Shown piece after piece: positions 1 to 47,498 of a DNA stretch of 47,498 nt; the first letter of the stretch is position 1; every line of letters starts with the position of its first letter. The DNA is from Chromatiaceae bacterium (lineage in GTDB: Bacteria > Pseudomonadota > Gammaproteobacteria > Chromatiales > Chromatiaceae), in NCBI GenBank assembly GCA_013426805.1, contig JACDZG010000052.1, positions 1 to 47,498 of the forward strand, given 5' to 3'. The notes under the pieces were generated by a model. The model did no database searches, was not told where the DNA came from, and saw only the letters and a list, made by a program, of their open reading frames with translations. The translations under genes were made by a program, and so were the position numbers.

Positions 1-54
1 CAGGTCGGTCAAAGCGATGCCGAAGAGTCGATGCCAGGGGGTGTGATCACGCAT
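1..54 (-). CDS. N-terminal fragment of an unidentified gene leaving the window
   Basis: An ATG at 54 opens an uninterrupted frame of 18 codons to the window edge, beginning MRDHTPWHRLFGIALTDL. The composition (aromatic, balanced charge, no arginine or proline runs) looks like real protein rather than antisense noise. I do not recognise the family with certainty. No strong ribosome binding site is visible. The gene would read out of the window, away from the palindromic repeat that follows. Confidence 0.35.
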   Translation of the reverse strand, partial: MRDHTPWHRLFGIALTDL

Positions 55-78
55 TTGGCCAGCATACCGCAAGCCGAA

Positions 79-173
79 GGTGATTTCCCAGGAAGGATCG
101 ACCGCGTGGTGGGGCGATTGAAATCGCCCCTACAGCCCCCCGTAGCGGGAATGTCGATTCCTGGGAATCGCCT
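79..173. repeat. Nested palindromic repeat, copy 1
   Basis: An outer imperfect inverted repeat (AGGTGATTTCCCAGGAA at 79-95, answered by TTCCTGGGAATCGCCT ending near 173) encloses an inner hairpin GGGGCGATT / AATCGCCCC around 110-131. The same outer/inner design recurs near 15050-15175 and at 35399-35566, so this is a dispersed element and not a one-off terminator. It abuts the stop codon of the Cas6-like remnant. Confidence 0.7.
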
Positions 174-594
174 AAAGGCTCAGCAGTTCATAGCAACCGA
201 ACCCCATGCTGGCGTTCTTGCCGACGCCGAGCCATTGGCCGAGGTGGAGATAGGGCCAGAGGGTTTCGCTGCCGGTCAGGTCCAGGTCGAGATGGCCGAC
301 CAGCCCCCCGGTGTCGACCCGATGACCGTGGCGGGCGGCGTAGCGCGAGGCGTCTTGCCGGCGCAAGTCGCGGTCGAGGAGGCGCGCTTGTTCGCTCGCG
401 GCTTTGAGCTGGTCGAAGGGCGCTTGGAGTTGGCGGCGGGTGTAGAAGTATTGCAGCAGGCTGGCGCGGCGCACCAGGGCCATGAGAAAGGGGCCGAGGT
501 CGAGCCCGCCGGACCGATTGGCTTGAAGACCACGCCCGCCGCCGCCATCCCAGGGCGACCGGGAGGCGGCTTGCTCCCCTCGTTTCAATTGCAC
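172..594 (-). pseudogene. 5'-truncated Cas6-like CRISPR endoribonuclease remnant
   Basis: The 140-codon frame (GTG at 594, in-frame stop just upstream) ends in a sequence closely resembling the C-terminal half of Cas6/RAMP pre-crRNA endoribonucleases. It has FLMALVRRASLLQYF, a segment ending in TGGLVGHLDLDL, a 'WPYLHLGQWLGVGKNASMGF' block with the glycine-rich RNA-binding loop, and a terminal GCYEL. Family members are normally about twice as long and carry an N-terminal ferredoxin-like domain, which is missing. The first 30 codons are low-quality. No CRISPR array or other cas gene is in the window, and the gap to prlC leaves no room for the missing half. I read it as a decayed leftover of a cas locus. 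It could also continue a locus that has been rearranged. Confidence 0.6.
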
Positions 595-611
595 CTGTCA
601 CAGGATGAACC

Positions 612-2645
612 ATGTCCAATCCGCTCCTCGATCACGTCGGTCTCCCCGCCTTCGCCCGCATCCGGCCGGAACATGTCGAGCCCGCGCTCGATGCCCGGCT
701 CGCGGACTGCCGCACTGAGATCGCCCGCCTGACCAGCGCGGTGCCGGTCCCCACCTGGGAGAATTTCGTCGAGGCCCTGGAGGAGATGGACGACACGCTC
801 AGCCGGACCTGGTCACCCATCGGTCATCTGAACGGCGTCATGAACAGCGACGCCCTGCGCGCCGCGTACAACGCTTGTTTGCCCAAGCTCAGCGACTACG
901 GCACCGAGGTCGGCCAGAACGAGGACCTGTTCCGCGGCTACCAGGCGGTGGCGACTCTGGAACACCTCAACCCCACCCAGCGCAAGCTGGTGGAGAACGC
1001 GCTGCGCGATTTCCATCTCTCGGGTGTCGATCTGCCGGCGGACAAGAAGGCCCGCTACAAGGCCATCAGCCAGGAACTGTCCCAGCTCACCAGCAAGTAT
1101 TCCGAGAACCTGCTCGATGCCACCAATGCCTGGACCAAGTTGATCACCGATCCGGCGCAGTTGGCCGGCCTGCCCGAATCGGCGCTGGGTCTGGCCCGGC
1201 AGAATGCCCGGCAGCGCGATCAGGAGGGCTGGCTGCTGACGCTGGATATGCCCTCCTATCTCCCGGTGCTGACCTATGCGGACCATCGGGACCTGCGCTT
1301 CGAGGTCTATCAGGCCTACAGCACCCGCGCCTCCGATCAGGGACCGCACGCCGGTCAGTGGGACAACGGCGCGGCCATGGAACGGATTCTGGCGTTGCGC
1401 CACGAGCTCGCCCAACTCCTGGGTTTCGCCAATTATGCGGAACGCTCGCTCGCCACCAAAATGGCGCCCTCGCCGGACGCGGTCCTGGCCTTCCTGAACG
1501 ATCTGGCCGACCGCTCGCTCGCCCAGGCCCGTCAGGAACTGGCGGAAGTCCAGGCGTTTGCCCGCGAACACCATGGCATGGACACCCTGGAGCCCTGGGA
1601 CCTGACCTACTACGGAGAGAAGCTGCGCCTGCACCGCTACCAGATCAGCCAGGAAGAACTGCGGCCCTACTTTCCGGTTTCGCGCGTCCTCACCGGGCTG
1701 TTCGAGGTCGCGCAGCGGCTCTTCGGCGTGCGCATCGAAGAGTCCCGGACCTTCGAGACCTATCACCCGGATGTGCGCTTCTTCGAAATCCGGGATCAGG
1801 AGACCCGCCAGTTGCGCGGCCAGTTCTATCTCGACGCCTTCGCCCGCCCCAACAAGCGCGGCGGCGCCTGGATGGATGTCTGCACCAACCGGCTGCACAC
1901 CGCCCGTTATGACCAGATCCCGGTCGCCTATCTGGTCTGCAACTTCAGCCCGCCGGTCGGCGCCACGCCCTCGCTGCTCACCCACAACGAGGTGGAGACC
2001 CTGTTCCACGAGTTCGGCCACGGCCTGCACCACATGTTGACCAAGGTGGATTATCCGGCGGTCGCCGGCATCAATGGGGTCGCCTGGGACGCGGTGGAAC
2101 TGCCTAGCCAGTTCATGGAGAACTGGTGCTGGGAGCGTGCGCCCTTGGACCTCTTCGCCGCCCACTGGGAGACCGGGGCGCCGCTCCCGCCGGAACTCTA
2201 CGAACGCATGACGGCGGCCAAGAATTTCCAATCGGGCATGCAAATGATGCGGCAGCTCGAATTCGCCCTGTTCGATTTTCGTATTCATCTGGAGTACGAC
2301 CCGGCCCGCGGCGGACGCATCTACGAGATCCTGGAAGACGTTCGCAACCAGGTGGCCGTGGTCCGGCCGCCGGCCTTCAACCGCTTCGCCCACGGTTTCT
2401 CACATGTCTTCGCCGGGGGCTATGCCGCCGGCTATTACAGCTACAAGTGGGCCGAAGTGCTGTCCGCCGACGCCTTCTCGCTGTTCGAGGAGCGCGGTGT
2501 TTTCGATGCCGCCACCGGCCGCGCCTTCCGTGAGAACATCCTGGAAAAAGGCGGGTCCCGCGACGCCATGGATCTCTATGTCGACTTCCGCGGCCGCCCG
2601 CCGACCACGGATGCGCTGTTGCGGCACTCGGGGATCAGTGCCTGA
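612..2645 (+). CDS. prlC: Oligopeptidase A (M3 family zinc metallopeptidase)
   Basis: A cytoplasmic zinc endopeptidase that degrades short peptides, including cleaved signal peptides. The 677-residue length matches E. coli OpdA/PrlC (680). The zinc site HEFGH is at residues 466-470 within the typical context LFHEFGHGLHHML, and the downstream helix carrying the third ligand contains WDAVELPSQFMENW. The N-terminus (NPLLDHVGLPAFARIRPEHV) is the usual one for the family, supporting the ATG at 612. It appears to be a single-gene unit, 65 bp from the downstream Uma2 gene. No anomaly is seen. Confidence 0.95.
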   Translation: MSNPLLDHVGLPAFARIRPEHVEPALDARLADCRTEIARLTSAVPVPTWENFVEALEEMDDTLSRTWSPIGHLNGVMNSDALRAAYNACLPKLSDYGTEVGQNEDLFRGYQAVATLEHLNPTQRKLVENALRDFHLSGVDLPADKKARYKAISQELSQLTSKYSENLLDATNAWTKLITDPAQLAGLPESALGLARQNARQRDQEGWLLTLDMPSYLPVLTYADHRDLRFEVYQAYSTRASDQGPHAGQWDNGAAMERILALRHELAQLLGFANYAERSLATKMAPSPDAVLAFLNDLADRSLAQARQELAEVQAFAREHHGMDTLEPWDLTYYGEKLRLHRYQISQEELRPYFPVSRVLTGLFEVAQRLFGVRIEESRTFETYHPDVRFFEIRDQETRQLRGQFYLDAFARPNKRGGAWMDVCTNRLHTARYDQIPVAYLVCNFSPPVGATPSLLTHNEVETLFHEFGHGLHHMLTKVDYPAVAGINGVAWDAVELPSQFMENWCWERAPLDLFAAHWETGAPLPPELYERMTAAKNFQSGMQMMRQLEFALFDFRIHLEYDPARGGRIYEILEDVRNQVAVVRPPAFNRFAHGFSHVFAGGYAAGYYSYKWAEVLSADAFSLFEERGVFDAATGRAFRENILEKGGSRDAMDLYVDFRGRPPTTDALLRHSGISA

Positions 2646-2710
2646 GGTGATTGGGATTGGCGGGCGATCGGTCTAGAATCCGGGTATACCAACGCGCGAG
2701 GGCAATCGCC

Positions 2711-3511
2711 ATGGGTCAGTCCCAACACCAATCCGGCTCCGGCCCCTTCCGGGCGGATCAGTTGCATGATGGCGACCGTTACGAGCTCTCGAACGGCCAC
2801 CCCATTTATTGCGCCCCCGCCGGGCCGGACCACGCCAGCCGTAGCCTCACCGGGGCGGCGGTGATCGCCAGCGACCCGGACGTGGAATGGGTGGGAGTCG
2901 ATGCGGGTTTCTCGCCGGAGCCCGGCACCCTGCGGGCACCGGACGTGGCCGTTGCCGCGCCGCCGAGCGGACGCGGATGGATTCCGGGCGTGCCGCTGCT
3001 GGCAGTGGAATATGCGAGTGTCGGCCAGGATGAGGCCGATCTGCAGACCAAGATCGGCGAACTGTTGCGCGGCGGGAGCCGCGCTGTCTGGGTCGTGCGG
3101 CTCCTGGGTCCGCGCCGGGTCGAGGTCCACCGCCCCGACGAACCCATGCGGGTGGCGACCCTCGGCGAGTCACTCACCGCCCCCGGCGTCCTGCGCAACC
3201 CGGTGCCGGTGGAAGCGCTCTTCGAGCACGCGGCGGCGGAGCAAGTCACACTCCGCAACCTGCTGCAGCGGGCCGGCTACACGGACCTGGAGGCGGTGCG
3301 GGACGAGGGACGGGAGCAAGGGCGGGAAACCGGACGCGAGGAAGGCCGCGCGGGCCTGGCAGACGCCATTATCGCCCTCCTTGCCGCGCGGGGCCTGGAG
3401 CCGAGCGCCGCGGTCAGCGAGCGCATCCAGGCCAGTGGCAACCTGGACCAGCTCAAGACCTGGCTGCTCGCCGCCGCGCGGGTGACCGACCCGACAAGGA
3501 TCTTCGACTGA
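2711..3511 (+). CDS. Uma2 family PD-(D/E)XK endonuclease-like protein
   Basis: A 266-residue protein of the Uma2/DUF820 restriction-endonuclease-fold family. The core is visible as LRAPDVAVA (PD), then LLAVEYASVGQ and DEADLQTKIGELL, giving the acidic-x-K arrangement of PD-(D/E)XK nucleases. It then has a C-terminal tail rich in E/G/R (DEGREQGRETGREEGR) predicted to be a charged helix, and a final [21 protein letters not shown] block. The start at ATG 2711 is chosen because the closest paralogue (18668-19567) begins at the equivalent Met. Longer in-frame extensions are not conserved between the two. The biological role of stand-alone Uma2 proteins is not established. They are often numerous in cyanobacteria and purple sulfur bacteria. 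Confidence 0.85.
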   Translation: MGQSQHQSGSGPFRADQLHDGDRYELSNGHPIYCAPAGPDHASRSLTGAAVIASDPDVEWVGVDAGFSPEPGTLRAPDVAVAAPPSGRGWIPGVPLLAVEYASVGQDEADLQTKIGELLRGGSRAVWVVRLLGPRRVEVHRPDEPMRVATLGESLTAPGVLRNPVPVEALFEHAAAEQVTLRNLLQRAGYTDLEAVRDEGREQGRETGREEGRAGLADAIIALLAARGLEPSAAVSERIQASGNLDQLKTWLLAAARVTDPTRIFD

Positions 3512-3529
3512 TCCGCCGCCTGCGAGCGA

Positions 3530-4270
3530 TCACGGCCGCTCGGAACGATCGAGACCCTCGGCTGCTTCCTTCTCGTCGGACTCCCCCCGCAACGTCAAGC
3601 GATAACCGCGGCCACGGACCGCCCAGATCGTCACGGCGTCGATGCCGGCGTCACTGAGCTTGCGCCTGATATGACCGATGTGAACATCGGCGGCGCGGTC
3701 AGCCGGGTCCCAGTTGACCCGCTGCACCAAGGCGCCCCGCCCGACCGGCCGGCCCCCGGCGCGCATCAACTGCTCGAGCATCGAGGTCTCCATCTCGGTC
3801 AGTTCAACGGCGTCCGCCACCCCCTCGCAACGCACCTGGCGGGCGCTCACATCGAGCTGCACGGGTCCGCAGCGTAGCGTCGTTTCCTGGGTCAGCGCGG
3901 GTTGCCGACGCCGCAGGACGGCGCGGATGCGGGCGTTCAGTTCGCCCTGCGCAAAGGGCTTGGTCACATAGTCGTCAGCCCCCGCGTCCAACCCGCGGAT
4001 GCGATCCTCGATTTCGTCGCGGCCGGTCATGATGATGACCGCCACCTCGGTGGTGCGGGTCAACTCAACCGCCAGGTCAATGCCATCCTCGCCGCTCAGG
4101 CCGAGATCGAGCAGGACCAGATCGGCACCCTGGCTGCGGTAAATGCGACGCAACTCGGCGCCGCACAGCGCGAGCGCCGTGACATAGCCATCGTGCTCCA
4201 GACCGCGAGCCACGGCTCTGGCGAAGGGGATGTTGTCCTCGACAATAATGATTCGCGGTGCGTCTGTCAT
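3530..4270 (-). CDS. OmpR/PhoB-family response regulator
   Basis: A two-component transcription factor of 246 residues. The receiver domain (1-120) has the acidic pair E11/D12, phosphoacceptor D55 in LVLLDLGLSGEDG, T82 and K104 in VTKPF. A winged-helix DNA-binding domain (about 130-228) ends in the typical AVRGRGYRL wing. An acidic tail (GESDEKEAAEGLDRSERP) extends beyond the usual end. No histidine kinase gene is adjacent in the same operon. The large kinases starting at 5103 are on the opposite strand and are plausible but unproven partners. The gene converges on the Uma2 gene with 18 bp between stops. Confidence 0.92.
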   Translation of the reverse strand: MTDAPRIIIVEDNIPFARAVARGLEHDGYVTALALCGAELRRIYRSQGADLVLLDLGLSGEDGIDLAVELTRTTEVAVIIMTGRDEIEDRIRGLDAGADDYVTKPFAQGELNARIRAVLRRRQPALTQETTLRCGPVQLDVSARQVRCEGVADAVELTEMETSMLEQLMRAGGRPVGRGALVQRVNWDPADRAADVHIGHIRRKLSDAGIDAVTIWAVRGRGYRLTLRGESDEKEAAEGLDRSERP

Positions 4271-4491
4271 GGTTTAACCCGGCGTTGCCCTCCCTTCCTG
4301 TCCGCTAAAGCCCGACACTGTTCAGGATAGACCAAGATCCTGTCAACCTGAAAAGAACGGTTCGAGGCTAGCCCCTTTACACGTCTTTACCATGACTGCC
4401 GATATCAGACACTATCCTTATGTCTCGAACGACCAGTCGGCAAGTCACCGTCCGCTTTTCCAAGGCGCACCGACGCCAGGGAAATATCTAC
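4271..4491. promoter_or_regulatory. Divergent intergenic region between regulator and receiver gene
   Basis: 221 bp separate the divergent start codons at 4270 (-) and 4492 (+). The stretch around 4320-4420 is less GC-rich than the surroundings and is the only place for both promoters. I see no clear sigma-70 pair and no convincing direct repeats for OmpR-type binding. Confidence 0.4.
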
Positions 4492-5001
4492 ATGAATCAG
4501 AATGATCAGATCGTTATCAATCACCCGCACATCGTCGCCGTCGACGACCAGGCGGCATCGCTGCAACAAATCCGCGAGGCATTGGGCGATATTCACTTGG
4601 ATTGCCGCACCTTCCAGGACCCGCGGGCGGCGCTGGCGTCCATGACGGCGGCCCCCCCTGATGTCCTGATCACTGACGTCTTCATGCCCGGCCTGGACGG
4701 CTTCCAACTCGCCGAACTCACCCGACAACAGTGCCCCAACACCCTCATCATCGGCGTATCGGGCGCGCTCGACATTGGCTGCGGCATCGACTGCGGCCCG
4801 CTGCGTGACCGGCTCAGCGCCGATTTCCTGTTCGCGAAGCCGCTCGATCCAATCGCCCTTTTCGCCGCGCTGGCCTGCGCGCTACGCTCACCGATCCGAT
4901 CCGATCGCGATTGGAACCGATCCCGGCAGCCGTACCCCGCTTATCCCATCCGCGCCGACGCCTGCCCGACCCCACCAACGGCGCCGCGGCGTCCGCAGTG
5001 A
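4492..5001 (+). CDS. Stand-alone receiver (CheY-like) domain protein
   Basis: A 169-residue single-domain response regulator. Residues 13-140 form a receiver with D18/D19, phosphoacceptor D62 in LITDVFMPGLDG, a serine in IIGVSGAL and lysine in LFAKPLDP. The tail is proline/arginine-rich and looks disordered. ATG 4492 is preferred over a start 24 codons upstream because homology begins after it. It lies 101 bp upstream of the giant hybrid kinase on the same strand, so it may be phosphorylated by that kinase or act as a sink. The receiver retains the catalytic residues, so it should be active. Confidence 0.85.
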   Translation: MNQNDQIVINHPHIVAVDDQAASLQQIREALGDIHLDCRTFQDPRAALASMTAAPPDVLITDVFMPGLDGFQLAELTRQQCPNTLIIGVSGALDIGCGIDCGPLRDRLSADFLFAKPLDPIALFAALACALRSPIRSDRDWNRSRQPYPAYPIRADACPTPPTAPRRPQ

Positions 5002-5102
5002 GTCAGCGGCGTGAACCCGTTTAGTCGTCTGCGCGGCGGCCGGCCCGGCAGCGCGGGCAGCAATCCGCCGCGTCCGCCACTCAAGCCCGTCCGCAATCCC
5101 CC

Positions 5103-8100
5103 ATGAAACTCATCTGCCTTGACGATGACCCCCGCATGGAACCCGCATTGCGCCGTTTCGCGCGGCAACTGGGCCACGAGGTCCAGTTTCATACCGCCAG
5201 CGCGATCTTCAAAGCACGTAACCGCATCGCTGCCGCCCGGCAGCACCTGTCGGCCGCGGCCGGCCGCCATCGACGGCTCGCGCTCACGCTCGCGCTGGCC
5301 GCGGCGGCCATCGCCGGCAATTATTTCAGTTTGCCGTTATTTTTCGGCGTCGACATCCTGTTCGGTTCCATCGCGGTCGTGTTGGCCTTGGCCTGGCTGG
5401 GCACCGGCCCCGGGCTGGCCGTGGCCGTGGCCGGGGGCACCTACACCTGGCTGCTGTGGGATCATCCCTATGCCTTGATCATCCTGGTCGCCGAAGCCGC
5501 CGCGATCGGCCGGCACCGGGAGCGGGCGCGCCGACGCGGGCGAATCCCGCCCCCGCTGGCGGTTTCGGCGACCCTCTACTGGATCCTGATCGGCATCCCG
5601 CTGGTACTGCTGTGTTACCGGTTCGGCCTTGAGCTGCGCTGGACCGCGACCTTCTTGATTGCCTTCAAACAAGCTCTCAACGGCATTCTCAATGCCGCCA
5701 TCGCCGGTCTGATCCTGGTGGGAACAGCACACCTCGGGCGCCGCCCGCCCGGATTGCCGCTCGCCGAGGTCCTGTTCGGGGTGCTGCTGGCCGGCGTGCT
5801 GGGACCCCCGCTCCTGGTCACCTCCTTGCAGAATCTCGGCATCAAGGAACGCCTCGAGATCGCCTACGCGGACCGCTTCACGCTCGCGGGCCAACTCACG
5901 CTCGATCAACTGGCCGCGGAGCGCGCGGCCGACAGTGCCGACACCAGCGGCCGGCCGGCCCCGCTACGGCGACTGGGTGAACGCCTGACCACACTGCTGT
6001 CCGCGGCAACCGACCCCCAGGTCCGCCTGGAGTCCGGTCCGCCACCGGCCGCCGCGGCCCTAACGCTCGGCAAACGGCCCCAACCGGGACAGCGCATTCC
6101 CACCGCGGCCCCCGGACTGTTCCTGGTCGTGCCCGACGCGCGCGCGGCCTCACGTATGGCGCTCTGGAGCCGGGCGCGGTACCGCCTGGACCTGCCCGCG
6201 GCCGCGTCGTCCCTGCCCAACCAACGCCTGGTCATCGAGTTCAACGCGGCGCCCTTGATCCAACAGATCCAACTGCGCGAGACGAAACTGCTCGCGGTGC
6301 TGCTGACGCTCGCCTTGCTGGGAGTGGTCGCGGCCGATTGGCTGAGCCGACGCATCGTAACGCCCCTACGGCGGCTGGCGGAGAGTACCCGGGCCCTGCC
6401 GACCGCCATCGGCGACGACCAGCCCTGGCAGCCGCCAACCCCCGGACTACTGACCGAGACCCGTCAGTTGACGCAAGCCGTGGCGGAGATGGCAAACTCA
6501 CTGGCCGCCGGCTTTAAGACGCTCAGAGAAGAGCAGGATCGACGCGAAGTCCTGGTCAGAATTCTCTCCGAACAGGGCGAACACTACCGCCTGGTAGTCG
6601 ACAATATCGAAGACCTGATCGTCCGCGTCGATGTGCAGGGACGGTTCGAGTATGTCAGTCCATCCTACTGCCGCACCTTCGGCCGCCACGAAGCCGACCT
6701 GATCGGCCAACACTATCTGCCGCTCGTCCATCCGGACGACCAGCACGACACCACGCGGGCGGTCGACAGCCTGTTCCGTCCGCCCTTTAGCTGCACCATC
6801 GAGCAGCGCGCGCAGACCGCTACCGGTTGGCGCTGGTTCCAATGGTTCGATCGCGCGTTGCTCGACGCCCAGGGCCAGGTCATCGGCATCGTCGGCGTGG
6901 GCCGCGACATCACCGAACGCAAGGCCGCGGAACAGGCCCTGCGCGAGAGCGAGCAGCGCTTCCGTACCCTCTTCGAGACCATGGCCGAGGGCGTGGTTTA
7001 CCAGGACGCCGACGGGGCCATCACCGACGCCAATCCGGCGGCCGAGCGGATGCTCGGCCTCTCGTTGGCCCAGCTCCAGGGGCGTGATTCGACTGACCCG
7101 CGCTGGCACGCCGTGCGGGAGGACGGTCTTCCCTTCCCGAGTGAGGAGCATCCGGCCATGATCGCCCTGCGCACCGATACGGACCCGGGCGAAACCGTGA
7201 TGGGTGTCTTCAATCCATTGGCGACCGGCCCGCGGTTGAGTGATGACACCACCTGGCTGCTGGTCCACGCCCGCCCCGAGCGCAAGCCGGGCGAGTCCAG
7301 ACCCTATCGGGTGTTCACCACCTTCTCGGACATCACCCGGCTCAAACAGACGGAGCATCGCCTCACCGCCATCCTCGAGTCCTCACCGCACGGCATCGTG
7401 GAGGCGGACCCCCTGACCTGGCGTCTGCTGTGGTGCAGCGGCTCCATGTTGCGTCTCTTCGGCTATAACGCGGCCGACTGGGAAGATCAATGTCTGACCA
7501 TGGAAGACCTGCACCCGCTCGCGTCCTTGCCCCTGGTTCGGTCCGAATACACGCGGATCGCCAGTGCCGATCTGGCGCCCGCCCTCGACCTGCCCTGCCG
7601 CCGTCGCGACGGCAGCATCTTTTACTGCAAGCTCTCTCCCGGTCTGTCGCGGATCGGTAACGACGCGACCCTGATCGCCTTTTTCACCGACGTGACGCCG
7701 GAGTACCAAGCGCGCCGCGCCGTGGAACAGGCCCGCACCGCCCTGCTCAAAGCTCAGGAGATCGCCAAACTGGGATCCTGGGAACTGGACATCGCCGCCG
7801 GTGTGCTGTCCTGGTCACCCGAGGTGTTCCGCATCTTCGAGCATGCACCCACGGACTTCACCCCCGACTACCCGGCGCTGCTGGCCGCCATTCATCCCGA
7901 CGACCGACCCATGGTCGAACGCGCATACTGGGACTCTCTGGCCAAGCGCACCCCGTATGACCTCGTCCATCGGCTGCTGCTGCCGAGCGGACAGCTCAAA
8001 TGGGTACACGACCGCTGCGAGTCCGACTTTGCCCCGGACGGCCGACCGCTGAAATCACACGGAACCATCCAAGACATTACTGAACAGGAAATGGCCGCGC

Positions 8101-11100
8101 TGGCCCTGGCCGATCAGCAGCGGCGCCTGTCGAATATCATCGACGGCACCCGGGTGGGCACCTGGGAATGGGAAGTCCAGACCGGCGTCACGGTGTTCAA
8201 CGCGCGGTGGGCCGAGATCGCCGGCTACCGCCTGGACGAACTCACCCCCACCAGCATCGAAACCTGGAGCACCCTCGCTCACCCGGAGGATCTCAAGCGC
8301 AGCGGCGCACTGATCGACCGGCACTTCAAAGGCGAGTTGGACAGCTACGAATGCGAACTGCGCATGCGCCACAAGGACGGGCACTGGGTGTGGGTCCTCG
8401 ATCAGGGCCGGGTGATGGAACGGGATGCCGCGGGCGCGCCGCGACGCATGTCCGGCATCCACCAGGACATCACGGCCCGCAAACTGGCGGAACTGGCGGT
8501 GCGCCAGCGCGAGGCCATTGTGGGTGAACTGCTGGCCCTCGCCGCCGAGTTCGTCAAGGCACCCGACCAGGCGATCCTGGCGCTGACCGAGCGGGCAATC
8601 GCACGCATCGGCCGTTTCAGCCAGGCCGACCGCAGCTATTGTTTCCGCCTCGACGCGGCGGCGGACACCCTCAGCAACACCATCGAATGGACGGCCGAGG
8701 GCATTGCTCCGATGATCGCGCACCGTCAGGCGATTCCCCTGACCGCGCTGCCGGCCCTCATGATCCGGTTGCGAGCCGGCGCCCCCGCCGTGGTCCCCCG
8801 GGTGGCGGACCTGCCCGCCGACTGGTCCAGTGAGCAGGCGTTGTTCCTCGCTCAGGGCATCCGGTCGCTCCTCGTGGTCCCCCTCATCGTCGAGGAGACC
8901 CTGTTGGGCTGTATCGGCTTCGATGCGGTACGCAACCCGCGGGACTGGTCCGAGGTGGAGGTGCACTTCCTCCAAGTCTTCGCCAGCATCCTGGCCGGAG
9001 CCATGGAGCGGTCGCGAGCGACCGCGGAACTGCGCGCGAGCAACGCCCGCTACGATGAACTGGCCCGCCAAAGCCGCGCCATCGCCTGGGAGGTGGATGC
9101 CGCGGGACGCTTCACCTATGTCAGCCCGGTGTGCGAGGCGGTACTGGGCTATCAGCCGGCGGAACTGCTTGGAACTTTCTACTACGAATTGTTCGCTCCG
9201 CACGACCAGGCAGCGATCAAAGCCGCCGCTCAGGAGGTCTTCGCTCAGCAGGCGCCCTTCAAGGACTTCGTCAACTGCTGCCTGACCCGCGATGGCAGCC
9301 CGGTCTGGCTCTTGACCAACGGCACCCCGCTCCTGGCCGACGACGGCAGCCTCCGGGGTTACCGCGGGATGGATGCCGACATCACCGAGCGCTATCTGGC
9401 GCAGGATCGCATCAAGGAGAGCGAGGGCCGGCTCGCCGCGGTCTTCGAGAATGCGCCCATTGGCATGGCCCTGGTCGGACCGGACCGGCGGACCATACTG
9501 AGCAACCGCGCTCTGGCGGCCTTCCTCGGGCGCACCGCGGAGGATTTGATCGGCCTGCGCTTCGATGACCTGACTCACCCGGACGACCGTGACCTGGACG
9601 TCACCGCATTCGACGCACTGATCGGCGGCGGTCAGACCGGGTACCGCATGACCAAGCGTTACCTGCACGCGGACGGCCGCACGGTCTGGGGGGACTTGCG
9701 CGTGGCGCTGCTGCCGACCCGCCCCGGCGAACCGCCCCTGCCGCTGGGAATGGTCGAGGACATTACCGAGTTGCACGCGGCCACGCAACGCCAGCAGATT
9801 CTGGAAGACGCCATGGCGCGCTATGCCGCGCAACTCGAACAACTGGTCGACCTGATCAGCCTGCCGCACCCGGCACCGGAACAGGTCCGCGCCCTGCTCC
9901 GGCTGAGTTGCCGGGGTTTGGGCATGGCCGCAGCGGTCCTGGGGATCGTCGATGAGGCGCACGGACACCTGACGCTGACCAGGGTGCGCGATGACGCGCC
10001 GACCGGCGCCATCCCCGAACTCAGCCACGCGCTGCTGGCCGAGCCGCTGACGGAGCGGGGCAGCCCTCGGCTCCTACCGCCGGAGCGGCTGCCGCCTGCC
10101 GCGACCGCCGCGGGTTTCAACTGCGGTATCCTCATCGCCTTCGACGGCACGCACCCGGACGGCTCCCACGCAACCCTGACACTCGCACTCTGGGGATTTC
10201 AGCCACGCTCACCATTGGAAAAACCGGAACGTCAGATCATTCGTCTGATCGCCCAGCGCATCGCCTCGGTGCGGCGCCAGGACCAGATCCAGCGCGACCT
10301 GATGGAGGCCCGGGAACGCGAGGCCATCGGCCACCTGGCCAGCGGCGTAGCTCACGACTTCAACAACCTGCTGGGCGTGATCGGCGCCAACATCTACTAT
10401 CTCGATAGTTGTCTCGGCAACCAGTACCCACCCGACGCGGAGGTCCGCCAAGTCCTGGAGGAGACGCAAAGCGCCCTGGGACACGCCAAGGTCGTTACCT
10501 CCGGCATCCTCGCCTTGAGCCGCGGCGGTCACGTGCCCTTGGAGGTCGTCGACCTGGAGCAGACCATCGCCGAACTGGAACGCATCCTGCACCACATCCT
10601 GCCGTCCGGCATCACGCTGGGCGTCACCGTGGCACCCGGACTGACCGCCTTGAGCAACGGCGCCTTTCTCCAGTCGGCGCTGCTCAACCTGGTGCTCAAT
10701 GCGCGCGACGCCATGGCCGACGGCGGCGTCTTGACCGTTCAGGCGCATCCCATCGCGTGGCACCAGGATACCCCGCTCGCGGTCGGCCACCTGGGTCCCA
10801 TGGACTGCGTGGATCTCCGGGTCAGCGACTCCGGCAGCGGCATCGCACCCGACATCCTCCCGCGGATCTTCGATCCCTTATTCTCCACCAAGCCCGCGCG
10901 GCGCGGCCACGGCCTCGGGCTCTTTATGGTGCAGGAGTTCATTGCCCGCTCGGGGGCTGGACTGGCAGTCCAGTCGAAACCGAATGTCGGCACCTGTTTC
11001 CGGCTGCTGTTGCCCCAGGACACCACGGTCGCCGCCCCCTGGCCGGACCAGATGATTCCCGCCGCCCGACCCGCTCGGACGAACCGCCCCGCGGCGGCAC

Positions 11101-11465
11101 CGCTCGCCGGTTTGCGGGTGTTGGTGGTGGACGATGATCCGCAGGTACGCGAAGCGCTCGCCCGGCTGCTGACCCTGGAGGGCGCCAACCTGGTGCTGGC
11201 CGAGCATGGACAGGCGTGTTCCGATCTCCTTGATCAAGACGATGCCTTCGATCTGGTGCTCTCCGACATTGCCATGCCGGTGCTGGACGGCATCCGCCTC
11301 CAGCAGCGGCTGGCGCAGGAGCGGCCCACGCTCCCGGTCATCCTGATGACCGGCCAGGCACCGGCCCTGAGCGACACGCACGCCGGGGACAAACCGCCGC
11401 TCATTCTGCGCAAACCCCTTGACGCCGCGACCCTGCGGGCGGCAATCCTCAATAATGTGTTGTGA
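5103..11465 (+). CDS. Giant membrane hybrid histidine kinase with multiple PAS and GAF domains
   Basis: 2120 residues. Approximate order by residue: receiver-like N-terminal fragment (1-33); MASE-like bundle of about six membrane helices (59-243); extracytoplasmic stretch; TM plus HAMP-like segment (398-436); five PAS domains (493-610, 620-746, 754-873, 884-995, 1011-1126); GAF (1136-1301); two PAS (1316-1431, 1443-1556); GAF-like (1566-1730); histidine kinase with phosphoacceptor H1751 in GVAHDFNNLLG; HATPase with N-box LVLNARDAM and G-box GHGLGLFMVQEF; C-terminal receiver with D2055 in LVLSDIAMPVLDG. The HDFNNLL H-box is the HWE/NtrB-like type found in hybrid kinases. The ligand is unknown. 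The N-terminal LICLDDDP start looks like a receiver cut off after its second strand. The paralogue at 11570 lacks this piece, so a start further downstream cannot be excluded. Confidence 0.9.
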   Translation: MKLICLDDDPRMEPALRRFARQLGHEVQFHTASAIFKARNRIAAARQHLSAAAGRHRRLALTLALAAAAIAGNYFSLPLFFGVDILFGSIAVVLALAWLGTGPGLAVAVAGGTYTWLLWDHPYALIILVAEAAAIGRHRERARRRGRIPPPLAVSATLYWILIGIPLVLLCYRFGLELRWTATFLIAFKQALNGILNAAIAGLILVGTAHLGRRPPGLPLAEVLFGVLLAGVLGPPLLVTSLQNLGIKERLEIAYADRFTLAGQLTLDQLAAERAADSADTSGRPAPLRRLGERLTTLLSAATDPQVRLESGPPPAAAALTLGKRPQPGQRIPTAAPGLFLVVPDARAASRMALWSRARYRLDLPAAASSLPNQRLVIEFNAAPLIQQIQLRETKLLAVLLTLALLGVVAADWLSRRIVTPLRRLAESTRALPTAIGDDQPWQPPTPGLLTETRQLTQAVAEMANSLAAGFKTLREEQDRREVLVRILSEQGEHYRLVVDNIEDLIVRVDVQGRFEYVSPSYCRTFGRHEADLIGQHYLPLVHPDDQHDTTRAVDSLFRPPFSCTIEQRAQTATGWRWFQWFDRALLDAQGQVIGIVGVGRDITERKAAEQALRESEQRFRTLFETMAEGVVYQDADGAITDANPAAERMLGLSLAQLQGRDSTDPRWHAVREDGLPFPSEEHPAMIALRTDTDPGETVMGVFNPLATGPRLSDDTTWLLVHARPERKPGESRPYRVFTTFSDITRLKQTEHRLTAILESSPHGIVEADPLTWRLLWCSGSMLRLFGYNAADWEDQCLTMEDLHPLASLPLVRSEYTRIASADLAPALDLPCRRRDGSIFYCKLSPGLSRIGNDATLIAFFTDVTPEYQARRAVEQARTALLKAQEIAKLGSWELDIAAGVLSWSPEVFRIFEHAPTDFTPDYPALLAAIHPDDRPMVERAYWDSLAKRTPYDLVHRLLLPSGQLKWVHDRCESDFAPDGRPLKSHGTIQDITEQEMAALALADQQRRLSNIIDGTRVGTWEWEVQTGVTVFNARWAEIAGYRLDELTPTSIETWSTLAHPEDLKRSGALIDRHFKGELDSYECELRMRHKDGHWVWVLDQGRVMERDAAGAPRRMSGIHQDITARKLAELAVRQREAIVGELLALAAEFVKAPDQAILALTERAIARIGRFSQADRSYCFRLDAAADTLSNTIEWTAEGIAPMIAHRQAIPLTALPALMIRLRAGAPAVVPRVADLPADWSSEQALFLAQGIRSLLVVPLIVEETLLGCIGFDAVRNPRDWSEVEVHFLQVFASILAGAMERSRATAELRASNARYDELARQSRAIAWEVDAAGRFTYVSPVCEAVLGYQPAELLGTFYYELFAPHDQAAIKAAAQEVFAQQAPFKDFVNCCLTRDGSPVWLLTNGTPLLADDGSLRGYRGMDADITERYLAQDRIKESEGRLAAVFENAPIGMALVGPDRRTILSNRALAAFLGRTAEDLIGLRFDDLTHPDDRDLDVTAFDALIGGGQTGYRMTKRYLHADGRTVWGDLRVALLPTRPGEPPLPLGMVEDITELHAATQRQQILEDAMARYAAQLEQLVDLISLPHPAPEQVRALLRLSCRGLGMAAAVLGIVDEAHGHLTLTRVRDDAPTGAIPELSHALLAEPLTERGSPRLLPPERLPPAATAAGFNCGILIAFDGTHPDGSHATLTLALWGFQPRSPLEKPERQIIRLIAQRIASVRRQDQIQRDLMEAREREAIGHLASGVAHDFNNLLGVIGANIYYLDSCLGNQYPPDAEVRQVLEETQSALGHAKVVTSGILALSRGGHVPLEVVDLEQTIAELERILHHILPSGITLGVTVAPGLTALSNGAFLQSALLNLVLNARDAMADGGVLTVQAHPIAWHQDTPLAVGHLGPMDCVDLRVSDSGSGIAPDILPRIFDPLFSTKPARRGHGLGLFMVQEFIARSGAGLAVQSKPNVGTCFRLLLPQDTTVAAPWPDQMIPAARPARTNRPAAAPLAGLRVLVVDDDPQVREALARLLTLEGANLVLAEHGQACSDLLDQDDAFDLVLSDIAMPVLDGIRLQQRLAQERPTLPVILMTGQAPALSDTHAGDKPPLILRKPLDAATLRAAILNNVL

Positions 11466-11569
11466 ATACTTAACAATCGTATTAATTACTTAAAACTTCA
11501 CTCTGGTCGGTCTATTCTCAGCGTCCGGTCGTCCGGCGAGCGTGTCATCGCGGGGCGTTTCGCGGCGGG
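11466..11569 (+). promoter_or_regulatory. AT-rich spacer between the two sensor genes
   Basis: The 11459-11520 stretch is conspicuously AT-rich (TGAATACTTAACAATCGTAT and onward) inside a roughly 68% GC neighbourhood. That suggests an independent promoter for the downstream sensor. No textbook -35/-10 pair is obvious. Confidence 0.35.
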
Positions 11570-14500
11570 ATGCCGCTCCCACCGGAGAGCCCAGTGACCA
11601 CCGACCAGACCGCCGCCCCCGCGCGTATGGACGACCCCCATCCCACATCGGCCCCGCGGCGCCTACACCGCTACCTGCTCACCGCGGCACTGGCGCTGGC
11701 GGCCGCCGCCGGCAACCATTTCAACCTCGCCCTGCCCTTCGGCGTGGACTTCCTGTTCGGTTCCATCGCCGTGCTGCTGGCCCTGGCCTGTCTCGGCACC
11801 GGTCCCGGCCTGGTGGCGGCCGTGGCCGGCGGCGCCTATACCTGGCTGCTGTGGGGCCAACCCTATGCGCTGATCATCTTCACCGCCGAGGCCGCGGCGG
11901 TGGGCTGGCACCAGGGGTGGGTACGCAAACGCAGGCACACACCACCGCCGCTGGCGGTCTCGGTGACCCTTTACTGGCTGCTGCTCGGCATTCCACTGGC
12001 GCTGTTGTTCCACCGGTTCGGGTTGGGAATGGATTGGAGCACCACGCTGCTGATTACCGTCAAGCAGGCACTCAACGGCATCCTCAACGCCGCGCTCGCC
12101 GGTCTGATCCTGGTGGCCATCGCGCTCCTGACCGGGCAGCGCTCCGCACTGCCGCTGGCGCGGGTTCTGTTCGGCGCCCTCCTGGCCGGCATGTTGCTGC
12201 CGACGGTCCTGGTGAGCGCATGGGACAACCGCGATTTGCGGGAAATCCTGGAGGCGGCGCAGGCCGAGCGCCTGCGGCTCTTCGGCGAGTTGGCGGCGCA
12301 TCAACTCATGATCCCTGCCGACGGCGCGACTGACCCGACCACGATCGCGCGGGACCTGTGCGGCATCGATGCAACACTGCCCGCGACCGCCGCGCCCACG
12401 GCTCACCTGGAGCGGGGTATGATCTCGCCGCCCAGGCTGCCGCCGAACGGTTGGCTCGGGGATCGACCCCGGCCGGGTCAGATCATCCCCACCTCCGCCC
12501 CCGGACTGGAACTGATTCTGCCCGAGGGTCGCTACCCCTCACACCTGGACCGTTGGCGCCAGGCACGTTACCGTATGGAGATCTCGAACAACACCGCCCC
12601 GGTCCTCCTGGACCACGCGCTGCCACCCGGGTGGCGGCTGGTCGTCGCGATCAGCGCCACGCCGCTGATTGATCAACTCCAGGCCTGGTTGGCCCGGCTG
12701 CTCATGCTGTTGCTGGTGCTCGCTTTGCTGGGGGTGGTCCTGGCGTTCTGGCTCAGTCGGCGCTTGGTCACGCCGCTGCATCGGCTGACGCGGTACGCCC
12801 GCGCCTTGCCGCCGGCCATCCGCGAGGATCAGCCGCGGCCGCCGCCGGTCCCCGCCCTGCTGGCCGAGACCGGTGAGTTGGCGGACGCGGTGGCGGACAT
12901 GGCGGATTCGCTGGCCGCGAGCTTTCGCGCGTTGCGTGAGGAACACGACGCGCGCCGGCAGCTGAATGACGCTTTGTCGCAGCAAGAGGCACGCTTTCGC
13001 TTTCTGTTCGAAGCGATGGCCGAGGGGGTCATTTGCGAAGGTGGCGACGGGGTCGCCGCCGAGGCCAATCCGGCGGCGCTGCGTCTGCTGGGGCTCTCGC
13101 TCGCGCAACTCCAGGGCCGCGAACCCATCGACCCACGCTGGCAAGCCGTCCGCGAAGACGGCCTGCCCGTTCCGACCGCGGGGCATCCGGCACTGGCGGC
13201 CCTACGCTCCAGCCAGGATCAGGGCGAGACCGTGATGGGTATCCTCGAACCGCGCAGCGGCGCGCTGCGTTGGTTGCTCGTCCACAGTCGCCTCCAGCCC
13301 GGCACGCCGCCGGCCGACCCGCCTCGACTTTTCGCCACCCTCGCCGACATCACCCGTCACAAACAGATCGAGCATCGGCTGCGCACGCTCATCGAGAACG
13401 CGCCCCACGGCATCGTCGAGACCGATCCGACGAGCCGGCAATTGCGCTGGTGCAGCGGCTCCATGCAGCGCCTCTTCGGGTATTCGGCGGCCGAGCTCGA
13501 TGCCTTGAACCTCGATGATCTGCATCCGGCCGACGCCCGCGATCGGGTCCTGTCGGAGTTCAACCGCATGGTCCAGGGCGACCTCGCTCCCGCCCTCGAC
13601 CTGCCCTGCCGCCGCCGCGACGGCAGTGTCTTTTACTGCAAAGTCTCGCCGATCCTGCCGCGCCTCGGACCCGAATGGGCCTTTATCTTGTTCTTCACCG
13701 ACTCGACCGCCGAATATCAAGTCCGCCGCGCGCTCGAACAGGCCCACGAGGCACTCCTCAAGGCCCAGGACCTGGGCCGTCTGGGGTACTGGGAGTTGGA
13801 CCTGGCGACTGGTCAGGTCACCTGGTCACCGGAGGTCTTCCGCATCTTCGAACTGGCGCCGGAGCACTTCGGCGCCTCCTACGAGACCGTCCTCGCCGCC
13901 ATCCATCCCGATGACCGGGCCATGGTCGATCGCGCCTATCAGGACGCCTTGGCCAACCGCACCCCCTACGATGTGGTGCACCGGCTGCGAATGCCGGACG
14001 GCCGCATCAAATGGTTGCGCGAGCGCTGTGAGTCCGAGTTCGCCCCGGACGGCACGCCGCTGCGCTCACGCGGGACAGTCCAGGACATCAGCGACCACAC
14101 GGCGGCGCAACTGGCCCTGGACGCCCAGGACCAGCGTCGGCACCTCGCGGACCTCATCGCCGGCACCCGCGTGGGGACCTGGGAGTGGCAGCTCCAGACC
14201 GGCGTCACGGTATTCAACGAGCGCTGGGCCGAGATCATCGGCTACCGCCTCGCCGAGCTTGTCCCGACGACCCTCCAGACCTGGCTCGAGCTCACCCACC
14301 CGGATGACATCGAACGCTGCAAAAGCTTGTTGCAGAAGCACTTCTCAAGTGAGCTTGAGACCTACGAATGCGAGGTGCGAATGCGCCACAAGGACGGACA
14401 CTGGGTCTGGATTCTGGACCAGGGCCGGGTGGTGCAGCGCGATGGCGCCGGCGCCCCCTTGCTCATGTCCGGCACCCACCAGGACATCAATGCCCGTAAG

Positions 14501-15043
14501 CTGGCGGAACTCGCGCTGCTCCAGCGCGACGCCATGCTGGACACACTGCAGATTCTGACCGCCGGGTTCGCGAACCCGCCCGCGGACATCGACCGACTGA
14601 CCGCGGCGACACTCGCCCGCCTTGGCCGCCTCAACCAGGCGGACCACGCCTGGCTGCTGCGCCTCGCGCCGGCGACGGGCCGGCTCGAAACCGCGCAGGA
14701 ATGGACGCCTGAGGGCCGGCCACCCGAGCCGTGGCGGCATCCGTCTCTGTCGGCCCTGCTGGCGCGGCTGCGGGCTGGGGAGGCCGTGGTGATCCCGCGA
14801 GTCGCGGATCTGCCGGCGGACTGGTCGGGCGAACGCGAGCACTTCAACGCCCGAGGAATCCAGTCGGTGCTCCTGGTCCCGCTGGGGACCGGCGACACCC
14901 TGCACGGTGCGCTCGGCCTGGACTGCGTGCGCGACACCCGCGACTGGTCGGCAGCGGCGGTGAACCTGCTCCAGATCGTTGCCAATCTATTGATCAGCCG
15001 GGGCGTCCGCCTTGACGCATGCGTCCCCGGGGCGGACGAATGA
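11570..15043 (+). CDS. Membrane PAS/GAF sensor protein, paralogue of the upstream kinase without output domain
   Basis: A 1157-residue protein closely similar to the first half of the neighbouring kinase. It has a MASE-like membrane bundle (37-220), TM plus HAMP-like region (370-410), four PAS domains (about 474-597, 603-718, 731-841, 858-971) and a GAF domain (988-1141), then stops at LDACVPGADE. It lacks the kinase's first PAS and everything after the GAF: two PAS, second GAF, histidine kinase and receiver. No kinase, cyclase, EAL or methyl-accepting domain is present, and the sequence downstream does not continue the homology. Either ATG 11570 or GTG 11594 (preceded by GGAGAG) could be the start. 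It is probably a tandem duplication followed by truncation. It may act by hetero-dimerising with the kinase. Confidence 0.85.
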   Translation: MPLPPESPVTTDQTAAPARMDDPHPTSAPRRLHRYLLTAALALAAAAGNHFNLALPFGVDFLFGSIAVLLALACLGTGPGLVAAVAGGAYTWLLWGQPYALIIFTAEAAAVGWHQGWVRKRRHTPPPLAVSVTLYWLLLGIPLALLFHRFGLGMDWSTTLLITVKQALNGILNAALAGLILVAIALLTGQRSALPLARVLFGALLAGMLLPTVLVSAWDNRDLREILEAAQAERLRLFGELAAHQLMIPADGATDPTTIARDLCGIDATLPATAAPTAHLERGMISPPRLPPNGWLGDRPRPGQIIPTSAPGLELILPEGRYPSHLDRWRQARYRMEISNNTAPVLLDHALPPGWRLVVAISATPLIDQLQAWLARLLMLLLVLALLGVVLAFWLSRRLVTPLHRLTRYARALPPAIREDQPRPPPVPALLAETGELADAVADMADSLAASFRALREEHDARRQLNDALSQQEARFRFLFEAMAEGVICEGGDGVAAEANPAALRLLGLSLAQLQGREPIDPRWQAVREDGLPVPTAGHPALAALRSSQDQGETVMGILEPRSGALRWLLVHSRLQPGTPPADPPRLFATLADITRHKQIEHRLRTLIENAPHGIVETDPTSRQLRWCSGSMQRLFGYSAAELDALNLDDLHPADARDRVLSEFNRMVQGDLAPALDLPCRRRDGSVFYCKVSPILPRLGPEWAFILFFTDSTAEYQVRRALEQAHEALLKAQDLGRLGYWELDLATGQVTWSPEVFRIFELAPEHFGASYETVLAAIHPDDRAMVDRAYQDALANRTPYDVVHRLRMPDGRIKWLRERCESEFAPDGTPLRSRGTVQDISDHTAAQLALDAQDQRRHLADLIAGTRVGTWEWQLQTGVTVFNERWAEIIGYRLAELVPTTLQTWLELTHPDDIERCKSLLQKHFSSELETYECEVRMRHKDGHWVWILDQGRVVQRDGAGAPLLMSGTHQDINARKLAELALLQRDAMLDTLQILTAGFANPPADIDRLTAATLARLGRLNQADHAWLLRLAPATGRLETAQEWTPEGRPPEPWRHPSLSALLARLRAGEAVVIPRVADLPADWSGEREHFNARGIQSVLLVPLGTGDTLHGALGLDCVRDTRDWSAAAVNLLQIVANLLISRGVRLDACVPGADE

Positions 15044-15193
15044 GAAATAAGGCGATTTCCGACAATTTGGATACCGGTCATGTAGGTGCGACTTCAGTCG
15101 CACCTGCATTCGAGCCGGTGGTGGGTGGTATCCGGTGTTTCGGCAATCGCCAAGCCCCCCCGCGGGACGGCCTGGCGGTCGCTGGTGGACCGC
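15044..15193. repeat. Nested palindromic repeat, copy 2
   Basis: A central hairpin TAGGTGCGACT-TC-AGTCGCACCTG lies at 15083-15106 (one T:G wobble). It is enclosed by GGATACCGG / GGTATCCGG and by outer AAGGCGATTTCCGAC / TTTCGGCAATCGCCAAG arms. The design matches copies at 79-173 and 35399-35566. It lies between the ends of convergent genes and could also terminate transcription, but there is no T-run. Confidence 0.65.
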
Positions 15194-17110
15194 CTAACCC
15201 CCGACCGGCGGCAGCAGTTCGCTCAGCCGCACCGGCGTCAATCCCAGCCGGGCACGGTAGATGACCCGATAGGCCAGCACCCGTTCAACATAGGCACGGG
15301 TTTCGGCGAAGGGAATGGCGGCGATCCACAAATCCGCGGGCGTGCACTGCGACGGTAACCAACGGGCCACCCGCTGCGGTCCGGCGTTGTAGGCCGCGGT
15401 GGCCAGGGCGGCGTGCCCGAAACGATCTCGCATCCGCGCCAGGTAATCACTGCCCAGGCGCAGATTCAGCCCCGGCTCCAGAATCTGCGTGCGGTTCGGC
15501 GCCGCCAGCCCCTGCGCGGCCGCGACCTCGCGCGCGGTATCGGGCATCAACTGCATCAGCCCCAAGGCCCCGGCGTGGGAGGCCACGGTCGGATTGAAAA
15601 CACTCTCCTGGCGAATCACGGCGTAGATCCAATCCTCCGGCAGGGCGGTCTGCCAAGCCAGTTCCTCCACCAACTCACGATAAGCGAGCGGGAAGCGCAG
15701 CACGAGATCGTCCCAATAATCCGTCCGGGCCAGGGTGAAGATCGCCTGATCATGCCACTGTAGCCAGTCCGCCACCACGGCCGCGGCCAGCAGGTCCGGC
15801 GTCTCCAGATCGCGGGTCAGCAGACGCCACTCGCGGCGCATGTCCGCGTCCCGCCCCAGCCGGTCGAGCGCGCGGATGCGTGCCACGGCCGGCGCGGCGA
15901 CGATCCGCCGGACCCGCGCGGGCTCCGCCGGGACCGGGCGCGGGTCCAGTGCATAGGGCAGCCCCAGCCGATCCGCCGCCAGCATCCCCCAGAGGCTGCG
16001 TTGACCCGCGGCCAGCTTGAAGGTTGCCGCGGCCGCCGCATCCTCGCCCAGGGCCGCCTCCGCGCGCCCCTGCCAATACAGCCAGCGATCCCCTTTCTCG
16101 GGCAGATCCGGCATCCGCCGCACCCAGGCGGCAACCCGCTGCCAGTCGCGCCGCGCGATTCCGGCGCGTAACCGCTGCTCCTGTTCCGCCAGATTCTCCC
16201 GGTGTTCCGACAGCCGATCCCAGACCGCCAGACCCTCGGCATCGCCGACCTGATCCAGCCCGCGACCCACCCCGGCATGAGCCAGATTCCAGGCCGCCGG
16301 GTCCACCTGGAGCACCCGCGTGTTGGCTTCGAGCACGCGCGCCGCGCCCCGCGCATCGGTACGGGCAAGCCGGCTGATCCCGTCGGCCAGCATCGCGGCG
16401 GCCACCGGGTGCGAAGCCCAGGGTTCACCGGGTTTCAGCAGCACCGCGGGCTGCTCGCGCAGGGCCAGCCAGCGGGTCAGCCAGGGCCGTTCCGCGACAG
16501 GTAATTGGGCACCCAAATGACGCGCGAGCCCTGACTCACCGGCCTCCAGGCTCAGCCGGATACGCCGCCAGACCAACTCGGTGCTCAAGCCGCCGCGGGC
16601 GCGCCAGGCGCTGAACACCGGATCGCAGGCGGCGGGCTGGGACTGCGCCACGAGCCACAGAGGCTCCAGCCGCGGCGCGATGAGTGCGACCTCCGCCTGG
16701 CCCGTCTCCACCAGGGCGCGCAAATACAGACATTGCCGCTCCACCGACTCATCTTCGCGATAGACCCGCGCCACCTCCGTCCAGCGCCCGGCCGCCGCCA
16801 ACCGCTTCACATAGGCGCCGCGTAAGCGCTCGGTCGGCGGCGTCGCGGGAAAGGCGTCGAGCAAGGCCTCGATCTGCGCATCCGCCGCCGTCTCCAGATT
16901 GCGCTCCAGGTCCGCGACGCGCGTGTAAGGCTCAAGCGGATCGGCACCGGGGTCCGCGTCGGCTGCCGCATCGATGGTGACTGGGACCCGCTCGGCGGCG
17001 ACACCTCCCATGGAATCGGGCGGCGGCACCCAGGCGGGCAGCCAACCAACCGCGGCCGCCATCAAACCGAGGGCGGCGACACCGAGGGCGGCCGCGGCGG
17101 TGGGAGACAT
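15194..17110 (-). CDS. slt: Soluble lytic murein transglycosylase
   Basis: 638 residues, the length of Slt70-type enzymes, which cleave the MurNAc-GlcNAc bond with 1,6-anhydro product formation in the periplasm. A signal-anchor-like hydrophobic N-terminus (AAAALGVAALGLMAAAVGWL) is followed by a long alpha-superhelical region rich in Ala/Arg/Leu. The C-terminal SLT domain (about 480-630) carries the catalytic glutamate E502 in AVIRQESVFNP, then GALGLMQLMPDTA and TAAYNAGPQRVARWL. The ATG at 17110 gives a clean signal peptide. An upstream in-frame extension to 17260 is Cys/Arg-rich and unlikely. It is divergently transcribed from the inositol-phosphatase gene. Confidence 0.93.
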   Translation of the reverse strand: MSPTAAAALGVAALGLMAAAVGWLPAWVPPPDSMGGVAAERVPVTIDAAADADPGADPLEPYTRVADLERNLETAADAQIEALLDAFPATPPTERLRGAYVKRLAAAGRWTEVARVYREDESVERQCLYLRALVETGQAEVALIAPRLEPLWLVAQSQPAACDPVFSAWRARGGLSTELVWRRIRLSLEAGESGLARHLGAQLPVAERPWLTRWLALREQPAVLLKPGEPWASHPVAAAMLADGISRLARTDARGAARVLEANTRVLQVDPAAWNLAHAGVGRGLDQVGDAEGLAVWDRLSEHRENLAEQEQRLRAGIARRDWQRVAAWVRRMPDLPEKGDRWLYWQGRAEAALGEDAAAAATFKLAAGQRSLWGMLAADRLGLPYALDPRPVPAEPARVRRIVAAPAVARIRALDRLGRDADMRREWRLLTRDLETPDLLAAAVVADWLQWHDQAIFTLARTDYWDDLVLRFPLAYRELVEELAWQTALPEDWIYAVIRQESVFNPTVASHAGALGLMQLMPDTAREVAAAQGLAAPNRTQILEPGLNLRLGSDYLARMRDRFGHAALATAAYNAGPQRVARWLPSQCTPADLWIAAIPFAETRAYVERVLAYRVIYRARLGLTPVRLSELLPPVGG

Positions 17111-17258
17111 CAGGGTCTTTCTACTAGCGCGCACCGGTAAAGAGGAGCATTTGGACGATGGAACAGATTTGAGATATGAGGCAGAACGACGCATTATCAT
17201 AAGAAAGCACGTCCGGAACCCACAATTGGGACATTCCCTCCCCGCACCCGAGGATCTC

Positions 17259-18071
17259 ATGCACCCTGACCTGCGCTACCTCAGTGACTTGCTGCGCACC
17301 ACCGCCGCCGCCGAGATCATGCCCCGGTTTCGCCATACCCTTTCCAGCCGCAAGAGCGACGGCAGCCTGGTGACCGAGACCGACCTGGCCGTCCAGGCGC
17401 GGATCACCTCCGCTCTGGCCCGCGACTATCCCGGCGTGCCCCTACTCGGTGAGGAACAAACCGCCGCGGAGCAAGCGCAGTTGCTGGAGTCCGCCGGGCG
17501 CGCCGTCTGGGTGCTCGACCCACTGGACGGCACCAGCAACTACGCCTGCGGATTCCCCGGCTTCGCCATCTCACTCGCCCTGATCGAGGGCGGCGTCACC
17601 GTTCAGGGCGCCATCCTCGACCCGATCCGCGACGAGTGTTTCGGTGCGCTGCGCGGCGGCGGTGCCTGGTGCAACGATGCGCCGATTCGACCCTTCGCCC
17701 CCGGTCCAGCGCTCGACGACTGCCTGGCCGCCATCGATTTCAAGCGCCTGCCTCCCGAGCGGGTGCCCGCCCTGCTGCGCGGCGGCGGTTTCCGTTCCCA
17801 GCGCAACCTGGGGGCGGTTGCACTGGAGTGGTGCTGGCTCGCCGCCGGGCGCTTTCAGTTGTACCTCCATGGCGGGCAGAAACTCTGGGACTATGCCGCC
17901 GGGCGGCTGGTCGCCACCGAGGCCGGAGTCCCCTCCCGGCTTTACCAGCCCTACGGCAGCATCCCGGCGGAAGGGCTGGACCTGGGCCAGCGGCTCGCGG
18001 TCGCCGCGGCCACCCAGGGGCTCCTGGATCAATGGCTCGACTTCATCGCGCTGCCACTCACCCCGCGGTAA
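17259..18071 (+). CDS. Inositol monophosphatase family protein
   Basis: 270 residues of the lithium-sensitive sugar/inositol phosphatase fold. Metal-binding motifs are intact: GEE at 64-66, LDPLDGTSNY at 86-95, and a C-terminal LWDYAAGRLVATEAG block supplying the third metal ligand. ATG 17259 is preceded by GAGG six bases upstream. The apparent upstream extension runs antisense through the slt leader and is not coding. The substrate cannot be told from sequence: inositol-1-phosphate, 3'-phosphoadenosine-5'-phosphate and fructose-1,6-bisphosphate are all hydrolysed by relatives. Confidence 0.9.
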   Translation: MHPDLRYLSDLLRTTAAAEIMPRFRHTLSSRKSDGSLVTETDLAVQARITSALARDYPGVPLLGEEQTAAEQAQLLESAGRAVWVLDPLDGTSNYACGFPGFAISLALIEGGVTVQGAILDPIRDECFGALRGGGAWCNDAPIRPFAPGPALDDCLAAIDFKRLPPERVPALLRGGGFRSQRNLGAVALEWCWLAAGRFQLYLHGGQKLWDYAAGRLVATEAGVPSRLYQPYGSIPAEGLDLGQRLAVAAATQGLLDQWLDFIALPLTPR

Positions 18072-18167
18072 ATTGTGAACGAGATGGGATAGGATTTGAC
18101 AGAAATCGCCTCAGCCCCACATTGCACCAATAACCGACCGGACCGCTCACCATCAGGACCCCGACCG

Positions 18168-18611
18168 ATGAACCAAGACCCTCGCGGCTTGAACATGGAA
18201 CTCGCCAGCGGCATCGCCGCCTTCGAGTCCAAACAATTCTCCCGCGCCGCCGGCTTGCTCAGCCCGCTCGCTGCCGCGGGTGATCCCGAAGCGCAATACC
18301 GGGTCGCCATCATGGCGCAAAACGGACTCGGCATGCATGAAAACCCGACACTCGCGCTCCAGTATATGCAGGCCGCGGCGACCGCCGGACTGGGCCTCGC
18401 GCAACACGGACTCGGCTTCATGTACCTGGAAGGCGAATGTGCCGAACAAGACCCAGCGCAAGCTGCGCTGTGGTTTCGCAAGGCGGCCGAACAAGGCCTC
18501 GCCGGCTCCCAGACCACCCTCGCGATGCTTTATGAACAAGGCCGCGGCGTCCTCCAGGATCAAGCGGAAGCCAATCGGCTCTACCGCCTCGCCGGTTTCG
18601 ATGAACGTTGA
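18168..18611 (+). CDS. Sel1-repeat protein
   Basis: 147 residues composed of about three Sel1-like TPR units: GDPEAQYRVAIMAQNGLG, GLGLAQHGLGFMYLEG and GLAGSQTTLAMLYEQGRG, each followed by an ALxxMQxAA or ALWFRKAA helix. There is no signal peptide, so it should be a small cytoplasmic protein-protein interaction scaffold. It lies 96 bp after the phosphatase gene and 56 bp before a Uma2 gene. Its partner is unknown. Confidence 0.85.
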   Translation: MNQDPRGLNMELASGIAAFESKQFSRAAGLLSPLAAAGDPEAQYRVAIMAQNGLGMHENPTLALQYMQAAATAGLGLAQHGLGFMYLEGECAEQDPAQAALWFRKAAEQGLAGSQTTLAMLYEQGRGVLQDQAEANRLYRLAGFDER

Positions 18612-18667
18612 CCGCGAGCGTCGACCCGCGTCGCGCGGTCTTGCCAATCGCTGCAGAGGACGATTCC

Positions 18668-19567
18668 ATGGGTGATTCAGCAATCCGATCCGCACCTGGC
18701 CCCTTCCAAGCCGATCAGCTGAAGGACGGGGACCGCTACGAACTGTCCGGCGGTCACCCGATTTATTGCGCTCCGGCGGGGCCCGAGCACGCGGGTCGCA
18801 GCCTGACCGGCGCCGCGGTGATCGCGAGCGACCCCGACGTCGAATGGGCCGGGGTTGACGCCGGCTTCGCCCCCGAACCGGGAACCCTGCGGGCACCCGA
18901 CGTCGCGGTCGCGGCCCCACCCGGCGGTCGTGGATGGATTGCGGGCGTACCGCTCCTGGCGGTCGAGTACGCTGGCGTCGGGCAAGATGAGACTGACCTT
19001 CAGACCAAGATTGCTGAACTGCTGCAGGGCGGGAGCCGCTACATCTGGGTCGTGCGGCTGCTGGGTCCGCGCCGGGTGGAGGTCTATCGTACCGGCGAAC
19101 CGATGCGGGTCGCGACGATCGGCGAGTCACTTACGGCGCCCGGCGTGCTGCGTAACCCAATCCCGGTGGAGGCGCTGTTCGAGCGCGCGGCAGCGGATCG
19201 GGCGGCGCTGCGCAACCTGCTGCAGCGGGCCGGCTACGCGGATCTGGATGCGGTACGGGAGGAAGGACGAGAGGTAGGGCGGGAGGAAGGACGAGAGGAA
19301 GGACGAGAGGAAGGACGAGAGGAAGGACGAGAGGCAGGGCGGGAGGAAGGTCGCGGCGAGGGCATCGCCGATGCGATCCTGACACTGCTCGCGGAACGCG
19401 GCCTGACGGCGGCACCGGACCTCGCGGCACGCATCCGCGCCTGCCGCGACCGCGACCAGCTCAAGACCTGGTTGCTGGCGGCAATGCGGGTGACCGATCC
19501 CGCCGCCCTGTTTGATCAGGCGGAATTTTGCCCTGACGCCCCCGACCGGTGTAACCTGTCGGGCTAG
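18668..19567 (+). CDS. Uma2 family PD-(D/E)XK endonuclease-like protein with repeat tail
   Basis: 299 residues, a close paralogue of the protein at 2711-3511 over its whole length, with the same nuclease core ([35 protein letters not shown]). The C-terminal tail has been expanded by tandem 12-bp units encoding GREE/GREA repeats (about 19258-19359), giving a long charged helix. It ends with the conserved [20 protein letters not shown] plus an extra 17 residues. ATG 18668 aligns with the start of the paralogue and follows a GAGGA at 18656-18660. The function of the family is unproven. Confidence 0.85.
19258..19359 (+). repeat. 12-bp tandem repeat inside the Uma2 tail
   Basis: Repeated GAGGAAGGACGA units with GAGGTAGGGCGG / GAGGCAGGGCGG variants, all in frame, encode a Glu-Gly-Arg-Glu periodic helix. 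The paralogue at 2711 has a shorter version, so the unit number changes between copies. Confidence 0.85.
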
Positions 19568-19593
19568 AGCAGCAACCAAGACCCGCGCACGCG

Positions 19594-20160
19594 ATGACCA
19601 TCAAGTCCGACCGTTGGATCCGCCGTATGGCCGCCGAACACGGCATGATCGAACCCTTCGAACCCGGACAGGTGCGTGAGGGTGAGGCCGGGCGGGTGAT
19701 TTCCTACGGGACTTCGAGTTACGGCTACGACATCCGTTGCGCCGACGAATTCAAGATCTTCACCAACATCAACTCCGCCATCGTCGACCCCAAGAACTTC
19801 GACTCCAACAGCTTTGTGGATCTGAAGTCCGATGTCTGCATCATCCCGCCGAACTCATTCGCGCTGGCCCGCACGGTGGAGTATTTCCGGATTCCACGCG
19901 ATGTCTTGGTGATTTGTCTCGGAAAATCGACCTATGCCCGGTGCGGAATCATCGTGAACGTGACCCCGCTGGAACCGGAATGGGAGGGCCATGTGACCCT
20001 GGAGTTTTCCAATACCACCACCCTGCCCGCCAAGATTTACGCTAATGAAGGAGTGGCCCAGATCCTGTTTTTCGGCGCCGACCAGGTCTGCGAGACCTCA
20101 TACAAAGACCGTTGCGGCAAGTATCAGGGACAGCGCGGGGTGACCCTGCCCAAGTCCTGA
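19594..20160 (+). CDS. dcd: dCTP deaminase
   Basis: 188 residues, homologous end to end with the trimeric dCTP deaminase (E. coli 193 residues) that makes dUTP for dTMP synthesis. Recognisable blocks are [16 protein letters not shown], the [20 protein letters not shown] active-site stretch with the catalytic Glu in [15 protein letters not shown], and the C-terminal [11 protein letters not shown] lid. The start [13 protein letters not shown] is canonical. Transcription may be shared with the transporter gene 49 bp downstream. Confidence 0.96.
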
Positions 20161-20209
20161 CGCGGCCGGCGGCTGGCTAAGTAACGAATCAACAACAAGA
20201 GCCAACCCC

Positions 20210-20974
20210 ATGACGTTCGACCGCCCTACCATCTTGTTCCTCTTGCTGGCGGGTTTCTTCATCGCCAACGCCATCATCGCCGAGTTCATCGGTGTCAAGA
20301 TCTTCGCGCTGGAAGAAACCCTGGGGCTCGCCCCCTTCGGCTGGAACCTGTTCGGCCAGTCCGGGTCACTCAACTTCACCGCCGGGGTGTTGTTGTGGCC
20401 GGTGGTCTTCATCATGACCGACATCATCAACGAGTATTTCGGCAAGCGCGGGGTGCGCTTTCTATCGTATCTCGTGGTCGGGTTGATCATCTATGCCTTT
20501 ATCTTCGCCTATCTGGCGATCGGCCTGACACCCGCGAGTTGGTGGGTCGGCATCCAGGCCGATCAGGGCGTACCGGATATGCAGGCGGCCTTTGCCGTGA
20601 TCTTCGGCCAGGGCCAATGGATCATCGTGGGGTCGGTCACCGCGTTCCTGATCGGCCAGATCATCGACGTGTCCGTCTTCCACCGGGTGCGGCGGGTCAC
20701 CGGGGACCGGATGGTATGGGCCAGGGCCACCGGATCGACGCTGATTTCCCAACTGGTGGACAGCTTTGTGGTGCTTTATATCGCCTTCGTGCTCGGCCCG
20801 CAGCAGTGGTCCACAGAGTTGTTCCTGGCCGTGGGGACGGTCAACTATATCTATAAGTTCGTGGTCGCCATCGCACTCACGCCGTTGATCTACCTAGGGC
20901 GGGCGTTGATCGACGCCTATCTGGGTCCGCAGCACTCACGAACACTCAAGGAGCGGGCCGCGGCGGGAGGCTAA
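20210..20974 (+). CDS. Queuosine precursor transporter (YhhQ/VUT family)
   Basis: 254-residue polytopic inner-membrane protein of the COG1738/DUF165 family, members of which import 7-cyano-7-deazaguanine or related queuosine precursors. Family hallmarks are seen: an N-terminal TM followed by AEFIGVKIF, then ITDIINEYFGKRGVRFLSYL, LIGQIIDVSVFHRVRR, and a final LIYLGRALIDAYLG. About six membrane helices. RBS and spacing are unremarkable. It is downstream of dcd and may be in the same transcription unit. The functional claim rests on the family. Confidence 0.88.
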   Translation: MTFDRPTILFLLLAGFFIANAIIAEFIGVKIFALEETLGLAPFGWNLFGQSGSLNFTAGVLLWPVVFIMTDIINEYFGKRGVRFLSYLVVGLIIYAFIFAYLAIGLTPASWWVGIQADQGVPDMQAAFAVIFGQGQWIIVGSVTAFLIGQIIDVSVFHRVRRVTGDRMVWARATGSTLISQLVDSFVVLYIAFVLGPQQWSTELFLAVGTVNYIYKFVVAIALTPLIYLGRALIDAYLGPQHSRTLKERAAAGG

Positions 20975-21070
20975 GGCGATTCCCCGGAATTCGCATCCCG
21001 ACCGCGGGCCTCGCGCCGGGTGCGTCGTCAGGCCATCCTGGCCTGATGCCATCAGGGCTGGAAGCCCTGA
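20975..21070. terminator. Tandem hairpins between convergent genes
   Basis: Two perfect stems occur in a row: TCAGGCC-atcct-GGCCTGA (21028-21046) and TCAGGGCT-gga-AGCCCTGA (21052-21070). The second ends at the stop codon of the phosphoesterase gene. No T-run follows on either strand, so factor-independent termination is uncertain. The left end (20972-20992) carries a GGCGATTCCCCGGAAT fragment similar to the outer arms of the nested palindromic repeats. Confidence 0.5.
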
Positions 21071-21880
21071 CTACGCACGCCGCCGCGCCAGCACGGCGGC
21101 GAGCCGATCGAGTTGCTGGGACCACCAGTACGCGGCGGCCGGGTCCTGAGTCGTGGGCACGGACCACAGCTTGATGGCGGGGTGGATCTCCAACATGGAG
21201 AGTGCCGCACTGGGGTCATCGCTGATCACGGCACCCGAGTCCAGGAACCACATATTGCCCCATTGGAAGGCGTGATCCATGATCGTGTGACCGACCAGCA
21301 CCAGCTCGACTCCGGCCATTTGCCTGCCGGGCAGACCGCGCCACGCCTGGTTGGCGCTCCCGCGCGACCAGAGTGCGGTCTGGCGGACCACGCCGCGGCC
21401 CTGCTCCAGCGCCTCCAGAAGTTGTGGCCAGTCACTGGTCCGATCCACATCCGCATGGATCAGACCGATCCGCCCCACCCCCGTCACCAGGTCTGCCGCC
21501 CAGGGCAACGCCTCGACCCGGCCGCGCACCGCGGGATCATTCCACGGGTAATCCAGTGCCCAATCGCCGCCGTTGACGATCCATTGCAGCCAGGTCTCAT
21601 CATCAGCGATGGCGTCGAGCATCAGTTGCTCATGGTTCCCGCGGATGGCACGAAACCAGGGTTGTTCCAGGAGTTCCAGACACTGCGATGAAAACGGACC
21701 CCGATCGATCAGATCACCCAATGACCACACCAGATCCTGTCCGGGGTCGAACCCGGCGCTGTCCAGCAGCCGCTCGAGCGCATGCACCATACCATGCAGA
21801 TCGCCGACCACGAAAACGCGGCCCGGGTGAGCGGACAAATCGGCATGTTCGACGATCGACACGGATTTCGGCGTGAACAA
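21071..21880 (-). CDS. Calcineurin-like metallophosphoesterase (Ser/Thr phosphatase / ApaH-like)
   Basis: 269 residues of the bacteriophage-lambda-phosphatase/ApaH superfamily. The dinuclear metal site is complete: GDLHG at 26-30, GDLIDRG at 55-61, RGNHE at 80-84, with a later VLVGHTIMDH. The length and the MLDAIADDETWLQWIVNGGDW block fit PrpA-like protein phosphatases or diadenosine-tetraphosphate hydrolases. Sequence alone does not decide between them. It converges with the transporter gene and lies 206 bp downstream of the glycosyltransferase on the same strand. Confidence 0.88.
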   Translation of the reverse strand: MFTPKSVSIVEHADLSAHPGRVFVVGDLHGMVHALERLLDSAGFDPGQDLVWSLGDLIDRGPFSSQCLELLEQPWFRAIRGNHEQLMLDAIADDETWLQWIVNGGDWALDYPWNDPAVRGRVEALPWAADLVTGVGRIGLIHADVDRTSDWPQLLEALEQGRGVVRQTALWSRGSANQAWRGLPGRQMAGVELVLVGHTIMDHAFQWGNMWFLDSGAVISDDPSAALSMLEIHPAIKLWSVPTTQDPAAAYWWSQQLDRLAAVLARRRA

Positions 21881-22086
21881 CTCGGTCAGGGGGACAGGGG
21901 GAGCGCTCCGGCGGCATCCCTGGGCGATGCGCGGCGCCTGGTTGGCCGGACAGGACGGATTCGGCGCTCCCGCCGGGGGAGAGCACGCAAACTAATCTCG
22001 TAGGATTAATGTATGCCCCGAAAACCCAGGATGCAAACGGGTCGGACGAACGGTGGCTCACCGCAACGGTGCCGACGCTCGAGCGT

Positions 22087-23268
22087 TCAAAGCCGGCCGG
22101 GGATGTCAACCCCCTGACTGCGACCGACGATCTCCCCGTAAAACGCCAGCATCCGGTCCGCCATCACCGGCGCGGACCATGACTTGGCATAGCGGCTCGC
22201 CTCCCGCCTCAATTCATCGCGCAAGTCCGGATCGGCGAGGACCCGCACCACTTTGTCCGCGAACTGCCGCTCATCCTCGCGGGCGATCAGACACCCGCGC
22301 CCCTCCTCCAGCACCTCCGCGGTACCCATGACCGCGGTGGAAACCACCGGCACCCCCAGGGCCAGCGCCTCCAGCAGCACCAAGCCCTGAGTCTCGGTGT
22401 TGGAGGCGAACACAAAGACGTCACCGGCACGGTAGCAGTCCTCCAGTGCTCCGTCGCGATTCAGATAACCGACGAAACAGGTGTGCTCGGCAAGCCTCAA
22501 TGCGCGCGCCTGGCGCTCCAGGGAGGCCCGCGCGGGACCCTCGCCGGCGATCACCATCAACACGTCCGGGATCTGTCGCTTGACTTCGACCAGCATCCGC
22601 AACAGAAAATCGATATTCTTCTCATACGCGAGGCGCCCCACGTGCACCATCACCGGGCGGCTCGGCGCGATCCCCTGACGGGCGCGAAAGGCGGCCCCAT
22701 CGCCGCGGCTGAACTGATCGAGTTCGATCCCCGTCGGAATCACGGCAGCCGGGGTCTTGACTCCATAGCGCTTGAGAACCGCGAGCATGGCGTGCGAGGG
22801 CACCGCCAGGGCATCAACGTCGTTGCACTGGGCGGCCGAGAAATACCGTGCGGCCAGCCGCAACCAGGCCGACGGGATCAGCGGGACATACTTGTCCAGA
22901 TACTGCTCGAAAAAGGTATGGTAACTTTCCACCGTCGGGACACCGAGTCGGCGCGCCAATGCGACCCCACTGTAGTGGGCGATGAACGGGGTATGGATGT
23001 GCACCAGATCGAAACCCCGCCGCGCCAGACCCGCGCGCTTCCGCCGCAGCGCGCGCACGCGCAAGACGCGATCCTCCGGATCCAGCGGCAGATACCGGGA
23101 GGGAATGCGGATAACCTCGAAGGGCTCGGGCGCTTGCCGGCCGTAGTCGGGGGCGATCAAGGTCACCTGATGACCCTTCCCCACGAACGCGCGGGCGAAG
23201 GTCTGGATCGAGGTCGAGACCCCATTGACCCGCGGGAAGTAGACATCGGAGATCATCAGTACGCGCAT
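22087..23268 (-). CDS. GT4-family glycosyltransferase (alpha-mannosyltransferase-like)
   Basis: 393 residues with a GT-B fold. The N-terminal MRVLMISDVYFPRVNGVSTS is the typical Rossmann start of MgtA/PimB-like alpha-mannosyltransferases. The C-terminal domain has VHVGRLAYEKNIDFLL, the nucleotide-sugar stretch LMVIAGEGPARASLE, and the catalytic FVFASNTETQGLVLLEALALG with the E-x7-E motif. ATG 23268 is preferred over a TTG ten codons upstream because the conserved core starts there. It likely transfers a sugar to a membrane lipid or surface glycan. The donor and acceptor are not determinable here. Confidence 0.88.
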   Translation of the reverse strand: MRVLMISDVYFPRVNGVSTSIQTFARAFVGKGHQVTLIAPDYGRQAPEPFEVIRIPSRYLPLDPEDRVLRVRALRRKRAGLARRGFDLVHIHTPFIAHYSGVALARRLGVPTVESYHTFFEQYLDKYVPLIPSAWLRLAARYFSAAQCNDVDALAVPSHAMLAVLKRYGVKTPAAVIPTGIELDQFSRGDGAAFRARQGIAPSRPVMVHVGRLAYEKNIDFLLRMLVEVKRQIPDVLMVIAGEGPARASLERQARALRLAEHTCFVGYLNRDGALEDCYRAGDVFVFASNTETQGLVLLEALALGVPVVSTAVMGTAEVLEEGRGCLIAREDERQFADKVVRVLADPDLRDELRREASRYAKSWSAPVMADRMLAFYGEIVGRSQGVDIPGRL

Positions 23269-23350
23269 GGAAGCTCGAGTGCTCTTGGTCGTCGGCAAAT
23301 CTTGAAATGGTAACGGCTCGCAGCCGCCCGCCTCATTAAGGAATCATGAC

Positions 23351-23773
23351 ATGACCAGATTCGCCAGGGGGACCAGTCCGGTGATCGCCGCCCTGCTCGC
23401 CACCGTCATCGCCGCGCCCGGGAGTGGCCGACCCGCGCACGCGGCGCCCGCCCCGACCTTATGGGGCTATGGGGTCAAATCGTGCGGCGACTTCCTGGCG
23501 GCGGCACCAGGCGCCGACACGCCGGCCGCGGTCGGCAGCGAGGACGCGCTGCGCTATCGGGAATGGCTGGCCGGCTTGGTCACCGGGATCAACCTGGCGA
23601 CCGCCTCGGACGTACTGCGCGGGGCCGAACTGGAGGCCGCCCTGGGGCGCATCCGCACCCACTGCAAGGCGCATCCGAATGATGATTTTTTCAATGCCAG
23701 CATGACCTTGATTCGCACGCTCGGCCGCGACAAGAGCCCGACCGGCAAGGGGAGCAAGAGCGCGGCCGACTGA
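23351..23773 (+). CDS. Small secreted protein of unknown function
   Basis: 140 residues with a clear Sec signal peptide (positive N-terminus, ALLATVIAAPG core, probable cleavage after AHA near residue 31). The mature part has two cysteines (in VKSCGDFL and RTHCKAHPND) that could form a disulfide. In between is YREWLAGLVTGINLATASD, followed by a helical region and a Lys-rich tail. The Cys spacing and the YxxWLxGxxTGxN / CxxHP pattern recall small periplasmic Rap1a/HdeA-like helical proteins, but I cannot assign it firmly. It is divergent from the glycosyltransferase. Confidence 0.7.
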   Translation: MTRFARGTSPVIAALLATVIAAPGSGRPAHAAPAPTLWGYGVKSCGDFLAAAPGADTPAAVGSEDALRYREWLAGLVTGINLATASDVLRGAELEAALGRIRTHCKAHPNDDFFNASMTLIRTLGRDKSPTGKGSKSAAD

Positions 23774-23911
23774 CCATGGGCCGCGACGACCGCAGGCCGA
23801 CGCTTGAGCGGGCGGCGCCCCCGTCCGGCTAAAGCCTCGGCCTCCGGTGCGTTGTGCGTGCACAAAGTGATCCGGACTTCGCCGTAACGATCCATCAGGA
23901 GCACGACAAAA

Positions 23912-24019
23912 ATGGCCAACTGCTGCGACGACAAGGGCTGCGAGATCGCCGCGCTGCGCGCGAACCATGCCCGTAATCCGTACGGGCATTGCGCGCACCA
24001 CCCACGCGGCGCACCATGA
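23912..24019 (+). pseudogene. N-terminal remnant of a cation transporter gene
   Basis: A 35-codon frame begins MANCCDDKGCEIAALRANHA, very like the cysteine-rich N-terminal leader of cation-diffusion-facilitator-type transporters found in proteobacteria (CC-D-K-C-E-ALR pattern). The homology stops at about residue 21, where a membrane helix should begin. The frame then runs through unrelated His/Pro codons to a TGA. It is preceded by CAGGAG at 23896-23901. It reads as the relic of a deleted gene. Confidence 0.5.
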
Positions 24020-24058
24020 CGGTGGCCGTCGAACTGACACACGCTGAACAGCGTCATT

Positions 24059-24139
24059 ATCCACAGATGTCACAGATTTCCACAGATGAAGAAAAACATC
24101 AGTGTTCATCTCTGTGTGACATCTGTGACATCTGTGGAT
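24059..24139. repeat. Inverted-repeat element (CACAGATG family)
   Basis: Perfect 18-bp arms at 24059-24076 and 24122-24139 (starting ATCCACAGATGTCACAGA) enclose a partly self-complementary centre containing CACAGATGAA and TTCATCTCTGTG. A related string, ATCTGTGTTCATCTGCG, occurs inside the biotin operon at about 28151-28167. It is probably a small non-autonomous dispersed repeat. Confidence 0.7.
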
Positions 24140-24197
24140 CAGTTCTCCGCACCAGAGTCACGGCGGAAGGTCTGACCGACACGCGGATGAAACCCCA

Positions 24198-24656
24198 TCA
24201 CGAGACCTCGCCCAGCCGCTCCAGCATGGCATTGAGTCGATCCAATTCATCGCGGGCACGGACCGACTCCGACACGTCGTATTGGATGCCCAAGCAATAG
24301 ATCAGGCGGCCCGCCTTGTCGAACAGCGGCCGAATGGTAAAACGGTTATAAAACATGGTGCCATCCTTGCGGTAGTTACGCAGGGTGACGGTCGCCCGCT
24401 TGCGCTCGCGAATGGCCTCACGGATCCGCTGCACCTGCGGCTGATTCCGATCGTCGCCCTGAAGAAAGCGGCAGTTGTGGCCGAGCATCTCCGCGCGATC
24501 ATAGCCGGTGATCAGTTCAAAGGCCGCGTTGGCATAGACCAGCGGGTTGTCCGGCTGGTTCGGGTCGGACAGCGTAATGCCATTGACACAGGTATCCAGT
24601 ATCTGCCCGAGCACATGAGGGATCAGCCCCGTGTCGTTATCGATGATGAACTCCAT
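24198..24656 (-). CDS. Short LOV-domain blue-light photoreceptor
   Basis: 152 residues forming a single PAS/LOV domain with short flanking helices and no output domain. The photoactive cysteine is C62 in the canonical GHNCRFLQG motif. The other flavin contacts are also present: N94 in RNYRKDGT, N104 in FYNRF and Q125 in LGIQYDVSE. This differs from the ordinary PAS domains of the neighbouring kinases, which lack the cysteine motif. Short LOV proteins signal by dimer rearrangement of the terminal helices, and the C-terminal helix here (RARDELDRLNAMLERLG) is coiled-coil-like. ATG 24656 is chosen because an upstream extension to 24746 is basic and unlike the family. It is divergent from the biotin operon. 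Confidence 0.88.
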   Translation of the reverse strand: MEFIIDNDTGLIPHVLGQILDTCVNGITLSDPNQPDNPLVYANAAFELITGYDRAEMLGHNCRFLQGDDRNQPQVQRIREAIRERKRATVTLRNYRKDGTMFYNRFTIRPLFDKAGRLIYCLGIQYDVSESVRARDELDRLNAMLERLGEVS

Positions 24657-24997
24657 GATTTGCTCGTAAAGGATGGACCCGCTTGAGATTAGGCGATTGG
24701 CGGAAAAGAATCTACCGGATCGCGCGGGATTTTCGCTCCGTTTCAAGGAGCGATAACCGCCGCATAATCGAACGACGCAACGGTTATCGCAACGCCGACG
24801 AAAACGACGACGCCGACCGTACCGTCAACCAAATATCCCTGCGAAGGTTGACAACAACCCCCGGTCAGCTAGGATCCCCGGTTTTCGCCCTGCGGCGGTC
24901 TGCTCCCCAGCGCCGCCGCCGGGCCTTGCCCGATCGTCCTGACCGGCAGTTCGCGCCCGTTGCGACTCGCCGCTCACGCCCGGCCAACCAAGGACCC
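24657..24997. promoter_or_regulatory. Divergent control region between the LOV gene and bioB
   Basis: 341 bp with no gene. A perfect 10-bp inverted repeat, GCGATAACCG (24750-24759) and CGGTTATCGC (24781-24790), is separated by 21 bp and could be an operator or hairpin. It does not match the E. coli BirA operator (TTGTAAACC/GGTTTACAA) at all positions, though the AACC/GGTT cores are shared. A candidate promoter follows (separate entry). Confidence 0.5.
24848..24875 (+). promoter_or_regulatory. Candidate sigma-70 promoter of the biotin operon
   Basis: A perfect -35 box TTGACA (24848-24853) is followed after 16 bp by TAGGAT (24870-24875, four of six consensus positions). It lies about 120 bp upstream of the bioB start and 58 bp after the inverted repeat. 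This is from pattern only. Confidence 0.5.
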
Positions 24998-26032
24998 ATG
25001 CGCATGCCGCCCGTTCGCGATGACCATCCGCAGATCCGTCACGACTGGACCCTCGACGCGGTCGAGGCGCTGCTGGATCTCCCCTTCAATGACCTGCTGC
25101 TCCGGGCCCAGCACGTCCATCGCGCCTGCTTCGTGCCCAACCAGGTCCAGGTCAGCACCCTGCTGAGCATCAAAACCGGAGCCTGTCCCGAGGATTGCGG
25201 TTACTGCGCGCAGAGCGCACATCATGCAACCGGCCTGCCGCGTGAACCCCTGCTGCCATTGGCCGCGGTGCTGACCGCCGCGCGCGACGCCAAGGCCCAG
25301 GGCGCCACCCGCTTCTGCATGGGAGCGGCCTGGCGGCACCCGAGCGACCAGCACCTCGACCAAGTGGCCGCCATGGTCGCCGCCGTCCATGACCTGGGTC
25401 TGGAGACCTGCGTCACCCTCGGCATGCTGACCGCCGGTCAAGCCCTGCGGCTCAAATCGGCGGGACTCGATTACTACAACCACAACCTCGACACCTCCCC
25501 CGAGTTCTACGGCCAGGTCATCAGCACCCGCACCTATCGGGACCGCCTGGAGACCCTGGAGCATGTGCGCGCCGCGGGCCTGAAAACCTGCAGCGGCGGC
25601 ATCCTCGGCATGGGCGAATCACGGCGCGACCGCGCGTCACTGCTGCGGCAACTCGCCAACCTGCCGGCGCACCCGGAGTCCGTGCCGATCAATCTGCTGG
25701 TTCAGGTCGAAGGCACCCCGCTCTTCGGCACAGCCCCCCTGGACCCGCTGGAATTCGTCCGCACCGTGGCCGCCGCCCGTTGCCTGATGCCGGGTTCCTA
25801 TGTGCGACTATCCGCCGGGCGCGCGGCGATGAGCGATGAGCTCCAGGCACTGTGCTATTTTGCCGGAGCCAACTCGGTCTTCTACGGCGAGCGCCTGCTC
25901 ACCACGCCGAACGCGGCGTCCGCGCGCGATCACGCGCTCTTCGACCGCCTGGGCCTGCGGGTGGAAGCACTGGAACCGGAACGCCGGGAGCCGGGCGCCT
26001 GTCATCGGCCCCACGGTCATGCGCATGCCTGA
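24998..26032 (+). CDS. bioB: Biotin synthase
   Basis: A radical-SAM enzyme that inserts sulfur into dethiobiotin to give biotin. 344 residues (E. coli 346). The [4Fe-4S] motif CPEDCGYC has cysteines at 63, 67 and 70. Further conserved blocks are [42 protein letters not shown] and [14 protein letters not shown], the last with the [2Fe-2S] arginine. ATG 24998 is preceded by AAGGA five bases upstream. A longer in-frame extension to 24683 is Arg-rich and not homologous. First gene of bioBFHCD. Confidence 0.96.
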
Positions 26033-26083
26033 TCGAATGCAGTCCCGGCGCCCCGGCGTGCGGCCGGCGCGCGGCGTCCGCTC

Positions 26084-27331
26084 ATGCCGCCGGTAGACCC
26101 CGCGTTGGACCTCAGGGCCGACCTCGCGCACCGCCACGCCGCCGGGCTCTACCGGCAGCGGCGCATCCAGGGCGGACCCCAGCAACCCCAGGGCCGCACC
26201 GACGGCCGGCCCATGCTCGCCTTCTGCAGCAACGACTACCTGGGCCTGGCCAATCACCCGGAGGTGATCGACGCCCTGCAGCAGGGCGCGACGCGCTGGG
26301 GCGTCGGCAGCGGCGCTGCCCATCTGGTGAACGGCCACAGCGCCGCCCATCAGGCCCTGGAAGAGGCCCTGGCCGAGTTCACCGGATATCCGCGCGCGCT
26401 GCTGTTCTCCACCGGCTACATGGCCAACCTGGGGGTCATCAGCGCCTTGGCCGGACGCGGCGAGATGGTCTTCGAAGACCGCCGCAACCATGCCTCACTG
26501 CTCGACGGCGCCCTGCTCGCCCGCGCCACCCTGCGCCGCTACCCCCACGCCGATGCCGCGGCACTCGCGCGGCTGGCGCAGACCGCGCCGGTGCGGCTGA
26601 TCGCCACCGACGGCGTCTTCAGCATGGACGGTGATCTGGCCCCGCTGCCCGACCTCGCCGCCATCGCCGCCCAAACCGGCGCCTGGCTCCTGGTCGACGA
26701 CGCGCACGGGCTCGGCGTGCTCGGCCGCGCGGGCCGCGGCAGTCTGGATCACTGGGGACTCGCTGCCGGACAGGTGCCGATCCTCATGGGCACCCTGGGG
26801 AAGGCACTGGGCACCTTCGGGGCCTTTGTCGCCGGGTCGCACGAGCTGATCGAGACTCTGATTCAGCGTGCCCGCCCCTATATCTACACCACGGCCACCC
26901 CGCCCGCCTTGGCGGAGGCGACGCTGGTCAGCCTGCGCCTGGCGCGCCGGGACCACTGGCGGCGCGAACGGCTGCACGCGCTGATCGCGCGCTTCCGCCA
27001 GGGCGCCGCCCGACTCGGCCTGCCGCCGGCGGACTCGCCGACCCCGATCCAGCCGATCCTGGCCGGCAGCAGCGCCCGCGCCCTGGACTGGAGCCGAGCC
27101 CTGGAAGCGGCCGGCATCCTGGTGACCGCGATCCGCCCGCCCACGGTCCCCGCGGGCACGGCACGGCTGCGCGTCACCCTCAGCGCCGCTCACACCGAGG
27201 CGGATCTGGACCGGCTGCTCGCGGCACTGGCCGCGTTGCCCGGCCTGGATTCAGCCACCACCGAGAACCAAGATCAGCCACCCATGAACACCACGCGACG
27301 CCCATTGAACGCTTCCGCGGAGTCCGTATGA
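26084..27331 (+). CDS. bioF: 8-amino-7-oxononanoate synthase
   Basis: A PLP enzyme that condenses pimeloyl-ACP/CoA with alanine. 415 residues, somewhat longer than the usual 385-390 because of a C-terminal tail (about the last 25 residues) after the conserved end of the fold. The PLP lysine is K240 in [14 protein letters not shown]. The aspartate is in [13 protein letters not shown], and [10 protein letters not shown] and [12 protein letters not shown] are typical. Its stop overlaps the bioH start by four bases (ATGA), indicating translational coupling. Confidence 0.95.
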
Positions 27332-28137
27332 CCACCTTGGCCGACGCCATCGGCGCCTTTGCTGCCCCGGATAACACCACGGACGACGCGCTGGTCCTGC
27401 TCCACGGCTGGGGCATGAACGCCGCGGTCTGGGACGCCTTGCCCGCGGGCCTCACCGCGCATCGGGTCCAGCACCGCATCGAGCTCCCCGGCCACGGGGA
27501 AAGCCCCTTCGATCCCGCCTGGGCGGCGGGCTACGGGTGCCTGTGGCGCTGGGCCGATGCCTGTCTGGCCGCCGCGCCGCCGCGGGCGGTCTGGCTCGGC
27601 TGGTCACTCGGGGGTTTGGTGGCCCTGGCCGCCGCCTTGCGGGCACCCAAGCGGGTGCGCGCGCTCATCCTCATGACGACCTCCCCACGCTTCATCCGCG
27701 CCGCGGATTGGACCCCGGCCATGCCCGCGACCACCCTGGCCCAGTTCCATGAGGGTCTGCTCGCGGACCCCGCCGCGACCCTGAGCCGCTTCCTGGTCAC
27801 CCAGGTGCGCGGGAGCGACCATGCGCGCGAGGTCCTGCGCACCCTGCGCCATGAACTGACCCAGCGCCCGGCGCCCCACCCCGAGGCCCTGGCGCTCGGA
27901 CTCGAGCTGCTGCGCGACGAAGACCTGCGCGGCCCCCTGCCGGACTTGCGCTGCCCGTCCCTGTGGCTGTTCGGCGATCACGACACCCTGGTCCCGTCGG
28001 GCGTCGCCGAGCGGGTGGCGTTGCTGAACGACAAGGCGCAGACCCAGGTCATCCGGGGCGCGGCCCACGCACCCTTGCTCTCCCATCCGCGCGAAACCGC
28101 GGACGCCATCCAGTCCTTCCTGGCCGGACTCGCATGA
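27328..28137 (+). CDS. bioH: Pimeloyl-[acyl-carrier protein] methyl ester esterase
   Basis: An alpha/beta-hydrolase that removes the methyl shield from pimeloyl-ACP methyl ester, ending the pimelate branch. 269 residues. The oxyanion segment is [12 protein letters not shown]. The nucleophile is S93 in [11 protein letters not shown], the acid is the Asp in [10 protein letters not shown], and the His is in [11 protein letters not shown]. Its place between bioF and bioC supports BioH over a generic hydrolase. The start overlaps bioF. Confidence 0.94.
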
Positions 28138-28201
28138 ACCCCGAGAATCCATCTGTGTTCATCTGCGTTCAGCAGTGGATTCCGGGATCGCAGACGCCGA
28201 C
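28138..28201 (+). repeat. CACAGATG-type repeat between bioH and bioC
   Basis: The 64-bp gap contains GAATCC (28145-28150) and GGATTC (28177-28182) as inverted arms around ATCTGTGTTCATCTGCGTTC, a string related to the element at 24059-24139. It is the only non-coupled junction downstream of bioF and may be a repeat inserted within the operon. Confidence 0.5.
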
Positions 28202-29074
28202 ATGACCCCGCCACGCATCGACAAACACCGCGCCCGCCGCGCCTTCGAGCGGGCCGCACCCGGCTACGACGCCGCCGCCGTGCTGCAACGGGAGATCGCC
28301 GACCGCCTGCTGGAGCGGCTCGACTATGTCCGCCTGGAACCCCGGCGGGTGCTGGACTTGGGTGCCGGCACCGGCTATGCACTCGACGCCCTGCGCCGCC
28401 GCTATCGCCGGGCACGGCTGATCGCGCTCGACTTCGCCCAACCCATGCTGCGGCACGCCCGCCGCCGCGGCAGTTGGCTGCGCCGCCCGCTGTGTGTGTG
28501 CGGCGACGCCGAACGCTTGCCGCTCGCCGACGGCGCTGTCGAGCTGATCGTGTCCAACAGCACCTTCCAATGGTGCAACGACCTGGACGCCGCCTTCACC
28601 GAGTGTCTGCGCGTCCTGGCTCCCGGCGGCCTGCTGATGTTCACCACCTTCGGTCCGGATACGCTCAAGGAATTGCGCGCCGCCTGGTCCAGCGTCGACG
28701 GCTACTCGCACGTCAGCGCGTTCGCGGACATGCACGATGTGGGCGACGCGCTGGTGCGGGCGCGCTTCGCCGACCCGGTGATGGACACCGAGCGGCTGAC
28801 GGTCACCTATACCCGGCTGCGCGACCTGATGCAGGACCTGAAAAGCATCGGCGCCCACAACGCCACGGCCGAGCGCCCCCGCGGGCTCACCGGCCCCCGC
28901 CGCCTGGCGGCACTCGAATCCGCCTACGAAAGCCGGCGCCGCGACGGCCGGCTGCCCGCCAGCTATGAAGTGGTCTACGGACACGCCTGGGCACCCCTGC
29001 AGAAACCCATGGCCGGCGGCATTGCCGTCCCGGTCAGCGCCATTGGCCGGATCGGCGGGCCGCGGAGCGCCTGA
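28202..29074 (+). CDS. bioC: Malonyl-[acyl-carrier protein] O-methyltransferase
   Basis: A SAM-dependent methyltransferase that methylates malonyl-ACP to start pimelate synthesis. 290 residues. The N-terminal DKHRARRAFERAAPGYDAAA is the characteristic BioC start. The SAM-binding motif is VLDLGAGTGYAL, followed by LIALDFAQPML, NSTFQWCNDL and LMFTTFGPDTLKEL, all classic BioC blocks. ATG 28202 is preferred over a GTG nine codons earlier. It ends in a TGATG overlap with bioD. Confidence 0.95.
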   Translation: MTPPRIDKHRARRAFERAAPGYDAAAVLQREIADRLLERLDYVRLEPRRVLDLGAGTGYALDALRRRYRRARLIALDFAQPMLRHARRRGSWLRRPLCVCGDAERLPLADGAVELIVSNSTFQWCNDLDAAFTECLRVLAPGGLLMFTTFGPDTLKELRAAWSSVDGYSHVSAFADMHDVGDALVRARFADPVMDTERLTVTYTRLRDLMQDLKSIGAHNATAERPRGLTGPRRLAALESAYESRRRDGRLPASYEVVYGHAWAPLQKPMAGGIAVPVSAIGRIGGPRSA

Positions 29075-29796
29075 TGCGCGGAGTCTTCGTCACCGGCACC
29101 GACACCAACTGCGGCAAGACCGCAATCAGCCTGGCCCTCATGGCCGCCCGGCAGGCACGCGGTGCGCGGGTGCTCGGTATGAAACCAGTCGCCTCCGGCT
29201 GTGACCCGAGCCCCCAGGGACCACGCAACGCCGACGCCCTGCGCCTCCTGGCGCAAAGCAGCGCCGCCGCACCCTATCACCTGGTCAACCCCTACGCCTT
29301 TGTGCCCCCGATCGCCCCCCACCTCGCCGCGGCGCGGGCCGGAGTGGAGATCAGGCTCGACACCATCGTCAGCGCCTACCGCGCCCTGAGCGCCGGGTGC
29401 GACCTGGTGGTCGTGGAGGGCGTCGGCGGCTGGCGCGTCCCCCTGAGTCCCACACTGTCGGTCAGTGACATCCCCAGGGCCTTGGACCTGCCGGTCATCC
29501 TGGTCGTCGGACTCAAACTCGGCTGCCTCAATCATGCCCTGCTCACGGCGGACAGCATCCGTGCCCAGGGCAGCGCGCTGGCCGGCTGGGTCGGCAACGG
29601 CATCGACCCGGAACTGCAAGCCGGCGAAGAGAACCGCGCGACCCTCGCCGCACGGCTGGATGCCCCCTGCCTCGGCGTCATCCCCTGGTTGCAGCGGCCC
29701 GTGCCGGACGCACTGGCCGGATTACTCCATCCGGCATGGCTGGAACGATCCGGCGGGACGAGTGGCGCTGCCTACCCCGGGATGCCGGACGGATAG
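29074..29796 (+). CDS. bioD: Dethiobiotin synthetase
   Basis: An ATP-dependent carboxylase that closes the ureido ring of dethiobiotin. 240 residues. The P-loop GTDTNCGKTAIS is at the N-terminus, followed by the substrate segment GMKPVASGCD and VVVEGVGGWRVPLSP. The ATG shares one base with the bioC stop. Its last 25 bp overlap the end of the convergent NamZ-type gene. Confidence 0.95.
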   Translation: MRGVFVTGTDTNCGKTAISLALMAARQARGARVLGMKPVASGCDPSPQGPRNADALRLLAQSSAAAPYHLVNPYAFVPPIAPHLAAARAGVEIRLDTIVSAYRALSAGCDLVVVEGVGGWRVPLSPTLSVSDIPRALDLPVILVVGLKLGCLNHALLTADSIRAQGSALAGWVGNGIDPELQAGEENRATLAARLDAPCLGVIPWLQRPVPDALAGLLHPAWLERSGGTSGAAYPGMPDG

Positions 29797-30995
29797 ATCC
29801 ACAGGCCCGAGGTTTCGTCCAGCCAGCGCGCCTCGTCCGCCGCCAGCCGCTGTTCCAGGTCACCGGGCGCGGCGCACGGGTCATCCACCCACTGGCGCAG
29901 CAAGGGGCCGCCGGCCAGCAGGTCGATGGCCAGCCGTTCGGTTTCGTATTCGTACGGAAAGACACGCCAGAGCGGATAATCCGGATACTCCAGACGCAGC
30001 GACTTCAGCAGCAACGCGGTCAACCGGTAGGGCCGGAACTGATCGTGCCGATACGCGGCGGTATCGGTATGGAACTGGAGCCCGGAGCACAGGGTGCCGA
30101 CATGCTTGTGGAAGGTGGGCTCGAACCAGCAGGGCCGGATCAGCACACCCGCGGTCCAGGCGGGACAGAGTGACTCCATGCGCGCCAGGATGCGCTCGCA
30201 ATCGATATCCGGGGCGCCGACCAGTTCCAGCGCGACCGTGGTCCCGCGCCCTTCCGAGAGCGTCGTCCCCTCCACCAGCACGGTGCCCGGAAAGCAGCGC
30301 GCCATGTTGAGGCTGGAGGCGTTGGGGCTCGGGTTGATCCACGCCAGTTCCGCCAGCGGCCAGCCATAACCCGGTGCCGCATCCGGCCGATAGCCGTCCA
30401 TCGCGACCACCCGCAGGTCCAGATCCCCGCCGCGTCCGGACACGAACCAGCGCGCCAACTCACCCAAGGTGAGCCCGTGCCGCATGATCAGTGGTCCGGC
30501 CCCGACGAAGCTCTCCCAGCCCGGCTCCAGGATGCCGCCCTCGACCGGCCGGCCCGCGGGATTGGGCCGATCCAGCACCCACAGGGACTTGCCGGCCGCG
30601 GCACAGGCGTCGATCAAGTACGCCAGGGTGGTCACATAGGTGTAGATGCGGGTGCCGATATCCTGCAGATCGACCAGGAGCACATCGAACTGCTCCAGCA
30701 TCGCCGGGGTCGGGTAGCGCACGGCGCCGTAGAGACTGAAGACCGGAATGCCGTGCCGCGGGTCCAGGAAATCGGCGCTCTCCATCATGTTGTCCTGCTT
30801 GTCCCCGCGCATCCCGTGCTGGGGGCCGAAGGCGGCGGTGATCCGCAGGTCACTCAGCGCCATCAGGGCGTCCAGACTATGGCGGCCCTGGGCGGTAACC
30901 GCGGCGGGATGGCCGAGCAGGGCCAGACGCCGGCCGTGCAGCGGTTGACGCACTGCCGGATCGGCAAGCAGACGATCGATTCCGAGCTGGATCAT
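29772..30995 (-). CDS. NamZ-type exo-beta-N-acetylmuramidase (DUF1343)
   Basis: 407 residues, full-length DUF1343 family. Signature blocks are LALLGHPAAVTAQGRHS, FGPQHGMRGDKQDNM, IPVFSLYGAVRYPT, LLVDLQDIGTRIYTYVTTL, LDRPNPAGRPVEGG and NPSPNASSLNMARCFPGT. Characterised relatives (NamZ) release N-acetylmuramic acid from the non-reducing end of peptidoglycan fragments. Most exported homologues have a signal peptide, and none is evident here, so it may act in the cytoplasm on recycled muropeptides. The gene ends inside the end of bioD. Confidence 0.88.
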   Translation of the reverse strand: MIQLGIDRLLADPAVRQPLHGRRLALLGHPAAVTAQGRHSLDALMALSDLRITAAFGPQHGMRGDKQDNMMESADFLDPRHGIPVFSLYGAVRYPTPAMLEQFDVLLVDLQDIGTRIYTYVTTLAYLIDACAAAGKSLWVLDRPNPAGRPVEGGILEPGWESFVGAGPLIMRHGLTLGELARWFVSGRGGDLDLRVVAMDGYRPDAAPGYGWPLAELAWINPSPNASSLNMARCFPGTVLVEGTTLSEGRGTTVALELVGAPDIDCERILARMESLCPAWTAGVLIRPCWFEPTFHKHVGTLCSGLQFHTDTAAYRHDQFRPYRLTALLLKSLRLEYPDYPLWRVFPYEYETERLAIDLLAGGPLLRQWVDDPCAAPGDLEQRLAADEARWLDETSGLWIYPSGIPG

Positions 30996-31242
30996 GGGCG
31001 GGCTGAGGTCGACAGGCAGGGGTCACCGGAATCGGCGATTGTCACCGGTTCCAGGCCGCAACTCAATCCGCGCGGCATTGCGCAGCCGTTGGAAAGCGGG
31101 TGAAATGACGGTCGTCATGGCGCGCACCCGTCGTCAGCCCAGCCCAGTGCGGGGCACTCCGCAGACCGACCGCGAGGACCGGCAGATCGGCGGCGTTCAG
31201 TCCCGTTCCACCAGGCAGCAGCCAAGCTGAGGAGTCGTTCCC

Positions 31243-31695
31243 TTGGAGTTTCTGAAGGCCAATCTGGACCTGGGCGTCATCGGCGTCCTCGGATTCATGA
31301 GTTTCCTGACCGTCGCATTCGTGATCGAGCGCTATCTGCACCTGGCGCGGATCGATCTGGCCGCCTATGACCACCCGGAGGACCTGGAGCTCGACCTCAC
31401 CCGCCACCTCACCGTGATCGCCAGCGTGGGCGCCAACGCCCCCTATGTCGGCCTGCTCGGGACCGTGCTCGGCATCCTCATCACCTTCTATGATATCGGC
31501 CGCGGCGGCACCCTCGACACCGCCGCCGTCATGGTCGGCCTGGCCTTGGCGCTCAAGGCCACGGCCCTGGGCCTGCTGGTCGCCATTCCCTCGATCGTCT
31601 TCTACAACGCCTTGCTGCGCCGGGTCGAGGTTCTCAAGGTCCGCTGGGGCCGCCAACGGCGTGCCGCGGACGCCGCCGCGAGCACCGATCCATGA
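31243..31695 (+). CDS. exbB: ExbB-like proton-channel subunit of a TonB energiser
   Basis: A 150-residue MotA/TolQ/ExbB family protein with three predicted helices: an N-terminal one (LGVIGVLGFMSFLTVAFVI) and a C-terminal pair (VGLLGTVLGILITFYDIG, AVMVGLALALKATALGLLVAIPSIVFYNAL) forming the proton path. It is the short variant, like the Helicobacter-type ExbB. The start is TTG 31243, supported by GAGGAG at 31229-31234, eight bases upstream. The stop overlaps exbD by four bases. Confidence 0.88.
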   Translation: MEFLKANLDLGVIGVLGFMSFLTVAFVIERYLHLARIDLAAYDHPEDLELDLTRHLTVIASVGANAPYVGLLGTVLGILITFYDIGRGGTLDTAAVMVGLALALKATALGLLVAIPSIVFYNALLRRVEVLKVRWGRQRRAADAAASTDP

Positions 31696-32084
31696 TGAAA
31701 AAAATGGATCAGATCAACGTCATTCCCTTTATCGACATCATGTTGGTGCTGCTGGCGATCGTGCTGACCACCGCCACCTTCATCGTCGAGGGGCGCCTGC
31801 AGATCCGGCTGCCCACCGCGGCCAGCCAGGGCGCGCCCGAGTCCGTCGAGCCGCGCGAAATCGCCATCGACGCCGACGGCCAACTCTACTTCCAATCGCT
31901 GCCCTTGGGCGTCGGCGCACCGGGGCTCAGCGCCCTGGCGCCGAAACTCGCCGAACTCGAACCCCGGACCCCGATCGTCCTGCGGGTCGACGCCGCGACC
32001 CGCTTCGCCGCCTTCATCGCCGTGGTGGATCAGATCAAGGCGCGGGGGCTGGAACGGCTGTCGATCCTCACCCGCCGGCCGTGA
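31692..32084 (+). CDS. exbD: ExbD-like energiser subunit
   Basis: 130 residues: a short cytoplasmic start, one TM (VIPFIDIMLVLLAIVLTTATFIV) containing the proton-carrying Asp in PFIDIMLVLL, and a periplasmic domain (PREIAIDADGQLYF, TPIVLRVDAATRFAAFIAVVDQI). It is typical of ExbD/TolR. It overlaps exbB upstream and tonB downstream, so the three proteins should be made in coupled fashion. Confidence 0.92.
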   Translation: MMKKMDQINVIPFIDIMLVLLAIVLTTATFIVEGRLQIRLPTAASQGAPESVEPREIAIDADGQLYFQSLPLGVGAPGLSALAPKLAELEPRTPIVLRVDAATRFAAFIAVVDQIKARGLERLSILTRRP

Positions 32085-33112
32085 CCAGGAGCCACACCTG
32101 CCGGCACTGCCTCGCATTCGGCCTGCTGGCCTCCGTCCTGATCCACGCGGCGACCTGGCATCTGGCCTGGCGGATCGTACCGCCGCCCCCGCCGCTGCCA
32201 CCCATGGTTGCCATCGACCTGGACCTGGCCGTCTTCGCGGACGCGCCCGGCGGCGCCGGTGCCCCCGGCGCCGATGAACCGGTCCTGACCGGACCGGCAC
32301 CGTCCGACGCGGCCCCGACACCGGAGCCACCCGAGGCCGCGCCGTCGCAACCCGCACCACCGGCACCGCCGGCGGCGCCGGCGGACCCAACCCCGGCGGT
32401 CGCGGATGCGCCGGCAACACTGCCGGCCCTGCAACCCGCGCCCGTCGCATCCGTCCAACCAGCCCCGGTGCGCGCCATCAAGCCGCCGCCCCCGGCGGAA
32501 CCCAAGCGTCGGCAGGAGCCCAAGCGCACCAAACCCAAACCGGTGCCGGCGACCCCGAAAACAAAACCCAAACCGGAACCCAAGCCGAAACCGGAAGCCA
32601 GGTCAGCAGCCAAACCGGCCCGCGAGCCGCGGCCCGAGCCACCGGAATCCGCGCGGACCCAGACCAGCCCGCGCCAGGCCGCCACCCCCGCGTCCACGCT
32701 GGCCGCATCCCCGCGCAAGCAGACGGCACCGGCCGCCGCGAGCACCGGCACCCGGCCCAAGTCCGCGGATGGAAGCACCGCCGGTGCAGCGGCGCGACCG
32801 GCCACCGGTGCGACCAGCGCCGCCGCGGAGCGCGCCTATCTCGCCGAACTCCAACGCGCCATCAGCCGCCATCAACAGTTTCCGGAGGCGGCACGTCAAC
32901 GCCGCAAGACCGGAGTCGCGACGGTCGCCTTCGTCGTGACGGCCGACGGCCGCATCACCCAGGCCCGGATCAGCAAGAGCTCCGGCGACCCGGACCTGGA
33001 CCAGGCTGCCGTTGCGACACTCAACCGGCTGGGCCGCTTCAAACCCATCCCGGCCGCGATCGGCCGCACCAGTTGGCCCATGCGGGTCCCCATCCGCTTC
33101 GATCTTCGGTGA
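32081..33112 (+). CDS. tonB: TonB energy transducer
   Basis: 343 residues from GTG 32081, which overlaps the exbD stop. The N-terminal signal anchor is CLAFGLLASVLIHAATWHLA. A long Pro/Ala then Pro/Lys/Glu periplasm-spanning region (about 70-230) includes KPKPVPATPKTKPKPEPKPK. The C-terminal TonB domain (about 250-343) contains AISRHQQFPEAARQRRKTG, ATVAFVVTADGRI and a terminal MRVPIRFDLR. It drives outer-membrane receptors for siderophores, cobalamin or similar. No receptor gene lies nearby and I see no clear Fur box upstream of exbB. Confidence 0.93.
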   Translation: MTRSHTCRHCLAFGLLASVLIHAATWHLAWRIVPPPPPLPPMVAIDLDLAVFADAPGGAGAPGADEPVLTGPAPSDAAPTPEPPEAAPSQPAPPAPPAAPADPTPAVADAPATLPALQPAPVASVQPAPVRAIKPPPPAEPKRRQEPKRTKPKPVPATPKTKPKPEPKPKPEARSAAKPAREPRPEPPESARTQTSPRQAATPASTLAASPRKQTAPAAASTGTRPKSADGSTAGAAARPATGATSAAAERAYLAELQRAISRHQQFPEAARQRRKTGVATVAFVVTADGRITQARISKSSGDPDLDQAAVATLNRLGRFKPIPAAIGRTSWPMRVPIRFDLR

Positions 33113-33213
33113 CGACCGGGAGTGACTGGTTTTCTGCCCGACAGGCCGTATAGTGTCGCACCAGGATGCCGCATCAGCATTTGGCGATCTACCGCTTGAC
33201 GAGGAGCCCGACC

Positions 33214-33993
33214 ATGGCCGCACCGAACCTTGAGCATATCCGCCCCCTCCAGGAGCAGCTCAACGCCCATCCCATCTACGCGGCCATCCGCGATCTCGCG
33301 GACCTGCGGGTCTTCATGCAGCACCACTGCTTCTCGGTTTGGGATTTCATGTCCCTGATCAAATACCTGCAGCACCATGTCGCACCCGTCCAGGTGCCCT
33401 GGCGGCCCATCGGCGACCCCAGCCTGCGTTATTTCATCAACCAGTTGGTGCTGGAAGAAGAATCCGACACCGCCCCGACGGCCGACGGCGGCGTTCGCCA
33501 TGCGAGCCATTTCGAGTTCTACTGCGAGGCCATGAACGAGATCGGCGCGGACGGCGATCTGCCCCGGCGCTTCCTCGCCCGGGTCGCCGAGCAGGGCCTG
33601 GACAAGGCGCTCTACTCCGATCTGGTGCCGCTGCCCGCCCGCTATTTCAGCGAGACCACCTTTTGCTTCATCAACGAGGACAAGCCCCATGTGGTGGCTG
33701 CCGCCCTCGCGGTGGGCCGCGAGCGCCTGATCCCCGGCATGTTCCGTGAGTTTCTGAAGGGCATGGCGTTGGGGCCCGAGCAGGCCCCGGCCTTTCACTA
33801 CTACCTGAACCGCCACATCCACCTGGACGAGGACTTCCACGGCCCCCTGTCCATGGAGTTGCTGACCGCCCTATGCGCCGACGACCCCCAGCGCCTGGAA
33901 GAAGCCGAGACCGCCGCGGAAGAGGCGATCTGTGCGCGCATCCGCTTCTGGGATGGCGTGTTGGAAGCCATCGAGGCGCGGCGAGTCGGCTGA
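33214..33993 (+). CDS. DUF3050 family protein (haem-oxygenase-like fold)
   Basis: 259 residues of the DUF3050 family. Visible hallmarks are HPIYAAIRDLADLRVFMQHH, VWDFMSLIKYLQ, FINQLVLEEESD, HFEFYCEAMNEIGA and YYLNRHIHLDEDFHGPLS. The conserved His/Glu residues (MQHH, LVLEEE, HFEFY, HIHLDEDFH) suggest a di-iron or haem-oxygenase-like helical bundle, but no activity is established as far as I know. ATG 33214 has a good GAGGAG at 33201-33206. It stands alone, about 100 bp after tonB. Confidence 0.88.
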   Translation: MAAPNLEHIRPLQEQLNAHPIYAAIRDLADLRVFMQHHCFSVWDFMSLIKYLQHHVAPVQVPWRPIGDPSLRYFINQLVLEEESDTAPTADGGVRHASHFEFYCEAMNEIGADGDLPRRFLARVAEQGLDKALYSDLVPLPARYFSETTFCFINEDKPHVVAAALAVGRERLIPGMFREFLKGMALGPEQAPAFHYYLNRHIHLDEDFHGPLSMELLTALCADDPQRLEEAETAAEEAICARIRFWDGVLEAIEARRVG

Positions 33994-34427
33994 CCGGTAT
34001 CCTAATTGTCGGTCATCACCCAAACCCGCCCCTAAACCAATAATCGGTCTGGATAGGCGGCATGCAGGCTAGATCAGCGACGATTGGACCGCAGCGCGAT
34101 GCTGAGCGGCTGCGTCAGGTCGATCTCGGACAGATCTTGAGTGGAATCCATGGTTGGCAAGGGTCTCCGGTTCGCAGGGCGGCGCGAATCAACTCGGGAA
34201 ACTGAGCATACGCTTAAGCTACCATAACCCGACCAGTCGAACGGGGGGCCTTGATCATCGTTCCGGCCGGCCGCGGACGGTCCGCACAGCGGACCCTACG
34301 GTAAGGCCGCGATCCGTAGGGTCCGCTGTGCGGACCGACGACCGTGCAGATCGCGCGGTGGCCGGGTTTATGATCAAGGCCGAACAGAGTTTCGGCTCGC
34401 GACCCACCGCCACCGAACGGAAAAACC
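33994..34427. other. 434-bp intergenic stretch with a long hairpin
   Basis: No gene is seen except a doubtful 25-codon frame on the minus strand (34074-34151). The right half contains the perfect 23-bp inverted repeat listed separately. The 34193-34260 segment is somewhat AT-richer and may carry the promoter of the BLUF gene. Confidence 0.6.
34279..34336. repeat. GGTCCGC-family hairpin, copy 1
   Basis: Perfect 23-bp arms (34279-34301 and 34314-34336; left arm begins GGTCCGCACAGCGGACCCTA) with a 12-base loop. Each arm itself contains the imperfect palindrome GGTCCGC/GCGGACC. Related pieces lie at 35364-35385, 35576-35592 and 47410-47463. It lies 92 bp upstream of the BLUF gene. Confidence 0.85.
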
Positions 34428-35315
34428 ATGATCCAGATTTCCTACATCAGTTCCGCCACGGAGCCCATGCACACGGACGAGTTGCTGCGGCTGCTGCAAT
34501 CCTGCCGCGAACACAACGCCGGCAACGGCGTGACCGGGATGCTGCTCTACGGCAACGCGACCTTCCTGCAAGTGCTGGAGGGCGACGAGCGGGTGATCGA
34601 TGACCTGATCGAGCGCATCCGCCAAGACCCGCGCCACACCGACTTGCGGATCCTCTACCGCAAGACCATCGAACGCCGCGAATACTCGGACTGGAGCATG
34701 GGATTCAAACGGGTCGCCGCCAAGGAGTTGCAGGGCGTCGAGGGACTGCGTGACTTTGGCGAAAAGGACTTCAACCCCGACTATCTCATGCAGCACGATG
34801 CCATCGTGCAGAGCCTCATGAATCACTTTCGCAAGGAGCGCTTCAAGACCATCGGTCAAAGTGAACTGGGAGTCGACGAAGAAGACCGCATGATCAATGT
34901 GCTGCACTTCATCATTCGCGGCGCGGTGCGGGTGCTGGCGATCTTGATGGTGGTGACCATCCTGTGGGGCGTGGCCGACGTGATCATGGTCCTCTACCAC
35001 GAGGTGTTGCTGCCGTCGGTCGAGGAATGGCGCACCCACGACATCGTCGTCACCTTCGGGACCTTCCTGGCGGTGTTGATCGCCATCGAAATCTTCATGA
35101 ACATCACACTTTATCTGCGCGATGATGTGGTACACGTCAAGCTGGTGATCGCCACCGCGCTGATGGCGATCGCCCGGAAGGTCATCGTCTTCGATTTCGC
35201 CAAGATCGAGCCGATGTATGTCCTGGCGACCGCGGCGGTCATCCTGGCCCTGGGGCTCATCTACTGGCTGATGGACAGCGAAGTCACCTGGGGGCACGCG
35301 GGGCGGCGGCGTTGA
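34428..35315 (+). CDS. BLUF photoreceptor fused to a PsiE-like membrane domain
   Basis: 295 residues. Residues 1-95 form a BLUF flavin-binding blue-light domain with the key residues in place: Y6 (ISYISSA), N30 (HNAGNGVTG), Q48 (FLQVLEG), W89 and M91 (DWSMGF). A linker (95-160) follows, then about four membrane helices (roughly 163-285) with the pattern of the phosphate-starvation-inducible PsiE family, especially DDVVHVKLVIATALMAIARKVIVFD. The ATG at 34428 begins directly with the BLUF first strand. Known BLUF partners are EAL, cyclase or short alpha-helical outputs, so a PsiE-type output is unusual. The C-terminal assignment is by pattern and less certain than the BLUF part. Confidence 0.85.
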   Translation: MIQISYISSATEPMHTDELLRLLQSCREHNAGNGVTGMLLYGNATFLQVLEGDERVIDDLIERIRQDPRHTDLRILYRKTIERREYSDWSMGFKRVAAKELQGVEGLRDFGEKDFNPDYLMQHDAIVQSLMNHFRKERFKTIGQSELGVDEEDRMINVLHFIIRGAVRVLAILMVVTILWGVADVIMVLYHEVLLPSVEEWRTHDIVVTFGTFLAVLIAIEIFMNITLYLRDDVVHVKLVIATALMAIARKVIVFDFAKIEPMYVLATAAVILALGLIYWLMDSEVTWGHAGRRR

Positions 35316-35639
35316 GGCGGCCTTGGACATCAACCCGGCCACCGCGCGATCTGCATGGTCGTTGGTCCGCGCAGCGGACCCTACGGAGCGCGGCCTTAGG
35401 TGATTTCCGGGAAACGATGTACCAACGTGTAGGGGCGACTTTAGTCGCCCCTAAGGCGATTTCCGTGAACAGGCATCCCAACTGCGCATGCGCAGAAAGC
35501 CTGTTGGGTTGTAGGGGCGAATGAATTCGCCCCTACACGACGGTAGATGCTTTCCCGGAAATCACCGTAACCTCGGGTCCGCTGTGCGGACCGTCCGCGG
35601 CTGCCCGAGTGAAGTAAACTGTCCCCAGAACTCGCTGCC
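35316..35639. other. Intergenic stretch filled by nested palindromes
   Basis: 324 bp between the BLUF gene and the first DGR target. Nearly all of 35364-35592 is self-complementary sequence (separate entry). No gene is seen. Confidence 0.7.
35364..35592. repeat. Composite nested palindrome array
   Basis: From outside inwards: GGTCCGC-family arms (35364-35380 and 35576-35592); perfect 16-bp arms GGTGATTTCCGGGAAA (35399-35414) and TTTCCCGGAAATCACC (35551-35566); two side-by-side hairpins TAGGGGCGACT/AGTCGCCCCTA (35430-35453) and GTAGGGGCGAAT/ATTCGCCCCTAC (35511-35536). Between those is a small cruciform with arms AACAGGC/GCCTGTT (35468-35474, 35499-35505) around the perfect palindrome CTGCGCATGCGCAG (35482-35495). 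The composition matches elements at 79-173 and 15044-15190, here apparently inserted into a GGTCCGC-family element. Confidence 0.85.
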
Positions 35640-36731
35640 GTGCATCGCAGCGGGGGGTTCAATGGACGCGGAGGACAATTGACTCAGGCCGGGCTGAAAA
35701 ACGCGGGCGGCGGTGGGGCGGCCGCTGGTCCGGGATCGGGTGCGCACCGTCGTCCGGCGGTCGGCCTGCTGGAGAGCCGCCGGCTGCTCCTGGGCGTCGG
35801 CGGCCTGCTTGGTCTGGCACTGGGGCTGGCGCTGGCCTGGTACTGGGAGCACCCCGCGTCGCTCGCGGCCTGGGCGCTGCTGCTGGCCGGGCTCGGTTGG
35901 GCGGGCGCCGACGTGCGCCCCCGCCAGATCGGCACCATCGGCCCGCCCACCGCGCCGGTCGCGCCGCATGGCCGGCGGGTCCGGGATGGGCCATTGGTCA
36001 TGGTCGAACTGGCCGGCGGGCCCTTTTTCATGGGCTCGCCGGACACCGACCCGATGGCCGATGATCGGGAGAAGCCGCGCCACCAGGTCCAGGTCAGCGC
36101 CTTGCGCATGGGCCTGACACCGGTCACCCGCGGCCAGTGGCGCGCGGTGATGGGGGATGACCGCGGCTCCGGCGGCGACGCGCACCCGGTGACCGAGGTG
36201 TCCTGGGACGACGCCCTGCACTTCTGCAACCGCCTGTCCACGCAGCAGGGCTATCGCCCCTGCTACCGGCAGACCGGGCGTGGGTCCCGGCGGCACTGGG
36301 TCTGCGATTGGCAGGCCGGCGGCTACCGGCTCCCCACGGAGGCGGAGTGGGAGTATGGGTGCCGGGCGGGGACCGGGACCCGCTGGTCCAGTGGAGACGA
36401 CCCCGAGTCATTGGGCGATGCCGCCTGGTTCAAGCAGAATTCCGGCGGCTCGGCCCATCCCGTTGCAGAGAAAGGGCCCAACCCCTGGGGTCTGCACGAC
36501 CTCCACGGCAACGTCTGGGAGTGGTGCTGGGACTGGTACGGCCCCTACCGACCCGACGATCCCATTGATCCCCGCGGTGCCGCGCAAGGCCAGTCTCGGG
36601 TTGTGCGCGGCGGCTCGTTCGTCTATTCGCCCGACGGCCTGCGCTCGGCGTTCCGGAACCTCGACCTTCCCGTGTTCCGGGCCGAGGACCTGGGGTTCCG
36701 TTGCGTGCGCGGTCCGGTCCGCCAGCCTTGA
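35640..36731 (+). CDS. DGR target protein 1: membrane-anchored FGE-sulfatase/C-type-lectin-fold protein
   Basis: About 363 residues (GTG 35640; a TTG at 35682 behind GAGGA is an alternative start). Two membrane helices (about 46-90) precede an FGE-sulfatase domain of C-type-lectin fold (about 118-363). Its blocks are MVELAGGPFFMGSP, TPVTRGQWRAVMG, YRLPTEAEWEYGCRAGTG, NPWGLHDLHGNVWEWCWDWY and VVRGGSF. The last 44 codons are variable repeat VR1. In DGRs this fold displays the diversified residues as a ligand-binding surface, so it should be read as a binding protein, not a formylglycine-generating enzyme. It is transcribed toward the reverse transcriptase (convergent). Confidence 0.9.
   Translation: MHRSGGFNGRGGQLTQAGLKNAGGGGAAAGPGSGAHRRPAVGLLESRRLLLGVGGLLGLALGLALAWYWEHPASLAAWALLLAGLGWAGADVRPRQIGTIGPPTAPVAPHGRRVRDGPLVMVELAGGPFFMGSPDTDPMADDREKPRHQVQVSALRMGLTPVTRGQWRAVMGDDRGSGGDAHPVTEVSWDDALHFCNRLSTQQGYRPCYRQTGRGSRRHWVCDWQAGGYRLPTEAEWEYGCRAGTGTRWSSGDDPESLGDAAWFKQNSGGSAHPVAEKGPNPWGLHDLHGNVWEWCWDWYGPYRPDDPIDPRGAAQGQSRVVRGGSFVYSPDGLRSAFRNLDLPVFRAEDLGFRCVRGPVRQP
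36597..36728 (+). repeat. DGR variable repeat VR1
   Basis: 132 bp, aligned without gaps to the template repeat (37944-38075, opposite strand). There are 16 mismatches, at template plus-strand positions 37947, 37981, 37985, 37990, 37991, 37996, 37997, 37999, 38004, 38005, 38011, 38020, 38021, 38035, 38036 and 38048. Every one is T on the plus strand, that is A in the sense template. It mostly replaces AAC codons (Asn to Tyr, Gly, Phe, Phe, Ala, Asp), plus His to Leu, Gln to Leu twice and Glu to Val. The GC-rich 3' part is almost unchanged, as expected for the initiation region of retrohoming. Confidence 0.97.
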
Positions 36732-36753
36732 CACAGTGACATAGTGTCTTTTT
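36730..36753 (+). terminator. Hairpin plus T-run just after VR1
   Basis: GACAC (36730-36734) and GTGTC (36744-36748) form a short stem followed by TTTTT, directly at the stop codon of target 1. It could terminate transcription. A hairpin just beyond the variable repeat also assists target recognition in studied DGRs. A similar TGACACA-TGACA, then TTTGTCTTTTT, follows VR2. Confidence 0.55.
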
Positions 36754-36832
36754 GTCTTGTCTTTTTCCCGGCAGTTTTTGGCGTCGGAAATGTCATTTTG
36801 TCACTCCGCCATCCCTGGCCCGGGTGCCGGCC

Positions 36833-37828
36833 TCAGACCTCGGGAAAACACAGGAGGCCCCGATAGGAACGGATGCTGCGGATCAGCGGCTCATCCCCCG
36901 CCGCCGCGGCGCGGCGCAGGCGCGCCGCCAGGCGGCGGCGCAGCTTGCGGCTCGGCGCGATCCCCGCGCGCGCGACCCGGTAGCCCAGAAAGACCCCCGG
37001 CGCCCGGTTGGGCGCAACCACGAGCCGCTTGGGATTGAGCCCCAGCCCCCGCCGCTCGCCGAGCCAGTCCGCGAGCGCGGCACGCGCCCGCTCCAGCGGC
37101 TCGGGCGCGTCGGCGAACAGCACGAAGTCGTCCATGTAGCGCAGGTAGCCGGGGACTTTCAGCACCCGTTTGACGAAATGGTCCATGGGGTCCAAATAAA
37201 AGGCCCCGCTCCACTGGCTGAACCAGGAGCCGAGCGGCAACCCCCGGCCCGGCGGCGGCGCCTTGGCCCCAAGCACTTGCCGCGCCAAGGGGTGCTGATA
37301 CACCGCGTCCCCGGAGGCGATGACGTGCTCGACCAGTCGGCACGTCCGCGGGTCGCGCAGTCGCCGGAACAGGTCATCGCGCAGCCGGGCATGATCGACA
37401 TTGAGGAAGTACCCGGCAATGTCCAGATGCAGCCGATAGGCGAAACGGCGCATCCAGGACAGGTATTGCAGCACCGCCCGATGGGGCCCGCGACCGCTGC
37501 CGGTGGCATAGTGATGTTCGATGAAGGCACGCTCGTAGGCCGGGCCGATCGCTGCCAGCAGGGCATGGTGGACCACCCGGTCGCGCACCGCCGGCGCGGC
37601 GATCAGCCGCGGCTTGGGGTCCTGGATGCGGTGCAGGCGCCAGGCCGCGGGGCGGTAGGCCCCGCCGCGCAGGTCACGCTGCAAGCGCAGCAGCGCGCGG
37701 TCCCAGTCCAGTTCGAAGGCCGCCACCGTCGCCCGGCCGCGCTTGCCCTGCCGCGTGCGCTGCCAGGCCGCCCACAGGGCCTGAAACTCGGTCAGGCGCG
37801 TGAAGCTGTCGGCGGGGACGGAACGCAC
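36833..37828 (-). CDS. DGR reverse transcriptase
   Basis: 331 residues from GTG 37828, with a strong ribosome binding site (GAGGAGG at 37834-37840). It makes mutagenised cDNA from the template RNA. RT motifs in order: PKPRLIAAPAVRDRVVHHAL; LDIAGYFLNVDH with the first catalytic Asp; the DGR/group-II-type GRGLPLGSWFSQWSGAFYL ending in SQ; YMDD at 231-234 in LRYMDDFVLFA; LGLNPKRLVV; and FLGYRV. The length and the absence of maturase or endonuclease domains fit DGR RTs (usually 300-400 residues). The template repeat lies 115 bp upstream on the same strand. It converges on target 1. Confidence 0.95.
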   Translation of the reverse strand: MRSVPADSFTRLTEFQALWAAWQRTRQGKRGRATVAAFELDWDRALLRLQRDLRGGAYRPAAWRLHRIQDPKPRLIAAPAVRDRVVHHALLAAIGPAYERAFIEHHYATGSGRGPHRAVLQYLSWMRRFAYRLHLDIAGYFLNVDHARLRDDLFRRLRDPRTCRLVEHVIASGDAVYQHPLARQVLGAKAPPPGRGLPLGSWFSQWSGAFYLDPMDHFVKRVLKVPGYLRYMDDFVLFADAPEPLERARAALADWLGERRGLGLNPKRLVVAPNRAPGVFLGYRVARAGIAPSRKLRRRLAARLRRAAAAGDEPLIRSIRSYRGLLCFPEV

Positions 37829-37943
37829 GGGTGCCTCCTCAAGCGGCGGGTGGCCCGCCCGGACGGTCGGCCAGGCCTACTGGAACGGGCGGGCCGGGGT
37901 GGGGGCATGGCCCCCAGCGGACGCTGCCTGGTGACTGTGCAGC

Positions 37944-38075
37944 AGGTTGGCGGACCGGACCGCGCACGCAACGGAACCCCTGGTTCTCGTTCCGGTTCTC
38001 GGGTTGGTCGTGGTTCCGGTTCGCCGAGCGCAGGTTGTCGGGCGAATTGACGAACGAGCCGCCGCGCACAACCCG
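37944..38075 (-). repeat. DGR template repeat (TR)
   Basis: A 132-bp non-coding template on the minus strand, between the Avd-like gene and the RT gene. It matches VR1 and VR2 without gaps. Where the VRs are diverse, the sense strand is rich in AAC codons (Asn-rich if translated). AAY codons are the typical DGR design because adenine mutagenesis of AAC reaches many residues without making stop codons. An open frame does run through it (37839-38093), but it has no homology beyond the repeat, so I treat the TR as RNA template only. Confidence 0.97.
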
Positions 38076-38102
38076 CCTCCATCGTTTTCGCATCCGCCAT
38101 GC

Positions 38103-38447
38103 TCATGATGCGCGGGCCAGGCTCTTCTGCCAACCCCCGAGCTGACGCCCGATGTCGTCGGTCAGGCGCAAGAGGAACTCGAGCTGCCGCTCGTCCAGCA
38201 AGTCGATCGCATGGGCCAGCCGCAGGCGCATGCGCAGCCGGATCAGGTCGCGGTCCGCCACGGCCAGTTGCTCCTCCCGTTCGATGCCCTTGAGGGCGAG
38301 TACCAGGGCGTCGAGCAGGTCCAGACTGGCCCGGGCGGCGGCCATGGCCACCACCTGGGGGCTGTCGCCCAGGTGGCGCTGGACCCAGACCGTCAGATCC
38401 CAGGCCGCGGTGAAGATCGGCGCCTGGCGCGCCCCGCCCGCGCTCAC
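38103..38447 (-). CDS. Avd-like DGR accessory protein
   Basis: 114 residues, Arg/Leu-rich and predicted all-helical (ALVLALKGIEREEQLAVADR, LIRLRMRLRLAHAIDLL, QLEFLLRLTDDIGRQLGGW). The size, helical-bundle pattern and place between target and template match Avd (accessory variability determinant). Avd forms a basic pentameric barrel of four-helix bundles that binds the RT and template RNA. The GTG start at 38447 overlaps the stop of the HTH gene (GTGA). The stop lies 28 bp from the template repeat. Assignment is by position and pattern, not close sequence identity. Confidence 0.85.
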   Translation of the reverse strand: MSAGGARQAPIFTAAWDLTVWVQRHLGDSPQVVAMAAARASLDLLDALVLALKGIEREEQLAVADRDLIRLRMRLRLAHAIDLLDERQLEFLLRLTDDIGRQLGGWQKSLARAS

Positions 38448-39004
38448 CGCGGGTCCCCGTGCTTGCGGTCCATGCGCCGCAGCAGCCCGGCCAGCGCGGG
38501 CATCAGCTCCCCCTCCAGTGCGACGAGCCAGGTCTCACCGCTGCCGTCCGGCGCCAGCAGCAACTCCACCGCGGCCAGGCTGGCCGCATCGCGGGCGGCG
38601 CGGTAGGCGGCCGACTTCTCGTCCCGGCCGAAGCGATGACAACCCTGGGCCAGATGCTCGAGCGCGGACTTGAGATGGGCAGCGGCGGGATGCCCCGCGC
38701 CCAGGGCGTCGCACACCCCGCGGTAAAGCGGCGTGCCGATCGCCACCGCCTTGAGGTCGCGGATGGAGTAGGCCCGGTTCGGGGCGCCCGGGGTCAGGGC
38801 CTCATCGATGGCGGCACGCAGTTGGCCGCGGCGCTGCTGTGCGCGCTCGGCCACGCCCGGCAGCGCCGTTTCCAGGTCGGCCGATTCCACCGCCCAGCGG
38901 CCCCCCACCTTCTGCGCCGGCAGCCGGCCCTCCTGGATCAGATAGCGCACCTGACGCAGTGTTTTGCCCAGTGCCGCCGCGGTCTGCTGAAGCGTGAGTT
39001 GCAT
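38444..39004 (-). CDS. HTH protein of the DGR operon
   Basis: 186 residues. The N-terminus (1-50) is an excisionase/MerR-like helix-turn-helix: LTLQQTAAALGKTLRQVRYL, then EGRLPAQKVGGRWAV and ESADLETAL. The remainder is helical and Ala/Leu-rich, with AYSIRDLKAVAIGTPLYRG and HRFGRDEKSAAYRAARDAAS, which I do not recognise. The gene overlaps the Avd-like gene by four bases, so it is translationally coupled. It could regulate the DGR, bind the template or target DNA, or assist retrohoming. No function is established here. Confidence 0.8.
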   Translation of the reverse strand: MQLTLQQTAAALGKTLRQVRYLIQEGRLPAQKVGGRWAVESADLETALPGVAERAQQRRGQLRAAIDEALTPGAPNRAYSIRDLKAVAIGTPLYRGVCDALGAGHPAAAHLKSALEHLAQGCHRFGRDEKSAAYRAARDAASLAAVELLLAPDGSGETWLVALEGELMPALAGLLRRMDRKHGDPR

Positions 39005-39125
39005 TGAAGCGCCGCGCGTGGCGGACCCTTGTTACAATTGACAAGCGAATGTCAGCATAAGTGACGCCAAATTGCAACAAACATTGAGAGGCAAACGAAC
39101 AACAAAAAGACAAAGTGTCAATGTG
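39005..39125 (-). promoter_or_regulatory. Probable promoter region of the DGR operon and 3' flank of VR2
   Basis: 121 bp, AT-richer than its surroundings, between target 2 and the HTH gene. An imperfect inverted repeat, CTTGTTACAATTGACAAG (39033-39050), could be an operator. The right part (39104-39125) reads on the minus strand as TGACACATTGACACTTTGTC followed by a T-run and resembles the 3' flank of VR1. No firm -35/-10 pair is called. Confidence 0.45.
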
Positions 39126-42100
39126 TCAAGGCTGGCGGACCGGACCGCGCACGCAACGGAACCCCTGGTACTCGTCCCGGCTCTCGGGTGGGTCGAGGTT
39201 CCGGCGCGCCGAGCGCAGGATGTCGGGCGAATTGACGAACGAGCCGCCGCGCACAACCCGTGTACCTGCATCGGCAGCGCCGGTCGGGTCGAGCGACGCG
39301 GCCGACTCGTAAGGTCCATACCAGTCCCGTACCCACTCCCAGAGGTTGCCGTGCATGTCGTGCAATCCGAAACGATTCGCGGCCTTGGACGCGACCGGAT
39401 GAGCGCTGTTCCCGGCGTTGCCGTTAAACCAGGCATAGCGGCCCAGCCACTCTTGATCAGGCCCGAATGACCAGGGGGCGCGGCTGCCGGCGCGGGCGGC
39501 GAACTCCCACTGGGCCTCGGTGGGCAGGTCGCCGCCGAGTGTTCGGCACAGGTCCGCGGCTTGCTGCCAGTCAATCGTGGCCGCTGGCAGGTCGTCTGCC
39601 GCACCGGGCGTCGGATCCAGCCCGACCCGGCGCACCTGACCGTTGGTCACCTCGGTCCAGGTGATCTCGAAGGCCGAGAGGCTCACCCGGTGGGCAGGCT
39701 GCTCGCTGTTGTACTTCCTCGCCAGTGCCTCCGGCGGGTCGGTCGGCGCGGTGCCCTGGGTGAAGGTGCCGGGGCAGAGTCGGACCCAGGTCAGGCCGGT
39801 GTCGGGGTCCGGGGTGGCAAGCGGGGCGAAGTGCAGCTTGACCGCCCCCTGACCGGCGAGCCGCCGCAGTTCGGGGACCCGCGTCAGGTCCAGTACGCCG
39901 GTGCGCTCGGGCACGGGTGGGCCGGTGCGCGGCTGACCAAGGTCCCGGAACAACCGGGCGGTCGCCCCATGGTCCGCCGCCACGATGGCCCAGGGGCCGG
40001 GCCAGTCCGCCGCCGCCGGTGCCGGATCGGCTGTGGACGGCAGCAGCCACACCAGGAGTTGGGTCTGGCGGTCCAGCAGCGGGTGGCGCTGGGGGAGCCG
40101 GGCCAGCGCGCTGCGCCACTCCGTCGCGACCAGCACCAGGTCGGCGCTGCCCGAATCCAGGAGTTGGATGGCGAGCCGCCGGGCGTCGGGGCGCTGCGGG
40201 TCCGCGGCGATGACCGCGAGCGAGCGGCTGGGCCAGGCCGGGTCGCAGGGTCGGACCGGCTCCGCCAGGACGCCGCCGATGAAGAGCAGCCCGCGGCTGC
40301 CCGGAGAGGGGACGACCGGGTTGTTGGCGGTCGGGGCGGCGCCGTCGGCGGACGGCGCCTCGCCCCAGCGCCAGGTGACGCGCACCGTCGCGCCCGGGGG
40401 GACACCGGTCAGGACCTCGGCCGACTTGCGGTGGCCGACCGCCAGGGTCCCGGCGTCGGTGCCGGTGCCGATCAACCGCAGGGTCTGGTCCTTGAGCGCC
40501 GGGTGGTCCAGCAGCGGCTCGGTGGCGACCAGCGCGATCCCCGGCGGATGCAGCGCGCGCAGGCCCGCGGTGACGAAAGCCGCCAGCGCCAGACCGGCGA
40601 GCGCACCCAGCGCGAGCGCCGGGCGGGTCGGCGGGGCAAAATGCAGCCGCCGCGCGAGTGGCCGGCCGCCCAGTCCCAGCCGGTAGAGTGCCTCCAGCAG
40701 GTCCGGGCGGTCCGCGTAGTCCTGCCAGCGCCAGGGGAGCCGGATCAGTTGGCCGTCCCGCCGGTCGGGGTCCGACTCGCCATCGGCGACTTCGGCAGCG
40801 ACCGGTGGCGCGGCCGGGTCCGCCGGGTGCGGGTCCGGCTGCTGCGCTGACTCAGACGCCTGGTCCCAGGTGCAAAGTTCCCCGAGGCGCTGCCGAATCT
40901 CGGTGCCGAGCCCCGACGCGGCCAGGTCGAGCAGGTCCTTGGCCGCCGCTTCCGGACCCAGGAACAGCCGCAGCAGGGCGAGTTCCAGGTCCCAGCGGCG
41001 CTCGGGCTCGGTGTCCGCCCAGGGCAGCAGGGGATTCTGTTGGTCGCGCTGGGCCTTCCCGGCCGCCGCGAAGCGCTCGATCCACCAGTGGATCGCCTGC
41101 TTCGCCGGTCCGTCGGGCAGCAGCCCGGTCCCCGGGTGGGTGCCGGCGCGCGGCAGCCGGCCGGTCAGCGGGTGAGTGCCCGCGCGCAGCAGGGCGTTGA
41201 CCAGCCGGCGCCGCGCCGGCCCGTGCCAGACCAGTGCGTCGCCCTCCGCGTGGCGGCGCAGGTCGCCGATCCGCCAGGGGTCGAGCGCCAGACCCAACCG
41301 GGTGCGCAGGCGCTGGGCGGCCGGCGCGTCGCAGCCGTCCGGGACCAGGGCACAGGCCCCGGCCCAGAGCACCAGGTCGCCATGCAGGGGCCGCGGACCG
41401 GCGCCGGGTGCCGCGGCGGGCGCGGTCTCCGGACCGGCGCCGAGCCAGGCCGTCAGGTCACGGGGGGCGAGCGGCCGCAGCCGCCAGGGCGCCAGGGCGC
41501 GGGCCAGCGCGCCCCCGCCGGAGAAGTCGACCACCGCGACCCGCGGCCAGCGGGCGAGGTTGCGCAATTGGCGCGCCACCGGTGCCCGCCGGGCGGGCGA
41601 CGCCAGGGCGCGCAGCAACCCGGCGCCGTCGGTGAGGAGAGCGACCAACACCTGGTCACGGCGGCCATCCTCGGCTGCCGGCGTGAAGGGGTCGCCCGCG
41701 CCCCACCAGAGCCGGTCCGGGGTGCCGGCGAAGCCGCCGATCCGCACGCCGAGTCCGCCGCGGCGCAAGCTGTCGCCGAGCTCCGCGACGAGCGCGGCGA
41801 GCTCCGGGGATTGACAGTGAGTGTCGCGCAGCAACCAGACCTCGCGCGGGTACTTGGCGTGCCGGTAGCAGACCCGGGCCAGTCCCCCGGCGCGGGCGGT
41901 GAGGGCGGCGGTGGCGCGCTCATCGACCCGGCGGGTGCGGTCGGCGGCGGTGAAACGGGCGATGCGCCAGGTCATGGCGCGCCGCTCGCGGGCCGGGGTC
42001 AGCAGGGTGTCGCTGCCGCGGGCGGCGGGCAGCGGCTGCCAGCCGGGACCGCCGCGCACCGGCGGGAGCGGGTCGGGCTCCAGCCGACCGCGACGCCGGT

Positions 42101-42764
42101 GCCTCCTGGCCAAGAGCCCGGCCGCCAGGGCGCACAGCAGGCCCAGACCCGCGAGACCCGCGGGCCCCAGGCGCGGCGGGAGCGCGACATCGGCTGGTGT
42201 GACCAGGGCCTGCCAGAAGCGGATAGCGGGCGCGGGCTCGCTGGGGAGATCATCGTCCTGGTCGCCCCCGTCAGCGGGGCTGACCACTTGGTCGACGGGC
42301 GGGGTGACCTGGATGCCGGACACCGACCCGCCCGGCCACGCCTGCCAGAGTGCCGGCAAGGCGACAAGGACAGCGGCCACCGCGGCGAGCCGCGGAGATC
42401 GGCGTCGGCCGACGGGTGCGGGGTCGGCCCCGGAGGTCTGTTCGGGGGGCTGAGCGGCGGAGGCGCCCGTGACGGTGCGCGATGGCACGTCCGCGCGGAC
42501 GCCGGCGCCCCCGATGGCCGGTCCCGGGGTCCGCAGCCAGTCCGCGGCGGGGAGGTCGGGACACCAGAGGTCGAACAGCCAGTCGAAGGTCGCCTGGTGC
42601 TCCGGCCGTTTGACCAGCAGCAGGCCCAGGAAGCGCCGCAGTCCGTCCCGGTCCAGGCGCGGCGCACACGCCAGCGCGTGCCGGGTGCGCACCACCTCCG
42701 CCGGGCCCACCGGCACCCCTTCGGCGCGCAGTGCGGTGAACAGCTCGTCGAGACTACCCCGCAT
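39126..42764 (-). CDS. DGR target protein 2: membrane vWA-like/FGE-fold sensor
   Basis: 1212 residues. The N-terminal 70 residues (LFTALRAEGVPVGPAEVVR, RDGLRRFLGLLLVKRPEHQ) resemble the leader of MoxR-associated vWA/CoxE-like proteins. TM helices lie near 125-141 and 201-219. The middle (about 255-470: EVWLLRDTHC, LAALVAELGDSLRRGGLG, VLVALLTDGAGLL) resembles a vWA domain without a clear metal-site DxSxS. TM3 is near 714-738. A C-terminal FGE-sulfatase/C-type-lectin-fold domain follows (about 978-1212: LPTEAQWEFAARAGSR, GLHDMHGNLWEWVRDWYG). The last 44 codons are variable repeat VR2. It starts 9 bp after the MoxR gene stop, so the two form an operon. Inferred role: a diversified binding protein coupled to an AAA+ switch. 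The vWA call is tentative. Confidence 0.85.
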   Translation of the reverse strand: MRGSLDELFTALRAEGVPVGPAEVVRTRHALACAPRLDRDGLRRFLGLLLVKRPEHQATFDWLFDLWCPDLPAADWLRTPGPAIGGAGVRADVPSRTVTGASAAQPPEQTSGADPAPVGRRRSPRLAAVAAVLVALPALWQAWPGGSVSGIQVTPPVDQVVSPADGGDQDDDLPSEPAPAIRFWQALVTPADVALPPRLGPAGLAGLGLLCALAAGLLARRHRRRGRLEPDPLPPVRGGPGWQPLPAARGSDTLLTPARERRAMTWRIARFTAADRTRRVDERATAALTARAGGLARVCYRHAKYPREVWLLRDTHCQSPELAALVAELGDSLRRGGLGVRIGGFAGTPDRLWWGAGDPFTPAAEDGRRDQVLVALLTDGAGLLRALASPARRAPVARQLRNLARWPRVAVVDFSGGGALARALAPWRLRPLAPRDLTAWLGAGPETAPAAAPGAGPRPLHGDLVLWAGACALVPDGCDAPAAQRLRTRLGLALDPWRIGDLRRHAEGDALVWHGPARRRLVNALLRAGTHPLTGRLPRAGTHPGTGLLPDGPAKQAIHWWIERFAAAGKAQRDQQNPLLPWADTEPERRWDLELALLRLFLGPEAAAKDLLDLAASGLGTEIRQRLGELCTWDQASESAQQPDPHPADPAAPPVAAEVADGESDPDRRDGQLIRLPWRWQDYADRPDLLEALYRLGLGGRPLARRLHFAPPTRPALALGALAGLALAAFVTAGLRALHPPGIALVATEPLLDHPALKDQTLRLIGTGTDAGTLAVGHRKSAEVLTGVPPGATVRVTWRWGEAPSADGAAPTANNPVVPSPGSRGLLFIGGVLAEPVRPCDPAWPSRSLAVIAADPQRPDARRLAIQLLDSGSADLVLVATEWRSALARLPQRHPLLDRQTQLLVWLLPSTADPAPAAADWPGPWAIVAADHGATARLFRDLGQPRTGPPVPERTGVLDLTRVPELRRLAGQGAVKLHFAPLATPDPDTGLTWVRLCPGTFTQGTAPTDPPEALARKYNSEQPAHRVSLSAFEITWTEVTNGQVRRVGLDPTPGAADDLPAATIDWQQAADLCRTLGGDLPTEAQWEFAARAGSRAPWSFGPDQEWLGRYAWFNGNAGNSAHPVASKAANRFGLHDMHGNLWEWVRDWYGPYESAASLDPTGAADAGTRVVRGGSFVNSPDILRSARRNLDPPESRDEYQGFRCVRGPVRQP
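39129..39260 (-). repeat. DGR variable repeat VR2
   Basis: 132 bp, gap-free against the template repeat and on the same strand as it. There are nine mismatches, at template positions 37947, 37985, 37991, 37996, 38005, 38011, 38020, 38021 and 38035, all template adenines in sense orientation. All nine sites are also changed in VR1. Protein changes are Asn to Ile, Arg, Ser, Asp and Tyr, His to Leu and Gln to Pro; one change is silent. Confidence 0.97.
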
Positions 42765-42773
42765 CGGGGCCGC

Positions 42774-43841
42774 TCAGCGCAGGTTGTCCAGGTCGGACTG
42801 GTCCTTGAGCAGGACCCCGAGCCCCGGCAGGTCCGCCAAGCCGTAGGCCCGCAGCCGCGACGCCTGTTCACCCCGGGCGCTCAAGATGCACAGCCAGGCC
42901 AGCAGCTCGGCCGTGGACGGCTTTTTCTCCTCGGCCAGCTCGCGCAACCGCCAGAAACACGCCAGGGCCGCGTCCAGGGTCTCGGGGTCCAGGTTCGGAA
43001 AGTCGTCGGCATGGGCGCGCACCGCGTCCTTCACCAGGGCGTCGGTGATCTCGATGCGGTGGAAGATGCAGCGGCGCAGGAAGGCGTCGGGCAGGCGGCG
43101 CTCGTCGTTGCTGGTAACCACCAGGATCGGCGGCCGACCGGAGGTGGGCCGGAGATCAACGCCGAGGAAGGGGTGGCGGAAGCAGTGCTGGTCCAACTCG
43201 TGGAGCAGGTCGTTGGGGAAGTCCCGCGGCGCCTTGTCGATCTCGTCGATCAGGAGGACGGCGTCGGTCTTCTCCAGATAGGCCAGCCACAGGGCGCCCA
43301 TGGTGAGGAACCGGCTGCGCTCACGCGCGCTCGCGGCGAGCAGGGGGTCGCGCTCCGCGGGGCTGCCGACAGCGACCGGGGCAGGGTCTGGTGTTGCGGT
43401 GCCGGCGCCTGGCTTGATCTCAGTCGGGGTCTCAATCGCGGTCTCAGCCCCGGCCTCGGCCGCGGTGCGGCGACTCTGGGCCCAATGCAAATAGCCCACG
43501 GCGTCGAAGTCGTAGCGCAGATCCTCGGCACTGGAGTTGGATTTGACCTGGAACTTGAAGACCGGGATCTTGAAATACCAGGCGAGGAACTCGGCCACCT
43601 GGGTCTTGCCGGTGCCGGGCTCCCCGGTGAGCAGCAGCGGGGCGCCCAGGTTCAGGGCCAGGTTGATGGCCATCCGCAGGTGCGACGAGGGGCGGTAATG
43701 CCTGGCCGCGGCCCGATGATCGTGCAGCGAGGGCGGCAGCCGACGCCGGCCGAGCTGCGCGCGGGCGGCGAGCCGCTGCGCCTCGTCCGCCTCGGGGTCG
43801 GGGACTGTGACCAGCTCGAACACGGGATCGTTTGGGGACAT
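42774..43841 (-). CDS. MoxR-family AAA+ ATPase
   Basis: 355 residues. Walker A GEPGTGKT at 73-80, Walker B LLIDEID with D199/E200, sensor-1 VVTSNDERRLPDAF, and an arginine-finger region FLRRCIFHRIEI. A Pro/Ala-rich insert of about 50 residues (125-175) lies between Walker A and B. MoxR ATPases remodel or activate a partner, usually a vWA protein encoded next door, which fits the 9-bp distance to target 2. ATG 43841 is chosen over a start eight codons upstream, where the sequence is not family-like. Confidence 0.9.
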   Translation of the reverse strand: MSPNDPVFELVTVPDPEADEAQRLAARAQLGRRRLPPSLHDHRAAARHYRPSSHLRMAINLALNLGAPLLLTGEPGTGKTQVAEFLAWYFKIPVFKFQVKSNSSAEDLRYDFDAVGYLHWAQSRRTAAEAGAETAIETPTEIKPGAGTATPDPAPVAVGSPAERDPLLAASARERSRFLTMGALWLAYLEKTDAVLLIDEIDKAPRDFPNDLLHELDQHCFRHPFLGVDLRPTSGRPPILVVTSNDERRLPDAFLRRCIFHRIEITDALVKDAVRAHADDFPNLDPETLDAALACFWRLRELAEEKKPSTAELLAWLCILSARGEQASRLRAYGLADLPGLGVLLKDQSDLDNLR

Positions 43842-43924
43842 GGGCTGATTCCGGTGGGTGTGCATCGGCGAAACCCGTGACGGCCTTGGAGAGATTGGGC
43901 AAGTATTCGTTATAGATCGGGCCG

Positions 43925-44000
43925 AGGAACGAAGCCCAACCTGCGCGCGAACGCAAGGCGCTGAAATGTTGGGGTTCGCTCCTCACCCCAACCTACCGTG
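43925..44000. repeat. GTTGGGGT repeat, copy 1
   Basis: GAGGAACGAAGCCCAAC at the left is followed after about 28 bp by GTTGGGGTTCGCTCCTCA and CCCCAACCTACCG. The right half is itself a palindrome (GTTGGGGT / ACCCCAAC). A diverged second copy lies at 44711-44775. This is a widespread type of dispersed repeat in environmental bacteria. Confidence 0.75.
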
Positions 44001-44060
44001 CTCTCACGGAGACGCGGACGAGAAGAGAAAGAAGATTCTCTCACAAAGACACGGAGACAC
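43996..44060 (+). repeat. CACAAAGA repeat module 1 (+)
   Basis: About 65 bp running CTCACGGAGAC...GAGAAGAGAAAGAAGATTCT, then CTCACAAAGACACGGAGACA. First of four copies that alternate in orientation. Confidence 0.75.
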
Positions 44061-44220
44061 AAAGGAGGAACGATGTGGGGTTGTATAGTGAACATCGTGA
44101 GACTCATTAAAGGCGCGATAAAATCGTTGTTTGAGAGCACTCTTTTGCTATCGGACAACCCTTTCAAGCAAGTTCCGTCCCTGTTCACCGACGATACTCA
44201 CGATATCAATCCTGACTTTC

Positions 44221-44286
44221 TTGCTTTGTGTCTCTGTGTCTTTGTGAGATGATTTCTTTTCTTTCTTCCGTGTTTCCGTGAGAGGC
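44221..44286 (-). repeat. CACAAAGA repeat module 2 (-)
   Basis: Inverted copy: GCTTTGTGTCTCTGTGTCTT through TTCTTCCGTGTTTCCGTGAG. With module 1 it brackets about 160 bp of unassigned sequence. Confidence 0.75.
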
Positions 44287-44291
44287 TCTGC

Positions 44292-44441
44292 TCACCCGAG
44301 TTGTCCGTTGATGGTTCTGGTGATGCCGTTTTTCATCAGGGCTTCGCCGAAATTCAGGAGATAGCCGAGCTTCATCCCGGTCAGGCGATGGATCTTAACG
44401 GCACAATCCACAACGATCACACCGATTTCATTCTCATTCAT
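44292..44441 (-). pseudogene. Miniaturised GxxExxY-family gene (in-frame internal deletion)
   Basis: A 49-codon frame, ATG 44441 to TGA 44292. Residues 1-19 (MNENEIGVIVVDCAVKIHR) are the family N-terminus. Residues 20-49 (LTGMKLGYLLNFGEALMKNG and onward) are the family C-terminus. The middle 70 or so residues, including the GxxExxY motif and the nuclease-like core, are absent, but the frame is kept. GxxExxY proteins are usually about 120-130 residues with a PD-(D/E)XK-like fold. A nuclease function is impossible for this version. It may be a relic or an expressed micro-protein. Confidence 0.7.
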
Positions 44442-44454
44442 TATCAGCTATCTC

Positions 44455-44530
44455 ACGGAGATGTGCTGGAAAATAGAAGAAGATTCTCTCACAAAGACAC
44501 AAAGACACAAAGACACAAAGACAGGAAGAA
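44455..44530 (+). repeat. CACAAAGA repeat module 3 (+) with 8-bp tandem array
   Basis: CTCACGGAGATGTGCTGGA through GAAGAAGATTCTCT, then four exact CACAAAGA units (44490-44521). The poly-purine tail to about 44560 continues with AAGAAAAG-type sequence. Confidence 0.8.
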
Positions 44531-44579
44531 GAAAAGAAAGAAAAGCAAAGTAAAGAAAAAAAGCCATGACAGTCGTCTC

Positions 44580-44650
44580 TTCTTTGTGCCTTTGTGTCTT
44601 TGTGAGAGGACTTCTTCTCTTTCTTCCGTGTCTCCGCGAGAAGATCTCAG
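44580..44650 (-). repeat. CACAAAGA repeat module 4 (-)
   Basis: Inverted copy: CTTTGTGCCTTTGTGTCTTT through TTCTTCCGTGTCTCCGCGAG. It pairs with module 3. Confidence 0.75.
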
Positions 44651-44710
44651 GGCTCATGGTAGCCGCTGGTGACGGATGCGGCTGGCGATGGCCTCAGGGC
44701 CGTAGGGGTG

Positions 44711-44775
44711 ACGAAGGAAGCCCAACGATCTGCGGCCGGGGATGTTGGGGTGCGTTCCTCACGGCAACCTACGGG
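44711..44775. repeat. GTTGGGGT repeat, copy 2
   Basis: GACGAAGGAAGCCCAAC followed by GTTGGGGTGCGTTCCTCA and CGGCAACCTACGG. It is diverged from the copy at 43925-44000 but in the same order. Confidence 0.7.
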
Positions 44776-44827
44776 ATTGCGTTGATTTCGCGCCCGGGCG
44801 GAATGCTTGCCCAATCTCGCAGCGATG

Positions 44828-47246
44828 TCACGCACGCGGGCGCCGCGCCGCGCGCAGTTCATCCGCCATCCGGCCCCAGCCGATCTTCTTGGCCCGTTTG
44901 ATCTGGGCGACGGCCTCGGCGAAGGGCATCTGGTCGCGCCCGCTCAACATCAGCGCCGGGTAGTCCGGTTTCAGGTGCTCCCAGCACCAGCAGACCGACG
45001 AGCCGAAATAGTCGCGCAGATGGTCCTCGTCGACCGCCGCCAGGGGGGGGCATGGGGCGGAATCGGAAGCTCGGCCGGGGGCCGCGCTGGTCCTCCAGCG
45101 CGCGGGCGCGGGTGCGCAGCGACTGCTGGACCTGAGCGACCTCGGCGCTCTCCAGGACCAGCAGGGCGATGATCCGCAACCCCGCGGGACAGCCGATGGC
45201 GAGCCGCTCCCAGGTCCATTCCAGCACCGCCCCGGCGAGCGATTGCAGCGCCTCGGTGGATGGCTCATCGTCGCTCTCCACGCGCCAGCACAGGAGCGGG
45301 ACCTGCACCTCGCCGCCGAAGTCCGGACCGCTGTGGCGCAGGGCCGCGAACAGGTCGGCCCGCGGAGCGAGCCGAAAGGCGCGGCGGAAGGCCAGTTCTA
45401 CCGCGGCGGGCGTCGCGGCCTCGGCAGACAGGTGGACCGGGCCGCGCGGGTAGACGAAGACCCCCGCGAAATCGCTTCCCACCAGATAGACCTCGGCCTG
45501 GCGCGCGAAATCGTGCACCCGATTGCCGCGCGTCCCGATCGCCAGGCGGAACTGGACCCGCAGCGGGGTTTCCCCGGTGACCAGGTCCCGGCAAACGCCC
45601 AGCAGGTGCTCGCTCTGGTCGCGGCGGTCGAGCAGGTATTCCACCAGGTCGTCGTCGAGCGCGGCGTTGGTGCTGGTCTGCCAGTCCTGATAGGCGCTCC
45701 AGCAGCCGCCGTGGCGGGCGCCGGCGTGATGGAAGGCGATGACCGGGTCGCTGCGGTGCACCAGCAGGTGCTCCAGCCAACGGAAGCCGACCTCCGCCGC
45801 CTGGCCCGAATCCTGGCTCGGGGTGCAGTGGATGACCGCGGCGCGGGCACGCCCGGGGCGATCATCGACCAGGGCGCCGGCCGCGGCCATGGCGTGACAG
45901 CCCTGATCGTCTACCAGATTGAGGAAGCAGACCTCCGGTGCCCGCACACCGAAGGCCTGGGCCAGCTCGGCGATCGACAGCCCCACCGGATGGCCGTCGC
46001 GGTCCGGCAGGTCCAGGAGATAGGTGCCGGTCGCCCGGTCCCAGCGGCCCGCGCCGAAATAGTAGAGCAGACGCGGCGGGCGTTCCTGCAGCTCGAAGCG
46101 GAGCTGATCGAGGTGGGTCGCCTCGAACAGGGTGCTGCGCTTGGGCCAGAGGGTCCGGAACAGTCCGCGCAGGTCATCGAGGTGTCCCGCCCGATAGCGG
46201 TCGTGGGAGAACACCGCCAGCACCGGGCCGGGCATCGCGAGGCTGTGATTGGGGAAGCGCGGACGCTGATCGGGGACGGGTTGGGGGCTGCACTCCACCG
46301 TCCACCCAAACTCCCGCAACGGGGTACCCTGATAGGCGAGCTGGTGCCAGGGCAGTTTGGTCAGGAGGTCACCGCCGCCGAGGAGGCGCACGCGCACCGG
46401 ATGCCGGGGCGGCACCAGCAGTCCCCGGTTCGGCGCAGGGATCGGCTCGCCCGCCGCCGCGGCCAGGAGTTGAGTCCATCGCTTGGGGTCGTCGCCGATC
46501 AGCAGGCTGGTCAGGGCGTCGCCATCAATGGGCACACAAGGTTCCCACAGGTCCAATGCGTGCTCGCCGTGGGTCTCCGGCAGCTCGATCTCGGTGGGTC
46601 TGGCCCCGTCCGTCAGGTAATAGCGCCGGCGCAAACGGCCCCGCGCCTTCTGAAACTCCAGGACGAGCTCGGGGCGTCGGTCGGACGGGGCCACCGGCGG
46701 GGTGGCGCTCGGCCGGCGCGTGGGCCGGTCGGGGGCACCGGCCGCCGGTTGCCGCTGCGCAAGCCAACCCCCGACCTGATCGGCCAGCCGCGCGATCAGG
46801 GTGCCGCGCTGCGCGTCCGTCAGCCCGTCGAGCGGTTGGTCGGGGCCGTTGACGCCTTGCCGTGAGTCCAGATCGAAGGTCTCGGTCTTGCCGCCGCGGG
46901 GGAAGCTGAATCTGAGCGCCCGGGCAGGCACCCGGGAGACGAAGACCGGGATCAAGCCCAGCGTTCCGGCTTGCGCCCGACTCAGGAGCACCGGCAGCTC
47001 GCGCTCACAGATATACGGTGAATCGAGGAAGTTCGGGGTGATCAGCAGGATGGCGCAGGCACAGCGGTCGAGCGCCGCCTGGATCTCGCGGTCCCAGTCC
47101 TGGGTGACCTCGGTATCCTCGTCGATCCAGACCTCGACGCTCGCGCGATCTTTGAGTGCGATGCGCAACTGGCGCTGGACCTCCTCTACATAGTGCCCCG
47201 GGTCCTTATGGGCATAGGAGATGAAAACGCGGTCGGCGGGCTCCAT
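44828..47246 (-). CDS. TIR-domain protein with degenerate CHAT-like region, frame broken at a C8 tract
   Basis: TIR domain at the N-terminus (RVFISYAHKDPGHYVEEVQR, VWIDEDTEVTQDWDREIQAA, ITPNFLDSPYICERELP). The middle (about 230-480) resembles a CHAT-type caspase-like fold: LPWHQLAYQGTPLREFGWTV, LLYYFGAGRWDR and VCFLNLVDDQG. The usual GHG histidine and the catalytic cysteine seem replaced, so it is probably inactive. A helical C-terminal region follows. As written, the frame shifts at a run of eight G on the plus strand (45043-45050) and stops at 44859. With seven, the frame continues into EDHLRDYFGSS, CWCWEHLKPDYPALMLSGRD and KKIGWGRMADEL, giving 805 residues. ATG 47246 is used, but in-frame GTG codons in the upstream 12-bp repeat are possible starts. 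Probable effector of the adjacent MoxR/DGR system. Confidence 0.8.
45043..45050 (-). other. C8 homopolymer at the frameshift
   Basis: Eight G on the plus strand (eight C in the coding strand). Removing one base joins the two coding frames exactly, and the resulting length is a multiple of three to the stop at 44828. It is either a sequencing/assembly slip or a phase-variable tract. Confidence 0.8.
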
Positions 47247-47282
47247 GGCGGTCTCCACGGCGGTCTCCACGGCGGTCTCCTC
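47247..47282 (-). repeat. 12-bp tandem repeat at the TIR gene start
   Basis: Two exact GGCGGTCTCCAC units plus a third ending CTC. In the coding strand they give GTGGAGACCGCC, which encodes VETA and carries both a possible GTG start and a GGAGA ribosome-binding-like string. Unit number could change the start-site context. Confidence 0.8.
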
Positions 47283-47377
47283 AGGGGCAGCGGTTGCACC
47301 GGTCCGGCGCAGGGTACAGATGGACAGAATGCACCGGTTGGCGAATGGATTTCAACACTTTCCGCAGGTGCTGCCGA

Positions 47378-47394
47378 CCCCCCCCCACCCCCCC
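47378..47394. repeat. C9-A-C7 homopolymer run upstream of the TIR gene
   Basis: Nine C, one A, seven C, about 130 bp before the TIR start. This is exceptional even for GC-rich DNA. Runs of this kind in promoter regions are prone to slippage and can modulate transcription. Confidence 0.8.
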
Positions 47395-47409
47395 GGTGCA
47401 GCCGCGGAC

Positions 47410-47463
47410 GGTCCGCACAGCGGACCCTACGGTAACACCGTGGCCTGTAGGGTCCGCTGTGGT
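47410..47463. repeat. GGTCCGC-family hairpin, copy near the right end
   Basis: The left arm GGTCCGCACAGCGGACCCTA (47410-47429) is nearly identical to that at 34279. The right arm GTAGGGTCCGCTGT (47447-47460) matches for 14 bases and then diverges (GGTGCG for GCGGAC). It marks the far side of the DGR/TIR island. Confidence 0.8.
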
Positions 47464-47498
47464 GCGTCCCGGCAAGGGCGCGTAGTCGAGTGGGTGAG

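Follow-up and report, generated by a model that had tools for sequence, protein, structure and literature searches.

A Lamprocystis-like genome carries a complete two-target diversity-generating retroelement with clade 5A architecture

This study revealed that a 47,498-nucleotide stretch of DNA from a Lamprocystis-like genome (the window) carries a clean and complete two-target diversity-generating retroelement (DGR) of the already described clade 5A architecture. The locus is almost certainly a cellular DGR with this architecture. All the parts that a first-pass annotation had proposed for a complete element were found: a DGR-type reverse transcriptase (RT), Avd, a template repeat (TR) and two variable repeats (VR1 and VR2) that end targets with an FGE/C-type-lectin fold (Table 1). 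The two targets are convergent and the HTH-Avd-TR-RT cassette lies between them; the likeness to clade 5A is one of architecture. In addition, the two-sensor module was identified at seven other loci, one of them in the same genome, and an intact RT between the sensors was found in none of these.

Table 1. Coordinates of the DGR, its targets and the neighbouring genes in the window.
Feature	Position	Strand	Remarks
Short target, 363 aa	35640..36731	+	FGE/C-type-lectin fold; Pfam FGE-sulfatase 7.8e-53; VR1 at its end
VR1	36597..36728	+	Alignment; each mismatch to the TR at a template A
VR1 3' flank	36729..36755	+	Resembles VR2 flank, missing at TR; putative recognition element on the target side
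DGR reverse transcriptase, 331 aa	36833..37828	-	YMDD and SQ motifs; tree
TR	37944..38075	-	Alignment; IMH* at its 3' end
Avd, 114 aa	38103..38447	-	Pfam bAvd 7e-10; NCBIfam Avd 1.6e-11; PHROG Avd 3.8e-9
HTH_17 protein, 186 aa	38444..39004	-	Pfam HTH_17 8.9e-8; PHROG excisionases
VR2 3' flank	39102..39128	-	Resembles VR1 flank
Long target, 1212 aa	39126..42764	-	C-terminal FGE domain with VR2; Pfam FGE-sulfatase 2.1e-41
VR2	39129..39260	-	Alignment; each mismatch to the TR at a template A
MoxR/MadB-like AAA ATPase, 363 aa	42774..43865	-	Pfam AAA, AAA_5; directly upstream of long target
TIR-domain protein, 803 aa	44859..47270	-	Pfam TIR_2 2.5e-16; in L108 and L110, relatives adjoin the AAA gene

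The repeats provide the most direct evidence. A script alignment reproduced exactly the gap-free match reported in the first-pass annotation, in which the TR aligns over 132 bp with VR2 (9 mismatches) and with the reverse complement of VR1 (16 mismatches), and outside these 132 bp the identity with either VR drops to background. All 25 mismatches fall at T of the plus strand, which corresponds to A of the sense (minus-strand) template, and none at C, G or T of that template, as the annotation had stated. Adenines make up 24 of the 132 TR positions, and the Fisher p-values are 4.7e-15 for VR1 and 5.2e-8 for VR2, with a probability of (24/132)^25 = 3.1e-19 under a uniform model. Fifteen codons contain an A, and none of them can turn into a stop codon.

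Not every mismatch is best read as an adenine mutation. Sense site 129 (37947) is A in the TR and G in VR1, in VR2 and in the VR1 of a sister species, so that the 3' end motif is CAACCT in the TR and CAGCCT in both VRs. The TR of a related cassette, L071, also shows CAACCT, and both of its VRs have G at the corresponding position. Site 129 is thus probably a fixed difference between IMH* and IMH, as this sequence comparison suggests, which lowers the number of mutations from 25 to 23: two of the mismatches, one in each VR, more plausibly represent the IMH marker, and the other 23 stand. When the site is left out, 15 of 15 (VR1) and 8 of 8 (VR2) mismatches are at A, with p-values of 3.7e-14 and 3.4e-7. 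With regard to a stem-loop after the IMH, only short and weak stems were found, which were no better than those of shuffled sequences, and the spacer RNA showed no unusual stability relative to shuffles.

The RT exhibits the two expected motifs, YMDD and SQ, which read RYMDDF and LGSWFSQ. In a tree of five group II and 28 other rows, with zero retron rows and after removal of four RT rows shorter than 300 aa, it is set apart from the group II RTs with a support of 100/100, and the proposal that it does not belong among these was borne out. Avd was recognised by three libraries, in agreement with the earlier description of an Avd-like gene, although its scores are below the cut-offs of Pfam (39.8, cut-off 40) and NCBIfam (44.5, cut-off 80). 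The HTH_17 protein has a homologue at the same position in L071 (48%). At least five further DGR-type RTs are present in the same Lamprocystis-like genome.

The first-pass annotation had placed the VRs in C-type-lectin-fold proteins, and both targets indeed contain an FGE-sulfatase domain. With a profile of long targets, the tip region matched the Treponema variable protein 2y3c best among PDB entries (E 1.2e-28). Hydropathy revealed a single clear hydrophobic segment in the short target (residues 49-67) and three hydrophobic segments in the long target, and both are predicted to be membrane-anchored FGE/C-type-lectin proteins. The middle part of the long target has no assigned domain. A vWA domain was considered for the long target, since its residues 10-68 match NCBIfam MadC (E 9.3e-4), and no such match was obtained in the seven relatives that were scanned, some of which are incomplete; no matching paper on MadB/MadC was found in the open-access literature. 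An hhalign comparison with CoxE placed LLRDT opposite the DxSxS motif, a weak match (E 0.09, probability 0.6%); the ten shuffled controls listed out of 30 gave E values of 0.41-0.97. Pfam vWA was not found in the long target at E values up to 10. For residues 250-470, AF2 on the single sequence gave a model with a pLDDT of 50.7 and a pTM of 0.49, and a fold search with this model returned no vWA among the best 50 of 1156 matches (E up to 10); within these 50, HGPRT tops the list with a TM of 0.33, and none has an E value below 0.001.

With regard to the neighbouring genes, the ATPase matches Pfam AAA and AAA_5 above cut-off and NCBIfam MadB at 2.3e-17 (63 bits, below the cut-off of 475), and from these matches we infer that it is MoxR-like. 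The TIR protein is a probable effector. No Rfam family and no tRNA was found within the window. A phage origin was rejected, with the RT below 60% identity in all 84 matched phage records, as was a plasmid origin, with positions 35600-44900 having no near match in plasmids.

By analogy with DGRs that have been studied, the minus-strand Avd-TR-RT RNA would serve as the template. RT and Avd would copy the TR, inserting bases at random wherever it has an adenine, and at the 3' end of each target the VR would be replaced by this cDNA. Guidance would come from the IMH, CAGCCT followed by TGAC.., while the CAACCT end (IMH*) would mark the TR as template. Both targets would be produced as membrane-anchored proteins of the C-type-lectin fold whose tips are randomised. 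It is also conceivable that the DGR is silent, so that the VRs are old products of a diversification that has stopped, as in relatives without the cassette; loss or decay of the cassette at the related loci L070 and L121 fits this view. We nevertheless regard it as unlikely, given that RT, Avd and TR are intact, that the RT motifs are retained and that no non-A mismatch separates the TR from either VR in 108 sites, whereas RT-less pairs have drifted and their members differ at 8-29 of 108 non-A sites.

Comparison with the sister species, which is 94-95% identical to the window at the nucleotide level, points to rewriting in the past. Its orthologous VR1 differs from the VR1 of the window at 11 of 24 template-adenine sites and at 5 of 108 others, so that 11 of 16 changes are at adenine sites (p 1.9e-6), while a flanking gene differs by 4.2% (40/950). 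This pattern can be taken as evidence of past activity. As a counterpoint, the sister VR1 shows 21 differences from the TR of the window, five of them non-A. As judged from the sequences, the mutator cassette is probably deleted in the sister species. RT pieces persist at L070, where VR1 is an orphan; L071, the other cassette of G006, was rejected as a template for this VR1, with 47 mismatches, 27 of them non-A.

The comparison of RT-less pairs covered six of the seven, as the short target of L073 was missed by the search pattern. In five of these six, identity between the tips is 86-93% once the adenine sites are set aside, and they look as if they had been frozen after loss of a DGR. Alternatively, these pairs may never have had a DGR, and gene conversion between two FGE genes together with diversifying selection could have produced the pattern. 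Several observations favour this: FGE tips are generally conserved, A-site codons are also where unrelated loci differ most (on average at 0.67 of A sites, over 84 cross-locus pairs), the long targets of L061 and L068 resemble each other outside A sites (0.89) as closely as within-locus pairs do, and L075 shows no excess (0.70). This explanation is doubtful, since RT pieces occur at both L070 and L121 and since third-position identity, which averages 0.69 between loci, is 0.86-1.00 in five of six pairs. We also considered whether a TR elsewhere serves the RT-less pairs in trans. The VRs of L061, L108 and L068 were searched against seven genomes, mostly drafts, and only their own pair and weaker cross-locus matches were obtained, with no third copy; this candidate was rejected, a result that is not final given the draft genomes. 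A search of the open-access literature for orphan or RT-less cases returned one paper. The relatives form a natural series, from an intact mutator, through a mutator deleted in the sister species, to RT-less pairs whose tips keep the pattern. This series makes it testable whether selection keeps DGR-made sensor variants after loss of the mutator, which would turn targeted hypermutation into inherited recognition.

The gene neighbours and the work of Doré et al. suggest a sensing role, in which the long target would probably relay a binding signal to the TIR effector by way of the MoxR-like ATPase next to it, with NAD loss and cell death as output; we consider such a relay about evenly poised between right and wrong. 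The targets could instead be lectins for kin recognition or attachment rather than phage sensing, with the TIR and AAA genes as functionally unlinked neighbours. Hydrophobic segments in both targets suit this role, and Doré et al. raise the possibility of kin recognition (PMC10907252). It appears less likely than not, because the AAA gene adjoins the long target at five of the seven other loci (L061, L068, L073, L108 and L110), because a TIR gene accompanies both at L108 and L110, and weakly at a third locus, and because published conflict systems join FGE-DGR proteins, by fusion or linkage, to MoxR, vWA and TIR parts. Two observations speak against the relay: the TIR and ATPase genes lie about 1 kb apart, and no TIR was found in the sequence retrieved for L061, L068, L075 and L121. 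More speculatively, and with similarly low confidence, the conserved unit may not be the DGR at all. It would be a transmembrane two-sensor module for cell death, made up of an optional TIR gene, a MoxR-like ATPase, the long sensor and, convergent with the latter, the short sensor, and in it the long sensor would combine a degenerate cytoplasmic vWA-like part docking on the ATPase with an outer variable lectin. The HTH-Avd-TR-RT cassette between the sensors would be removable, gained and lost by lineages, and its loss would freeze the last useful pair of tips as receptors that are inherited and innate-like.

With the DGR of the Bordetella phage BPP-1, as described in PMC12875486, the element shares the avd - TR - RT order, the YMDD motif, adenine-specific change and the distinction between IMH and IMH*. 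In contrast, it is chromosomal, has two targets in opposite orientation, which are of FGE type and not a tail protein, contains an HTH gene in the cassette and has no clear stem-loop after the IMH. In BPP-1, the inverted repeat after the IMH is described as helpful and not strictly required. The MoxR-vWA-VMAP ternary conflict systems described by Kaur et al. 2020 (PMC7159879) likewise comprise a MoxR-like ATPase adjoining an FGE-fused protein and a DGR, and these authors list Lamprocystis among the VMAP hosts; theirs was the only paper found in the open-access literature with both 'Lamprocystis' and 'diversity-generating'. The window differs in that its long target has no confident vWA and in that no VMAP-named family was among the matches of the scanned neighbours, in libraries that may not include VMAP.

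The closest counterpart is DGR 8 of Thiohalocapsa PB-PSB1, a member of clade 5A (Doré et al. 2024, PMC10907252). According to the published text, a MoxR-like ATPase immediately precedes a target whose long extension carries no predicted domains, and a second, short CLec-only target, an HTH gene and a nearby TIR gene are present. By gene architecture, the same MoxR-like ATPase, target with a long unassigned extension, short CLec-only target, HTH gene and TIR gene were found here. The clade 5A hosts are described as aggregate-forming purple sulfur bacteria with several DGRs per genome, as is the case here. Finally, passages of the same paper describe degenerate loci that belong to a single genome and its strains, whereas the cassette loss observed here concerns an orthologous module across species.

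The window was found to carry a complete and real diversity-generating retroelement (DGR) of an already known kind, as the first-pass annotation had proposed. The template repeat (TR) and the two variable repeats (VR1 and VR2), each of 132 bp, lie where they had been placed, and gap-free alignment gave 16 mismatches between TR and VR1 on the opposite strand and nine between TR and VR2 on the same strand. The sense template is on the minus strand, and all 25 fall on its adenines. Adenine makes up 24 of the 132 TR bases, and the bias corresponds to Fisher p values of 4.7e-15 for VR1 and 5.2e-8 for VR2. The substitutions comprise 13 A>T, nine A>G and three A>C. Fifteen TR codons contain adenine, none of which can reach a stop by adenine mutation, and 1.75e13 proteins per VR are potentially encoded, assuming variation at every adenine.

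Coordinates of the features discussed
Feature	Sequence	Position	Strand	Remark
TR	window	37944-38075	-	sense template
VR1	window	36597-36728	+	ends short target
VR2	window	39129-39260	-	ends long target
Short target	window	35640-36731	+	363 aa
Long target	window	39126-42764	-	1212 aa
RT	window	36833-37828
HTH protein	window	38444-39004
Sense site 129	window	37947
Junction-associated short repeat	window	43966-43996 and 44742-44772
Repeat-rich interval	window	43960-44780		between AAA and TIR genes
Palindromic repeats	window	34264-35607 and 47398-47461		frame the region
BLUF-PsiE protein	window	34428-35315		blue-light sensor fused to PsiE domain, 295 aa
PAS/GAF proteins	window	5103-15043		two, very large: 2120 aa (hybrid histidine kinase carrying a receiver domain), then 1157 aa
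L071 RT	G006:C480	8143-9117
L118	G007:C1	5503000-5516000
L062, further DGR-type RT	G000:C198
L065, further DGR-type RT	G000:C347
L066, further DGR-type RT	G000:C152
L067, further DGR-type RT	G000:C139
L064, further DGR-type RT	G000:C259

Two of the 25 mismatches, at sense site 129 in both VRs, are probably a fixed marker of the IMH*/IMH type, since the BPP-1 IMH*/IMH difference is located at the equivalent position (PMC12875486). TR has A at this site, whereas VR1, VR2 and the VR1 of a sister species have G. The TR end, CAACCT, is also present in the related cassette L071, whose VRs read CGGCCT and CAGCCT. With site 129 excluded, mismatches at adenine are 15 of 15 in VR1 and 8 of 8 in VR2. The similarity between VR1 and VR2 extends for 27 further bases from the stop codon on and is absent at TR. 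Similar flanks follow some VRs elsewhere (L070, L071, L121), making this stretch a candidate target-side element; no stem-loop in it was supported.

The RT contains the predicted motifs LGSWFSQ and YMDD, and the Avd-like gene gave matches in three libraries. The best solved relative of the RT is 8ub7 (E 1.6e-29), labelled only as a reverse transcriptase and taken here to be the BPP-1 enzyme; a group II RT followed at 1.4e-14. Clustering with group II RTs was tested in a tree of 33 rows, with no retron RT among them, in which five group II RTs (QGxxxSP) separated from the 28 others with support of 100/100. The window RT grouped with those of L071 (G006, same genus) and L069 (G005), again at 100/100. 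Its nearest full-length relative, from L071, exhibits LGGYLSH instead of the DGR-type SQ motif; despite this, 37 of 38 mismatches between the L071 TR and its two VRs are at adenine. An HTH_17 protein is located between Avd and the long target and appears to be part of the cassette, given that a homologue (48%) holds the equivalent place in L071. Its PHROG relatives (1840, 7506, 66) are excisionases of phages and a directionality factor.

The source genome, of 7.6 Mb, includes the window as one entire contig and contains at least six DGR-type RT frames. A scan identified adenine-biased repeat pairs at five of the six (the window and four others) and none at C259, a contig of 8.9 kb. The same scan gave such pairs at 17 of 35 loci and then at 3 of 16 additional ones, an RT not being present at every locus scanned. 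At L118 the pairs are short (71 and 64 bp, with 6/7 and 7/8 mismatches at A), and the adjacent RT has YCDD.

Both VR-bearing proteins possess the C-type-lectin-fold (FGE) domain, in agreement with the original assignment. Hydropathy revealed one clear hydrophobic segment in the short target (49-67) and three in the long target (126-144, 201-219 and 717-735); from the charges beside the segments, this simple scan suggests a cytoplasmic location for residues 220-716 of the latter and an outside one for its lectin domain. As the targets are convergent, one VR must run against replication, and an orientation effect on editing is reported in PMC12875486. The window VRs carry 15 and 8 adenine changes, but those of L071 carry 18 and 19. 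A MoxR/MadB-like ATPase is encoded upstream of the long target, with a TIR protein about 1 kb beyond. The palindromic repeats, with 24-nt perfect arms and a 61-nt copy (90%) 13 kb away, resemble REP/MITE elements.

The added interest of this element lies in the rewriting of VR1 in a sister species and in sensor pairs without a mutator. L070, the orthologous locus of the sister species (G006), is 94-95% identical to the window in its short-target and TIR stretches. Its VR1 differs from that of the window at 16 sites, comprising 11 of the 24 A sites and 5 of the 108 others (p 1.9e-6), against 40 of 950 sites in the remainder of the short-target gene; VR1 was therefore rewritten around or after the species split. 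Relative to the window TR, the L070 VR1 differs at 21 sites, 16 at A, and the five changes off A are at about the background rate. L070 lacks TR, Avd, HTH, the long target, the ATPase and most of the RT, of which two pieces are left. Window position 36982 there adjoins 44742, and one short-repeat copy lies at this junction. A misassembly could have produced the deletion, as the locus is represented by a draft contig of 5.5 kb, but a profile search of G006 gave no match to the long-target extension. The repeat-rich interval of the window holds short-repeat arrays (CTTTGTGTC-like) and two copies of a 31-nt repeat.

A profile search of 210 genomes of the order detected the long-target extension in eight. 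Pieces of the long target with a convergent short target were found at seven further loci: L061 (own genome, contig C56), L068, L073, L075, L108, L110 and L121. By tblastn, none has Avd or HTH, and none has an RT except for a piece at L121 (residues 1-91). The ATPase was seen at five; at the other two, L075 and L121, the contig ends within the long target. TIR matches occur at L108 and L110, with a weak one at L073. Several long targets are broken or in pieces (L068, L075). Tips were compared at six of the seven loci, where members of a pair differ at 10-18 of the 24 A sites of the window TR versus 8-29 of the 108 others (p 2e-11 to 7e-3). Taken by itself, this enrichment counts for little, since A sites also differ between unrelated loci (0.67 of them on average in 84 cross-locus pairs). 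In five of the six pairs, non-A identity is 0.86-0.93, the cross-locus mean being 0.76 (0.63-0.89); at third positions the corresponding values are 0.86-1.00 and 0.69 (0.41-0.97). The exception is L075 (0.70 and 0.54). Owing to L061 and L068, which have similar long targets, the within-locus and cross-locus ranges overlap. In all six pairs, non-A sites of the tip are 73-93% identical versus 50-79% in the 390 nt before. These patterns fit an earlier homogenisation by one common TR followed by loss of the DGR; gene conversion could also account for the likeness of the tips. A search of seven genomes with the VRs of three RT-less loci returned no third VR copy, and G216, with two RT-less modules, gave only weak RT matches (28-33% identity).

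In gene architecture, the ATPase and TIR genes upstream of the long target match the arrangement described for clade 5A DGRs by Doré et al. 2024 (PMC10907252). In L071, an equivalent cassette is flanked by two targets that carry metallophosphatase and NACHT-like parts, so that cassette and sensor bodies look exchangeable, which agrees with the domain shuffling described in the same study. That study also reports degenerate DGR loci in a single genome and in strains of it; what is added here is a mutator-less module that recurs across species.
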